From Prorocentrum cordatum (taxonomy: Eukaryota > Sar > Dinophyceae > Prorocentrales > Prorocentraceae): a stretch of 64,000 nucleotides of DNA. The stretch spans positions 578,183 to 642,182 of the forward strand of contig CAUYUJ010015027.1 of assembly GCA_963575745.1 (NCBI GenBank), in the 5' to 3' direction. This document shows positions 1 through 64,000 of the stretch, in pieces. The first letter of the stretch is position 1, and each line of letters begins with the position of its first letter. The notes beneath the pieces are model-generated. The model was not told where the DNA came from, searched no databases, and saw nothing but the letters and a program-made list of their open reading frames with translations. Made by a program: the position numbers and the translations under genes.

Positions 1-345
1 CTATTTCGAGCGTTGTAGCTGATATGTCGCCCACGGCCTGTGTGGAGCTCGAGCTTCCGCCCACGGCTCTTTTTCGCACGAATTACTCCCAGCGTTTTAG
101 CCGATGGTTCGCTCATTGCTTGCCTTCGCGCATGCGGAGCTCACAGCTTTGCACCTGGCATGTCGACCACTGCTTGCTTGGAGCATGAGTTCTACCCACA
201 GCTCCTCCTCGCACGCACGGCTCCCAGCGTCGCAGTTGATCTTGGTTGTCAATTGCCGTTTTTTTTTTCACACGAGTTGATCCCAGCGCTGTAGCTGATC
301 TACAGTACTCTCGCACGGCTGCGCTGATCCCAGCGTTGTAGACGC
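1..345. repeat. Degenerate tandem repeat, about 60-80 bp unit
   Basis: The phrase CCCAGCGTTGTAGCTGAT recurs in variant form near positions 8, 87, 206, 266 and 318, usually after a CGCACG-type stretch. Copies are diverged and irregularly spaced. No coding frame here looks like protein. Confidence 0.35.
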
Positions 346-1448
346 ATACGTTAACCATTAGCGTCTCGCTGCACACTTTTCGCGGTCCTCGGTTGGGCAT
401 CGGGAGCTGACAGAGGAGGGCAAGCGCACGGCCTTTGGCGTCCAACGAAGACACGTGCGCATGGCTCCCAGGGCCATCGCTGGTTCCAAGTTTGGCCCAT
501 CGGAACACCCTGACACCTGACCCCCGCGCACAGCCTTTTTGGTGAACAATTGCTTCGGAGGAAGAAGAAGCAGGACCCCTATCCGTGCAAACCTGTGCAC
601 CACAGAAACGGAGCGTGAAGTCCTTCCAGACATAGCTAAGGTTTCCAGGTACTTGTGACCCGAGTGTCGACCACACGGCCTTGACAGCAATTGTCCGCAT
701 CTGGGGGCTTGGATTCGTGACATCTCCTCCCTGTCGGATTCCCCTCGTCCTTCCCCTCCTCGTCCTTGCAACTGTAGATATTTACGGCCGCCCCCCCTGG
801 GTCGCTAGAGGCGCAGCCTCAGCCTCAGCTTCTTCATGCTGAATATGTGCACTTGTCACTCGTACTTTGGTCGGTTCCAGTTTCAAGGGAGTCTACGTGG
901 TTGTTGTCTCACTGCATGCCAGCGACCTCTTGAACAAACAATCCCAGGCTCACCTAGCCTTGAGCCACACCATGGTGTATGCGACATGGTCTAGGTTGCG
1001 CCCAGGCCCGGGGCGCTACAGACGAGACGGCTTCGCGCGATTGCTGCTAACCAGACCAGCTGAGGAAGTCTGCTTCATCCCAGTGTGTCTCAAAAGACCA
1101 CGTTGGCCGAACAGCGCATGGCTGCCACATCTGTCAGACTTGCCACGTGACTGCCAAAACTGTGCACGTGTAAGCAACGGCCCTTGGTGAGGGCATCAGC
1201 CCATAGGAGTTCAGTGTGAGGAGGTGGAGTGCATCGGATGTGAACGTTGGAAGCGGAGGAGTACCGATTATGGGCCGAAATTCGAATTAGTAATGCTAAG
1301 ACACAGCGTGCACCCTCAGTAGGGTACGCTTGAAGTGGCCCTCTTTCGTTCTACCGCGTGGCATGGTACACATCAGGACAGCAGTTCTAATCTTTTGAGG
1401 GAGTTTCTGTGGAATTCACGTCATCCTCACCCCCGGCGCGAAGAGCAC
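346..1448. other. No gene or repeat recognised
   Basis: About 1.1 kb of mixed-composition sequence. Open frames on both strands are short, Cys/Arg/Ser-rich and without recognisable domains. I see no clear internal repeat or promoter motif. Confidence 0.4.
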
Positions 1449-2063
1449 GAGCCCAGAGCGGCCTCCGGCACCGTTTCCGGACGGATCCGCTGGATCCGGT
1501 GACGAATCCCAAACCGGCGCCCTCGCTTGAGACATCCTCGCAAAACCGGCCCCGGGGGAGGTGCCCAGAGGAGCCCAGAGCGGCCTCCGGCACCGTTTCC
1601 GGACGGATCCGCTGGATCCGGTGACGAATCCCAAACCGGCGCCCTCGCTTGAGACATCCTCGCAAAACCGGCCCCGGGGGAGGTGCCCAGAGGAGCCCAG
1701 AGCGGCCTCCGGCACCGTTTCCGGACGGATCCGCTGGATCCGGTGACGAATCCCAAACCGGCGCCCTCGCTTGAGACATCCTCGCAAAACCGGCCCCGGG
1801 GGAGGTGCCCAGAGGAGCCCAGAGCGGCCTCCGGCACCGTTTCCGGACGGATCCGCTGGATCCGGTGACGAATCCCAAACCGGCGCCCTCGCTTGAGACA
1901 TCCTCACAAAACCGGCCCCGGGGGAGGTGCCCAGAGGAGCCCAGAGCGGCCTCCGGCACCGTTTCCGGACAGATCCGCTGGATCCGCTGGATCCGGTGAC
2001 GAATCCCAAACCGGCGCCCTCGCTTGAGACATCCTCACAAAACCGGCCCCGGGGGGGTGCCCA
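1449..2063. repeat. 122-bp satellite array, left part
   Basis: Units begin with GAGCCCAGAGCGGCCTCCGG at 1449, 1571, 1693, 1815 and 1937, an exact 122-bp step. Each unit has two GGATCC sites and a CCCCGGGGG core. The last unit has a duplicated CTGGATCCG stretch and stops inside GTGCCCA at 2063, exactly where the 16.3 kb insertion begins. The same unit resumes at 18395. Open frames across the array are by-products of the period. Confidence 0.93.
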
Positions 2064-2074
2064 CCTGAAGGCCC
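2064..2074 (+). repeat. Left terminal inverted repeat (CCTGAAGGCCC)
   Basis: It matches the reverse complement of 18384-18394 at all 11 bases. Similarity continues more loosely inward, with TTACTAA and GTTAGC on the left against TTAGTAA and GTTAGC on the reverse-complemented right end. Confidence 0.75.
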
Positions 2075-2465
2075 TCGGCCTTACTAATTGTTAGCAGCAC
2101 ATGTAAGTAGGTTATAAGTAAGTTGCAACTAGGTTGCAAGTAAGTTATAACCATTAGTAATGTTACTAAGTCGGCTAACTCGGGCGGTGCATTTGGAGGT
2201 AGATAGCTTGAGTTAGCGAAGTTGCTAACTTCGCTAACTTTTACATGCTTACTTGAAAACAGAGCTGCTGCATCGGGTTTTCCTTGGATGTTGCCTCCAG
2301 AAACGCATGCATGTGTTTGGATTTTCGGGATCACGCATATCGGAAATCATGATCCAGACTTGCGTGCGAACGCATTCAGAATATTGTATCGAGCGTTGTG
2401 CATTGCAAATGCAACATATCATCTCGAATTCGCAACCCTCTGTTGCACATGTTTTTGAATGTCAC
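2075..2465. other. Left subterminal region with perfect 27-nt hairpin
   Basis: AT-rich and dense in GTAAGTT, GTTATAA and GCTAACT motifs. At 2212-2238 lies a perfect inverted repeat, GTTAGCGAAGTT and AACTTCGCTAAC around a GCT loop. Its GTTAGC ends echo the subterminal GTTAGC at both element ends, so it is a candidate transposase-binding or terminus-processing site. Confidence 0.5.
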
Positions 2466-2482
2466 TAGAGTTTGGGCTCCAG
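2466..2482 (+). other. Weak spliced-leader-like sequence upstream of gene A
   Basis: TAGAGTTTGGGCTCCAG resembles the dinoflagellate SL 3' part, TAGCCATTTTGGCTCAAG, with one deletion and several mismatches. It lies 55 nt before the gene A start. It shares TTTGGGCT with the better sites at 14111 and 16048. Alone it would not be convincing. Confidence 0.3.
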
Positions 2483-2537
2483 CCGTTTGGGCGAGGATTG
2501 CTGCTGGCGCTTGTGGCGTCCTCCTGCACGCGGCGTG

Positions 2538-4958
2538 ATGAACGCCTCCCGTGAACAGCAGATCGCGGAGGTCCGCCCCAAGATGATGGCCATCAAGGAC
2601 ATGTACTTGCATCCTGATGCAGCGGTGGTCTCATTACTTGAAGACGTATGCAGCATTGCAAGAGGCATAGACTGCCTGAGGGTAGAAAAAATACACTCGA
2701 AGTATATGATGGTGTGCACAGAGAATCGTTACGGAGATGGAATCATTCCGAGCGAGGTTATGGATTTGATTTCCAAGATCTTCAAAAATGGATTCAAGAA
2801 CTCAGCCCTCCAGAATCCAGCTTGCATGGAACTTCCACCAGTGGGCACGCCTGAGTACAATACAATCAAGAACTTCAATTTCAAAATAATGGAGGACTCA
2901 GCGGGCCAGCTGCCGCAGTATGATTGCGATGCAAAGTTCGCATCCTATACGTGCGGCCACACATCCATGGGTTTGCGTTGCATCAACGCAGGGGTTCCAG
3001 TACCCACGGTCATGCCAGAGCGTTTCGACAGAATCTCGCACCAAGGGAAATTGTCACTGACGAGGTTACGGGAGGTTCAACCAGACTACGCTAAGGCGTG
3101 TGACGAAGGAATTGAGTGGAAGGTCTTTCGGTACGAGTTCGTGAAGGAGTTCCCGTGGATTAGTAATCTTGCTCAGGAGGCTGGCAATGCAGGCCAACAA
3201 ATTGCCAGATGCGAATCTCGCATGAGTCTCATGTACAAGATCGCAGCAATTGCCAACCGACACCACACGGGTGGCACCATGATCGATTGGGATAGTGTGA
3301 TCCGCGAGGCGACTCGCGCAGGCTCTCTCTTTCCTGGGGAGATCGATGGCTTAGTAAAATATGTGAAGGAGTTGTCTGGCGGCCTCGGCAACCCGATCTT
3401 TCTGAACGAGCTTCGCGACTTCTCGCGGCAGCTGACCTCCCAGTGCGTGGTCACGGGTTCAATGGCGAAGTCTCTCGCCGAGGTGCAGATCAAGCATGAC
3501 GGGGCCGCTGCGACATTCAAGCTCGCATGCATGAAGGCGATGACATGTGCGACGGGTAAGTTCGCGAGGGATGGCCATCAGATGCTTTTGAATCCAGGCG
3601 ACGTGACCGCCTTGTCGAGCGATAAGAAGTCTACGATTGTAATGGTGGCCGATGAATTTCTTCAGAAAGTGCGACAAATCGCATGCGGTGAGGGCATCAC
3701 GGCAGACACGGTCGCCTACGGCACCATCGTGGGATTGACTGACGTTCGCGTAGTTCATTTCGTGTTCAACAAGCCCGACGAGCGCTTAGGCACTTGCAAG
3801 ACGCTGAATGACATCGTGGTCAGCTTCACCACTGCGTTGGCAACGCACGTTGGCAAAGCAGTTGCTAGCCCATGGAAGCAGATCGGTCGCGAGGGCGCAT
3901 CCAAAGCCGCGACAGGGCAGGCGCGTAGCTCAGATGTGAAAGAGTGCACCGCTTCGGGCAAGTGGTCGAACCAAGTGGACAAGCTCAGTGACAAGGGGTT
4001 TGAGGTTGGCGCCAAAGTCGCCTTGGCGAGCGACACCTTGGGTGAGAACATTTACGAGCTGATCTCCATCGACGCTGCGACTGGCGTGAAGTTGAAGCTT
4101 CAGGCCACGGGCAGTGCGACATGCCACCCCACCGACGACTTCTTACGTGGCAAGTTCGTCGTGTCCACGATTATGAAGGACAGTCTTGCGACCTCGTCGC
4201 AATGCATGTGGAATGCATATACACCCCCACACCTTTGAATTCTCGTTCGTCGTTCCCTCATCTCATTCGGCTCTGCGTCGTCATGTCTCATCTTCTTTTT
4301 TTTTCCCCGCTGCTCCCCCATAGAGGAAACGATCGACAAGTTCGCTGATCATGGCCCCCTTAAGTCTGTCGATTACCAGTGGGGTATCGAGGAGGCCAAA
4401 ATCAGGCTGGCCTTGGATGATGTATACAGCCAGAACGGCAACTGTCTCAAGTACTTGAGTGGCGTGATTACGCCTGTTAAGCTTCGTGCTCTCACCGCAA
4501 CGCGTTCGTTCGAGGCTGAAGAGCTGGTGCTTGCCCCACTCTCTTCGGCAATCTACTTGAAGAAGCAGACTGATATAGTTCAGTGTGGGCATGTGTTCAT
4601 GAAGACATACAAGGGCCCCAAGGGATTGACATTCAATATCGCGTTGGCCCCCTGTGGTGGCATCAAGATGCCTAAGGCTGAGACGAACACTGGCGTTGGA
4701 GGGCTGAAGCAGGCACCGTCTTCGCTCGTCATCCCCCTCTGGCTCGCACAGGATTCAGGTGAGCACGGCACCCCCAACATGAAGCTCAAGACCGTCAAGT
4801 CTACAGCTGCCCCATCAGTGCATGTACCAAGTTTGACAAACAAGTGCGCCATCAACAAGGGCGATGTCCTTAGCGCCCAGCTGGCATCGCTCATGCCCAA
4901 GCGCAAGGTAGACGATGCGCCTGCTGCGCCCGCGGCTAAGAAGGCCAGGAAGCGATGA
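2538..4958 (+). CDS. Gene A: unknown 757-aa nuclear-type cargo protein, two exons
   Basis: Exon 1 is 2538-4178 and exon 2 is 4326-4958, joined across a 147-nt intron that starts GACAGT and ends AGAG (AAG|GA...AG|GA). The frame also reads to a stop at 4238 if unspliced. The start is the first ATG of the open frame; codons upstream of it lack another ATG. The protein is mixed-composition and probably mostly helical, with no domain I recognise. The last residues, about 735-757, form a bipartite basic signal (KRKVDD... then KKARKR*), implying nuclear import. It is the first gene inside the 16.3 kb element and is less GC-rich than genes D-H. Function unknown. Confidence in the splice site is moderate; it rests on the natural join and on the same donor type in gene D. 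Confidence 0.7.
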
Positions 4959-6655
4959 GGCTCGCGTGTTGGCAGCATCGGTTACACATACCATGTGTCG
5001 TGGGGGGTGTTTATGAAATGTATGAAAGCATCGTCGGTATCGTTCCTCTGCAATCGTTGCATCATTGCGTCAACACGCATCGGACTCGTCTGCAATTGTC
5101 CATTGCATCGGCCCGCAGGCGTTTGGCTGTGTCCAAGCGAGTGCACGCTGCATCTGCGCACGCACTGCAGCTGCAGATGGCAGTGAGCGTGCAGCTCCGC
5201 ACGGTCATCGAGGGGGGCGGCCTCAAGGATCGCGAGCCATGGGTCCCGAGGGCGGTGATGCATGCGGCAGGGGGGCTCTTCGTGGAGCTGTCGAGAGCGG
5301 ATAGGCAGCTGCAAAAATTTATATCTGTGCCCAACCCCACCAAGAGCCAATCGCCTCTGGCGACAAATTCGTTTTTGGATCAGATCTTGAAGATGCGCAA
5401 CGCCGCTTGCACCGAGGCCATTTGGGACCACTTGAAGCAGGCCGACCCATTGCTTCAGCAAGATTGCGACAGGGCCAGCGTCATTAAGAACAATGGGAGT
5501 TCTCTGGATATGTCACAATCGTGGACGCTTCGCGCATTCCCACCAGGGGAGGAGGAAGGAGAGGAGGAGGATGATACATTGGATGATGAGGTGGAGCGGC
5601 GGGGGAGGGGGGCGAGGAGGAGGGGCTGAAACAGAGGGGGATGGTGGAGGAGAAATGGGAGGAGGGAAAGGGGGAGGAGGACGGAGCATAAGGATGACAC
5701 AAAAAGGATGAGGAGGAGGAATAGGAGATGTCTTAATTCGCTTGCGTGAATAGGCCGCTCTTGGACCACTCTTGGATCGATCTCTTGACCTTGAGACTTC
5801 TTGGGCAATCTTGGATCGCGTGATATATTGGACAAGCTTGGGCAATCTCGGGTCGCGTGATATCCATGCCTGCATGTTGAGGCATCGCGTGATATTGGGA
5901 CATATCCGTGGACATCTTGAAGTATATATGAGCCCTTCTTGGAACCACCGTCCAGGCAAACCACTCCCCCAAGGGGGTGAAGGGCGTAGAAGAGAACGCA
6001 TTCTAGACATGTGCCCTAACGGGATGGTGGTCTACCAGAAACTGTCTCGATATATACGCCCGCAGTCCAGTGCGACCATGGTGATGAGCATTTGCATCAC
6101 GATGCAGTTGCCTTGAAGCTTCTGTTTGAGCTGAATGCTACTAAGAAGGTGTGGGCCGAATGTACGCCAACGGGACTTGAGTACATACGGGTTGCATCTA
6201 TCGCAGCAGCGGTTTCATGCAGTCAGGAGGCAACACATCGCTTGCGGTCAGCACCAGCAGGGGTGGAAGGTGTGAAATGCGACAAACGTCGCAGGACGGT
6301 GTTCATGGTGGTCGACGGCAAGCGTCTGCAGGAGCGAGTGGACGATTGGACTCCCACGTACATCAACAACGCAGCCCAATCCCTTCGTGATCGCTTAGAT
6401 AACGAGGCACGTGATGAGGCTGAAGCTGATGGGTCCGAGGAGTACTATGACCCGCCAGTCGCAGCAGGCGATGGCTCGCCACCAGGCGATGGCTCGCCAC
6501 CAGGCGATGGCTCGCCACCAGGCGATGGTTCGCCAGGCGATGGTTCGCCGCCAGGTGATGGTTCGCCAGGCGATGGTTCGCCACCAGGTGATGGGCCGCC
6601 CTCTGTTTTCACTCGCCGACGGGAGATGCGCCAGACGACGCTTAGCTTCCAGTAG
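4955..6655 (+). CDS. Gene B: unknown cargo protein with GDGSPP repeat tail
   Basis: Two coding blocks share one reading frame. The first, about 5118-5545, is protein-like from an AG acceptor near 5117. The second, about 6071-6655, is preceded by a CAG acceptor. The intervening 525 nt is GGA-rich, then carries loose repeats of GATCGCGTGATAT, and is read as intron; the donor is not fixed. The C-terminus has about eight GDGSPP or GDGSP repeats (6466-6597), then a basic stretch ending MRQTTLSFQ*, faintly like a PCNA-interacting peptide but out of register. An ATG at 4955 overlaps the gene A stop as ATGA, but the first 50 codons look non-coding, so the true start is uncertain. Function unknown. 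Confidence 0.5.
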
Positions 6656-6729
6656 CTCCACTCCCTCTTCGCCTTCCCACCCCCCCTTCCCTCTCCCTCC
6701 AATCTCTATTCTATTTTTGCCTCGCGTGC

Positions 6730-7752
6730 TCAGTCCGAATCTGGCCCCGCTGGCGGCGGGGACTCAGTAACAGAACTCAGTTCAAGATGCGGAGGGCCAT
6801 CGTCGCGCATGCCGCTGTTCGGCACATCGGCGCCCCTGCCCATGCTCATGCCCTTGCCCTCGTCGGGGCCCTTGCCGTCATCGTAGCCCCCGCCGCTGTC
6901 GAGGGCCGTCGCCTTGCCCTTACCACCGTCGTTAATGCTCTTGCCACCGTTGTAGCCCTCGCCATCGTCGTAGCCCTGGCCACCGTCGTAGACCTTGTCA
7001 CCGTCGGTGCTGCCCTTGCTACCATCGTAGCCCTTGCCACCGTCGTAGTAGCCCATGGCCTCGTCGTCGATGCCCGCGCCACCGTCGTAGCTTGTACAGC
7101 CGCGACCGATGCCACCAGCACCCTTGCCATCGTCGTAGCCCTTTTCGTAGCCCTTGTCGTAGCCCTTGTCGTAGCCATTGACGTAGCCCGTGTCGTAGAC
7201 CGTGTCGTAGCCCTTGCTCGAGCTGCCGTACGGGTCGTAGCCTTTGTCGCTGCCCTTGCCGCCGTCGTAGCCTTTGTCGAAGCCCTTGCTCGAGCTGCCC
7301 TCGGCGCTGCCCGTGCCACCGTCGCCCTTGTCGTCGGCCTTGCCGCTGTCCGACATCATGTCCTGCAGCCCGTCACGCTGCTCCTTCGCCAGCCTGATGT
7401 GGCCCTTGCCGCTGTCGCCGTCTTTGTCGCGGCCCTTGCCGCTGCCGTCATTCTCGCGGCCCTTGCCACTGTCGTAGCCCTTGCCCTTGCCACCGTCGTA
7501 GCCCTTGCCCTTGCCATCGTCGTAACCCTTGCCACCGTCGTCGTAGCCCTTGCCATCACTGTCGTAGCCCGTGTCGTAGCCCTTGTCGTAGCCTTTGTCG
7601 TAGCCCTTGTCGTAGCCTTTGTCGTAGCCCTTGTCGTAGCCTTTGTCGTAGCCACTGTTGTCGTAGCCACTGTTGTCGTAGTCGTAGCCCTTAATCAAGA
7701 GCTCGGTGACGTCGAGCAGCCTGTCTGTGATCCGCCGCTCCCGCTGGAGCTC
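6730..7752 (-). CDS. K1: Gly-Tyr-Asp-Lys repeat protein, 3' exon
   Basis: The minus-strand exon runs from an acceptor (ATACAG then GAG) at 7752 to the stop at 6730. It opens ELQRERRITDRLLDVTELL and then reads GYDKG, GYDDGGKG and similar repeats, including six consecutive GYDK units. A non-repetitive island, HIRLAKEQRDGLQDMMSD, interrupts two repeat blocks near 7360-7402. The matching island in K2 (HIRLAEALATKEQLDGRQD) shows the two genes are paralogues. The first exon was not found; upstream on this strand is a CTC/GAG tract that reads as poly-Arg and is not coding. The composition suggests a disordered, sticky protein, perhaps RNA-binding or condensate-forming (inference). Confidence 0.55.
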   Translation of the reverse strand, partial: ELQRERRITDRLLDVTELLIKGYDYDNSGYDNSGYDKGYDKGYDKGYDKGYDKGYDKGYDTGYDSDGKGYDDGGKGYDDGKGKGYDGGKGKGYDSGKGRENDGSGKGRDKDGDSGKGHIRLAKEQRDGLQDMMSDSGKADDKGDGGTGSAEGSSSKGFDKGYDGGKGSDKGYDPYGSSSKGYDTVYDTGYVNGYDKGYDKGYEKGYDDGKGAGGIGRGCTSYDGGAGIDDEAMGYYDGGKGYDGSKGSTDGDKVYDGGQGYDDGEGYNGGKSINDGGKGKATALDSGGGYDDGKGPDEGKGMSMGRGADVPNSGMRDDGPPHLELSSVTESPPPAGPDSD

Positions 7753-8635
7753 CTGTATGGAGGGCGAAAATCCGCCGACCTCCCTCCTCCTCCTCCTCCT
7801 CCTCCTCCTCCTCCTCCTCCCCCTCCTCCTCCTCCTCCTCCTATTCCTTCTCCTCCTCCTCTTCCTCCTCATCATCCTCGTCTTCCTCCTCGTCCTCCTC
7901 ATCCCCCTTCATCCTTCCCCTGTGGCTCTCACCCCAGCAGTCCTCGTGCAGGCGGCTCAGCGCCTCGGCGCTGTCATGGCGCGCCATGGCCGCGCGCGCC
8001 ACCGCGCGCGGCCACGCCCCCCTGGGAGGAGAAAGGGGTCCTCCAGGGGGCCTCGGTCCAGAAACAGCAGCGCGCGCAAATGGGGGGAGGGGGGGGGGGG
8101 TGCGATTCAGGTGAGGGGGCGATTCGGGTGAGGGGGCGTGGCTGCGTCGCGAATCGTTTCGCGCTGTGCACTCATGGGTGCATGCAGCAATGCATGCGTT
8201 GTTTCAGAGTTTACTTGGGGATGTGAACTTGAAAATGAGATGCGTTAGCATCGTCGTCTGCGTTCGCTCGAGACAGCCTCACAATTAACTCAGCATCACA
8301 CGACCTCACAATGAACTCAGTACCGCGAACCATGATGTTGGTTATGGTATGCCATGCAATGCTACGCTATGATGTGAATATCCCTCCCCGACCTCATCCT
8401 CCTCCGTTGCCACCGCCGTTTAGGCCCGAGCGTTGCTTGGGTCGCGACAGTGCGCGACCAGCTGCAGCGCTCCACGCGCAGCAGCTACCAGCGCTCCGCG
8501 CGCAGCAGCACCAGCTGCATCAGCACCACCAGTGCATCCAGCAGCTCCACGCGCAGCAGCGCCAGCTGCAGCAGCGCCACCAGTGCAACCAGCAGCACCA
8601 CCCGCAGCAGCATCACCAGTGCAACCAGCAGCACC
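7753..8635. other. Divergent intergenic spacer with CTC and CAG tracts
   Basis: This spacer lies between the 5' sides of K1 (minus) and K2 (plus). It holds a CTCCTC tract (about 7785-7915), a poly-G run near 8085-8100, and CAG/CAC-rich repeats (8470-8635) just before the K2 ATG. No promoter consensus was recognised. Confidence 0.45.
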
Positions 8636-9907
8636 ATGGCGGACGAGACCGCGGTGACGCTGCTCCTGGAGGCGGCGGAGGATCTCAGCCAGCGGCGGCG
8701 CGCCGCGGCCGCCAAGGTCTTGCAGCCCACCAGCAAGGTGGCCCCTCGGCCGCCAAGCACGCCGCCGACGGCGAAGGTCTTGGCGAAGTACGATCGCTCG
8801 CGCGTGGCCGACGGCTTGCTCGATGATCTCGAGTTGGCGCCCGCGCTGGATCCCGAGTTGAACTCGTTCCAGGGCCTGCAGGAGTTCATGGACGACGGCG
8901 ATGGCGACGACACGGGCTACGACTACGCCAGCTACGACGGTGGCAAGGGCATCACCGACGGTGGCAAGGGCTACGGCGGCGGCAAAGGCAGCTCGAGCAA
9001 GGGCTTCGACAAGGGCCACGACGATGGCAAGGGCAGCGGCGCAGGCTACGACATCGACAAGGGCCGCGACAAAGGCTACCACGGTGACAGGGGCGACGTG
9101 GACTACGACGGTGGCAAGGGCGACAAGGGCTACGGCCGCCGCTACGACCCGCACAGCTCCAAGTGGTATGACCACCACAGCTCGTGGTACGACCGCGACG
9201 ACGATGACTACGACAACAGGTGGTGCGACCGCAGGCGCTGGGGGGACTACGACAAGGGCTCGAGCAAGGGCTACGACAACAGAGGCTACGACAGCAAGGG
9301 CTACGACAAGAGTGGCAACTACCAGCGCGGCTACGACAACCGTGGTTACAACAACCGTGGCTACGACAACCGCGGATACGACAGCAGTGGCTACGACAAC
9401 CGTGGCTACGACAACTACGGCAACAGTGGCTACGACAGCCGTGACTACGACCGCAAGGGCGACAAGGGCTACGATCGCAAGGGCGACAAGGGCTACGATC
9501 GCAAGGGCTACGACGTCGGCAAGGGCTACGACGGTGACACGGGCTACGGCGGTGATCCAAGCTACGACCGTGGCGATGCAGGCTACGACAGCGGCAAGGG
9601 CATCGACAGCGGCAAGGGCCACGACGGCGGCAAGGGCGATAAAGGCTACGACGGCGGCAAGGGCTGGCGCGAGGAGAAGTCCCGCGGCGGGCGCCACATC
9701 AGGCTGGCGGAGGCCCTTGCCACCAAGGAGCAGCTGGACGGGCGGCAGGACCTGATGTCGGACCGCGGCAAGGCCGACTACGTCAGGTGGGGCAAGCGGA
9801 CGCACTGGCGCATATGGGTGGAGGAAAACAATACAGATCTAGTTCTATCGGGCCCCCTCACCCCTCCTCCTTCAACGGTTCTTACCAAGGACGGGGGGGA
9901 AGGATGA
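8636..9907 (+). CDS. K2: Gly-Tyr-Asp-Lys repeat protein (423 aa)
   Basis: The chosen ATG begins MADETAVTLLLEAAEDLSQ, a helical N-terminal segment of about 90 residues. An acidic hinge follows, then about 250 residues of GYDxxGYD, KGYD and YDRKGDKG repeats. It closes with the island GRHIRLAEALATKEQLDGRQ and MSDRGKADY, shared with K1. The open frame continues upstream but is a Ser/Thr translation of CAG repeats. The last 40 codons may be read-through of a 3' intron or UTR. It is transcribed away from K1. The length difference lies mostly in the repeat blocks. No family is known to me; low-complexity Y/G/D/K proteins of this type are typically disordered. Confidence 0.6.
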   Translation: MADETAVTLLLEAAEDLSQRRRAAAAKVLQPTSKVAPRPPSTPPTAKVLAKYDRSRVADGLLDDLELAPALDPELNSFQGLQEFMDDGDGDDTGYDYASYDGGKGITDGGKGYGGGKGSSSKGFDKGHDDGKGSGAGYDIDKGRDKGYHGDRGDVDYDGGKGDKGYGRRYDPHSSKWYDHHSSWYDRDDDDYDNRWCDRRRWGDYDKGSSKGYDNRGYDSKGYDKSGNYQRGYDNRGYNNRGYDNRGYDSSGYDNRGYDNYGNSGYDSRDYDRKGDKGYDRKGDKGYDRKGYDVGKGYDGDTGYGGDPSYDRGDAGYDSGKGIDSGKGHDGGKGDKGYDGGKGWREEKSRGGRHIRLAEALATKEQLDGRQDLMSDRGKADYVRWGKRTHWRIWVEENNTDLVLSGPLTPPPSTVLTKDGGEG

Positions 9908-10127
9908 GGGCCAAGAGCTGGATATGTAATGTGTTCCTCCTCCCGACATCTGGGCGGAGGCGGCCGCTCGCCGCTGATCAGTAGCGCCAGACACCACTAC
10001 CAAAGCGGCGCCGAAGCCGCCGCTGTCGCATTAATGTGCCGCCACCAGCGCGGCAGCAAGCGTGGAGTTCATTCTAGACCGCGCGCTGCCTCTCCTCCGT
10101 CGGGCATCATCTATTATGGTGGGGGTT

Positions 10128-10420
10128 GTCGTATGTAAGATTCTAACATACGACGCAGTTGTCGTATGTAAGATTCTAACATACGACAAAGTTGTCGTAT
10201 GTAATATTCTTACATACGACACCGTTGTCGTATGTAAGATTCTAACATACGACGGATGTGTTAATAGAACCCTTATGATATATAAGAGCGAGATGTCGTA
10301 TGCACGATTCTTACATACGACAACGTTGTCGTATGTAAGATTCTGACATACGACAGATTTGTCGCATGTAAGATTCTGACATACGACAGATTTGTCGCAT
10401 GTGAGATTCTGACATACGAC
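10128..10420. repeat. Array of eight 27-nt hairpins, 33-bp period
   Basis: Eight copies of GTCGTATGT, a 9-nt loop centred on GATTCT, then ACATACGAC start at 10128, 10161, 10194, 10227, 10295, 10328, 10361 and 10394. Each copy is exactly 27 nt, separated by 6-nt spacers. The one 68-nt step replaces a missing unit with unrelated TA-rich sequence. Loop and arm changes mostly preserve pairing. The array lies 3' of K2. Confidence 0.92.
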
Positions 10421-10439
10421 ACCAAGGGTTTGAGCTCAT

Positions 10440-11580
10440 GTTTAGAGTAAACTTCGAGGGTCTCCATCTCGCTCGTGGTCGACGTTGCGCCTAGAATTGG
10501 CTTGTCTGCTTGGCTGCGCTGCCCGCGGCTGCGCTGGATCATGTTGATAAGTGGATGCATGAGCGTGGCGTGAGCGAGAATAAGGGGAAGTGGGATGAGA
10601 GGAGGATGCGCGGGAGAAGGAGGACAAGGAGAAGGAGAGGGGGGAGGATTCTGAGGGGGAGGTGGGGGGGTGAGGAGGAGGAGGAGGAGGGGAAGGCCCA
10701 TCCTCCCCCTCATCCTCATCCTCCCCCTCCTACCTTTATCCTCCTCCTCCTCCTCCTCCTCCGCCGCCGCCTCCTCCTCCTCCTCCTCCTTCTCCTCCGC
10801 CTCATCACCCTCCTCATCTTCCCCCACCTCCTCCTCCCCCTCTGCCTCCTCTTCCTCATCCTCATTCTCCTCCTCATCATCCTCATTCTCCTCATTCTTA
10901 CTCCGTCTCATTCTCACCCTCTTCATTCTCATCATGTCTCCTCCTCGTTCCCGCCGTCGCCGTCGAAGCCGTCGCCTGCGCCGTCATCTGCGCGCGCGGT
11001 GCAGGAGGGGGCGGCGGCCACCGTGACGACCACGATTGAACGACAACGAGGATGAGGAGGAGTAGGAGGAGGAGCATGAGGAGGAGCAGGACAAGGAGCA
11101 CGCGGAGGAAGAGGGGGACGATGGGGAGGAGGAGGAAGGAGGAAGGAGGAGGGGGAAGAAGATGAGGAGGAGTAATTGCCATGGCGGCTGCGATAGCGAC
11201 GGCGACGGCGAAGAGTTGGTGGCGACGAGTTGGCTGCGACGAGTTCGACGGCGGCGGAGACGACTGCGGGGGCGTCTCATCCTGCCCCTCCTCCTGCTCG
11301 CCCTCCCCCTTCTCCTCATCCTCGTCCTCCTTCTCCTCCTCCCTATCCCTCATCACCATTCTCATCCCCATCATCCTCCTTCTCCGTCTCATTCACCTCC
11401 ACCGCCTAACCCTCCTCATCCTATTCTTATTTCTCCTCGTCCTCATTCGTATTCGTGTCATCGGTCTCTCCGCAGGGTGCTTTATCGCGCGAAAAGCTGC
11501 AGCGAGAACCTGAAGGCTCGCATACATGCGTTTGCACGCACAGCCCCAACGAGCCCCCATCTAAGTACGCCCCGACACCC
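10440..11580. repeat. Alternating polypurine and polypyrimidine blocks
   Basis: GGA-rich blocks (about 10560-10695 and 11030-11170) alternate with CCT-rich blocks (about 10696-10935 and 11275-11450) on the same strand. Neighbouring blocks are therefore mutually complementary. Long frames through them encode only Ser/Leu or Glu/Arg runs and are rejected as genes. Confidence 0.7.
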
Positions 11581-11584
11581 ACAC

Positions 11585-12356
11585 TCAGGCGGCGTATTCA
11601 CCGATACCCAAGGCTTTGCGCCCCCGCGCACGATCGGCAGCACCTGCCTCCACAAGGCGATTATTCGCCCGATCAACCGCACCCTTACACATCTTGGCGT
11701 TGTCCAAGAGCAACGTGAACGAATCCGCGGCCTGCTCCGCCTTCTTCACGAGCTTCTCCATCTTCTTGTATGCAGCGTCTGCCTTTCGAGTGGGCATGGA
11801 CGGGGTTCAGACGTGGCGTTGACACGCCGTTGCTAAGTGCGACCGTTCGCCCAACCGCTTGAGACCATGCGACCACAGTCGCAACGCCAAGCCATTACAC
11901 AACCAATTTCACACCCTGACATCATGATAGTACATACCTGCGTGTCAACGCAACCGAACGCGCATGCATACGACAGCATTGGGCGCTGCCTCAACGCACC
12001 CCCCCCCCCCCCCCCCATAGTGTCACAAGTGCGCCCTTCGACGCGAACTACTCGCAGCCGGTTGCAATGCGTTTCAACACAACCGAACATGCATACAACT
12101 GCATCGGGTGATGCCCAGACGTTTATGCTCTAATCAGCAAAAATATTTTGACGTGAGTGGACTGCAACCACTTGCAACATGTCATGCATGAGATACTGGC
12201 TGCCTTGCGGTCCGCCGTTTTGGACATCTTCTGGCAATGCTGCTTGTGCCTGATCAGGGTATCCAAACTTTCATTGAAGTGCTCCGTGTCCTCCTTGCGG
12301 TGCTTGGCACGCAGCGCCTTCAAGTCGGCTGACATGGCAGGCATAGTCGCGTACAC
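11585..12356 (-). CDS. Gene I: small coiled-coil protein (about 116 aa), two exons
   Basis: Exon 1 runs from ATG 12356 (alternative ATG 12335, MSADLKALRAK) to 12204. Exon 2 runs from 11782 to the stop at 11585. The 421-nt intron starts GCAGCC after AAG and ends AAG before GCAGAC, so both junctions read AAG|GCAG. The join gives a continuous charged helix (TADRK then ADAAYKKMEKLVKKAEQAADS) with heptad-like Leu/Ile/Met spacing. The intron holds a 17-base poly-C run and repeats of CAACCGAACRYGCAT. It faces gene J head-to-head across about 395 bp. No domain recognised; likely a coiled-coil partner. The C-terminal exon end is uncertain because a further GC donor (GAG|GCAGGT) exists. Confidence 0.55.
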
Positions 12357-12750
12357 ACACGCGCGCGCCGCAGCTTACAAGCTGCGTTCTCTCAGCCCTC
12401 AACCAACTCGGCTGCGTGAAAGCGCATGTAGTCTGCGACGCGGTCGCATGGCATGAGTGCCAACCATGTGATCACACATCACTGCCCTACTCATACCCCC
12501 CCCCCCCCCCACTACATCGACGCCGTGGTCGGGCACTCCCGTTGCATGTCCACCCCCAGCCGCCTCCTCATCTCGACCCCTCTCCTGTTCGCACCTCTCG
12601 CGCCCCCCCCCCCCCAGCTTACTACGTGTCGCCAACGATGGCGGGGCTGAACGTTTGGCAAACCGTCAGCAGCATTTGTGGTTCATTCGCCCACCTTTGC
12701 GAACCAGTTCACGCGTGGCTTACGCGCCCCCATTTGTGGTTCACGTGTCC

Positions 12751-13187
12751 ATGGGAAAATCAGCGAAGACGATCGCGATGGAAGCGCAGGTGCGCTTTGA
12801 GCTGCAGGATGAAAAGCAGGAACGCCAGCGGTCAGTGAAGACTGCCAAGGCGGCATTGAAGCATGCCAAAGCAGCGAAGACGCAGGCTGAGAAGAAGGCA
12901 GGCGGTTGTTAACTAACAACAACACAAGGGCCCCTCGAGGCCAGGGGGGAGGGGATGGGCTCTCGAGCCCACCCCCTTAGTCAATGGCCCCATCGGTGTC
13001 GCCAGTCCCACCCGCCTCCGTGCGATCGCCCCCCTCCCTCCCCCCCCGATAGGCAGAGAAGAGGTTCAATGCGTTTTTGAAGAGCAAGGACGCGTGGATG
13101 AACGCGCTGCTCGACGCGGATGATGCGAGCGCGGCCCACGTTCGGGCCGAGACTGAGCTGGCGCGCGCCGAGCGCGATGCCCGCTAG
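12751..13187 (+). CDS. Gene J: 93-aa coiled-coil protein, two exons
   Basis: Exon 1 is 12751-12897 and exon 2 is 13053-13187, joined over a 155-nt GC-AG intron. Both junctions read AG|GCAG. The protein starts MGKSAKTIAMEAQVRFELQD, is very rich in Lys, Ala, Glu and Arg, and ends ETELARAERDAR*. It appears to be one long amphipathic helix, so a coiled-coil oligomer or DNA/RNA-associated partner is likely (inference). Unspliced, the frame stops at 12912. It lies between divergent gene I and gene C inside the 16.3 kb element. No known family recognised. Confidence 0.6.
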
Positions 13188-14110
13188 GGGCGTGGGGGCG
13201 ACGGACGACGGGTGGAGGGGTCAGAGAAAAAACCTGCATGCATCAATGCAAGATGAGTCTGGGATGATAATGTCGGCATGATAGCGCAGGTGCCTCGTCC
13301 CCCTCCTCATCTTCCCCCTTCTCCTCCTCCTCCCTCCTCCTCCGCCTCCTCCTCCCCCCTCCCTCCCCATCCTCATCCTCATCCCCATCCTCGTCCTCCC
13401 CATCACATCATTCCCTCTTCGTCCCTCCTCGTCGTTGTCCTCCTGTTGCTGCTGGTGCTGATGCTCTTGCCCATCCTACTACGCTACTAAGCCGTGCCCC
13501 CCCCCCCCATCGCTCCCTCACAACTGCTTCGCACTCTGAATGGCATTGGTGCTATGCGTTTCCGCCTTTTCGCGTCATAGGATCATCCGACGCCTCGCGA
13601 TATCTGTAGGATGACGCAGCACCAAAACCCCAAGAGGAACCACATATAGAGCCCCAAGGCCGCAACGGGGAGGAGGAGAGGGATGAGGAGGGGAAGATGA
13701 GGAGGATGAGGCGGAAGAGGAGGAGGATACGGAGGATCGCGACTTTGGGATGCTCCCGGCTGGTGAGGTTAAATCCAGAACGCCAGTTCTGTGAGTGGTG
13801 TCTTGGACCGTCCCCTCGGCATCAGGGCGCGCGCACTTAACGAAAATGATGATGAGACATATGATGATAACAACTGCAGGTGGTCTGCGCTCTTCGTTCG
13901 AGTCGGATGGGCTGGCGGGGATACGCGACGCGGCAACACTTACATCGCCATATACGCGTCGGTTCTATGTATGCCAAGATGCATGCAACCCGTTGCAGGT
14001 GGTAGACTCGCACTGCCATCCGACACCAATCTTCGATGCGTGGGGCATTGCAAGTTGGCATCAGTTGGTGTCGGGTTCTCGTTTCGAATATAGATCACAC
14101 AGGCCCGCGT
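13188..14110. other. Intergenic spacer with low-complexity tracts, no gene
   Basis: It contains a CCT-rich tract (about 13297-13480), a poly-C run (13497-13508), a GGA-rich tract (13660-13735) and about 350 bp of ordinary sequence in which GTTGCAGGTGGT occurs in near-duplicate. Frames at 13791-14229 look like chance ORFs. Confidence 0.5.
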
Positions 14111-14132
14111 CGCATAGCCATTTGGGCTCGAT
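14111..14132 (+). other. Relict spliced-leader sequence upstream of gene C
   Basis: TAGCCATTTGGGCTCGA matches the dinoflagellate SL core TAGCCATTTTGGCTCAAG closely; over the full 22-nt SL there are five mismatches. It lies 93 nt before the gene C ATG. The internal T-to-G change (TTTGGG for TTTTGG) is shared with the site at 16048. Confidence 0.55.
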
Positions 14133-14251
14133 CGCGATCGATCGCGATCTATCGCGAGGCGCGATCTTTCGCGAGGCGCGACCTATCGCGAGGCGCGAGG
14201 CGCGAAGGTTCGGAACTGTCGTCATATGACGACGGTTCCGAACCTCCGCGC
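14133..14251. repeat. GCGATC/TCGCGAGGCGCGA repeats leading into a 52-bp palindrome
   Basis: Self-complementary motifs (ATCGCGATCGATCGCGAT, then TCGCGAGGCGCGA three times) run up to a near-perfect palindrome at 14200-14251. That palindrome has 24 of 26 paired positions and is centred on CAT|ATG, so the ATG of gene C is its exact midpoint. Confidence 0.85.
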
Positions 14252-15630
14252 GGAACTGCAGCACATGTCAGAGTGGGTATCGACACAAATCGCATGTGGC
14301 CTGTGCCCATCAGCCGTGGCCCAGCACCAGTACGACAGCCTCCTCATGAAGATCAACAACCTGTCACAGATCAGTACTGACGAGGCGACAGCCTTGGTGA
14401 AACCAATCAGGGAGCACTCGCTGAACACTTGGACTCAAGAGAACATCGCACGCTTGTGCCAGAGCGTCGGGACCAAGACAGGCATGTTGTCAATGCCAGG
14501 CGGACCCAAGCAATGGCAAGAGATTAGCATTGCATCGAGTGTCTTCACGGCGAGCGAGATCAAATCGCTGAAGAGCGGCGACCTGAGTGAGAAGGCGTGC
14601 ATGCGCCTGGTCGCCGCTCGGTGCAAGCTGATCGGCGCCCACACGCTCTCCGAGAGCTCCAAGGGCAAGATGGCCGCGCTCGTGGCGTGGGGCAGCGGCA
14701 AGGGGCATGGGGGCGATTGGCTCAGGCTCCTCGGAGAGGTGAAGGGTGCCATCTCCAAGGCCATCACGTGCAAGGGTTGGTCCACGCTTGGGTACGCCAC
14801 GGTGTGGAACTTCGACCGCATCGAGGACATGTCGGCTGAGCCGTGGTGGAAATCAGCTTACAAGGACGATGGGCCCGCCTTGGAGGAGATCCAGACGGAC
14901 GCGCCAGACTACGTGAGGAAGTCGAGCAGGCGTTGCGCGGCGAAGACCTCGCCTGCAGCTGCAGCGCCCCCAATGACAGCCCCAGACCCTGCGGCTGGCG
15001 GGCAGTTGCGGGTCATGCAGGCCCTGTTCGGTGACCTTCGGTGCACCGCTGTGCGCGGCGCTCTTCGCCAACTCGGCGGCCGCGGCTCTCAGGCCGCCCG
15101 AGCCGCCCGCGCAGCCGCGCGTGGAGCTGGAGCCCCCGAAGCCAAAGCTCCCGCCGCGCGAGGAGCCGCAGCAGGAGCCGAAGCTTCCGCCGCGCGAGGA
15201 GCCGCGCGATGATGAGCCCGAGCCGGACCTGACCGACGAGGAGGAGAAGCTCAGGGCGCTCCTCGCCAAGAAGGCCAAGACCGCCAAGGCGAGGAAGCGC
15301 CCCTCCGCGGCTGGCGAAGGCGCCGGTGACGCCGAGGGCGGGGCAGGCGTCGAAGACGCCGAGGGGGCTGTGCCAATGAAGAAGGCGCGGCCCCCTGCCA
15401 TGCGGCGACCCGCGGCTGCCGTGCCAAAGCCCGCCGTGCTGCCCAAGCCGCCGACGTGCGAGTGCAACGCGCCGTACAGGTGCGGCTACGTGATCTACAA
15501 GCCTTCACAGAAGGTGTTCAGGGCCGTTGTGGGGAGGGCAGATCGCCGCGTCCGCTTCGACCGCAATGCGACGATGAATCGCATTGAGGCTTGGAGCGCG
15601 GCGCTGGCGTGGATCGACGCCAAGTGTTAG
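14226..15630 (+). CDS. Gene C: 450-aa cargo protein, paralogue of gene D
   Basis: Exon 1 is 14226-15040 and exon 2 is 15093-15630, with a 52-nt GT-AG intron (CG|GTGCAC...CTCTCAG|GCC). A one-base indel near 15030 is the alternative. The N-terminal 250 residues are mixed helical sequence. Residues about 270-390 are Pro/Glu/Lys-rich with basic clusters (KKAKTAKARKRP, MKKARPPAMRRP) that look like nuclear signals. The C-terminal 60 residues are a compact block ending RNATMNRIEAWSAALAWI. Gene D has the same plan: a similar central block containing LC...SE...MAA, a basic linker, and an ending with RNGKEKEAAIAWAKALV. The ATG is the centre of a 52-bp palindrome and is preceded by an SL relict. Function unknown; nuclear location inferred. 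Confidence 0.7.
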
Positions 15631-15784
15631 GTGCTCGACGCGGGGAGGGGGAGGACCAGGGGGTTGTTGAGGACCAGCAGGGCTGGGAGCTCGCATCGCA
15701 GCTGCAGCGCGGCGGTGGGCGGCGCCACATCGACGAACTCTCTCTTGCTTGTATGACGTTGCACCATGATGTCTAAAACACAAG

Positions 15785-15998
15785 TCTGTTGCGATCTTTT
15801 CATCGCAAGTCGCATGCATCAATATGCAACACTCCTTTCTGTTGCGAGCTACCGTCGCACTTCGTATGCATCAATATGCACCTACATGTCCTTCTGATGC
15901 GACGTCGTATCATGCCATATGCATCGGTATGCAACGTGCACTTCTGTTGTGATCTATCGCCTCGCTGCATTCAGATGCATCATGCAGCGTGCCCCTAC
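15785..15998. repeat. Four-copy tandem repeat (about 51-55 bp) 5' of the transposase
   Basis: Each copy starts CTGTTGCGATC or a variant (near 15786, 15838, 15893 and 15942) and contains TATGCATCAATATGCA-type palindromes. It lies between the gene C stop and the SL-like site before the transposase, a position where regulatory repeats would be plausible. Confidence 0.6.
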
Positions 15999-16047
15999 CA
16001 TAACGCGACGCATGCATCCTATGATGCGCATTGGCATCGTTATCGAG

Positions 16048-16069
16048 TCTGTAGCCATTTGGGCTGAAA
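16048..16069 (+). other. Relict spliced-leader sequence two bases before transposase ATG
   Basis: TCTGTAGCCATTTGGGCTGA matches the 22-nt SL at 18 of 22 positions over 16048-16069. Only CC separates it from the ATG at 16072. This is the expected position for an SL inherited from a trans-spliced mRNA. Confidence 0.65.
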
Positions 16070-16071
16070 CC

Positions 16072-18152
16072 ATGGCCGCGTCCGCCGCCAGGAAACGCAA
16101 GGCGGATGAGGCGCTGGTGGAGCTCCACAGGGGCTCATACCTGTCACAGCGTGCTCTGTCGGGTGTCCTAAAATATGTGCGAGACCATGGGTTGCCCGAC
16201 AATATTTCACGGAGCTCACAATACAGGGCAAACGAAACATCATTGCCAAAGAGTCGAACGCATATGGGAACGTCTTGCGTTGCATAGACACGCCTTTAGT
16301 CAGTGGTGGAACTTTCGAGAACTGGGTGTGCTGTCCTGGGCCATTTTTGTATTCCTGCTGCAAGGCTAGCGCTCCAGTCAGGGAGATGTTTCGCCGCTCA
16401 CTTCAGGAGCACCCATGCAGCTTGGCGTCGCCGTGGCACATCATTTTATATTTCGATGGTATTTCACCGCGAGACTCCCTGGCGAAGGGGAAAGATTATC
16501 GGGGGGGGTGATGCTGTTTACTGGTCGTTCGCTGAGTTCGACGAGTCCTTGGGTAACGAAGATGCGTGGTTCACGCTTAGCACTGCGCGGTGCGCAAAAA
16601 TAAAAAGCATCCCAGGTGGCATCGGGCAGTGCATCAAGATGACCCTCAAAGAAGTTTTTTTAATTCTGCTGGTGGTTTCAATTTTGAGACGAGCGGTGTT
16701 ACATTAGACGTGTCAGAGAACGGCGACGCAACGTCGCACGCGACGATCGTCGCGAAGCTGTCGTGCGTCATAGGGGACGAAGAGGCATTGCGGGAGCTAC
16801 ACATGAACAAAGGGCACGCTGGTTCCAAACCCTGTGCGTTATGTCGCAACGTCTTGAATAGAAAGTTTGATTATTTGACATATGATGTATCTGGTTTCTT
16901 TGTGACAGACGCGTGCTTGGATGCGTCAAAGATACGCAGAAACGATGACGCGACAATCATCGCGATCCTGGAACGACTTCGGCCCGATTGGGATAAATAT
17001 CAGCGGGGGGAGTTTTCAGAGGGGCAGTCCACGACCATCACACAGCACAAAGGATGGAACTTCCACCCCGAACACATAGCGCTGGACCCAGGTTTGCGAT
17101 ATCTCCCTGCGTCATTCATTTGCTTTGACTGGATGCATATTTATGTTGTGTCTGGTATATTCGACAGAGAAGTAAAAGCACTTTTAGGGCATGCGCAGTT
17201 CAAGTGTTTGTGTGATGCAATGGAGTTGCATGAGTATTTCATGAAGTGGACGCGGCCGAGTAAACACCACTCAGCCGCAACTGTATGGGAGACTGGTGAG
17301 CTCCAAGCAAGTGCCTCAGAAGAGATCTCTGCGTTGCCTGTTTCGTGCAGGTATATTCGGCAAGTAATTGCCATGCATCCTTCATCGGATCAAGTGGCCC
17401 CCCAGATCGCAAGTATGCTGGCATTGCAAGATGCCGTTGACATAATCATCACGGCGGCGCGGCGGCTTCCAGTCACGACCGCGCAGATAGAGTCAGCGAT
17501 AGTGAAACATCTTCGGTGCCATCAGGACGCATATGGTGAAAGCTATTGGGTGTATAAGCGCCATATGGCAACACATTTGCCAGAAATGTTTGAAAAACAT
17601 GGGTCGCTCAGTTGCTTTGTCCAGAAACGCAAGCACAAAAACGTAAAACGTTTCGCCAAAGACCACATGTGCAAGAAGGGGCCAGAGAAGGCTCTCATGG
17701 TCCAACTCACTGCGCAGCACGCGCACGATTTAAAGACCATGCGTGTTTCACCTGGCTTAGTCGACCCAACGAAAGCAACGCAGAAGCTGCTGAATGCGTT
17801 GAAACGCATGTGCCCTGGGACGCAGACAGCCGTCTCCAGCATCGAAGCCATGACAGATTTCGGCCGCATCAAGCGCGGTGATATCGTACTTCTGGGGTCC
17901 GGCGGGATGCATGCAGCAATGCAAGTGTGGTTTCACGTGAAATGCGACGATGGCGAGTCGCAGGTGCTTGTCCAGCAGCTTGCAACTAAGCATGTGAACG
18001 CCGCTGAAGGTTTTTCCAAACACATCTTTTTAGATGATACAGACCCTGTTCTGATGCCTCTGACCTCGCTGAAAGCTCCTGTGATTTACAGGAACATAGA
18101 GAACGACATCACGTGCATTTGGCCAGTAGAATACAAATCGCGATGTTGCTAA
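16072..18152 (+). pseudogene. Tnp2/KDZ-like transposase, frame-disrupted (about 690 aa)
   Basis: Coding is continuous in homology but uses frames 1, 3, 1 and 3, with breaks near 16200, at the poly-G near 16500, and at the poly-T near 16653. Ordered landmarks are an N-terminal helical block (ALSGVLKYVRDHG), a strand block (PWHIILYFDG), EDAWFTLSTAR, a cysteine pair PCALCRN (from 16830), the acidic FDWMHIYVVSGI (Asp codon 17127) and CFVQKRKHKNVKRFA (from 17613). The C..C, D.MH and CF..(K/R)KH pattern is that of large RNase H-fold transposases of the En/Spm Tnp2, Plavaka and KDZ groups. Its place next to the right terminus fits a self-mobilising element. The breaks could be decay or sequencing error, since two of three sit in homopolymers. 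Which subgroup it belongs to is unsure. Confidence 0.65.
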
Positions 18153-18383
18153 CATGATGCGCTGCGGACCGTCGCGTTTGCCCCAGGACGATAACAAAAT
18201 CTGAAGGCCCCTGAGCAGATCCAAATCGACGAAGCGCCCAATCATGATGCCCCAATTACCAACTACATGAGATGCAAAAACATAACATAAACATTAAAAA
18301 ACAGCTTCAAACTGGCCAAACCTAACTAGTTATAACTCCGTTAATAACAATTAGAAGTTCCGCTAACTGTTACTAACTACGCG
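18153..18383. other. Right subterminal region
   Basis: From the transposase stop to the right inverted repeat the sequence becomes AT-rich, with AACTAGTTATAACTCC, AATAACAATTAG and CTAACTGTTACTAAC. These motifs mirror those at the left end. Confidence 0.5.
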
Positions 18384-18394
18384 GGGCCTTCAGG
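18384..18394 (-). repeat. Right terminal inverted repeat (GGGCCTTCAGG)
   Basis: Exact reverse complement of 2064-2074. It is followed directly by CAGAGGAGCCC of the satellite unit, giving the 2-bp CA target duplication. Confidence 0.75.
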
Positions 18395-18941
18395 CAGAGG
18401 AGCCCAGAGCGGCCTCCGGCACCGTTTCCGGACAGATCCGCTGGATCCGGCGACGAATCCCAAACCGGCGCCCTCGCTTGAGACATCCTCGCAAAACCGG
18501 CCCCGGGGGAGGTGCCCAGAGGAGCCCAGAGCGGCCTCCGGCACCGTTTCCGGACGGATCCGCTGGATCCGGTGACGAATCCCAAACCGGCGCCTTCGCT
18601 TGAGACATCCTCGCAAAACCGGCCCCGGGGGAGGTGCCCAGAGGAGCCCAGAGCGGCCTCCGGCACCGTTTCCGGACGGATCCGCTGGATCCGGTGACGA
18701 ATCCCAAACCGGCGCCCTCGCTTGAGAAATCCTCGCAAAACCGGCCCCGGGGGAGGTGCCCAGAGGAGCCCAGAGCGGCCTCCGGCACCGTTTCCGGACG
18801 GATCCGCTGCATGGATCCGGTGACGAATCCCAAACCGGCGCCCTCGCTTGAGACATCCTCGCAAAACCGGCCCCGGGGGAGGTGCCCAGGGGAGCCCAGA
18901 GCGGCCTCCGGCACCGTTTCCGGACGGATCCGCTGGATCCG
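18395..18941. repeat. 122-bp satellite array, right part
   Basis: Units start at 18400, 18522, 18644, 18766 and 18892, in the same orientation and with the same sequence as 1449-2063. One unit has a CATG insertion. The array ends abruptly inside GGATCCGCT near 18941, against AT-rich sequence. Confidence 0.92.
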
Positions 18942-18944
18942 CTT

Positions 18945-19235
18945 TGGTGATGGCGTTGACATATGAGATTTATGTCAGATGAAGTCACTTATAAGTTACT
19001 TCAATTATATATGAAGTTATTTGTAAGTAACTTGAAATCACTTGTAGTGAGATATGTTAAGATCCTGCAACTACCATCCACATCTAACTTAAGTCATTAA
19101 CATATATACTTAAATCACATGTAGAACATATGTTACTTGTGTGCACCCAATTGCCATACTTATAAGTTACTTGTAGTTATACTTATAAATAAGATAAGTT
19201 TAAGTCCGATAAGTCTGCTTTTTCGTCTGCTTTTT
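18945..19235. repeat. AT-rich cluster of AAGTTACTT-type motifs
   Basis: About 290 bp, much more AT-rich than the surroundings. TTATAAGTTACTT, AAGTAACTTG, TTACTTGTAG and similar direct and inverted copies recur. The style resembles the subterminal region at 2085-2160. No terminal inverted repeat was found here. Confidence 0.55.
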
Positions 19236-19407
19236 GAAAAGGGGGTCGGACACCGAAAAACGCGCAGGTTTTCTTCAGCACAGTGTTTCGCCAGGCGCCA
19301 GGCGACCGAGAAGGCCGTTCATCACCGAGCTCAACCCGCGCAGCCTGGGGGGTAGGAGAGAGGGGGCGGGAATGGCGGGGGGGGGATCGGGAGGGGATGC
19401 CATGCGC

Positions 19408-19930
19408 ATTGGCGGCACACCGCCCGCACTTCTCATCGCGGCGCGTTCTGATGTGATTCGTTTCGGCGGCCCACCGCCCACGTCTTGCAAATTCTGAGCA
19501 GTTTTATCGCATTGGCGGCGCACCGCCCATCGCTATGTTTTGCCCGCGTATTGCAATTTGTACGTTTTGCACATGTTGATTGAAGTTTCGTCGCGTTGGC
19601 GGTGCACCGCCCACGTTCCCTTGATTGCGCGAATCGTTTCTTCACGCATCGGCGGAGCACCGCCCACGCAGCACGTTTCATCCGAATTCGTCATCGAATT
19701 TGGCGGTACACCGCCCACGTCCCCGTGATTGCGCGATGCGTTTCTTTCGCGTTGGCGGTGCACCGCCCGCGGCGCATGCTTCGCCCGAGTTTGTCATCGC
19801 ATTTGGCGGCCCACCGCCCACGTCACCTTGATTGCGCGAGGTGTTTCTGCATTCGTTGGCGGTGCACCGCCTTCGGCGCACGTTTCATCATATACCGCTT
19901 GATTGGTCGCATTGGCGGCGCGCCGCCCAG
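19408..19930. repeat. Ten-copy palindrome array (GGCGGTGCACCGCC family) 5' of gene D
   Basis: Ten copies of GGCGG-NNNN-CCGCC, most often GGCGGTGCACCGCC (a perfect 14-bp palindrome), occur every 50 bp or so. In the middle they alternate as a dimer of about 102 bp with CCTTGATTGCGCGA and TTCATCG-type spacers. The array ends about 150 bp before the gene D ATG. Confidence 0.88.
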
Positions 19931-20083
19931 GAGGGGGGAGGAGGGGAGAGGGGGAGGAGAGGATAGCAGAAGGAAGACGTGAAGGGCCATGCCATTTCCC
20001 TTCGCCACAATACGCTGCCCCTGTCCCACCGAGCGCTTCTGGAGGGGCCGCGGGGCGGGCGCCCCCCGACGCGCCGCGGCGCG

Positions 20084-22089
20084 ATGGAGCGCGTCCAGGC
20101 TGCCCTGGGCGAGGCAGCCGCGGCGCTTGCAGCGGCGAGCGGGCCTTCCAGGGGCGCTGCAGAGCAGCTGCACTTCGGGAAGGTGCGCGCGCTCATCGAA
20201 GGCCAGAGGTGAGGCTCGGGTCAAAGATCCCGTACGGGCGAGAGGCCATCCGTTCCCCCTTCGAGGAGGTCCCCGCCTCCGTTCGGCGGAACGCCGCCCG
20301 CTCCCCCCTCCTCCCCGCCGTCTAACATTCCCCCGTCGTTTTGCAGGTGGACGGCCACGGAGAAAGGGCAGCTGCTGACCCAGCTCGGGCAGACGGGGTT
20401 CAGTCACGATTTGGTCGGCGCCGCGACCGAGTGGCTCTGCGGGAGGCGCGCGAAGGCCAAAGGGCAAAGTTACGAGTGCTTCGTGGAGTTGCTGACTGCC
20501 TCCACGTGGCACGTGCTGCTGAGCCCAACCGAGTCGTTCGCTTCGAAATTTGTCATGTTGATGCGCCACTTGGAGCGCCTCGGGCTCCGGAACCCTTCCG
20601 AGCCGACGTTTGGCATGCTAGCCGCGTTCATGTTCCTGGCGTGCCAGCGATCAGGCATCGAGAAGAATTCGCCGACTCCGCAGCTCTTGGACGTGTACTT
20701 GCAGTTGGTGAAGACCACGTGGCGTTCCCCTGCCTACACAGCTGCTCGAGGCAAGGCGACCGAGTTTGTCGGCGCGCTCTCCCCCTCGGCGGCGCTGTTC
20801 CAGCAGGAGAGGCCGACGCTGTACGAGCAGGCGTTCGCCTCGGAGGGGCCCGTGCAGCCGACAATTGGGCTTCTCGAGACGCAGATCCTCGGGAAGCTCA
20901 TCAGCTTGCGCGGCAACAGGAACGCAGCGCTCGGCGCCCAGGCAACGCCGCAGCGGGCGGCGTTGCCGCCGATCGCCTTCGCGCCTCTGCCGCCGCCTTC
21001 TCCGATGCAAAGCGTTGCGGTTGCAGCCGCGACGATTGCCGCGACGCCTCCCTTGGGAGCCGCGACGCCAGCGGCGTTGCCGTTGGGGGTGATCCCAACG
21101 CACAACACCCGCGGCGGGTGGCCGAACCCAGCGGCGGCCGCCCTCGTCTCGCAGCGCGGGCCGACGACTCCCACTCCAGCAGCTCCCGCGGGCAAGCCTG
21201 CCGCGATGTCGGGAGCGGCGCCTGCGGCCGCGGCCTCAAAGTTGGGTGGTGGCGCCAAGGTCAAGGCATCGGCCGTTGACGTCATGGTGCTGAGCTCGAG
21301 CGAGTCCGAGGTGGACGCGAAGGGGGCGCCGCAGAAGAAGGCAAAGGTTTTTGGACGGTAACCTGGGCCCGCCTCCGCGGCCTCCGCGATTCACGGGGGC
21401 GCGCCTCTGCCCAAGGCAGCGGCGCGCCCTCTGCGGGGCGTCGCAGGCGCGGCGATTGGTTATTGCCACTTGCCGCTGTCAAGGTGGATCCGACACTGCC
21501 GCTGGCGAAGCTGCCTGCCGACGCTGCCCTGGTTCTCCTCCAAGCGGCGGGGCAACGTACTTCCTCTGGCTGGAAAGCGGAGAAGGGCGAGAAGAAGCGG
21601 AGGAAGTCCGACGCAGTGGCGGCCTTGGCGAAGACAAAGGCTTCAGATGGCACGGCGAAGCCATCGGCGGCGAAGGCAAAGGCAAAGGCAAAAGCCGAGG
21701 CAACACCGAAGAAGATTGCGAAGGCGAAGGCGGCAGCATGCAAGCTGAAAGCACCGCGGTATGACGACGAGACCACTCGCAGCCAGATTCTCTTCAGGAG
21801 CGGGCGCAGCGGGCCAGGCGGCACCAAGAGCAAGAAGTACAGGAACGGCAAGGAGAAGGACACTTTTGGGTCCCATCTCCTCCAATCGGCGTGGCCACGG
21901 GGCTCGATGCGCGGCGGCGGAGCGCGTTGTTGCGGCCGCGCGTGGCCTCGCTCCAATCATATGCGCAAAGAGACCCCGCGGGCCACTTTGCGTTTATGAC
22001 GGTTTTCATCTGCCACTCAGGAGGCCGCCATCGCCTGGGCCAAGGCGCTGGTGCAGAGCGAGCTGGAGGCTCGCAAGAGCGAGTTCTGA
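20084..22089 (+). CDS. Gene D: 538-aa protein, four exons, paralogue of gene C
   Basis: Exons are 20084-20208, 20347-21357, 21447-21858 and 22021-22089. Introns start GTGAGG, GTAACC and GACACT and all end CAG; the summed length is an exact codon multiple. The N-terminal 240 residues are helical (CFVELLTASTWHVL, RHLERLGLRNPSEPTFGM). The middle is Ala/Pro-rich. An acidic-Ser patch (VLSSSESEVD) and a long Lys/Ala linker with KGEKKRRK follow. It ends in a compact block, RNGKEKEAAIAWAKALV...KSEF*. The same plan and end block occur in gene C. Intron 1 holds one GGCGGAACGCCGCC palindrome (20285-20298). Likely nuclear; function unknown. The start is the first ATG in a good context after the palindrome array. 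Confidence 0.75.
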
Positions 22090-22265
22090 GGCGACCTGCT
22101 TCGGTGGCGCGATGCATGACTCTCAGTCGGATTTGCCGCGGGCGGCGCGTGGGGCGCGCAGCCTGCGTTCAGAAAACAAGGAACTCGGATCGAAATCGGA
22201 TCGTAATCTCATCGGGCCTTGCTTGTCCTTGCGCTGCTCAGGCGGTTCTTCGTATTTATTGGAAG

Positions 22266-22312
22266 GTTTGCCTGGCGGTGCACCGCCTCCATCTGTTGTC
22301 GGCGGTGTTCCG
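22266..22312. repeat. Two GGCGG...CCGCC palindromes 5' of gene E
   Basis: GGCGGTGCACCGCC and GGCGGTGTTCCGCC lie 34 bp apart, between the gene D stop and the gene E start. Confidence 0.8.
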
Positions 22313-22625
22313 CCTTCGCTGGTTCCATTACCATGGGCGTTCTCATTTCTCTGACCGCTGCCTCGCCCTTGCCCGCCTCCCTCCGCCGCTCCCCCCGCGC
22401 CTTTTCAATTCAAGCAGCCCTCCCCGCGGGTCCCGCGGCGCCCCTCCCCGCGCCGCTGCCGCCAGCGGCCGCGGGCGCTTCGCGGGCGCATGGCGAGCGA
22501 GGGCGCGGCCAGCAGCGCCATGGACAACTCCGCGGAGGCGCTGGGAATTCAGAAATCGCCTGCTCAGCCCGAAGCGTCCGCTTGGGCAGTGCAGGCTGAT
22601 TTCCTGGATTCCTGTTGAGGTGCAC

Positions 22626-23696
22626 ATGGCGGCTTCAGATGCGAGCCAGTCGCTTTTCGAGCAGGTCGCCGAAGCCTTGAACCTCTTCGAGATGTTCGCC
22701 CAGGCTCGAGGGAAACGGATCGAGCGCGCCCGACGCCCATGCGGCCCCGCCCCCGTTCGCCCGCGTTGGCCTGGATGCAGGCGGCGGCGGGGCAGGGCCC
22801 AGAAGCGACGGTGCTCTCGGCGTTTACCTTGCCTTGCGCAGGAGGCAGGCATGGATGACATCATCGCCGATCCCGCGCCGCCAGGCTGGCAGACGGCGGA
22901 GTGCCCTGGCAGCAGCAGCAGCGACCCCTCGCCAGAGGCGAAGCAAGGACCGACGCTCATCCCCGTCCACAATCAGGGCGCGGCGCCGAAGTCGCCGCCA
23001 CGTCGCACCCGAGACGCTGGCGGCACGTGGCGGGCGGAGCAGCAGCAGCAGCAGCAGGAGGTGCAGCAGCAGCAGCAGCAGCCGCCGTCGGAGAAGCCTC
23101 AGCCGCCGTGGCGCCAGGCGCAACCGCCAGCAGGCGCGCCCAACGTGGGCGCCTCAGGCGCGCCCAACGTGGGCGCCTTCGTCGCCAAGGTACCCGAAGT
23201 GCCGAAAGCGTCTGCGGCGCCAGAGGACGCGGTGCAGGCGTACAAGTTCTTGCGCTCGCTGCTGAGCGAGAGCGCGCCGATCGCCTGGAACTCCAAGCGC
23301 GTCCAGGAGCCACTGGAACTGCTGCAGCGCTACGTCGGCATCTGGGGTCGCGCCAGCAGGGGGCCGCCCGCGCCCATGCACGGTGGCCCGCAATTCTGGC
23401 GCGGCCAGACGTGGCGCAAGAGCGGGAAGCGCTGGGGCAACCGTGGTGGTTCAGGCCCCAAGTCGGAGTGGTACGCCTCCAAATACGGCCGCGCGCCACC
23501 GCGCCGCTCGCTCCAGGACAGCGGCGGCGGCCCGTACCTCGCGCCGACGCCGCCGCCGCCACCGCCGCCACCGCCGCCCCCGCGGCCGACGGCCGCGAGT
23601 TCGGCGCCCGCGGCAAAGGCAGCGGCCGTGCGGCCGCCTCCACTGCCCCTGACGGTCAAGGCGATGCCTTCCAAGAACCGCGGGCTGTACCTCTGA
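22626..23696 (+). CDS. Gene E: 310-aa Gln/Pro-rich protein, two exons
   Basis: Exon 1 is 22626-22703 (MAASDASQSLFEQVAEALNL), then a 138-nt GC-AG intron, then exon 2 at 22842-23696. The intron is a multiple of three and open, so an unspliced frame also exists; the spliced join (MFAQ|EAGMDD) reads more naturally. Exon 2 holds a polyglutamine stretch coded by CAG (about 23038-23082), two GAPNVGA repeats, a helical block (QAYKFLRSLLSES, EPLELLQRYVGIWG), an Arg/Gly/Trp-rich RNA-binding-like segment and a polyproline run before the end at LYL*. An upstream ATG at 22490 opens a 44-codon frame that could be a uORF or an alternative first exon. No domain recognised. Confidence 0.55.
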   Translation: MAASDASQSLFEQVAEALNLFEMFAQARGKRIERARRPCGPAPVRPRWPGCRRRRGRAQKRRCSRRLPCLAQEAGMDDIIADPAPPGWQTAECPGSSSSDPSPEAKQGPTLIPVHNQGAAPKSPPRRTRDAGGTWRAEQQQQQQEVQQQQQQPPSEKPQPPWRQAQPPAGAPNVGASGAPNVGAFVAKVPEVPKASAAPEDAVQAYKFLRSLLSESAPIAWNSKRVQEPLELLQRYVGIWGRASRGPPAPMHGGPQFWRGQTWRKSGKRWGNRGGSGPKSEWYASKYGRAPPRRSLQDSGGGPYLAPTPPPPPPPPPPPRPTAASSAPAAKAAAVRPPPLPLTVKAMPSKNRGLYL

Positions 23697-23966
23697 GACT
23701 CGCGGGCCGCGGGCTTTGACAACCCCCTCGGAGGTCAGACGCCGACTGAAACATCCATGAGGGGCGGGGGGACGTGAGAGCGGAGAGGTGATGGACGGTG
23801 AGCCAGGAGACAAATGGAAAGAGAGCGGAGTGGAAGTTTCAGTCGGCATCTGATTTTCCGATTTTCAGGTGCCGTTCTTCGCCGCTGGCGGCTGTCGCGG
23901 TAGGCGTGCGCCGCGCTCGCGGGACCGTTCGCGAATATCCTTTTGCGCGCGTCGCCAGCAAAAAAT

Positions 23967-24084
23967 CGGCGGGGCACCGCCTGTCATGGGCTCTCGTCGG
24001 CGGCACTCCGCCTAACTTCGGCGGTGCACCGCCCGCGCGCGCTGGACTCCCAGCACTCCCCCCCATTCAGCTTCGGCGGTGTAC
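23967..24084. repeat. Four GGCGG...CCGCC palindromes 5' of gene F
   Basis: GGCGGGGCACCGCC, GGCGGCACTCCGCC, GGCGGTGCACCGCC and GGCGGTGTACCGCC lie within 120 bp, starting about 360 bp before the gene F ATG. Confidence 0.85.
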
Positions 24085-24328
24085 CGCCTGTGCGTGCTCC
24101 ACGCTCCCTGCACGCCTCCTCCATTCCTCTTATGATGTTTTCCGCAGCCGCAGGCTCCAGGCTGCGCTTGCGCCGCGCTTTTCCCGCGCGCGCCTTCGCG
24201 GGCGCCCATCCGCCGTCCTCGGCGCGCTCTCGCAGCCTTCGCGGCCGCCTCCCTTCGCGCCGTCTTTGGCGCGCTCTCGATCGCGGGCCTCCAGTGCGCC
24301 ATCGAGCTCTTCTCTTCGCGAGATCTCC

Positions 24329-25063
24329 ATGATCAGCGTCTTCGGGTGCACGTGCCCGTTGTCGGGGACCTGCTCGCAACGCGGGAGTTTCTTCAAGGGC
24401 GCGTCGCGAGATGAGGCCCTGTCGAGGCTCAAGACGCACTTGGTGAAGTCGAGCTACCACCTCCTCGAGGATGTCGACGCGGATCTTCAACTGGCCATCG
24501 CCGAGGTCGGCGCGCCCAAACGATTGCTTGCCCACGTCTTTCGGCGAACCTCGGTGGCGCTCGGCTCACCGAGGTCCGAGCGCCTTCGAGGTTCGACGAA
24601 TGGCGCGAGCGATCGCGGGGCGCGCTTGAAGGTCGAGGAGTGGACTGAGGACACGGACGAGTGGGAGCGCTGGCAGAAGGCCAACGACGAGCAGTGGTGC
24701 AAGAACAACCGCCGCCGTGGCGCTCGCAGTGCGCCGTACCAGCCTCCCGAGCAGGTCGCTCCACTCAGCCAGAGTGCAGTGGCGGCGGCCTTCCCGAAGG
24801 GCAGCGGCAAGGGCGGTCCGCTTCAGCTCAACATGAGCGGAGCGAGCTCGCCCGTCAGCGCCAACATCGCGCCCGAGGCCACCGTGCAGCTGAACTCAGC
24901 GCAGGCGCAGGTGATCCTCGACAGCGTCACGAGGGCGAGGATGTGCTCGGCGGCCTGCCTGGCAGTGGCGGAGCGGTCGGCCGTGGCGTTCCGCGCCGAG
25001 CAGGCGGCCCTCGCCGACCTGCAGGAGACGCTGGCCAGCTGGCTCTCCAACAACGCGTCGTGA
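24329..25063 (+). CDS. Gene F: 202-aa protein with Cys-rich N-terminus, two exons
   Basis: Exon 1 is 24329-24505 and exon 2 is 24632-25063. The 126-nt GT-AG intron has GAG|GTCG and AAG|GTCG at its two junctions and is also readable. The protein starts MISVFGCTCPLSGTCSQRG (four Cys close together, perhaps metal-binding), continues with FKGASRDEALSRLKTHL and, after the join, an acidic-Trp helix (EEWTEDTDEWERWQ). It ends with an Ala/Leu/Gln helix (DLQETLASWLSNNAS*). The N-terminal motif followed by EWTE... resembles proteins common in dinoflagellate genomes, but I cannot name a family. It lies between palindrome clusters in the + strand gene row D-H. Confidence 0.65.
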   Translation: MISVFGCTCPLSGTCSQRGSFFKGASRDEALSRLKTHLVKSSYHLLEDVDADLQLAIAEVGAPKRLLAHVFRRTSVALGSPRSERLRGSTNGASDRGARLKVEEWTEDTDEWERWQKANDEQWCKNNRRRGARSAPYQPPEQVAPLSQSAVAAAFPKGSGKGGPLQLNMSGASSPVSANIAPEATVQLNSAQAQVILDSVTRARMCSAACLAVAERSAVAFRAEQAALADLQETLASWLSNNAS

Positions 25064-25470
25064 GGCCACGTTGGGGTCCTCCCGTCGCGGCGGCGTCGGC
25101 CGCCCCCTTCGGCCGCCTCGTCGGCCGCCCTCTTCGGCCGCCTCGTCGGCCTAGCAGCCCGCCGCGCCGCCCGCGCAGGGCTTGCATCGGCCGCGTAGGC
25201 CGCCTTGGGCCCCGCGGGGGTTCGACGCCGACTGACAGATCGGGGAGGGGCACGGTGAGGGAGGTGCGGAGGGAAGGGGCATGGAGAGGAGCATGGGAGG
25301 GGGGTGCGGCATGGGGAGGGGCATGAGAATCGGGGTGGGGCGGAAAGGCTGTCGGTCGGCTTCTGACCCCCGCAACTCTTCGGCGCATCCGCGCGGTCGC
25401 TCGCGCGCGCGCGGGCCGTGCGCGCACTCTTATCTTTGGCGGGTCCGCCATTCTTTCTTGGAAAACTGCG
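25064..25470. other. 3' flank of gene F with GGCCGCC repeats
   Basis: TTCGGCCGCCTCGTCGGCCGCC recurs in part several times at 25085-25200, just after the gene F stop. GGGGAGGGG-rich sequence follows to about 25340. No gene is supported. Palindromic GGCCGCC motifs could act in 3'-end formation, which is speculation. Confidence 0.4.
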
Positions 25471-25508
25471 ATCATCATCATCAACATCATCGTCATCAAC
25501 ATCACCAC

Positions 25509-25541
<33 letters not shown>

Positions 25542-25870
25542 GAGTAGCATTGCCATTCTCATCCTCATCATTCCGATCACCCCCATAGGAGGAGAAGGAA
25601 GAGGAGGAGTGGTGGCGAGGAGAGGGCGAGGAAGAGGAGGAGGGGAATGAGGAGGAGGAGGAGGAGGAGGAAGGGGGGGGGAGGAGTCCTTCCCCACCAT
25701 TTTTCACCATCATTCTCACCATCATCATTCCGATCACCACCATCGGAGGAGGAGGGGGAGGAGGAGGAGGAGGAGCAGCAGGAGGAGGAGTGGTGAGGAA
25801 AGAGAATGAGGATGAGGAGGAGGAGAGGGAACGATCTCGGCGCGGCTGCGATGAGGGCTGGTTTCCTGCG
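25471..25870. repeat. ATC microsatellite and polypurine tract
   Basis: An (ATC)n run with few interruptions spans 25471-25543. GGA-rich polypurine sequence covers about 25585-25850, broken by a short CAT-rich piece near 25705-25745. Confidence 0.85.
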
Positions 25871-25875
25871 CCGCG

Positions 25876-26245
25876 TATCGCGGCGTATCCTGGCGTATCC
25901 TGGCGTATCCTGGCGTATCCTGGCGTATCGCGGCGTATCGCGCGACGGCGCGACGCGATACGCCAGGATACGCCAAGATACGCCGCGATACGCCAGGATA
26001 CGCCAGGATACGCCCGTATCCTGCCGTATCCTGGCGTATCCTGGCGTATCCTGGCGCATCGCGGGGTGCCGCGGAGCGCGATACGCCAGGATACGCCAGG
26101 ATACGCCGCGATACGGGCGTATCCTGGCGTATCGCGGCGTATCCTGGCGTATCCTGGCGCATCGCGGCGCGCCGTCGCGCGATGCGCCAGGATGCGCCAG
26201 GATACGCCAGGATACGCCAGGATACGCCGCGATACGCGGCGCAGG
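25876..26245. repeat. Decamer repeat in six alternating orientation blocks
   Basis: The 10-bp unit GTATCCTGGC (variants GTATCGCGGC, GCATCCTGGC) is tandem for about 50-80 bp, then switches to its reverse complement GATACGCCAG. It switches again near 26015, 26080, 26115 and 26178. Adjacent blocks can pair as long hairpins. The step equals one DNA helical turn. Confidence 0.85.
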
Positions 26246-26465
26246 AACGCAGCCCTCAGCGCAGCCGCGCCGAGCTCGTTCCGATTCGTCGGAATCGCCA
26301 TCACCATCGCCATCTCGCCATCTCACCTTCACCACCACATCACCATCGCCACCTCGCCACCACCACCTCACCATCACCAGAAATCATCGTCAGCACCTCG
26401 CCACCACCATCATCGTCACCACCAGCATCATCGTCGTCACCGCCATCAGCATCACAACCTTACCA

Positions 26466-27010
26466 CCACGTAGTCGTCGGCGGCGCACCGCCCATCGGTT
26501 GGACTTGTCCGCTGTGCTCCGCCCTTTGTTTTGTTTGACGTTTCCGTCGGCGGTGCACCGCCCATTGCCTGGTTGCACAATTTCGTCGGCGGCGCACCGC
26601 CCATGGATCGTCGTTGTCGGCGGCGCACCGCCCATTGTATGATTAGACAATTTCGTCGGCGGTGCACCGCCCATCGGTTGGACTTGTCGGCGGCGCACCG
26701 CCCAATTTATGATTGGGCAATCTCGTCGGCGGTGCACCGCCAATCGGTCGTCGTTGTCGGCGGCGCAGCGCGCATTGTATGGTTGCACAATTTCGTCGGC
26801 GGCGCACCGCCCTTCGATCGTCGTTGTCGGCGGCACACCGCCCATTGCATGGTTAGACAAGTTCGTCGGCGGCGCACCGCCCATCGATCCTCGTCGTCGG
26901 CGGCGCACCGCCCATTGTTTGCATGTATATTCGTGAGCGCCACGCCGATCATTTGTTTTCCTTGTCGCGGCTGTCGCATCGCGCCGCGCGTTTTCGGCGG
27001 CGCACCGCCT
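26466..27010. repeat. Thirteen-copy GGCGG...CCGCC palindrome array 5' of gene G
   Basis: Twelve copies occur at about 26467-26910 and a thirteenth at 26998. From about 26615 the copies alternate at 40 and 30 bp, making a regular 70-bp dimer whose spacers read TTGGACTTG or CGTCGTTG and CATTGTATGGTTRGACAATTT. The gene G ATG lies about 190 bp downstream. Confidence 0.9.
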
Positions 27011-27195
27011 GTTGTTCCAATTGTGTAGGCTGTGTTGCGCAGCCTTGTCCACTTCTCCAGAACCAACCTGCTCTCTCATCCGCCTTGCCCCTTGTTCCCT
27101 TTCATCCTCGCGCCGTGTTCTCGACAGCCGTTTTGTGCTGGCGCGCGGCCGCGGGGGCCGCGCGCGCGGCCGCGGGGGCCGCGGCGCCGCGGGCC

Positions 27196-29609
27196 ATGGC
27201 GGCCGCCGAGGAGGAGTCGCCCGTGCCCCCCTTCTTGCACGAGGGCGTCAAGTCACCCGTGCCGTCCGAAGACAGCTCGCAGGAAGAAGGCTCGAGGCCG
27301 CAGGCAGCAGACTCGTTCAAGAACGAGCCGCAGGAAGCAGGCTCGAGGCCGCAGGAGCTTGGTTCTGTGAAGGCCGAGGAAGGCGACACCTCGGCGGAGG
27401 CCAGTGCAGCTCCGCCTTGGCCCAAGGCCTCCTCGCCTGCGACTCCGCAGGAGCCCCCGCAGCGCGTGCCTGAGGAGGTCGCGGCCGCTGCGAAACCAAA
27501 GGCGGGGAAGGCGGGGCGGCCTCTCCTCAGGCGCCCCGCCGCCGTGCCGCCCGCCAAGCAGCCCCCGTCGCAGCGCTCGCTTTCTCAGTTCTTGACCGCG
27601 AAGAAGGGCGGCGGCGCGCCGCCTGCGAAGGCAAAGGCGAGCGCGGAGCCCAAGGCAAAGGCCAAACAGAAAGCGAAGAAGAAGCCAGCAGCGGCGGCAC
27701 CTTCGACGGCGGAGGACGCAGCAGCAGGGGCGGACGAGGCAGAGCCACAGCAGCAGGCCCAGACGCAGCACGACAAGAAGTCGGTTGCAGCCTCGCAAGC
27801 ACCGCCGGCAGCGGAGGAGGATGCAGAGCCACAGCAGCAGCGTCAGGATGCAGCGCCGACGGAGGCAGAGGCGGCAGCAGAGGAGCCGCAGGCCGCGCCC
27901 TCAGACACGTTCGAGGCCGCCACGGACGAAGCAAAAGATGACTACGGCCGCTTCACGACGGGCTACGACCCACCCTGTCCAGGCCCGACGTGCGCCAAGT
28001 GCGGTCGGGATGCGGAGAGCGTCCGCTTCAGGCTCGCCCAGAAGAGCGCCAACACGTGGTGGTGTGGGAGCTGCAACAGCAAGAGTTCGATGGTGCAGCG
28101 CTGCTATGCGCACTGGCCACCGCGCTCGTTCGCTCTCATGCGCAAGGCGGACCAGCAGGCGTTCTGGCGCTCGATGGACGACCCTTCCATTGAGAACAAC
28201 GCTCAGTTCGAAGAGGAGCTGGTGAGGGTCCTCAGCGTCTCGAGGAAGGAACGCCTCACGGAGACCAAGGGCGGGGATTGGAAGCCCTTGTCCGTCTGGG
28301 CCCAGGAGGGGTACGACGCGGACGCCGTCCGTGCCAACAACGACGTGAGGTACAATTCCGACTTGAAGCAGGATTGTTACCGCATCCGCATCGAGGGCAG
28401 CAGGCAGGAGAACATCGAAGAGACAGTGAGGCAGGAGCTCCGCCAGAACAGGAAGCCGCCGAGGCCATCCCCACCGAAGCATGAGAGAGCCGTGGAGCCA
28501 CTCCCGCAAAAGACGCACCGCTCGCCGAGCGGTGGCTACGAGGGCCCCACAAGCGCTGGTCGCCGTTCGACGAGTCGGAGCGGCGACAGCGACTGTTCGC
28601 AGAACCGCCAGCTGAAGCGGGGCCACTCCAGCAGCGGCGACGGCGCGGACCGCTTCCCCAGCCGCGGCCGCAAGCGCAGCAGCCGCGGCCGCAGGGCGGA
28701 CAGCCGCCAGAAGCACCGCTCTTCCAGAGGTTCCCGCAGAGCCGACGCGAAGGGCCGCCGCTCGAGGAGCCGCAGGGCGCACAGCTAGAAGGAGAAGGCC
28801 CGCTCGAGGAGCCGCAGGGCGCACAGCAAGAAGGACAAGGCCCGCTCGAGGAGCCGCAGGGCGCACAGCAAGAAGGACAGCCGCAAGACGGGTCGCTCCC
28901 AGTCTCGCGAGAAGCAGCGCTCGAGGAGCCGCAACGACCACGGCAAGAAAGGGAGGGACTCGCGCAGTCGCATCGGGAGGGAACGCAGCGAGCAGAAGCG
29001 TGTCCAGAAGGCCATCAAGGACCGCAAGGCGTTGGCGATGAAGACGCTGGAAAAGACGGGGTCCTGGGACGTGCAGCTCGCATCGCTCCTCGACGACGAG
29101 GACTGCTCCAGGGTGCCGACCTGGGCGGTGAAGAACGCGAAGGACAGCCACAAGGATCTCTCGAAGCCCAGGGAGGCCGCGAAGACCGCGCTCGAGGACC
29201 CCAGGGCGAGCTTGCCGTACGAGGCGAAGGCCTTGGAGGCAGCCCTCGCCGACGCAAAGACCGCTGTCGGTGGCCTGCGTTCGGCCATCGAGCACGCGAG
29301 CTGCTCAACGGCCTTTTCATCCATCGTGGATGGCGGTGCTCCGCCGGTCGACCGCTCGACTGCCGATCGATCGATCGAAGATTTTGCTGATCGACCGCTC
29401 GACCCATCGAGGATTTCGCCGATCGACCGCCGACCGATCGCGTTCGGATCGGTCGACCGCCGATCGATCGATCGACCGCCGATCGAGCGCCGTTCGATCG
29501 CGATCGACCGCCGATCGATCGCGTTCGACCGCCGATCGATCGCGTTTGCGTCCCGATCATCCTTCTACAGGCCAAGAAGTACAGCAAGAAGAACACCTCG
29601 AGGGACTGA
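27196..29609 (+). CDS. Gene G: zinc-ribbon and RS-domain protein with in-frame TAG
   Basis: The frame starts MAAAEEESPVPPF and continues in register to 29310, then joins a last exon at 29571-29609 (AKKYSKKNTSRD*) across a 260-nt GC-AG intron. Residue 126 begins QRSLSQFL, matching the PCNA-interacting peptide pattern. Residues about 261-305 hold a zinc-ribbon-like CAKCG...WWCGSC. The C-terminal third is Arg/Ser-rich, with a tandem unit reading KARSRSRRAHSKKD. In the first copy AAG has become TAG (28786-28788), so translation would end at 530 aa; the intact frame beyond it implies a recent nonsense change or read-through. RS domains are typical of splicing-related nuclear proteins; function otherwise unknown. 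Confidence 0.65.
29311..29570 (+). other. Gene G last intron, GATCGACC-type repeats and one palindrome
   Basis: The intron (ACG|GCCTTT...CTACAG|GCC) contains GGCGGTGCTCCGCC at 29331. After it come about 170 bp of GATCGACCGCCGATCGATCG-type self-complementary repeats. Confidence 0.6.
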
Positions 29610-29795
29610 GCTCGGCGGCGGCTGCCCTGCTCAGCCCCCAGCCGCTGCGACGCGCGCTGGGGCGCGCTGGAGGCGCGCTGGAAGTCTGCCCCCGCCCGCG
29701 CAGACTTCCCTCGCTTAGACAAAAACTATATTCCTCCGTGGTCCGCCTCCCTTTCCTCGTGCACGGCGTCCTTGTAGCCATGCTCCTCTTATTTC

Positions 29796-30066
29796 TGGCG
29801 GTGCACCGCCCATGGGCAGCATCCGCCGACGGCGGTAGATTGCCTCCTGTCCACACCCCGCACTCTTCTGGCGGTACACCGCCCGTTGCCAGCCATCCGC
29901 CGACGGCGGTACTCCGCCTCCTGTCCATGCCCCGCACTCTTCTGGCGGTGCACCGCCCGTGTGCAGCCATCCGTCGTCGGCGGTACTCCGCTTCCTGTCC
30001 ATGCTCAGGAGTCTTCTGGCGGTGCACCGCCTGTTGTCAGCCATCCGTCGTCGGCGGTGCCCCGCC
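29796..30066. repeat. Eight-copy GGCGG...CCGCC palindrome array 5' of gene H
   Basis: Copies include GGCGGTGCACCGCC (three times), GGCGGTACACCGCC, GGCGGTACTCCGCC and GGCGGTGCCCCGCC. They sit in a repeat of about 72 bp with CAGCCATCCGYCG and CCTGTCCATGC spacers. The array lies between the gene G stop and the gene H start. Confidence 0.88.
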
Positions 30067-30150
30067 ATCCGTCATCCGTTGTCACCCATCCGTCATCCGT
30101 TGTCAACCTTTTCCACCGCCTCACCCACCCTACTTCAACGGCTCGAAGGG

Positions 30151-30332
30151 CGCCCGCGGCGGCGCGCCAGGCGGGGGCGGCGCCATGGCCGAGCGATGGC
30201 CCCCTGCCGAGCGTCAGAGGCTGCAGGGGGCAGCGCTTATGCGCCCGCGGCGGCGCGCCAGGCGGGGGCGGCGCCATGGCCGAGCGATGGCCTCCTGGCA
30301 AGCGTCAGAGGCTGCAGGAGGCAGCGCTTCTG
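30151..30332 (+). repeat. 91-bp tandem duplication covering gene H start codon
   Basis: Two near-identical 91-bp copies each contain ATGGCCGAGCGATGGCC (ATGs at 30185 and 30276). Because 91 is not a codon multiple, only the second ATG reads into the spliced frame of gene H. Confidence 0.85.
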
Positions 30333-31110
30333 CGGGGCGTATCGCGGGCGGCGCTGGACAGGTGCACGGAATCCAAAAATCATAATGCGCAATGTGTTTG
30401 AAGGATGTTTTGTTTGGTCGGCTTTTTCTTTTCAAAATACCCAACCGATCTCCACCCGCCTTTATGTTTTTTTGTTTTTATTATATTTTGTTTTTATCGT
30501 TTCTTATTTTTTTATTTTTTTCTTTCCTTTTTTGTTTTCTGTTTTTTTTTGTCTCCTGACACCTGGCCGTGAGAACCGCATTTTTTTTTTTCTTTTCAAA
30601 ATGCCCAACCGATCTCCGCCCGCCTTCCCGGCGCAGGGTGGCTCGCGTCCTGCTGCAGGACGACGACGAGCACGTGGCGGCGGCGACCGTGGGCGCCGAC
30701 GTGGCTCGCGCGGTGGCGCCGCTTCTGGATGTTATCGAATTGCCGCGCCGAGACGGTGGCCCAGCGTTCAGGTGGACTGTATGTTTGCCCGACAAGATCG
30801 TCCCCAAGCTGGCCCACGCGGCGGGGCTTTGGAGTGATCGGTTCTGGGCGGCGATGCGGGTGTTTCCTTCGTCGCCATCGCAACCGTGGCGGATGCTGCT
30901 CTACCACGACGACGTGGTCGTCGGCGCGCAGCTCAAAGCTGCAAACCGCAGGACGTCCATTGTTGTGTACATTCGTTTTTTGGAGCTGGGCACATACCTT
31001 CAAGAAGAGGGCGCCTGGCTCCCGCTGGGAGTCCTTCGGTCAGAGGACAAGAAGGATATCACCGCAGCGGGCGTGGTGAGGGCCATCCAGCGGCGCCTCT
31101 TCCTCGGGCC
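30276..31110 (+). CDS. Gene H: transposase-related protein, 5' part, cut by gap
   Basis: Exon 1 is 30276-30361 (MAERWPPGKRQRLQEAALLR) and exon 2 runs from 30637 into the N gap at 31111, with a 275-nt GT-AG intron that is very T-rich. Blocks align by eye with the transposase at 16072: AALDRVARVLLQDDD with ALSGVLKYVRDHG, QPWRMLLYHDD with SPWHIILYFDG, and EEGAWLPLGVLR with NEDAWFTLSTAR. It therefore looks like the N-terminal third of a related Tnp2/KDZ-type transposase, here in frame. The intron carries a 40-bp direct repeat (30427-30466 and 30588-30627), the second copy touching the acceptor. Whether the catalytic part follows is hidden by the gap; sequence after the gap is GGA repeat, not coding. 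Confidence 0.6.
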
Positions 31111-31210
31111 NNNNNNNNNNNNNNNNNNNNNNNNNNNNNNNNNNNNNNNNNNNNNNNNNNNNNNNNNNNNNNNNNNNNNNNNNNNNNNNNNNNNNNNNNN
31201 NNNNNNNNNN
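31111..31210. other. Assembly gap, 100 N
   Basis: Exactly 100 N, so the true gap size is probably unknown. Frames drawn through it are meaningless. Confidence 0.99.
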
Positions 31211-31665
31211 GGAGGAGGAGGAGGAGGAGGAGAAGATGATGGAGCTGTGGGGTGGAGGAGGACAGACGGAGGCAAGAGAAGGATGGAGGAGAAGGAGGAG
31301 GAGAAGGAGGAGGAGGAGGAGGAGGAACCTCATCCTCACCCTCGCCAACAAGCGCACGCACCTTCTTCTATATACAGAAACTCCCGATCAACCGCAGAGC
31401 GGCCGGCTAGTCTAGAAGCTTCGCGTAACCTCACCAGCACATCCAGAAACGATGCCCAGACTAGTTGTCTTGATCATGGATGTGGAGGAGCATGCAGTGG
31501 AATCAAGTGCGAGGTAATACGTCCTACCCCCAGAGGGTGATGATGGAGGAGGTATCGGAGGAGCAGGAGGAGGAGAAGGGAGAGGAGGAGGGAGAGGACG
31601 GAGCAGGAAGGAGGGAGGCATAGGCGGATGATGAGGAGGAGAAGGACGAGGAGGAGGGCGAGCAG
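31211..31665. repeat. GGA-rich low-complexity sequence
   Basis: GGA/GAG tracts (31211-31330 and 31540-31665) surround about 200 bp of ordinary sequence with no recognisable gene. Confidence 0.7.
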
Positions 31666-31689
31666 ATGGGCCACAGGTTTCATGATGTC

Positions 31690-32335
31690 TCTCGGAGTCT
31701 CGTCGGATGTGTTTCGAGAGCTTCTTGGAGTCCTCTTGGGGCGTCTTGGAGGTCTCTTGGCAGTCCTGGAGGCCTCTTGGGGCGTCTTGGGTGCCTCTGG
31801 AGGACCTCTATGGGCTTGTTGGGGGCATCTGAGGGGCGTCTGATGGCGCATGTTGGGGCCTCCTGGGCACCTCTTGGGGCTGTTTTGGGCCACCATTTGG
31901 GGCCTCGGAGGCCACCTTGGGGTCACCTTGGAGGAGATCGATCAAAGGGAGGGCCGTACTGCATTAGCCCCCCCCCCCAGGAGGCCAAAATGTTGCCCAA
32001 ACCTGAATATAATCAGTGAGTTTGGCTTCTCGCCGACGTCTCTTGTGGCGTCTTGGGTGCCTGTGAGGGGGCTCTTGGAGCTTCTTGGGGGGCATCTTTG
32101 GGGCCTCTCGGGGATCTTGGGGCCTCCTGGGCGCCTCTTGGGGCAGTTTGGGGGCGCCCGTGGGAGCTTCGGGTGCCATTTTGGAGCCATCTTGGAGGAG
32201 ACCTATCAAAGGAGGGGTGCTCCTTCATTAGCGGCGCCTCCCCAGGAGGCCAACATGTGGCCAGAACCTCCGTAAAATCAATGATGTTGGTCTTCTCGCC
32301 GATGCCGTACTGGACGCTCCCACTGTTCGCGGAAC
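31690..32335. repeat. CTTGGGGC-rich repeats with a diverged 270-bp duplication
   Basis: Short CTCTTGGGGCGTCTTGG-type repeats fill the region. The stretch around 31905-32040 (GATCAAAGG, ATTAGC, AGGAGGCCAA, TTCTCGCCGA) recurs diverged at about 32175-32312. No credible protein. Confidence 0.65.
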
Positions 32336-32339
32336 GCCC

Positions 32340-34640
32340 CTCCAGGTCCAGAGGGAGGGGGTAGGGGGAGGGGTCAAGCCACCTTCCTAGATAGCAAGCC
32401 GTCTAGCTCACTCCCACCCGCCCTCCCAACACATAAGTAATACCCGAGCCTGAGTATGTTCAGCGGTCGTCTGCGGATGGACAGCTCCTGGGAACCAACA
32501 CCGACCCCATGTGCGCGACGCTGGGGCGAGGTGCGCCACGCGTGCCAGGCGCGCCACGCGCTCCAGGCACCCCTGGGGCCCCAGCGTGCCACGCACGGCT
32601 GGTGCGCCAGATGCGCCACGTGCTCCGCGTGCGCCAGGTGTGCCACATTCTGGGGCACGTGCAGGGTGTGTCAGGTGCGTCTGCGCACGTGACAGCACAC
32701 ATCGATAAACGTGTCGGCCCCCTACCATCCTTGTCGAAAACCAATGCCCATCATTGTGTCTGGTGGGCCTGCGCACAGCAGGCCATACGCCACCACCCCC
32801 GCCGCCCCTGTCAAAAACCACTTGACAGTGATCGCGGGGGGGCCGCACATGATCCAGATTTAGCCGCGAGGTGTATCGTGCATTGATTTTTGGCCGGGAT
32901 GATAGCCCTGCGCGCAGCAGGCAATATGCTGACATTCCCGCCACCCGTGTCAAAAACCATACAAAGTGCTCGCGGGTTTCACGACCATGACTCAAGACTT
33001 TGTCCCAAAGTGTATGTTGTCTTTTTTTGTTGATAGGGATTGGGGTCGGGGGGAGGCGCATCTGGTTGGCCACGCATGCTCCAAAATATGGAGGCAGAGT
33101 GCGTTTGGTATGGTTTTTTGACAGATGGGGGGGGATCATGGTGTCCTCATTGTTCCTGGTTGGCTACCGGTCGCTTGGGAGAGGGGATGTATATTCATAG
33201 GGAACAGCGATCAAGTAATCCTCCCCGCCCGCATGCCGTCTCGCTCACTCCCACCCGCGCGCCAGGTGCATCAGGCACCCCTGGGGCCCAAGCGCGCCAG
33301 GACGCCTGGTGCGCCAGATGCGCCACGTGATCCACGTGCGCCATGTGTGCCGCATGCTCCAGCCGCGTTAGGTGCGTAGCGTTCGGGGCACGCGGCGCAA
33401 AGCGTGCCAAGTGCGCCTGCGCACGTGGCAGTACACATCGGGAAACGTGTCGGCCCCCACCACCTTGTCGAATACCAGTGTACCGGTGCGCAATCGCGGC
33501 GGGGTTGCCATCATAGCGTCTGTTCACCTGCACATAGCAGGTAATATGCCAGCACCCTCGCCGTCCCAGTCCAAAAATCAATACAAAATGACCGCAGGGT
33601 GACCGCGCATGATCCGGATTTTGCTTCAAAGTGCATGCTGTATTGTTGTTTGAAAGGGATGTTGTCCTTGCACGCAGCATGCAATATGCGGGCACCCACG
33701 CCGTCCTGTCAATAAACAATACAAAGTGCCCGCGCCCCCCACGATCATGACACAAGATCTGCCCCAAAGTGGACTTCATTTTGTTTTTTCAACAGGGATG
33801 GTGGGGGGTCTCATTGGTCCTGGTTGGCTGCCGGTCGCCTGAGGGAGGGGGTGTTTATTAACAGGGAGCAGTGATCAAGACACCCTCCCCGCCCGCAAGC
33901 TGCCTCGCTCACTCTCACCCGCCCTCCCAACACAGAAGTAGCACCCGAGCCTCATCATGTTCAGATGTCGTCTATGGGTAGACAGCTATTGGGAACCAAA
34001 CCAGACCCCATGTACGCGATGCTTGGGCGAGGTGCGCCACGCATGCCAGGCGCGCCACGCGCGCCAGGCACCCCTGGGGCCCGAGCATGCCTGGAACTCC
34101 TGCCACGCCAGATGCACCACGTGATCCCCGTGCGACATGTGTGCCGCATTCTCCAGCCGCTCCAGGTGCGCCACGTTCGGGGCACTCGCCGAGTGTACCA
34201 GGTGTGCCCGGACACGTGGTGGAACATGTCGGCCCCCACCATTCTTATCGAAAGCCAATGCGCAATCGCGACGGGGTGGCAATCAAGGTGTTTGGTGGGC
34301 CTGCACACAGCAGGCAATATGCCAGCACCGCCGCCGTCTTTTGCAAAAGCCTATGCAAAGTGACCGCGTGGTTGCCGCGCAGGATCCAGCTTGAACAGCG
34401 AAGTGCTTGGTGTATTGTTTGTTGGCACGGATGGTGGCCCTGCGCACAGCAGGCATTACGATACCCCCCCCCGCCGCCCCTGCCCAAAAAACAATACAAA
34501 CTGTTCGCGGGGCCCACGAGCATGACCCAATAAGTTGTCCATCATGTTGACAGGGGTTGTGGGGGGGTGTCATTGGTGCTGGTTGGCTGCTAATCGCCTG
34601 GAGGAAGGGGTGTTTGTTAATTGGGAACTGTGATAAGCCC
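32340..34640. repeat. Three higher-order tandem units of about 660-840 bp
   Basis: CACTCCCACCCGC recurs near 32409, 33245 and 33910, each followed by GC-rich GCGCCA-type sub-repeats. GGCTGCCGGTCGCCTG variants recur near 33166, 33826 and 34582. Within units, CAATACAAAGTG...CATGATCC...GCAGGCAATATGC blocks repeat every 140 bp or so. Open frames are by-products. Confidence 0.65.
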
Positions 34641-36355
34641 CTCCCCGAAACGGGAAGGCAGGGGTTGGAAGAGGAAGGGACTGGAAATGCCATTGCCAAA
34701 TTTGGCCATTGCAGGCCCAACCAGTTCACTCAGATGACGTGCTTCAAGTTGGCAGTTGACCTATACGGTGCTTCTTGTGCCTACGTGTAAGTTTGAAGGA
34801 CGGGGGGGTGAAAACCACACAACAGGAGAGAAGATGAGGAGGAGGAGGAAGAGGAGGAGGAGGAGGGTAGGGATTTCGTTGCCAACGCCTGCAGGTTTAC
34901 CTGTTATGTCTGTCAGGGCTTCCCTACATTTCCGCACCTTCTTCGCAACGTCTCTTCCCGCTCACCATGACGAGGTGATAAGAGTTCGACTCATTGCTCG
35001 CACACGCAGGCTCGTACTACTAGAATGTGTTCGGTCGCCTGTCGACGTGCTCAGACGCTACTCCTCCGCTGGCCAAAGTCCGCGCAGCGTAAAAATGAGG
35101 AGAGGAAGGAGAAGGAGGAGGAGGAGGAGGAGGAGGAAGACCCCGAGGACGCCCTCAGAGCGAAGAAGGAACTCCTCTCCCTCCCCGCCCGCCCGTGGAC
35201 CGACGACGCGCCTGGACGCGCGACCCATTCGGCTCCCGCCTCGAAGCCGACGAGGGCGGGTGCCACGAACGCCACGACGAGGAACGGCGCCGACGAGGAG
35301 GTGCGGCGAGCGGCGAGCGGCCTGCACGGCCCAGACCCCTCGCCGACGGCCACGAGGAGCACGGCCGCACGGCCAGCCAGGGCCACCAGGGACGCGGCAG
35401 GTCCCCCCAAAAGGGGACAGGCGAGGGCCTGTTTGACCGAGGACGGCTGTCGGAGCCGTTTAGTTCAGCTCGTTGCGGCACCCTCGCCCCCGAGATTCCG
35501 CGGGAGTTCGGCGCAGTGCACGCGAGCTGCTCGAAGAGCCTCCGAGGTTGCACGCCATGCGGGCAGGCGAACGGATACGCCCAGCAACTCTTAGTCCGTT
35601 CCCACCCGCGCCCGCGAGAACTCAAACTGATCATGGCGACGGAGTCGCCGACGGCCTCGAGGAGGCGAGCGAAAGGGCGGTCTGCAGGGGCGGCGGCGAC
35701 CACGCCGTGTTCGCCTCCACCACATCCAGGGAAGCCGTCACCCGCAGGGGCCCCGTGGGAGGCGATCCGGCGGCGCTTGACAACTCAGCGTCGGGTGGTC
35801 GGTGCTCGTCGCCGTCGCCGCTGTCGGAGGGCATGGCACGCAATGCCGCCTGGAGGGTCGCGCCCATCTTCGTCGTGCGGCATCCGCGGTGGGCAAGGCC
35901 GCTGAAGGCCCTGAGCAGCGCTTGCGCCGTTCTCGCCCACCCCGCCTGGGCGTGGCGCGCAACGGTGGTGCAGCAGGTGCGCTGCGGGCGCGTTGCTTCC
36001 GCTCACCACGGCGGCGCCCAGCGAGCCGCAGGGGGGCCGCGAGGACGAGAGACAGAGGAGAGGGCGGCGCGGGAAGCGCCCATATAGCGCGTGCTCTCGA
36101 GCTGGTTTGAAACAACTTGGGCCGAGCTGGCACGTGGAGGAGCAGAAGGAGGAGGGCGACGCAACCCCTTCCAGAACGCGGTCGTGTCATTCGCGGGCAT
36201 GCTGACCTCTACGTTCATCCGCGGACACTCTATAAGAGGGAAGCCGTGGCTATCTACTTGATCGGCAAAGTAAGTGTACATTTCTATTGTTGCTGCACTG
36301 ACCTAGCTTGAGTACAACTCGTGTATAAAGTCGTGTTTGCACTTAGGGTTTCTAA
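34641..36355. other. GC-rich stretch without a supported gene
   Basis: Includes GGA tracts near 34830-34865 and 35095-35145. Frames on both strands at 35025-36200 are Arg/Ala/Pro-rich, overlap each other, and lack domain-like sequence, so none is called. Confidence 0.4.
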
Positions 36356-36359
36356 GTTG

Positions 36360-36900
36360 GTTTCGCTGAGGGGGATGGGTCGATACCCCCGGGTGTTCAC
36401 CACGATGCGGCCCGTGCTTCATCGTGGGCACCTCGTGGGCGCCCCGCACTTGAGGGTATGCCGAGGGCGTCGCCACGATGACTCCCGTGCCGCCTCGTGG
36501 GCGCCCCGCGCTTGGGGGGGTGTAAGCCGAGGTTGCGCCTCGATGCCGCCCGTGCCGCCTGGTGGGCGCCCCGTGCGTTGGGGGGGGGGTATGCCGAGGT
36601 TGCGCCACGCTGCCGCCTCGTGGGCACCTCGTGGGCGCCCCGTTCGCTTGGGGGGGGGGGATGCCGAGGTTGCGCCATTGTGCCGCCCATGTCGCATGGT
36701 GAGCGCTCCGTACCCTGAGCTTGCGCGACACGGTGTTCACCACATAGCGTACGCCACATAGTTTGCACCACATATCTCACATTGCATGTATTACACAGCA
36801 TAGCTTACATTTTATAGCGCACACCCGATAGGTGTCACCTTTGGCTACGTAGCACCACTATGCGTGCACGACATAGCGTACACCGCATAGCCTCCACCTC
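36360..36900. repeat. GTGGGCGCCCCG tandem repeat and CACATAGCGTAC repeat
   Basis: About four copies of a 62-75 bp unit (GTGGGCGCCCCG, a poly-G run, then ATGCCGAGGTTGCGCC) span 36430-36700. Degenerate 20-bp CACATAGCGTACRCC-type repeats follow to about 36895. Confidence 0.7.
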
Positions 36901-38897
36901 CACAGTGCAATACCGCATTGAGTGGGGATTACGTTGATGTATGCGCACATGCGCCAGGTAGGAGGCGTGAGTCTTAAGGAAAAGTGCGCGCGCGAGAGGG
37001 ATAGAGAGATGTGAATAGAGAGAGTGAGGGGACTAGAGAGGGAGAAGGAGAGTTCTATAGTTCTGTTAGCCATGCACATAAAAGAGCGATATGGAGAGAG
37101 GTATTGAAAGATACTGTTTACCTGGACTTTCTTGAAATGACCTCCTGTGCCATGGCTTGCGGTGAATACATCCGCGAGCGAGGTGATGGTGGGTCTGCCA
37201 TCGGGGGGCGGATCGCTGGCGCTGGGCGGCCAGGGCTCCTGAGCCTCGCGGCCACCGCCATCGCCGCCGTCGCCGTCGCCATGGTTGTCGCCGTCGTCGT
37301 CGTCGTCGCCGTCGATCGGGTTTCGGGGGTCGAGGTTCGAGGGTCGAGGTTTTCGGGCGTTTGGAGCGTTTGGAGGTTCCAGGGTTGTCTCCTGGAGCAC
37401 TCCCGTCGCCGTTGGCGTCGTCATCGCCGCTGTCGTGTTCGTCGCCGTCGGCGTCATCGCGGATGTCAGCGTCGTCGCGGTGATCTTCGTTGTCGTCGCC
37501 GTTGTCGCCGTGGTCATTGACGAGGTTGTGGTCGTCGTTGTCGTCGCATCGACGTGGCTGTGGTCGGCGTTGTCGTCGTCGTTGCCAACGTCGTGGTCGT
37601 CGACGCGGAGGTGGTCGTCGTCATCTTCGCAGCGATTATCGTCATCGTTGCCGCCGCCGTCGTTGTCGTCGTGGTGGTCGTCGTTGGAGTCGGACCAGTC
37701 GGAGGCAGAGGAGACGGACAGAGGGGTGACGAAGAAGGGGGTGAGGGGAGAGGAGCAGAGGGAAGGAGAATAGAGGAGAAGGGAGGAGGAGAGGGGGCGA
37801 GGGCAAAGGAGGATGGGCAGGAGGGAGAGAGGAGGAGAAGGAGGAATGACTAGAGAAGGAGGAAAAGAAAATGGAAGGTGGCTACTAACATGTTTGAACC
37901 CAGCGGGGGGGAGAGCGGGGCTTCACTGGGAGGGAGTCGTTGGTTTTTTTCCCCCGCGGGACTTCGCCTCAGGACGGGTGTGAACAGCAACAGCTTCACG
38001 CTGAGGACAGGGGGAGTAGGTGAAGGAAGGGTAGTAGCAGTAGTAGCAGTAGTAGCAGTAGAAGCAGCAGTAGTAGTTGCAGTAGTGGTAGAATGAGGGC
38101 TGCCAGTAGGAGGATAAAAGGAGAATAAGGAACACAGTAGGAACATAGGGAAGGAGGAACACAATTAGAGGATGAAGGAGCAGGTGGAACATGAGATAAG
38201 TAAGACAACGGCCGCGGAGGAGGATAACGATAACACGAAGGCGAACGATAAGGATACGACGAAGATGGAGAAGGATACATGCAAGGAGCAGCAGTAGACA
38301 GGACAAGGCCAGCTGCCAATTCTCGAGGCCGCTACGGAGGCCGAATTTTCCGCCGCGCCGCCGCCCGCGCTCGCCTCCGCCCCCCCCCCCCCTCCCCCAC
38401 CAGGGGGGAGGGCGGGCGAGAACCGCGAGAGCGTACCCAGGGCGGCGCGAATGGCGAAAGCGCTCGCTGTGCTTTTTGGTGTTGTTCGGCGGCGCGCCTA
38501 GGGAGAAAGGCAGAGGGGGCGGGGCTCCTCAGAGGGCTTAGAAGACCTTTGACCTGCTGCAGAGCTTTCTGGACATTCGCCGGATGTACAGAGAGCGTCC
38601 CACAAGGCTTGAGGGCTTCGCAGAAGACCCGCCGCTTTCTGGAAAGGTTTCCGCCCCTTCCTTCCTTCCTCGGCGCGCCGCCGAGTTGTTTTTCGCGGCG
38701 CCTGGCAGTCCATGTCCCGTCCCTGGGCTTGCGGCGGATTGAATTTTGTCAGTCTGGGCTTTGTCCCTGGGTTCTGGCCCCTGGGTGCTGTTTTCGGCTC
38801 CCGGGACCATTAAGAATGTGGGCACATATGACCGAGAGTGAACGGGATACGATGTGTTTTCTTGGCTTTCTATTTCAATCATTCACTCACTCGTGAT
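36901..38897. other. Simple-sequence region, no gene supported
   Basis: GTCGTC/GTCGCC repeats (about 37260-37690), GGA tracts (37720-37860) and a GTAGCAGTA repeat (38027-38085). The remainder, including 38300-38890, holds no frame I trust. Confidence 0.5.
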
Positions 38898-39125
38898 GTG
38901 TCCCTCTCGTTCTCTCTCTCTCTCTCTCTCTTTCTCCCTCTCTCGCTCTCCCTCTCTGTCTTTCTCTACCTCTCTCTCTCTCGTTCGCTTTCTGTCGCTT
39001 CCTGTCTCTGTTTTGTTGTTCTCTCGCTCTCTCTCTCTCTCTCTCGCTCTCTCGCTGTATCCTTCCATATATCGTTCTGTCATGTGTCCCCCTGTCTCGC
39101 TCTCTCTCGTTTTCTCTCCTCTCTC
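38898..39125. repeat. CT-rich microsatellite
   Basis: An imperfect (TC)n tract of about 225 bp, mostly CTCTCT with CCTCTCGC-type interruptions. Confidence 0.9.
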
Positions 39126-39719
39126 GGTGGCACGCGGCTTGAGGGGGTAATTGGAGCAGGTTGAATTGTCATCAAATGTCTCCTGGCTCCCATACCCAAT
39201 ACCTGAGAGTGCAGAGAGACTTCCCCAGAAATCTTAGAGCCAACGTCCTTGTATTAGGACGGATGCAGCAGGGCAGGCTGTTCAGGTGGTCGAAGTGGTC
39301 AACCCACATGACACGCGGATTCAAAGCTAGTCCAACAAGGGGCGGGCCCGACCAGCACGGGGGAGGTGGGGAGGGGGGCTGCCCACCGTCCGCTGGTTCG
39401 CCCTTTCTCGGCCGTCCGTGCCGGCTGCAGGGAGGGGGTCTGCCCGCTGAGCCTCCCAGAGGCTCCGAGGGAGGTCCCCTCGCCGACCCTCCCCCCCCTT
39501 TGGCCCGCCCGCTCGCTCTGCCCTGCCCGCCTGGCCTGCCGCCCGCACGGCCAAGATGCTGACAGAAGGATCACTGGGCTCGGGAGGAGTTCTGGTCGGC
39601 GGGCCGCCCCTCGCATCTGGATCGCCGTGGCCGGAGTCAGTCGCCGTTCCTCATGCAGCGCTCTCTCTAATCACGATGACTGGGCGTTCGCTGGTTCTCG
39701 GGTCATAGCTCAGGTCCCC
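39126..39719. other. 5' flank of the Copia element, nothing recognised
   Basis: Ordinary GC-rich sequence with short overlapping frames. It ends with CCCC (39716-39719), the probable target-site duplication. Confidence 0.45.
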
Positions 39720-39906
39720 TGTCCCCGTTTGGCCCCTGGGGGGGTCTCTCTTCGCTCCCTCTCGCTCTCCCTCTATGTCCTCACTGTCGTGTAGCCGCTT
39801 AGGCTTAGGGTGCGAGTCCCCGGAGACTCATACGGCGTACTGAAAGAGAGCTCCTCCCGTCCCTCTCATAGCCCTCGTGTCGCGATAGGCCCCCGACCCT
39901 GTGACA
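39720..39906 (+). repeat. 5' LTR (187 bp)
   Basis: Starts TGTCCCCGTTTGGCCCCTGG and ends CCCTGTGACA. Identical to the 3' LTR except one C/A difference in CATAGCC(C/A)TCGTG. Confidence 0.95.
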
Positions 39907-39907
39907 G

Positions 39908-39923
39908 TGGTTAGCGGAGCTGG
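39908..39923 (+). promoter_or_regulatory. Candidate primer-binding site
   Basis: TGGTTAGCGGAGCTGG starts one base after the LTR. TGGT followed by AGC(A/G)GAG resembles sites complementary to initiator-tRNA 3' ends, but one extra T breaks the match. Dinoflagellate tRNA sequences would be needed to decide. Confidence 0.3.
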
Positions 39924-40025
39924 TTCGTGGACCGCGTGGCGTTCGACGAGGACGGGAGGAGCCGCCAGGCGACCGACTGAGGAGAAGGAGGCCCCACCGC
40001 CCACAGACCGACACTGCACCGGCCC

Positions 40026-43000
40026 ATGCCGGACGCGGAGATCCAGACAGACGACCAGGAAGACGCAGAGCCAGCAGCCTGGCCCGACGCGGACGACAAC
40101 TGGTCGGAGACCGGCTGGAGCGAGCAGGGCTGGCGCTGGGGCTGGGGCTCTGGCGGCCGAGGTGCTCGCGACGAGTGGTGGCGAGGTCGAGATGACGGCG
40201 CGTGGCGAGACTCCGACTGGCATTCTGCAGAAAGTTGGGAGGTAGTAGCTCCCCGCTCGCGCGACTTCGGCCCCCCGCCAACCTGGCTGGGCATGGAGCA
40301 GCTCGAGCTATATCGCCTGAACGTGACGGCCTGGTCAAGACGCACCGGACACCTTCCGGAGTCACAGGCTCCTCGGCTGGTGGAATCGCTACCGTTAGAG
40401 CTGCAGTGGAAGTTCAAGCCGCTGGCCTCCTCGCTGATGCAGCCCGACGGAGTACAGAAGGCGCTCGAGCACTTGTCGATCCTGAACGGCGAACGCCCTG
40501 GCGACAGGGAACGCCTGTCCCACTCGCATGCGCTCTTTGACTACATGATCAAGCGAGGGGAATCTCTCACCGACTACGTGCTGCGCCGTGACCAGCAGCT
40601 ATCAGATGCCGAAGTTCACGGACTTCCTTTACCAGATAAAGTGAAAGCTAGATACCTTGAGGAAGGAGCCAACCTCAGTGCGCAGAACAAGGTGAACCTG
40701 CGCACGTTGGCCCAGGGCAAGAAGGACGCGGCCTCGATCCGTGCGGCGCTGCTGCAGATGGACGTGGCCGAGCAGAGAGTGCTACCCGCATCGCAGTCGC
40801 TGCCGGTGGTGAAGGCCTTCGTGCAGGAGTACGTTCCCGACCCGCCCGAGCCGTACGAGGATGACGACGACGACGAGATCGAGCTGCCGGAGGAGGAGGC
40901 CGAGGCGTTTCTCACGGCGATCGAGGAGCAGCAGCTTGATGAGGAGGAGGCCATACAAGTTTTCGCCGCAGTGGTCGAAGAGAAGTTCGGCAAAGAAAAG
41001 CGACGCTCGTGGACCGAGTCTAGGAAGCTGAAGGCCGCCAAGAAGACCGATCGAGACTTCTTCTCGAAGCGCAAGGCGGCCCGTCCTGGATTCAAGCGTG
41101 TAGGCGAACGTGACATCCGTCGACGGACGAGGTGTGCGAATTGTGGACAGCGAGGGCACTGGGCTAGTGACTGCAAGAATCCCTACGTTTCGAAGGCCGA
41201 CCGCCTGGCGAAGGAGAAGGACGGCAAGTTCTCGGCGTTCACGCTCTTCACCAACTCCGACAGCGACGCCTACTCGTACATGGACTGGGGCAGCAAGGTG
41301 AGCGAGCTGCTGAAGGCATGCGTGACCGACGCCTCGAGCTTCGTGTCGATCAAGAGCCTCGGCACCCACGCCCTGGTGGACACGGCGGCGGCCCAGGCGC
41401 TGATCGGGAAGAGGGAGGCCAAGATCCTCGACGAGGCGCTGCAGGAGGTCGGCTACTGCATCCACTACGACTGGACGCCGGTGACGGGCATCAGCGCCTC
41501 CGGGATCGGGGGGAAGACGGTGCCCGTCGGCCGGGCGTGGGTCCCGGTGACGCTCGGCGGGAACGGGGTCGTGGAGTTTCTCATCCTGGAGCAGAACTGT
41601 CCCCCTCTCTTGCCGGCCAAGCTGCTCGCCGGCCTCGAGGGCGTGATCGATCTCGCGGGCAACGTGCTGGCGGTGAGCGACGGCGTGCTGCGCCGTCGCG
41701 TGAGGGTGCCCCTGACGACGCATCCGTCCGGCCACCGCTCGGTCGACCTGGTGCAGCGCCCGGCCGCCTCGTTCAAGGTATCGCCCGAGATCCAGGAGCA
41801 CATGCCTGGGGCCCGCTTCCTGAAGGACCGCCGCTCGGCCGCCGCTTTTGTTGCCTGCCTGTGCTGCGCTCGTGCCTGCAGTTCCCCCTCCTCCTCGCCT
41901 CCTGTCGAGTCCTTGGGGGGTTCTCTCGGGGGCCAAGGGGGATCAGACAGCGGGCCCAACCGTAGTGATTCGGTTCAGCTAGCGCGAACGAGCCTCAGAG
42001 AGAGCGAGGTCGGAGCTGCCGCCAGCCGAGATGAAGGCAGCCTCGAGCCGCGGCGGACGCACGCTGGCGGCGAAGTCGCCAGCGCCGAGGCGCGTGAAGA
42101 AGGAGCCGGCCCTCAAGAGGGTCGCGTTCGACCTCGGAGGGATGCGCGAGGCTTCGAAGGAGATGCTCTGGTCGGGCGCCCCGCCAGAGTACGACACGCT
42201 GATGGGCACGTCGGAGGGCTGGGAGGAGCTGTCCATGCTGGACCCGGCGCTGGAGGCGACGCTCGAGCTCGAGGCGATGACGGAGGAGGAGGAGCAGAAC
42301 TTCTACGCGGGCCGTCAGTTGCTCCCGGCGAAGGTGCATCACTGGCGCAGGCTGGTCATCCGCATCTTCTGGCACATGACGACGTTCACGCACACGATGC
42401 TGGTGGCCTTCAAGATGCCGAACCTCCTCAACCCGTCCGAGAAGGTCGACCCGGACGACTGCCCCCACCCGCTCCACGCCCGCTGGGACTCCGAGAACCA
42501 GCACGGGACCTTCGGCAAGTGCATGACGCGCGGCGATCGGGTGTGGTATCAGCCTTTCTCGGAGGAGGAGAAGCTTCTCAGGGCCCAGCGCCGGCACGAG
42601 AACGAGAGGGCCAAGCTCGAGAGGAAGAAGACCAGGGAGGCCATCAAGGTGATGAAAGCTCAGTCGAAGCAGGAGGTGGCCCTCTTCGACCAAGGCGACC
42701 CGTGGCAGCATCCGAAGCCGCAGCCGCCGGCCCCGGCTGCTCGCGCGGCGGCGGCCTCTCAGTCTCTCCCGAAGGCGAGCTTCGATCGCCCGATGCTGAT
42801 GGTCAAGGCGGAAGAAGGGTATGTCCCCGTGAAGCCACCGCCGCCAGCCAAGGCAGACCCTCGCACCGGGAGGGTTCCAGAGCCGAGGCCCGAGGCAGGC
42901 AAGACGGCGGCGCCGACGCGCCCGATGACGGTGCTCGAGATGCAGCAAGCGCTGGCGGACATGAACACCGTGATCGAATCCCAGCGCATGCAGAACGAGA

Positions 43001-46000
43001 GGACGTTCACCAGCATCCACACCATGGTCCAGGAGCAGGGCGACCGCATGGAGACGGCCCTCGTCCAGATGGCGTCGCGCCCGGCGATGTCGGAGCAGGA
43101 CATGCAGAGGGTAGTCCAGATGTTGACGGCGGCGCTCGGAGCGGGCGGCAGCCAGGACTAGGATCGCTTCGTCGAGTATGCGACCTAGGAATCGAGGAGG
43201 ATCCGAAGCGGATCCAGTTAAGGAAGCTAGGAGCCAGCTCGACGTCTCCGAGGGGCCTGTTCGTCAAGGATCTTGGGGTAGTTTTGAACCGATCCAGGGG
43301 GAAAGAATATGTTCGAAAAACTTCCAGGAGAATCCTCGGGCTCTGGGATGAAGAAAACGACAGGCTCCTTTCGGGCCCGGAGCTTTGCCGGCGCGAGGGG
43401 TGGGTCCCGGGGGCTCTTCCCTATAAGGAGCGCAGAGAATTTTTCACTGCGCTCGCGATCGGGGCGAGCGGTGGCCAGCCCCCCTCTTGTTTACTCCCCT
43501 CGAATCCCCGATGGATTGACATTCAGGGCCCTCGCGGGGTCCCTATCTTCTCAGGACTCTGGGCCGCCTCAGGCTCGCGTGAGATTTCGGATGCAGTAAG
43601 TGCCTCTTCGCCCGACGAGCTGCAGGTCACCTTCTGGTGCGAAAAGAGGGGAGGCAGGAGGGAAGGTAAAGAGGTGCAGGTGGTGGAGGAGGACCAGTTC
43701 GCTGCGGCGGCCCTAGACGGCCTAATCGAGATCGCTCCCGCGCCCCCGTCCGCCCCCCGGAAGGCACGCGACGCTACCGCGCGCGCCCTAGACGGTCTCG
43801 GCCTCAGGAGGGGCCGCCGGGCCCGTCGTAAGATTGCTAAGGAAAAGGAGCAGGCTCGTGGGGGTACGGTCGTCCTGGAGCTGTTCAGTCCGGCCAAGGT
43901 CTCGGCCGAGCTGGAGCGTCGCGGCTTTAAGGTTTCCCCCGCGCGCGATATCTTGACTGGAACCGACCTCCTTACCCCAGAAGGCGAGGCCCGCCTTTGG
44001 CAACGGCTCGAGGAGGATGCCCCCCTCCACGTGCTAATGACGCCCATGTGTAAGGCCTTTTCCGCCCCGCGTGCCTCCAACTGGGGGCGGATGGACCCTG
44101 TCCTTGAGATTTGGGGGGAGGAGAGGGGTCTGGCGGCCTTCCAGCTGTGTATGAAGATAGCCGAGCTTCAGGTTTCGAGGGGGCGCTTCTTTGCTCTGGA
44201 ACACCCGGCGTCGGCGAGCTCGTGGAAGCTCGAGTCCACTCGTCACATCCTTGGACTTCCGGGGGTGAGCCGCGAGACCCTGGATCAGTGTATGCACGGA
44301 CTGTCGGTTGACGGAGAGGGGCTCTCCAAGAAGCCGACCTCGATCATGTCTAACTCTCCTCCCCTGCTTGCTCACTGCCGACGCCGCTGCTCCGGTGATC
44401 ACTCACGCGTTCACCTAGTCGGCCGCGCCAGGACCAGCGCAGCGGAGAAGTTCCCGCGGGAGCTAGTGATGAGCCTGGCGACCGGAGTTGAAGACTCCGC
44501 GTGGGTCTTCCACCGGCGAGAGCAAGGCTCCGAGGAGCCCGACTCAGAGGGGGCCGATTGGCATTTCCCCGTCGAGGAGCGGGATCCCGAGCCCTCCGGG
44601 GCTGAGTCTCAGGGGGAACATCCCAGTCCCCAGTTCCCGGCCCCGGGGACCAAAAGCGGAGGGCTCTCCGGGGAGCTCCAGAGGGAAGTCGCTAGACTCC
44701 ACGCGAACCTCGGCCATCCTCGTGATGAGGACTTCTTGCGAGCCCTTCGTGTGGCAGGCGCGCGCCCCGAAGTTTTGACTTGGGTGCGGGATTGTTTCAA
44801 GTGTGATCAATGCTCGTCCCACTCGAGGGCCAGTTGGAGGAGGAAAGCCCACCTTCCCCACACGTATGCTTTCAATAAGATGATCGCCGTGGATTTGTTT
44901 TATGTGGATGTCCTAGGCAAAGCCACGCCCGTTCTCAACGTGATTGATCACGGGACCTCCTTCCAACAGTGCTGTCTGCTCTCAGACGATACCGCCAAGA
45001 CGGTCTGGGCTGCGTTCTCTCGCTGGTGGTTGAGGCCTTTCGGGGCCCCTGAGATGGTGATGAGCGACGGCGGTGGGGAGTTTGAGGGGGCGTTTGCTCG
45101 GGGATGCGAGCACATCGGCATTCTGCACCACGTTATCCCGGCCAACTCCCCTCATCAGAATGGCAAGTGCGAGCGTCACGGCGGAATCGTCAAGGATGCG
45201 TTTTCCAAAGCTGCCCTCGCCGTGAGCCCGACGTCGGCCGAGGAGACCGACCTGCTATTGTGCGAGGTTATAGCCGCGAAGAACCGTGGCTTCCATCGCG
45301 GGGGGTATTCTCCGTCCCAGCTGGTCTTCGGACAGAATCCTCGCATGCCCCGCTCGCTCCTGTCCGACGATCCCCTGGACCTTATCCGATCTGAAGACGT
45401 GGCCCAGATGTCTATCGATCTTGATTCAGCCGCGGGGGCTTTTGCGAGGCAGCATCGTATCCGCGAGGAGGCCCGGCGAGCTCTTATGTCACTGGATGTC
45501 AAGTCCAGGCTTTCGGAGGCCGCCAAGGCCCGCCTCCATTCCGACCGCGAGTTCCGCCCGGGAGACTGGGTGTATGTATATAGGCGCATCACGACCGCGA
45601 ACCGCTCGCACTCTTTGCAGCGCGATCGCTGGACTGGCCCAGGCGTGGTGATATACCAGGCGGGCGGCTCAGGAGGCAGCAGGGGCGGGACAGTGCGGGT
45701 GGCCATGCGATCCAGGCTTCTCAAATGCACGGCGGAACAGGTTCGTCCCGCGACCCGATCGGAATCACTCGGCGCCGAGCTGCTAGAGAGCACGGCTTTT
45801 GACAAGCTGCGCGAGGAAGTGCGGAACCCCGGGAAGAGGAGCGGCGCCGTCGACGTGGCGGCCGAGGGGCCCCCTCCCCCTGAGGCTTTCGATGTCCCGG
45901 ACGTCGCTGCGGCGGCCCCAGGGGATCTCTCAGGGAGAACGCTGCCGCTCCAACTTCCCGAGGTCCCGCAGGCCTCTGCCGCCCTGGCCCGTCCCTCGCG

Positions 46001-49000
46001 GCAAGTGTCCGAGGACACCAGGGTCCCGTCTGCTGAGGCGGGCTCCCTCGCTCCAGACGAGTCTGTTTCGGCGGGCCCCCCGGTCCCTTCCCCGGCGCCC
46101 TCGGAGGGCGAGTCGAGGCCTGAGTCCAGGCCCGCCAGCGGGGCCCTGGGGCCCAGGTCTTCCCGATCGAAGCAGCCGAAGCCGACTCCGATTGAGGAGC
46201 TCGGTCCCGCGCCTTCGGTCCGGGAGAGGATTCAGGAGCGAGAGGCCCACCAGCTCGAGCAGGCCTCGCCCGCGGCTGGTTCAGCCGCCCCCGCCGAGTC
46301 AGCCTCGGCGTCCCCGTTCGGCGAACTTCCGGAGAGCCTACGTCAGGCCCTGGACAGAGCGGCGCCCGCTCGCCCGCCTCCGGATCTGGGAAGATACGTC
46401 GCAGCTGATGTGCCCATGGCCGCTGCGGCTCGTCGTCTCGGCTCCGGCCGCGATATTTCCGTGCCCCGGGCGAGAGCGTCCAGTCGGACCGCCTCAGCCC
46501 CCGTTACCGATCGAGAGGAACCCCGAGCCCGAAGCAGATCCCCAGAGGCGAACGCCACGGTCTGGTTGGCCGAGGCCAAGTCCAGGGATGACGGTGAAAG
46601 CACCGAGGCCGGCGAAGATGTGGGAGCCTGCGGAAGTGAGGACCTCTGGTCATCCTGGGACTCGGATCAGGATAAGATTTTGGTTGAAGAGCTGCGTGAG
46701 TGGTCCGCCCGATCGGAGGCTCCCGATTTTGCTTCGTTCTTCTTAGACGACCCCGATGCCGAGGTCAGTTTTGCCTTTTTGGCTTCGGCGGGCCAAGGGA
46801 AGAAGGTGAATCCCCGAGGGGCGGAGGTCCGCCTGAAGGATCTATCGCCAGAGGATCGGATCCGCTTCGCGGCCGCTGACGCTAAGGAATGGGAAGCGAT
46901 GTTGGCCACAGGGGCCGTGAGAGTACTATCAGCAGAAGAGTCTCGTTTGGCCCGCCGTCGCCACCCAGACCGCATCCTTTCTTCCAGAATGGTGCGTAGG
47001 CTGAAGCCCGTCGAGGGGGTGGGGTCCCTTCCCACCCCCAAGTCGAGGTGGTGTGTGCACGGACATCAGGACCCGGACAGTGAAACGCTTGAGGTTTACA
47101 GTCCGACCCCCCAGTCTGAGAGCGTCCTTCTGGCCCTCCAAATCGTGTGTTCCATGGGATGGTCCCTGTCGGTGGCGGACGCCAAAATCGCGTTCTGTCA
47201 AAGCCGAAAGTTGGAGCGTCCCCGGGGGTCCATCTTCGTGGAGCCGTGCGCAGGGCTGCCAGTCGGCCCGGACCGACTGATCGAGCTGGTTGCGCCCGTA
47301 TATGGGCTCAATGATGCCCCGTTGCTGTGGCATCGGACGCTGACTGACTGGCTCGCGTCCGAGGGTTTCGTTCGCTCGCTTCTGGAACCGTGCCTGTGGC
47401 TGAAAAGGAGTCGCACTGGTGCCCTGGAGGGTATTGTAGTCATCGAGGTGGATGATCTCATCGTGTCGGGGACTCCGTCTTTCCAGGACTTGTTCAGGCA
47501 GCATGCCACCGCCCGTTTCAAGTTTGGCAAATGGCAGACCGGCGAGGCCGATTACGCCGGGCGCCATCTGCGTCAGTTTAAGGACAGGATTACCGTCGAC
47601 CAAGAAAAGTACATTCGTGAGCAGCTGACGGTTTTTCCCCTCGAGCGCTCGCGTCGGGCGTGCCCGGAGTCTCTGCTGTCCCCGTCAGAGATTGCCTCCT
47701 ATCGAGCGGTCATCGCTCAAGTGCAGTGGGTTGCTCGTGAGTCTCGTCCCGACGTCGCCGGAGGAGCCTCGATTCTGGCGAGCGCGATGCCCAACCCCAC
47801 GGTTGCTCACGCGATCACCCTGGTGAAGGTGTGCAAGTTTCTGAAAGCCACGGCCGGCCAGAAGCTTATTATTTGGGCTCTCGACCCCCTGTCCCTGACG
47901 TATGTCACGGCTTCGGACGCCGGCGGTCCAGGGTCCGCCAGCAGAGGGGGTGCCCAGGGGGCCTGGCTGGTGATGGCCGCTGATGCTGCAATACGATCCA
48001 ACCAGCGCTCCAAGGTTTCGTTGATCTCGTGGCGTTCCCAAAGGTTGAAGCGCGCCATCAGCTCCACTGTGGCAGCTGAGACGCTCGCTCTGTCCAGTGC
48101 GGTGGCGGAGGCCCAGTGGTTCCAGGTGATGTGGAGGGACGCGGTCTTTGCCGACGTTCCCCGTCCCGACTGGGACCTCGGTGCTTCCCCCTTTTCGGTG
48201 ATGTTGGCGAAGTCGTGCGAGTTGGGAGAAAAGGCGTCCTCGCTCTCTATCGTGGACGCCAAGTCAGTGTTCGACACGTTGGCCCGGGGGTCCGCGGGGT
48301 CCCGGGCGGACCGTAGGAATGCCATTGAGCTGGCGGTGGTGAGAGATGCCCTCGCGAGCGTGGGCTCTCAAGTTCGCTGGCTTCCCCACGGGGGGATGCC
48401 GGCGGACCCGCTCACGCATGCGGATCCGGCTCGAGGGAATCTCGCCCTTCATGATCTGTTGTGCCGCGGGACCCTCTGCCTGATAGACGAGGGGGGACAC
48501 CTGGACGAGCGGTCGCTCAATTTGTCCCTCAAGAGCCGCTCTCGCGGCGCCTCCCGAAAGGCCCTTTCCGAGCAGGCCCAGAGAAGAGAGGGGGAGGAGG
48601 AGGAGGAAGAGAAGGCCCGGCCCGTCGCCCAGGAGAAGCGAAGCGCGGAGGAAGGTAAAGGAAGAGGCTCAGAGGTGGAGAGAGGAGACGGTGAGAAGGA
48701 GAGGAGATCTAAGACGAGGAGAAGAGGTGAGGAGGAGGAGGAGGAGGAAGAGGAGGCGGAGGAGGAGGTGGAGGGGACTCCCCCGCCGCAGGGAAGGCCG
48801 TCAGGCCCCGCCAACGCCGGCCCGTTGTCGGCGACTTCGAGGCGCCCCCCGGCGTTCCTCGTGGAGGAGGCGGGGACGTTTGTCGCCGTCATAGGGGGTC
48901 CTCGTTTTGAAGAGACAGTTTCGGCCACGAAAGTTGGGTCCGCTGTCCCCGTTTGGCCCCTGGGGGGGTCTCTCTTCGCTCCCTCTCGCTCTCCCTCTAT

Positions 49001-49067
49001 GTCCTCACTGTCGTGTAGCCGCTTAGGCTTAGGGTGCGAGTCCCCGGAGACTCATACGGCGTACTGA
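40026..49067 (+). CDS. Copia Gag-Pol polyprotein (3013 codons)
   Basis: The ATG at 40026 is the first in frame after the LTR and leader. Landmarks by residue: Gag helical core about 85-260; CX2CX4HX4C zinc knuckle, Cys370 to Cys383; aspartic protease, VDTAAA with Asp452; low-similarity linker 600-1045, where another frame is the protein-like one; methyltransferase-like domain 1280-1480; HX4H and CX2C pre-integrase zinc, His1559 and Cys1590; integrase Asp1623, Asp1681, Glu1716; reverse transcriptase ADAKIAF (Asp2385) and EVDD (2476-2477, in place of YVDD); RNase H Asp2631. A Glu/Arg-rich tail follows and the last 42 codons lie inside the 3' LTR. No stop interrupts it, so the copy may be active. 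Expression probably starts in the 5' LTR. Confidence 0.9.
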   Translation: MPDAEIQTDDQEDAEPAAWPDADDNWSETGWSEQGWRWGWGSGGRGARDEWWRGRDDGAWRDSDWHSAESWEVVAPRSRDFGPPPTWLGMEQLELYRLNVTAWSRRTGHLPESQAPRLVESLPLELQWKFKPLASSLMQPDGVQKALEHLSILNGERPGDRERLSHSHALFDYMIKRGESLTDYVLRRDQQLSDAEVHGLPLPDKVKARYLEEGANLSAQNKVNLRTLAQGKKDAASIRAALLQMDVAEQRVLPASQSLPVVKAFVQEYVPDPPEPYEDDDDDEIELPEEEAEAFLTAIEEQQLDEEEAIQVFAAVVEEKFGKEKRRSWTESRKLKAAKKTDRDFFSKRKAARPGFKRVGERDIRRRTRCANCGQRGHWASDCKNPYVSKADRLAKEKDGKFSAFTLFTNSDSDAYSYMDWGSKVSELLKACVTDASSFVSIKSLGTHALVDTAAAQALIGKREAKILDEALQEVGYCIHYDWTPVTGISASGIGGKTVPVGRAWVPVTLGGNGVVEFLILEQNCPPLLPAKLLAGLEGVIDLAGNVLAVSDGVLRRRVRVPLTTHPSGHRSVDLVQRPAASFKVSPEIQEHMPGARFLKDRRSAAAFVACLCCARACSSPSSSPPVESLGGSLGGQGGSDSGPNRSDSVQLARTSLRESEVGAAASRDEGSLEPRRTHAGGEVASAEAREEGAGPQEGRVRPRRDARGFEGDALVGRPARVRHADGHVGGLGGAVHAGPGAGGDARARGDDGGGGAELLRGPSVAPGEGASLAQAGHPHLLAHDDVHAHDAGGLQDAEPPQPVREGRPGRLPPPAPRPLGLREPARDLRQVHDARRSGVVSAFLGGGEASQGPAPAREREGQAREEEDQGGHQGDESSVEAGGGPLRPRRPVAASEAAAAGPGCSRGGGLSVSPEGELRSPDADGQGGRRVCPREATAASQGRPSHREGSRAEARGRQDGGADAPDDGARDAASAGGHEHRDRIPAHAEREDVHQHPHHGPGAGRPHGDGPRPDGVAPGDVGAGHAEGSPDVDGGARSGRQPGLGSLRRVCDLGIEEDPKRIQLRKLGASSTSPRGLFVKDLGVVLNRSRGKEYVRKTSRRILGLWDEENDRLLSGPELCRREGWVPGALPYKERREFFTALAIGASGGQPPSCLLPSNPRWIDIQGPRGVPIFSGLWAASGSREISDAVSASSPDELQVTFWCEKRGGRREGKEVQVVEEDQFAAAALDGLIEIAPAPPSAPRKARDATARALDGLGLRRGRRARRKIAKEKEQARGGTVVLELFSPAKVSAELERRGFKVSPARDILTGTDLLTPEGEARLWQRLEEDAPLHVLMTPMCKAFSAPRASNWGRMDPVLEIWGEERGLAAFQLCMKIAELQVSRGRFFALEHPASASSWKLESTRHILGLPGVSRETLDQCMHGLSVDGEGLSKKPTSIMSNSPPLLAHCRRRCSGDHSRVHLVGRARTSAAEKFPRELVMSLATGVEDSAWVFHRREQGSEEPDSEGADWHFPVEERDPEPSGAESQGEHPSPQFPAPGTKSGGLSGELQREVARLHANLGHPRDEDFLRALRVAGARPEVLTWVRDCFKCDQCSSHSRASWRRKAHLPHTYAFNKMIAVDLFYVDVLGKATPVLNVIDHGTSFQQCCLLSDDTAKTVWAAFSRWWLRPFGAPEMVMSDGGGEFEGAFARGCEHIGILHHVIPANSPHQNGKCERHGGIVKDAFSKAALAVSPTSAEETDLLLCEVIAAKNRGFHRGGYSPSQLVFGQNPRMPRSLLSDDPLDLIRSEDVAQMSIDLDSAAGAFARQHRIREEARRALMSLDVKSRLSEAAKARLHSDREFRPGDWVYVYRRITTANRSHSLQRDRWTGPGVVIYQAGGSGGSRGGTVRVAMRSRLLKCTAEQVRPATRSESLGAELLESTAFDKLREEVRNPGKRSGAVDVAAEGPPPPEAFDVPDVAAAAPGDLSGRTLPLQLPEVPQASAALARPSRQVSEDTRVPSAEAGSLAPDESVSAGPPVPSPAPSEGESRPESRPASGALGPRSSRSKQPKPTPIEELGPAPSVRERIQEREAHQLEQASPAAGSAAPAESASASPFGELPESLRQALDRAAPARPPPDLGRYVAADVPMAAAARRLGSGRDISVPRARASSRTASAPVTDREEPRARSRSPEANATVWLAEAKSRDDGESTEAGEDVGACGSEDLWSSWDSDQDKILVEELREWSARSEAPDFASFFLDDPDAEVSFAFLASAGQGKKVNPRGAEVRLKDLSPEDRIRFAAADAKEWEAMLATGAVRVLSAEESRLARRRHPDRILSSRMVRRLKPVEGVGSLPTPKSRWCVHGHQDPDSETLEVYSPTPQSESVLLALQIVCSMGWSLSVADAKIAFCQSRKLERPRGSIFVEPCAGLPVGPDRLIELVAPVYGLNDAPLLWHRTLTDWLASEGFVRSLLEPCLWLKRSRTGALEGIVVIEVDDLIVSGTPSFQDLFRQHATARFKFGKWQTGEADYAGRHLRQFKDRITVDQEKYIREQLTVFPLERSRRACPESLLSPSEIASYRAVIAQVQWVARESRPDVAGGASILASAMPNPTVAHAITLVKVCKFLKATAGQKLIIWALDPLSLTYVTASDAGGPGSASRGGAQGAWLVMAADAAIRSNQRSKVSLISWRSQRLKRAISSTVAAETLALSSAVAEAQWFQVMWRDAVFADVPRPDWDLGASPFSVMLAKSCELGEKASSLSIVDAKSVFDTLARGSAGSRADRRNAIELAVVRDALASVGSQVRWLPHGGMPADPLTHADPARGNLALHDLLCRGTLCLIDEGGHLDERSLNLSLKSRSRGASRKALSEQAQRREGEEEEEEKARPVAQEKRSAEEGKGRGSEVERGDGEKERRSKTRRRGEEEEEEEEEAEEEVEGTPPPQGRPSGPANAGPLSATSRRPPAFLVEEAGTFVAVIGGPRFEETVSATKVGSAVPVWPLGGSLFAPSRSPSMSSLSCSRLGLGCESPETHTAY
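42031..43161 (+). CDS. 376-aa ORF overlapping pol in another frame
   Basis: The frame is open from just after a TAG at 41980 to the TAG at 43159, with an ATG at 42031 (MKAASSRGGRTLAAK). It reads as genuine protein: a basic N-terminus, an acidic helix (LEATLELEAMTEEEEQ), HHWRRLVIRIFWHMTTF, a Cys/His block CPHPLHARWD...GKCM, a charged coiled coil, and MQQALADMNTVIESQRMQ near the end. The pol frame over the same bases is Gly/Arg/Ala/Asp/His-rich and looks accidental. Related elements, as I recall them, carry a CxHP...C block between protease and integrase, so this is probably a normal Pol segment reached here by frameshifting, splicing or its own ATG. Which of these is not decidable from sequence. 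Confidence 0.65.
   Translation: MKAASSRGGRTLAAKSPAPRRVKKEPALKRVAFDLGGMREASKEMLWSGAPPEYDTLMGTSEGWEELSMLDPALEATLELEAMTEEEEQNFYAGRQLLPAKVHHWRRLVIRIFWHMTTFTHTMLVAFKMPNLLNPSEKVDPDDCPHPLHARWDSENQHGTFGKCMTRGDRVWYQPFSEEEKLLRAQRRHENERAKLERKKTREAIKVMKAQSKQEVALFDQGDPWQHPKPQPPAPAARAAAASQSLPKASFDRPMLMVKAEEGYVPVKPPPPAKADPRTGRVPEPRPEAGKTAAPTRPMTVLEMQQALADMNTVIESQRMQNERTFTSIHTMVQEQGDRMETALVQMASRPAMSEQDMQRVVQMLTAALGAGGSQD
43864..44480 (+). other. Cytosine-methyltransferase-like domain inside pol
   Basis: Within the polyprotein, VVLELFSPAKVSAELERRGF resembles motif I of C5 cytosine methyltransferases (DLFSG...G). TPMCKAFSAPRASN resembles motif IV (PCQxFS) with a Cys at residue 1342. FALEHPASASSW resembles motif VI (ENV/ENP). 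KPTSIMSN...HCRRRC resembles the later T.(W/M)(S/T)N block. It sits between the overlap ORF and integrase. Methyltransferases captured by retrotransposons of dinoflagellates have been described (de Mendoza and colleagues). Whether this one is active or only a fold relative is unknown; motif I and IV deviate from consensus. Confidence 0.55.
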
Positions 49068-49130
49068 AAGAGAGCTCCTCCCGTCCCTCTCATAGCCATC
49101 GTGTCGCGATAGGCCCCCGACCCTGTGACA
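48944..49130 (+). repeat. 3' LTR (187 bp)
   Basis: Matches the 5' LTR at 186 of 187 positions. The stop of the Gag-Pol frame (49065-49067) lies inside it. The sequence just upstream (GAAAGTTGGGTCCGC) is a poor polypurine tract; a long purine-rich stretch lies further up at 48585-48780. Confidence 0.95.
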
Positions 49131-50635
49131 CCCCGGCGGCAAGTCGGGGCGACTCAGGCACCCCAGGAACGCTCTCGGCGAGGCGCAGCTGCTGGAACGC
49201 ACCCCGATCGTGGAAAACACGTCCGAATAGTCGAGAAGTCGAGAGTCGTAGAACACGCCGAGGATCATAGAACACGCCCGACAACCTCGAACCTCGAATT
49301 CCCCCCCCCCCCGAGCCTGCTTGTGCATTTGCCTGCCCCGCCCGCCCCCGCGAGAGCGCGCACGCGCGCGCGGGCGGGCCGCAGTTCTGGCGGGGCGCCC
49401 GCGCATCGCGGCCATGGTGGCGGCGGCGCTCGCCGCGCGGCGCCCACGGGCTGGTGGGCTGGGGCGCCTCGCGGCCGCGGGCTGGTGGGCGGAGGCGGGC
49501 CGGCCTCCTCCTCTATCCTTTTCTCCTCCTCTACCCTCCTCCTCTTCCCGCTCCTTCTGCCTCCACATCCTCCCGCATCATCTCTCCACCTCCTCGCCGC
49601 CCAGTCGCCCAGTGAACGCCGGTAGGAGTCCGATATTCCACCCCGCCCAGACACGCGCGGATTCGCTTTCGGGCCTATCGCCGATCTATCGGATCGGCCA
49701 TGTATCACAAATTCCAGGCCGACGTTTCCTCCCTTGAGCCGGACCGCCCTAACGTTCCCCTTCGGTGGCGGGCGAGGCCTAGACATTACGCTTTTATACC
49801 AAAAGAGGATGAGGATATTCGCAGTTTCCGCTGGCCTCCGAGGGCTGTTTCCGGGCCCCGATGTTGTGAAAAAGTATTCTGGGATAAGAAGCTTGACCCC
49901 AGGACGGGGTCGAGAGATCCAGGGCCCGCGCATCGAAATAGATCGCGACATTGGAGGTTTGGGGAACATGGGGAGGAGGAGCAGGAGGACCAGGACGAGG
50001 AGGACTAAGATTTTCGCAGTCTCTGACATTGTTCCGGGGGGGTCCTCGTGGCCATGTTTGCACGCTGCTTTACACACTGCTCAGGATGGTGTCCAGGGTT
50101 GTCCAGGGATCGAACTTGAGCAAACATCTTGAGGAAGACCAGCCCCGTCGCGAACAGCGAACACCCGACGACTTAATGTTCAAGAGCTCTGGGCATCTGG
50201 AGGCCCATGTTTCAAACCCCGGGCCGTTGGAAAACGACCCGCGACGAAAAAAATCCTTGGGACGTGGTCGATATGTTTTTCACACCTCCAGGGCTCTCGA
50301 GTCTTGCCGGGACCAGCGCGGCCCCCTCAAAACGCCGTCTCGGGCGTCCTGGGGATGATGGATCCGTGTCGACATCTCCGAGAGCGCCTGCGTAGCTCAA
50401 AGCATCTTGAGATGTGCTGTTGACGGTGCTGGGGCCTTGGGACTGCCTCCTGAAGCCGAGCCGCGACACGGAAGCGGGCGCCCCGATTCTTGTCGCGGCG
50501 CCCAGCGGCAATGGGCATTGGGCCTCAGAGTCAAGCTTTGGGCCCGTTCCAGAGCGTGCTCTGACCGACCAGGATACCAAGTCGAATCCAGCCGTGGCCA
50601 CGAGGACCCCCGAAGACCTCCGAAAAGTTAATCGC
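49131..50635. other. 3' flank of Copia element, no gene supported
   Basis: Overlapping Arg/Pro/Gly-rich frames on both strands, a poly-C run at 49301-49312 and CCT tracts near 49500-49560. Nothing resembles a domain. Confidence 0.4.
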
Positions 50636-51080
50636 CATGCTTGCTTGCGTGCGTCGTCGTCGACGCCCAGGCCTCCACCCGCCTCACGCGGCCAGCGGCG
50701 GCCGGCATTGCGACGACGCCGACGACACAACAGCAATGACGGTGGCGACGACACAACAGAACGACGACGACGACGACGCTGGCCGCCAGCCGCGAGAGGC
50801 GGGCGGAGGCACGACGACGGCGACACCAGTAGCAATGACGACGACCACGACGACCACGACGATCACGACGGCGATCACGACGACGACGACGGCCACGACG
50901 ACGACGGCGGTCACGACGACGACGACGCCGACGACGACGGCCACGACGACCAAGACGACGACGACGACCACGACGGCAGCAATGACGACGACAACGACGA
51001 CCCTGGCGACCACGACGAGCACGACGACCACGACGGCGATCACGAGGACGACGACGACGACGACCACCACCACGACGACC

Positions 51081-51113
<33 letters not shown>

Positions 51114-51300
51114 ACGACGACCACGACAACGACGACGACGACGAGCACGACGACCACGATGGCGATCACGAAGACGACGACGACGACCACGACGACCACG
51201 TCAACGACGACGACGACGTCGACGACCGACGGCGATCCCGACGACGACGACCATGGCGGCGACGACGACGACGGGCGGCGGCGGCGGCGATGTCTCATTC
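50636..51300. repeat. GACGACCAC trinucleotide-type repeat
   Basis: Long impure (GAC)n with GACCAC units. It reads as Asp/His, Thr or Val runs in different frames. The strongest part is about 50830-51240. Confidence 0.88.
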
Positions 51301-52888
51301 GGCTTTCCGCGCCGAGGCCGCCGCCCGCCTTCGGCGGCCCGCGGCGGGCGGCGCCATCCGCCCCGCGTCCGCCGTCGCCGCCGGAGCGTCCTCCGGGCGC
51401 CGCGTACTGCAGGCCGCCACCGAAGCTTTGATGCTTCGAGGATCGAGGTTTCTGCATGCGTGCGGCCTCCTTGGGCCATCCCGTGGCCTCTGGAGGCTCT
51501 ATGGTTGTCGCCGCCGTGGCTGTCGCGCTAGGCCTCTGGAGGTCCCTGAGGACTGCTGGAGGCCTCCGCGGAGCCAACTCTTCCGATTCGGGATCTTTCA
51601 GCGCCGAATGATATTGGTCATCATGTTTTTGATACATGGTCTCTGGGGCAGCCTCTCGGACATTGCTTTCACCGAGAGGCAAAACGAACAAGCATATCTA
51701 AATGGGCACATAAGGAATGGAGACGAAGACCAGCAGCAGACCTTGTATCTTGTCAATATTGAGCCTGGTTCGCTGTCGGTGTCGCTGCGCACGCTGTCAG
51801 TTTGAGACAGAAGATCGCATGCCCAGCGGCCGCAGTTGGGCATCGTGCCGATTGTTCCGTATCCGTTTCGGGTGTGCCAAACAAAGTTCAGGATTCTCAG
51901 CGTTTTTGTGGTCGGCCCCCGCGGCACACGAGCGACGCTGGAACAGGGGGCCCGACTGCGCGGAGGTTCGAGCGTGAGACGCTTGCGCAAGGTCGTGCGC
52001 GAGCACCCTTCCTTCCCGCACGATCTGCGGCGTCAGCCGCCAGAATGAGCCGCTGCGCAAGGTGGCCGCGTCCTCGTGCGTAAGACCCCCTCTTCCTGAG
52101 CGCCCAGGCGGTGGACTGCCATACTGTGGAAGGCCACCGCTCCTGAGATCCGGGTTTTGGGCCCCGTGTCCATCACAGATCGATCCGATTTTAAAAATGC
52201 AATAGAAAGATGGGGTCTAGGGCTCCCGCCAAGATTTTTCGCGATACTGTATTTCTCGCAACGTCGGATCTCGGGGTCTTGAGATGAAAATTAGCCTGGC
52301 GAAGGACCCAGCCATATGCAGTTGTGAATACCGCAATTATGAAGAATCATCTTCGCCCGCGGCCCCTATGGGGCCACGAACCGTGTGATGGGCGTGCCGA
52401 AATGCGTAGCGGGGCACACAACGCGATCGAAGACGATAGGTCTGCGTGCGAGAGATTGAGAGCGGGTGGATGTGAACGTGAGTGTGTCTAATTGTGGGTG
52501 AGTCTGCGCGCGAGTGAGTCTACGTACATAAATGTCGACGCCCATGTCGGCACGTCCCTCACGAGGATCGCGCCCGCTTCCTTCCCAGCATGTGTCTCTT
52601 TCTTTTCCCGTGCACTCCCATGTCCAAAGCTGCGGGCGCGGCGCCGCGCGGGTCGTCCGCTGGGGGCAGAGAGAGCGAGCAGGCTGGCTGGTAGCGGGCA
52701 GCGCTCTGGCCGCTGGGCAAACGGGCGACGGAGCGAGCGAGGCGCTGGGCAGAGCGCAGCATGGAGTTCCCGCGACGCGCGCTGGTGCCCCGAAAGGGTC
52801 CCAGCGACGCGCGCGGGCCGCCCGCGGCGCGAGGCCAAACAGTCAGACCGTCGAGAGACGGCGAGGCTCGGGCGGGTCGCTCCTCGGG
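51301..52888. other. No gene recognised
   Basis: Mixed GC-rich sequence. At 52364-52420 a single copy of CCCCTATGGGGCCACGAACCGTGTGATGGGCGTGCC-type sequence (only part given here) matches the 90-bp repeat family found at 60.7-61.3 kb. Remaining frames look non-coding. Confidence 0.4.
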
Positions 52889-53930
52889 TCAAGCCTCGTG
52901 GATAAACTCGGTGAAGCACAGCTCCCTGGCGGGGGCCGTCGCCTCCCTCCTGCACCGCTTTGTGCGCGCAGCAAACTGCTCCAGCTGCTTCCGCAAAATT
53001 TCCCGCGGCCCTGCCAGGAAGAACTCGATGCGCGGCGCCCGCATGAGCAGGAGGTCCTCTTGGCGCGTAGCGCGCGAGAGCAGCGCGTAGAGCTCCAGCC
53101 ACCAGTCGTCGTCCTCCTTCTTGCCGTTCCCAACCTCGTGGCGGCCGCAGTCCAGAATCACGCCTGGGCGACGTCGGCCGAAGGAGCAGCGCGCCGGACA
53201 GCCGACGGCCCAGGGCCGAGTCCAGGGCTTCGGACTGCTCGCGCCCGGCAGGTCTGGCCGTAAACTGCCCCAGTGCGCTGTTCCTTCGCCCGGTCGCCGT
53301 CGCGCACGGTGCGCCCCTGGCGCGCCGCCGCGGTAATGGCCCTGCCGTGCGAGAGCGGGAAGCCCTTTCGGGTGACCTTGGAGGTGCGGAAGGTGAACGG
53401 CTCCGACGTGCGAGGCTCGATGAACACGAGCGGGCCCGTGAGGTCCCCCGCGAAGCCGTCGTCGTGGCGCTTGAGGTCGTCCACGAAGGGCGCGCTCGCG
53501 TACTTCTCCACGCGCACCCAGACCCCCAGCGGCAAACGCTTCAGGTAAATCCTCTTTTCCCCGTCTCTCTCGGCCTTGTCGACGTCGTCCCGATCTCGAG
53601 GGCCCACGACGATGTGCACGATATGCCCCTCGGCATCCTTGACGAGGCCGCTCTTGAGGTCCAGCGCCTCCTGGAGCCGAATCCGCATGCCTGCGTGCAC
53701 CGGGGGCAGTCCGCGCATGCCTCCCGTGTTCTTCGGGCTGGTGCGGTTCATATGCTTGGCCGCGCCTTTCCTCCTCATCGTCGGGGCAGACCTGTCGGCG
53801 GCCTGCACGATGAAGAGGGGCTTCTTCAGGGCTTCCGCGTCCCGCTGGGCACGCATGTTCATCCAGCGCGCCGCGGTATCCCAGTTGGACCAATCATGTG
53901 GCCTTTCCGGAACCTTTACGCCGCATCCCC
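52889..53930 (-). CDS. Helicase-type C-terminal fragment (PIF1/UvrD-like), two exons
   Basis: The 5' exon runs from about 53930 to 53313, open through VPERPHDWSNWDTAARWM. The last exon is 53163-52889, with a 149-nt GC-AG intron. The N-terminal side reads KKPLFIVQAADRSAP, MRIRLQEALDLKSG (the M.(R/V)..N-type block of PIF1-like enzymes) and DAEGHIVHIVVGPRD. Then come FPLSHGRAITAAARQG, where a HK(A/S)QG motif is expected, and VILDCGRHE...ELYALLSRATRQEDLLLM, the motif VI SRAT region. The Walker A half is absent: upstream on this strand is simple repeat. HK to AR in the QG motif suggests decay. Best read as the 3' part of a dinoflagellate PIF1-type helicase gene, truncated or with distant upstream exons. 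Confidence 0.55.
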
Positions 53931-54557
53931 GTCCTCCTCCTCCTCCTCCTCCCCCTCCCCCTCCTCCTCCTCCTCCTCCTCCTCCTCCACCTCCTCCCCG
54001 TCACCGTCATCAGCAGCATCAGCATCGTCGTCATCGTCATCGTCGCCATCGTTGACGAACGAACAGCACACACCCATACCCATAGGGGGGTCGTTGGGAG
54101 GAGGACTGGCTATGGGCATGGGTGCGGGTTGCCGGTCCCTGGGGAACGCTCCCCCCATCCGACAACACGCACCCATAGCCCTCTCCGATCCCCCTATGGG
54201 TATGGGTGTGCGCTGTTGGTTCGCCAATCGTCGTCATCATCATAACCAGTAGCAGCAGCATGATCGCCATCATCATCGCCGACACCACCGCCGACATCAG
54301 CATCATCGTCATCATCGCCGTCATCATCATAGTTGTCGTAAACATAACCAGCATCACCAGCATCATCGCCATCACATGCAACATTTTCATCATCGTTATC
54401 GTCGTGTCGTAATCGTCATCGTCATCGCCAGCAGCATTGTCATCTTCCGTAGCATCATAATCACCATCGTCATCATAGTTGTCATCATCATCGCCATCGC
54501 CGGCGTCATCGCCATCTTCGTACCAGAGGAAAGGGGGAGGCGACCTCCTCCTCATCC

Positions 54558-54597
<40 letters not shown>

Positions 54598-54667
54598 TCC
54601 TCACCCTCCTCCGACCTCCTCCACCTCCTCCTCTTTTTCCTCCTCTTCCTCCTGTTCCTTTCCTTCC
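53931..54667. repeat. CTC and CATCGT simple repeats
   Basis: (CTC)n at about 53930-53995 and 54540-54640 surrounds impure (CAT/CGT)n sequence at 54000-54056 and 54225-54530. A foldback element interrupts the latter. Confidence 0.85.
54057..54223. mobile_element. 167-bp foldback/MITE-like element
   Basis: The left arm ends ACACCCATACCCATAGGGGG and the right arm carries CCCCCTATGGGTATGGGTGT, its reverse complement. Arms are about 36-38 bp with few mismatches. The interior repeats the theme (CTATGGGCATGGGTGCGGG against CACGCACCCATAGCC), so the whole element can fold on itself. It interrupts a CATCGT microsatellite. Confidence 0.65.
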
Positions 54668-54689
54668 TCCGTTGCCAGTTTGGCTCAAG
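54668..54689 (+). other. Relict spliced leader at the 5' end of the LINE
   Basis: GCCAGTTTGGCTCAAG preceded by CCGTT gives 20 of 22 matches to the dinoflagellate SL, including an intact 3' GGCTCAAG. It is 75 nt before the ORF1 ATG and marks a plausible 5' boundary of the element, where simple repeat gives way to unique sequence. Confidence 0.75.
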
Positions 54690-54763
54690 TGGGAACAGGT
54701 CCCATGCGAGCGGGCAGCTCTCTTGCGGGCGATCCAGCGTGTCGCGCGCCGGCGGGCACGTCC

Positions 54764-56407
54764 ATGTTTTTTTTGTTTGGCGCCGCGCGCGCCACGCCAA
54801 TTAATCCCGCGATGGTCAGCCCAGGGGAATCAGCCCCCAAGACAGCCAGCGCAGGGTCGACAGCGAGCGCGGAGAGGGCCCAGCCATCGCCGTTCGGGGC
54901 TAAGCAAGAGAATGAGCTACCTACGCATATGCATTTCGGCGGGGGTGGCAAGCTAGTTAAGGGCAAGGGTAGCCAGAACGACAAAGGCAAGAGCTCCAGC
55001 GCCTTTGACCCGCTCCAATCTGACGACCCGTGGAAGGACCACAGACGCAAGCGTGGGCCTGAGATTGCCGCTGCTACTCGCCCTGATGGGCGCGCTGCGA
55101 ATACGCAGGTCGCCCACGACACCGACTCCAACAAGGACGGGTCCATGGGCGAGTGCGCGGACCCCGCGCCGCACAAGAAACCCACCTCCGTCTTCGGCGC
55201 GCTGGGGGCTGAGGACGAGCACGCGAAGCCAGAGGACATTGGCCCAGGTGGTGTTGAACAGTCGATCGGTGCGCTCTTCCCTGGCTCGCCGACCGTGCCG
55301 CCGCAGGAGCGGGAACCTGCCGCGCCTGCTCACTTCGACCCGGCGCGCGACGATGCCAAGGTCACCCCCGCCGAGGACTGCAAGGAGGAGAACCCCGATG
55401 AGCGTGGTCACGTCGACGGCGCTGCTCCTAGGGCACCTGCTGGCCCGCTCGCTGCTGCTGCTACTGAGGAACCAATGAAGGAGAAGTTGCCACAGCCATC
55501 TCTCTCCGACCTGGAACTCCATGAAATCCATGGAGGCAGATAGGAAGAAGGAAGCCATCGCCACCAAGACCGAGATCGACGCCGCGCTGAGGAAGCACGA
55601 CGAAGCCACCAGCAAGCTGAATGAGAGGATGGACCAGCAGGCGCGGGAGACTCGCAAGGAAATCGACGACGCCCAGGGCCCAGCTGTCTCCCAGCAGCTG
55701 GGGGCGCGGCTCGAGGAGAAGCTCGACCAGAAGCTGAAAGCCATGTCTGCTTCTCTTTCGTCCGCCAGTTCCAGCGGGGCGTCGTCCAGGCCGCCATCCT
55801 CGGCGGGCCCCGCCACTTCTGGCGCCGCGGGCGCCCTCGCGAAGGACGCCTATGAGTCGGGCCCCTGCAAGGTGTGGATCGGCGGCTTCCCGAACAGGAT
55901 GTTAGCCACAGTCATGCGCGCGCGAAGGCAGTCATCGAAGCGATGCCCCAGGACATGGCCATGCACGCCGAGGCCAAAGCGCACAACCTGAACCGCAGCT
56001 ACTCGATCACGTTCGGCTCCAACTTGCACGCTCGAACGTTTCTTGATCGGGTCCGTGCTGGAGGTTTATCTTGGACCGATCGCCGGCAGCGCCGACACCC
56101 CCTTCGAGCGCGGATGGACGCTTCACTCGACATCCGGAAGAAGAACCGTTTCCTCGGCCAGCTCTGGCAGCAGTTTGTTGACCACATGAAGCGCGCGAAC
56201 TTGCTCGACCTCAGCTGCGTGACGATCGGCAGTAACCCGCGGAAAGGTGTTCTGTACATGGCGCGGAGGGAAGACGCATGGGTGCTCTTCTTTTTGGCCG
56301 AGAGCACGAACGAGCAGATGGACATTCACCCCGACATGGACAGCCTCAAGACTTTCGATGTCTCTCAGGAGATGGTCAACTCATGGATCCGCATTGCCAC
56401 GAGCTAG
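54764..56407 (+). pseudogene. LINE ORF1 with RRM-like domain
   Basis: The frame starts MFFLFGAARATPINPAM, runs to a stop at 55543, continues in another frame from about 55515, and shifts again near 55905 to the stop at 56407. The order is a Gly/Lys-rich N-terminus (FGGGGKLVKGKG, DPWKDHRRKRGP), an acidic Pro-rich middle, a coiled coil (KLNERMDQQARETRKEID), and a C-terminal RNA-binding domain beginning CKVWIGGFPNRML and continuing NRSYSITFGSNLHARTFL. This plan, with coiled coil then RRM, is that of LINE ORF1 chaperones. Two single-base shifts would need repair for a full protein. Confidence 0.7.
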
Positions 56408-56509
56408 GACATTCACACGCCGCACTTACAGTTCCTTGCTGACGATACTGACACAGACTGTCAGAGCAACGCGCCAGGCCCATATGGCTTCTCCACTTCG
56501 CCCAGTGCC

Positions 56510-57669
56510 GTGGCCAGCGGTACGGGCTATACCTCTTCCCCTCCGTGCTTGACTTCAGACCTTGGGGCCCAGGTCGGTGCTCCTTCCGCTGCCGCACCTG
56601 CTGCTTGCACGCCTTCGAGTGCACCTGCGAGAAGGACTCGCAGAGCTACTCGTTCTTCGACGGGATCTCAGATGCCTTATACACCGGCGGGGCCGGCAGT
56701 CCAAGCACGGGGACGAGCTAATTCTGATAGTTCAGGTGATGGCGCTTCCTCTTCCTCTTCCTCTTTTTGCTTGTCTGGGTCGTCCAGCAGCTGCGCAGCT
56801 AGTTCAGTTTCGTTTCAGATTCAACAGAAGTTTTCAGCAGTCTCTTGGAACTCTCGAGGTCTTTTCGGTACCACCAGCACGCCGACCGAGGTTACCAGAT
56901 CGAAACGCCAGCTTTGCACTAAACTTGTTTAGGGGCATTCAGTCCTCGGGCTTCAAGAAACCCATGGAAATCGCGAGGACATGAGACTGCTTCAGCACGA
57001 TATTCAAGGTTCGCATTTTTTTCCGGCACCTTTCATCAGCGTGAAGGAGCTGGCGGCTGTATGATTGCTATCCACCCTTCTATATCCCAGATGTTCTCCA
57101 CTCACTCTCATCATGTCCACGTTCAGGGGCACCTCCACAGTCTTGTTCTCTCTGGGCCACAGGGGGCTCTGAAAGTCATCGACGCGCACCTCAATCCCAA
57201 ACTCCGTCGGCGTCAACAGTCCGAGGTTTTACAGTGTTTACGAAACGTGATCCTTCCGCAAGGCCGAGGTTTATCTGTCATCTTGGGTGATTGGAACTTC
57301 CCCAGTCTGGGCGAGAGACGGGCACGCAGCGACGGAAGCACCGTGGTGCCGCAGAACGTCCTTGCCAGCGAGTTCGCCCGCAAGTTTCCTCATCTGCTTG
57401 AGGTGGATCAGCCCGAGTTTACGCATGCTGCGCACGTTCCTCAGCAGGGGGTCAGTCTGGGTCGAATCGATAGGATCTACACCAACCTCTACCGTGCCCA
57501 AGCCCTGGACCTCTGCCCCAACAGCCTCGTCTTGGGTGCCCCCAACAAGAAAGGCAATCGGAGTGACCACGTCCCCGTTTGCCTCGCGCTTACTCCTCCA
57601 GGGTCTCCTGGGCGCGGGAAAGTTCCGCCTTGGGTCTCGAGGCATCCGTGGTTTAAGGAGGAAATGTAG
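56510..57669 (+). pseudogene. LINE endonuclease domain
   Basis: A Ser-rich linker leads to FSAVSWNSRGLFG (first strand of an exonuclease-endonuclease-phosphatase fold). A stop (CTTGTTTAG) is followed by GLQETHGNREDM, which carries the catalytic Glu. A shift at poly-T near 57015 leads to MIAIHPSISQMF, then VILGDWNFPSLGE, SLGRIDRIYTNL and NRSDHVPVCLAL, the SDH signature that ends the domain. The catalytic set (N, E, D.N, D, SDH) is still visible. The frame ends at 57669 before the RT linker. Confidence 0.75.
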
Positions 57670-60427
57670 AAGCTCTTGGGGGGCCTCGGCTTTTTTCATC
57701 AGGACCTCCAGATTGCCCTGCAGGAAGCCCGAGATCCAGGAAGCCCGAGATCTCTTTTGAGGAGCCGCCAAGCAAGTCCGAGGCAGACTTGCGCTTCGGC
57801 CAGCTCAAAGCACCGACGAGCGGATCACATGGTCGCTCAGCTTATTGCGTGCCGTCGCTCAGGGACACGCTGAACTGGTTGCTCGCGCTGTCCGTTGCTA
57901 CCCGCTGCTTGGCCAATGCGCGCAGAGCTCTGGCGTCGCCTGGGCCAGCGAGCGTCAATTGCATGAGCATATGCGAGGTATCTCTCTCTCTCTCTCTCTC
58001 TCTCTAGAGGATCCAGGAACGCCAGGCCGAACTTGAGGCGACCTCCATTGGCCCCCAGAAGAAGGCCGCCCTGAAAGCTCGGCTGGAATCACTCACCTCG
58101 GCCCAGGGCACGTCTCAGAAAAGAGTTTCTCCGACAGGCGTCGTGGACCCAACGAGGCAGCACTTGCACGACCCTGACGGTGTAGGGCGCGTTCTTGCAC
58201 GGCGCTGGGGGCAAGTTCACAAGGGGCTCCCTGGCGCCAGCCATGCGCGTGAACTTCTCGGGCCGCGCGTTCAGCAGTGTCCTCCAGGCGCCCATTGGAC
58301 TCTAGAGCTCCCTGAGATCCACAACATCGTCGATAACTCGTATGACAGCGCCTCTGGGCCCGATGGGACCCCTTATTATTGTTGGACCCGCGGGGGCCCG
58401 ATGGTCACAGATCAGATCTTCGAGGTTTACTCTTCGGTTCTGCGAGGCGAGCTTCCTGTGGGGCGATTTCAATCACGGGATGGCGGCGTCTTTAGCGAAA
58501 GGCGAACAGGCTTCGGACGCTCTGGGCACTGGCATCTTTCGGGCTGCTGAAAGCACTGGGCCAATTACCCCCAGCAACACCTGCAATAAGATCGTTTCCA
58601 CGGCGATCAACGTCCCGATGGGCCTTATGCGTGAGCAAACTTGCCTCGACGTCCAGAAGGGCCCCATTAAAGGCAGGAGCATGACGAACAATATCTTAGA
58701 CATCGAGGCAAACGCGCTCCACTGGCACTGCCAGCATCTGCATCGTGACACTGGTTTTGTCGCCTTCGACGTGAAGGCCGCCTTTCCCAGCCTCCTCCAC
58801 AGCATGATCTCATGGATTCTCCTCGCCATGAATGTCCCATCCCACATCCGCGCGGCCGTGACGGCCCTGTACTTGCACGTGCGCATAGATATTTCATGAT
58901 GTGGGCTTCGCGGGCACTTCTACTAGCAGGGGCGGGGACTATAACAAGGGTGTCCGCTTTCTGGATCGATTTTCGCGTTGGCCATGGACCCGATCGTCAG
59001 GTTCATGCGTTGCAAAATCCCTCCACACCTCGGCCTCGTGCGGGCCTTCGCCGACGACGTCGGGACTCTCGCTGGCTCTCTCGCTCTCTCGCTGGCTCTC
59101 GAGGTTTGGGTTGTTGCTGCAGGTGCGGCAGGGCTCATTTTGCATCTCAAGAAGACGGTTATCGCGGTGCACAGCCGGCCCCCGATCGCCGAGCTTAAGA
59201 GTGAGCTCCGCGAGATAGGCATCCGCAATGATAACTTCACCCTCGCTACCGCTGCCCGATATATTGGCGCTGTTCTCGAGTGGGGAGCCAAGTCGCTGAG
59301 CTGGGAAGGGCCTGTTCGGAAGATGGAGGGGGGGGCCAAAAGCATCGAGAGCTTGTTTCTGCGACTCATCAAGAGCATCGCGAGGTTTAATGTGCACGGA
59401 TTCTCCTGTCTCACGTTTATCGGGCAATTCTTCGCGCCCACCAAGTTTGCACTTGACCGTCTGCGTGGAGCGGGACAGGCTCTCACCAATGCGCCGAGAA
59501 ATGCCGTCCCGACAGTCTTGCTGCAAGACCTCACCTCCGTGGGCGCCAGAGCTCAGGCGCGTGATCTCGCGTGTATGTGCCGTGCTGCGATGTCTCGTCT
59601 CGCTCATTACTCGTCGTCGTTCTTCGCCATGCGCCGCGAGCTCGAAGACTTCGCCGAATCTGATGAATGTGTTTACCTTTGGAAAAGGCACCCCCTCATC
59701 AAGACATGCTCCATCATGGCCCTTATCGAAAATTACGACGCGATCACGCCTCTCCGTCGGCTGCCGCCTCTGACGCCCCCGATGCAGAGGATAATAGATC
59801 GCCCACTGAGCTCCGATCGCCCCCTCGCCGCGCGGTGTACGATTAGAAAGCGCATGCAGTATTTCACACGTCCTCCCCCCACGGCCCCACACATTGATGC
59901 CTGCATGATCTACCTAGGCAGGCTCGGTCAGATTGCCCCCCCCCCCCCCCCCCCCCCCCGTATGTCGTCATTGCGTCGATCCGTGCCTTGTGTAATAGCT
60001 GGTGCACCTCGCGCAGATTTCGTGAGCCTACTTTGTGCTGCAGGTGGTGTAAATTCGCCGTGTGGGGAGATGACATCCTGCACTATTACAGCTGCCCTGT
60101 CCTGGAGGATGTTTTCAGAATGCCCCCGTCGCTCCCCGAGGGTTTTCAGAATGCCTCGGCGGTGCATCGGATCCTCCTTTTCCCCTTTGGTCACCTCCCC
60201 GCTTCTGCCCTGCTCTCTGTCGGCCTCCTTCATGATCTTGCTTGCACCCTCTTGTGCGCGTGCAGAGAGCGACGGAGATCCGTCGGTGAACTGCACGCTG
60301 CGGCGCGGGCACGGCTGCGCTGGGCTCCGCGGCGAGGAGGCCCGTCCGTGGAGCCCCTGCTGCGGCCAGCTGCCACCGCTGCCGCCGCCGCCCCGCCGCC
60401 CCCGCCCGACCTGGACACCTCTTGAGG
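57670..60427 (+). pseudogene. LINE reverse transcriptase and C-terminal knuckle
   Basis: The linker (57670-58330) is split by a (TC)n tract at 57981-58005. RT blocks are ASGPDGTPY (near 58350), ITPSNTCNKIVSTAIN, QKGPIKGRSMTNNILD, VAFDVKAAFPS (motif A, Asp codon 58768), QGCPLSGSIFALAMDP (motif B, 58945), and AFADDVGTL (motif C, about 59047-59066). Three stops and a frame change lie between A and B (58890-58945). The thumb and C-terminal region is open from 58978, past a poly-C run (about 59938-59960) that shifts frame, to a knuckle C..C...H....C (CCRWCKF...ILHYYSC, near 60038-60100). Inactive as it stands. Confidence 0.75.
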
Positions 60428-60742
60428 CCGCTCGCTCCTGTTTCTTTCCTCCTCAGCCGACTCCTGTCGCCCTCCTCCGAACTCCGACGGCCTCGACAAC
60501 TTTCGGGCAATAGCGCCACTAGTTCAGGCCTCTGGCGAGAATTCCGGACGACGCTTCGGGCGCCCCTGGAACGCTGTCGGCGAAGCGACGCAGTTGGGTT
60601 ACACATTGCAGCCACGCGTAGAACTAACCCCACTTCCAGAACGTCGCCAGTGGGGCCTTCGGTGGGGCTTTCCACGTCGTCGGAGCCGGCCGCGGGAAAT
60701 GCAAAAATGGGCGTGGGCGACGCACGCGGGCTGCTCAATTAA

Positions 60743-61290
60743 GGCTTTCCGTGGAGCCACGAAGCGTGTGAGGGGTGTGCCGAAATGGATTGTTCCTTAT
60801 GGGGCCACGAGGCGGGCTGCTCCCTGCTCCCTATGGGGCCACGAAGCGTGTGAAGGGGTGTGCCCATATGAGTGTGCGTGACGCAGGCGGGCTGCGCCAC
60901 TGGGGCCTTCCGTGGAGCTCCCTGCGGGGCCACGACACGCAGAAGGGGCGTGCCGAAATGTGTGTGCGCGACGCATGCGGGCGGTGGCAGTGGAAACTTC
61001 GGAGGAGCTCCGTATGGGGCCACGAAGCGTGTGAGGGGTGTGCCGACATGGGTGTGCGTGACGCATGCGGGCTGCGCCACTGGGGCCTTCGGTGGAGCTC
61101 CGTATGGGGCCGCGGAACGTGTCACGTGTGTGCCGAAATGGGTGTGCGCGACGCACGCGGGAGATGGCAGTGGAACCATCGGTGGAGTTCCGTATGGGGC
61201 CACGAAAGGTGTGAGGGGTATGCCCAAACGGGTGTGCGTGACGCAGGCGGGCTGCGCCGCTGGGGCCTTAGGTGAAGCTCCCTATACGGA
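60743..61290. repeat. 90-bp tandem repeat, about six units
   Basis: GGAGCTCCNTATGGGGCCAC recurs at 60826, 60917, 61007, 61097, 61187 and 61277, a 90-bp step. Internal blocks are GTGTGAGGGGTGTGCCGA, GACGCAYGCGGGC and CTGGGGCCTTCGGT. Ninety bases is thirty codons, so frames stay open through the array. Confidence 0.9.
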
Positions 61291-61304
61291 CAAATACCGT
61301 GCAA

Positions 61305-61387
61305 GGGGCTGTTGTTGCTGTTGCTGCTGCTGCTGATGCTGCTGATGATGATGATGATGATGATGATGATACGGGTGATGATTTGAT

Positions 61388-61449
<62 letters not shown>

Positions 61450-61455
61450 CGTGAT
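61305..61455. repeat. TGC/TGA and GA microsatellites
   Basis: (TGC)n/(TGA)n at about 61310-61371, then (GA)n at 61389-61449. Confidence 0.95.
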
Positions 61456-61489
61456 CCACCGCCGCTCTACTGTGGAAAATTGCCGTTTT

Positions 61490-62560
61490 TTTCCTCCGAG
61501 ACCCGGGGTTACCCCCCCCTCCGAAAATCCCCCTCCCCCCTCCCTGCTGGAACTCCTCCCCCCCCCCCCCCTCCCCCCGGCAAAACCCCCCCCCCTCCCC
61601 TTAACCCCCCCCCCACCCACCGAACTCGAAAACCGGGGGGGGTGTTACCAGTTCGAACCCCCCCTCGAAAACCGGAAAGGGGGGGGTTCACTACTGGTTC
61701 GAACCCTCCCCCCCTCCTCACTCCAGCAAACGACTCCCGGTCCCTCCCACCGTCCCCACCACATCCCCCACTGTTGCTTCCCAGCACCACTGTCCTCACC
61801 ACCGCTGTCCCCGCTGGTTCCACCACCGCCCCTACTGTCCCCACCAGTGCCACCACCCGTGTCGCACTGTCCCCATTGTCCCCACCACTGTTCCCACCAC
61901 GGCTCCACTCCCCCAACTTTCTCCCTACTATCCCCACTGTCCCCACTGTCCCACTGACTCCTCCGCTGTCCCACTGAGCTGTCCCACTGTTCCCACCACT
62001 GTCCCCACTGTCCCCACCACTGTCCCCACTGTACCTCTGTCCCATTGTCCCACCGCCGTCCTCGCCACCGCCTTCACCACTGTCCCCACCACCACTGTAC
62101 CCTCCACTGTCCTACTGTTTCCACCACATTCCCACTGTCCCCACACCACTGTCCCCACCACCACCGTCCCCACCACTGTCCCACTGTCCCCACTGTTCCC
62201 ACCATTGTCCTCACCATGGTCCCCACCACTACCGTCCCCACCACTGTCCCACTGTCCCCACCACTGTCCCGCTGTCCCCTCGCCACTGTCCCCACCACCA
62301 CCGTCCCCACCACTGTCCGCACCCCCCCTCGGTTTTCGAGGGGGGGGGGCGGAGGGGGGGGGGTTCGAACCGGTAGTGACCCCCCCCGTTTTCAAGTTCG
62401 AGGGGGGGGGGGGGTCGAACCGGTAGTGCCCCCCCCCTTTTCATGATGAACTGGGGGGGGGGGGAGGGGTTCGAACCGGTAGTGACCCCCCTCGGTTTTC
62501 CGGAGGGGGGGGGGGGGAGGGGTTCGAACCGGTAGTGACCCCCCCCGGTTTTCCGCCAGC
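61490..62560. repeat. CCCCACTGT minisatellite between inverted poly-G/C units
   Basis: A minisatellite of CCCCACTGTCCCCACCACTG-type repeats (about 61750-62325) is flanked on the left by units reading GTTCGAACCCCCC...CTCGAAAACCGG. On the right are their reverse complement, GGTTTTCGAGGGG...GGTTCGAACCGGTAGTGACC, about four times to 62560. GGTTCGAACC is itself palindromic. Confidence 0.8.
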
Positions 62561-62564
62561 AGCG

Positions 62565-62800
62565 GTGACGATGACGACGACGACATGCGGGGGGCAGAGG
62601 CTGGGAGGAGGAGGAGGAGGAGGAGGAGGAGGAGGAGGAGGAGGAGGAGGAGGAGGCAGGATGGGGAAGAGGAAGAGAGGAAAGAACACGGGGCGCTGCC
62701 TCTTCGAAACGAGGACCCAACACCACCCAAACGGGGCGCTCCCAGAGAGGCAGGTCCATTGCCCAGTGCGATAGGAGCGACCCTGCCGCGGACACCCTGT
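62565..62800. repeat. GGA tract plus CTCTTCGAAACGAGGACC block, copy 1
   Basis: A GAC run, GGCAGAGGCTGGGAGG, a (GGA)n run (62602-62655), then CTGCCTCTTCGAAACGAGG and ACCCAACACCAC. The same order recurs at 63770-63915. Confidence 0.75.
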
Positions 62801-62804
62801 GTGG

Positions 62805-63525
62805 CCACGAAACTCCGTACCGGGTTGGGGAGACGCATGCGAACACTGCCATTGCGGCCTTAGGAGGAGCTCCTTATGGGGCCAGCGAAACGCTGTGCTG
62901 GGTGGGACCGACGCATACGAACGCCGCCACTGGGGCCTCAGGTGGATCTCCACACGCAGCCAGGAAACGCTGTGCTGGGTGGGGGAGAAGCATGCGAACA
63001 CCGCCACTGTGGCTTCAGATGGAGCTCCCTATGAGGCCACGAAACACACAACGCTGTGCTGGATGGGGGAGGCGCATGCGAACACCGCCACTGGGGCCTT
63101 AGGTGGAGCTCCCTGTGGGGCCTCGGAACGCTGTGCTGGTTGGGGGAAACGCATGCGAACACCGCCACTGGGGCCTCAGGTGGAGCTCCCTATCGGGCCA
63201 GCGAAATCTTGTGCTGGGTTGGGGAAACGCATGCGAACACCGCGACTGGGGCCTCAGGTGGGGCTCCCTACGGGGCCACGAAACGCTGTGCTGGTTGGAG
63301 GAGACGCATGCGAACACCGCCACTGGGGCCTCAGGTGGAGCTCCCTATCGGGCCAGCGAAATCTTGTGCTGGGTGGGGGAAACGCATGCGAACATCGCCA
63401 CTGGGGGCTTAGGTGACCCTCCCGATTGGGCCGCGAAATCCTGTGCTGGTTGGAGGCGACGCATGCGAACACCGCCATTGAGGCCTTCGATGGGGCCCCC
63501 TGTGGGGCCACGACACGTGTAAAGG
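62805..63525. repeat. 78-bp tandem repeat, about nine units
   Basis: GGAGCTCCCTATNGGGCCA and GACGCATGCGAACACCGCCA recur with a 78-bp step, clearest from 63030 to 63420. The unit shares GGAGCTCCNTATGGGGCCACGAA with the 90-bp family, so the two arrays are related. Seventy-eight bases is twenty-six codons, hence the open frames. Confidence 0.88.
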
Positions 63526-63539
63526 GTGTGGCGGAATAG

Positions 63540-63602
63540 GTGGCGATGATGGTGACGATAACGGTGGTGATCACGACGTCGATGATGATGATGATGATGA
63601 TC

Positions 63603-63695
<93 letters not shown>

Positions 63696-63800
63696 CTGAT
63701 GCTGATGCTGATGCTGATGATGCTGATGCTGATGCTGATGCTGATGCTGATGCTGATGCTGATGGTGGTGATGATGATGACGACGACGACGAGGTCATGC
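63540..63800. repeat. (GAT)n and (GATGCT)n microsatellite
   Basis: A nearly pure GAT run (63572-63695) passes into GATGCT units (to about 63765) and a short GAC run. Confidence 0.95.
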
Positions 63801-64000
63801 GCAGGGCAGAGGCAGGGATGGGAGGAGGGAGGAGGGGGAGGAGGAAGGAAGCAAGAAAGGAAGGAGCGCGGGGCGCTGTCTCTTCGAAACGAGGACCCAA
63901 CACCACAGGACGGTTGGGAAAAAGGTGGTGGACTGCCACGCCGCGGGGGAGCCCGCGAGGGTCGTGGTCGGAGGGCTGCCCACCGTGCCCGGCGCCACCA
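63801..64000. repeat. CTCTTCGAAACGAGGACC block, copy 2, and window end
   Basis: GGCAGAGGCAGGGATGGGAGG, GGA-rich sequence, then GCTGTCTCTTCGAAACGAGG and ACCCAACACCACAGG, matching 62565-62740. The last 80 bases show nothing recognisable. Confidence 0.7.

Follow-up and report, generated by a model that had tools for sequence, protein, structure and literature searches.

The window, meaning the whole stretch of 64,000 nucleotides that was analysed, has two blocks of a 122-bp satellite on either side of a 16,331-bp insert (2064-18394). Tandem Repeats Finder and BLAST put the left block at 1449..2063 (+ strand, 5.0 copies) and the right block at 18395..18941 (+ strand, 4.5 copies); Tandem Repeats Finder gives 97% matches in the left array and 96% in the right. 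The unit, its orientation and its phase are the same on both sides, as the initial annotation had claimed. BLAST with the unit placed 10 copies in the window and all 10 fall within the two arrays. Left of the break their identities are 100, 100, 100, 99.2 and 91.4%, the last being the junction copy at 1937-2063. Right of the break they are 98.4, 99.2, 99.2 and 96.8%, plus a 50-bp partial copy at 100%. The 9 copies away from the junction span 96.8-100%, measured over the matched stretch, which is only 50 bp for one of them.

The insert carries three genes with database relatives, called A, B and C here. Gene B resembles a transposase, and the insert is probably a DNA transposon from a lineage that has diverged far from its known relatives. 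We begin with its borders.

The ends and the target

The ends of the insert are exact 11-bp inverted repeats of CCTGAAGGCCC, at 2064..2074 (+) and 18384..18394 (-), so the perfect ends reported earlier are real. Apart from these 2, the whole window has no exact copy. If one mismatch is allowed there are 7 sites, against 2.56 expected from shuffles. A CA dinucleotide stands outside each end (2062..2063 and 18395..18396); the left flank terminates in GGTGCCCA and the right flank begins with CAGAGGAGCCC. Deleting the insert and one CA in silico gives GGTGCCCAGAGGAGCCC, which is a normal unit junction, exactly as had been proposed. The inverted repeat alone is little proof, because inverted 11-mer pairs are common in this low-complexity window. 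There are 2,020 exact pairs spaced 10-20 kb apart, and 90 of them have equal outer 2 bp. The case for an insertion rests on the ends and the duplication coinciding with two independently mapped array borders. Tandem Repeats Finder is blind to the ends, and the inner borders it gives for both arrays are the exact limits of the insert.

One can imagine that the junctions are an assembly artefact which fused satellite blocks of different loci. The window is scaffolded, its only gap being 100 N at 31111-31210, and satellites are prone to misassembly. However, there is no N in the insert or the arrays, and a chance join would not produce exact inverted ends, a duplication and a phase that is restored at both borders. 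We consider the artefact extremely improbable. Four things support the initial claim of a DNA transposon inserted into a pre-existing satellite: its ends, the target duplication, the rebuilt unit and the transposase-like gene.

The left subterminal stretch (2075..2374) has short repeated motifs, including AGTTAGC 4 times on either strand. It holds 81 repeated 6-mer pairs (shuffle maximum 47), and the right one holds 42 (shuffle maximum 52). Two of three control stretches from outside and inside the element are also enriched (142 pairs vs 71 and 159 vs 123 in shuffles), while the third is below its shuffles (53 vs 70). Subterminal repeats are a hallmark of CACTA ends; here only the left end gives a hint of them, and control stretches match it. 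At 18200-18211, 195 bp from the right terminus, TCTGAAGGCCCC is an inward near-copy of the element end. A separate 195-bp mini-element at 18200-18394 was considered; its ends agree at 11 of 12 bases, but its flanks (AT vs CA) do not match, and it was rejected.

Gene content of the insert

At least eight genes had been claimed for the insert, and homologues were found for three. The protein-database search covered genes A, B and C; for the remaining ORFs the comparison was with Pfam only. Nine ORFs had no Pfam match at E up to 0.1. In a second comparison of six insert ORFs, two had weak matches below the cut-offs and four had none. Searches against Rfam and for tRNAs (bacterial code) gave 0 matches each.

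Gene A (2538-4958, +) encodes an accessory protein with 31 database relatives, the best at 99% identity over 96%. Its predicted exons are 2538..4178 and 4326..4958. The predicted intron between them (4179..4325) is 147 bp when read as GA-AG, but a 141-bp GT-AG intron (4183-4323) is equally in frame, so we do not hold to GA-AG borders. With the 147-bp intron removed the protein is 757 aa long and has no internal stops. Six relatives have a similar size of 755-762 aa. A structure model of the relative P0016 suggests that the C-terminal part, in exon 2, has a SET-like fold, which comes after a long helical domain. The first 440 residues of the gene A model are mostly above a pLDDT of 80. SET methyltransferases have an NHxC motif and a catalytic Tyr motif. 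We looked for these by eye in the window protein and in those family tails, six out of nine, that reach the region. At the NHxC position the residue after N is M or L instead of H, and none of these sequences has an ELxYDY-like end. The usual catalytic motifs appear to be missing from the SET-like part. The gene A profile had 0 matches to the PDB by sequence. Its model matched nothing in a viral structure library at E <= 0.001, with several SET proteins among the weak rows, and 12 stretches found in viral contigs gave 0 confirmed relatives.

Gene C (14226..15630, +) has two database relatives, at 98 and 80% identity. Compared with P0043 it has one frame change, between about 15010 and 15053. 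Two other ORFs of the element, at 6730-7908 (-) and 8378-9907 (+), are rich in Gly-Tyr-Asp/Lys repeats and lie as diverged, inverted counterparts of each other (71% across 404 alignment columns). Also inside the element is a 33-bp tandem repeat (10125-10422) of nine largely self-complementary copies.

Gene B, the transposase-like gene, lies at 16072..18152 (+). Its alignment with P0001 (693 aa) runs the full length but switches frame from block to block; the four blocks are 16072-16236, 16224-16505, 16477-16656 and 16659-18149, which makes three frame changes. It has 11 database relatives, the best at 90% identity over 95% of a 523-aa query. In P0001 numbering D236, C255 and C258 are kept in all 11 relatives, and H498, H502 and E519 in all 9 that have letters there. 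The order of residues in the family is D, D, C(2)C, H(3)H, E. The C(2)C and H(3)H pattern arose in 141 of 100,000 permutations. We predict that D129, D236 and E519 are the DDE catalytic residues. The D of FDWMH was set aside as the second catalytic Asp in favor of D236 because of the distance of D236 to the C(2)C pair. A low-confidence structure model suggests that the stretch from C(2)C to H(3)H resembles RAG1 and that the C-terminus resembles a BAH domain. By sequence the family profile had only 12 weak matches in the PDB (best E 0.17). Gene B matched 4 stretches of viral contigs and 496 stretches of bacterial and archaeal genome contigs, and 0 were confirmed in either set. Elsewhere in the window, 30668-31099 (+) is a fragment related to the gene B family, with 25% identity to P0001 (E 1e-8) that reaches up to the 100-N assembly gap. 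It is a second, distant, putative transposase of the gene B kind.

Classification of the transposase-like gene

The CMCT clade is described in PMC12730594 as CACTA/EnSpm-Mirage-Chapaev-Transib, along with Plavaka, ESTA, Lanisha and RAG1. In the same account, C(2)C and H(3-4)H follow the second catalytic D and precede the last E. It also gives target duplications of 2-5 bp, and calls CA..TG termini the rule "in most cases", which is usual and not universal. The gene B family has both pairs in this position if the catalytic residues are as predicted. The CA/CA duplication is within the range, judged from one insertion. The usual CA..TG termini are absent, and the element ends in CC..GG. It is like the clade in its residue order, its 2-bp duplication and possibly a RAG1-like insertion domain. 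It is unlike the clade in its ends, in having no Pfam transposase match and in its BAH-like C-terminus. A small clade of their own is given to RAG1, DUF1280 (the Chapaev family) and Transposase_21 in PMC3985635.

None of the named superfamilies that we compared fits. Transib has a 5-bp duplication, and it was rejected on the 2 bp found here. ESTA was rejected since a TA duplication is expected and CA is found, although in one insertion only. CACTA proper has CACTA ends and a 3-bp duplication as described in PMC4158355. Here the ends are CCTGAAGGCCC, the duplication is 2 bp, and Transposase_21 (PF02992) is found in 0 of 10 family members at E up to 10, so CACTA/EnSpm proper was rejected. A CACTA control sequence was recognised by PF02992 at 2.3e-94. 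The gene B family profile had no significant match to this control (probability 0.2%), and the sole weak alignment between them covers the H(3)H site. PlavakaA (TGT..ACA, 2 bp) and PlavakaB (CATCA..TGATG, 2-3 bp), as listed in PMC12730594, have different ends and agree in duplication length alone. Zisupton has an 8-bp duplication in the same source and does not fit 2 bp.

The nearest published terminal pattern that we met is in the animal CACTA relatives (TRC, e.g. SmTRC1), whose ends are CCC and whose target duplications are 2 bp long (PMC1636069). These elements share with ours ends that begin with CC, 2-bp duplications and a CxxC near a catalytic Asp. They differ in that their ends are CCC where ours are CCT, and their Transposase_21 is not found here. 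The size is not exceptional for this group. The initial annotation held 16 kb to be unusual, but the soybean CACTA element Tgmt* is given as 20.5 kb (PMC2613891), and Rim elements are cited as averaging 14.1 kb (in PMC1636069). Tgmt*, as described, also has a transposase, a second protein and short inverted ends, but it has CACTA ends, a 3-bp duplication and strong subterminal repeats. The HarbingerS and MuDR DNA transposons of Phytophthora are noted to carry SET genes (PMC12730594). They may resemble our element in having a SET-type fold in an accessory gene, but their transposases differ, and here the SET-like part is behind the long helical domain.

CACTA proper was compared and does not fit, so we place the element within the CMCT clade as a divergent lineage, under no named superfamily. 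The earlier statement that its ends and 2-bp duplication match no superfamily that could be named needs correction, since both features fit the broad CMCT clade. One could instead argue for a new superfamily outside CMCT, with a DDE transposase whose Cys/His pairs and RAG1 resemblance are coincidental. The lack of a Pfam family, the lack of a significant profile match to the CACTA control, the CC..GG ends and the weak structure model are all in its favor. This would have to set aside the fact that the gene B family has its residues in the same order and at the same spacing as the clade, a duplication length inside the range of the clade, and a C(2)C-H(3)H segment that independently resembles RAG1. 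We think such a coincidence is unlikely.

We argue that the best explanation, and quite a likely one, is that a DNA transposon belonging to a divergent CMCT lineage was inserted in the 122-bp satellite, and that the host is probably a dinoflagellate. What the sequence itself shows is the perfect ends, the CA duplication, the restorable target, three genes conserved in other sequences, and a transposase-like family with the residue pattern of the clade. In the scenario we propose, the gene B protein would bind the element ends and excise the element through a DDE (RNase H-like) site formed by D129, D236 and E519. The element would then be joined to a target whose two strands are cut 2 bp apart, and repair would leave a CA on each side. 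With less certainty, the BAH-like C-terminus of the transposase and the SET-like domain of gene A might read or influence chromatin. This scenario draws on one insertion, with the catalytic and chromatin roles taken from motifs and models.

State of the copy

The window copy of gene B has K where 9 of 9 relatives carry the predicted catalytic E. With this substitution and three frameshifts in gene B, the copy at 2064-18394 is probably dead and makes no transposase of its own. It is possible to read it as an active autonomous element instead, with gene B intact in the living cell and the frame changes being assembly errors. The frame changes are small, one is in a stretch with an eight-G run of the kind that is error-prone in long-read assemblies, and the 2.3-kb gene A is free of breaks. 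However, gene B has three frame changes and gene C has another. Assembly length errors could explain some of these, but they do not explain K for E. An intact gene B is quite improbable. The element is best read as non-autonomous. Its ends may still be usable in trans. With gene A intact and gene B broken it could move only with a transposase from another copy.

Possible significance for chromatin

Exact ends, a target and a gene order are now given for a large DNA transposon, apparently of a dinoflagellate, which makes the family searchable and testable. A broader claim is possible but doubtful, namely that this is a superfamily-level dinoflagellate lineage of RAG/CACTA type, in which a BAH-ended transposase and a SET-like partner build chromatin recognition into transposition, in hosts that are reported to do without ordinary nucleosomal packaging. 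If the domain readings are true, the RAG/CACTA-related group gains a lineage of its own and a transposase with an apparent chromatin-reader fold. Histones are thought to have no major role in packaging dinoflagellate genomes, according to PMC4751559. A BAH-type chromatin-reader domain would be puzzling given that packaging. A parallel is found in dinoflagellate retrotransposons described as bearing DNA methyltransferases (PMC5890265). A literature search that left most full texts unopened found no BAH-bearing CMCT transposase.

Other features of the window

Directly past the satellite is an AT-rich stretch (18941-19240) with dense short inverted motifs. ACTTATAAG occurs 4 times and AAGTAACTT 3 times, against at most 3 in shuffles, and the stretch resembles the terminus of a further mobile element. 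A 3028-aa Ty1/copia-type polyprotein ORF is found at 39981-49067 (+), with a zinc knuckle and RVT_2 above the Pfam cut-offs. At about 57-60 kb there are a LINE-type endonuclease and a reverse transcriptase, with matches below the Pfam cut-offs. Slightly upstream of these, 54669-54689 (+) has 2 mismatches in 21 to the dinoflagellate spliced leader, and it could be a relic of one; shuffles had a mean of 0.01 such matches, with a match in 1 of 100. Together, the Ty1/copia-type ORF, the LINE-type matches and this relic suggest that the host is a dinoflagellate. Arrays of GGCGGTGCACCGCCC-like palindromes occur outside the element at 19400-19900, 26546-26918 and 29793-30066.
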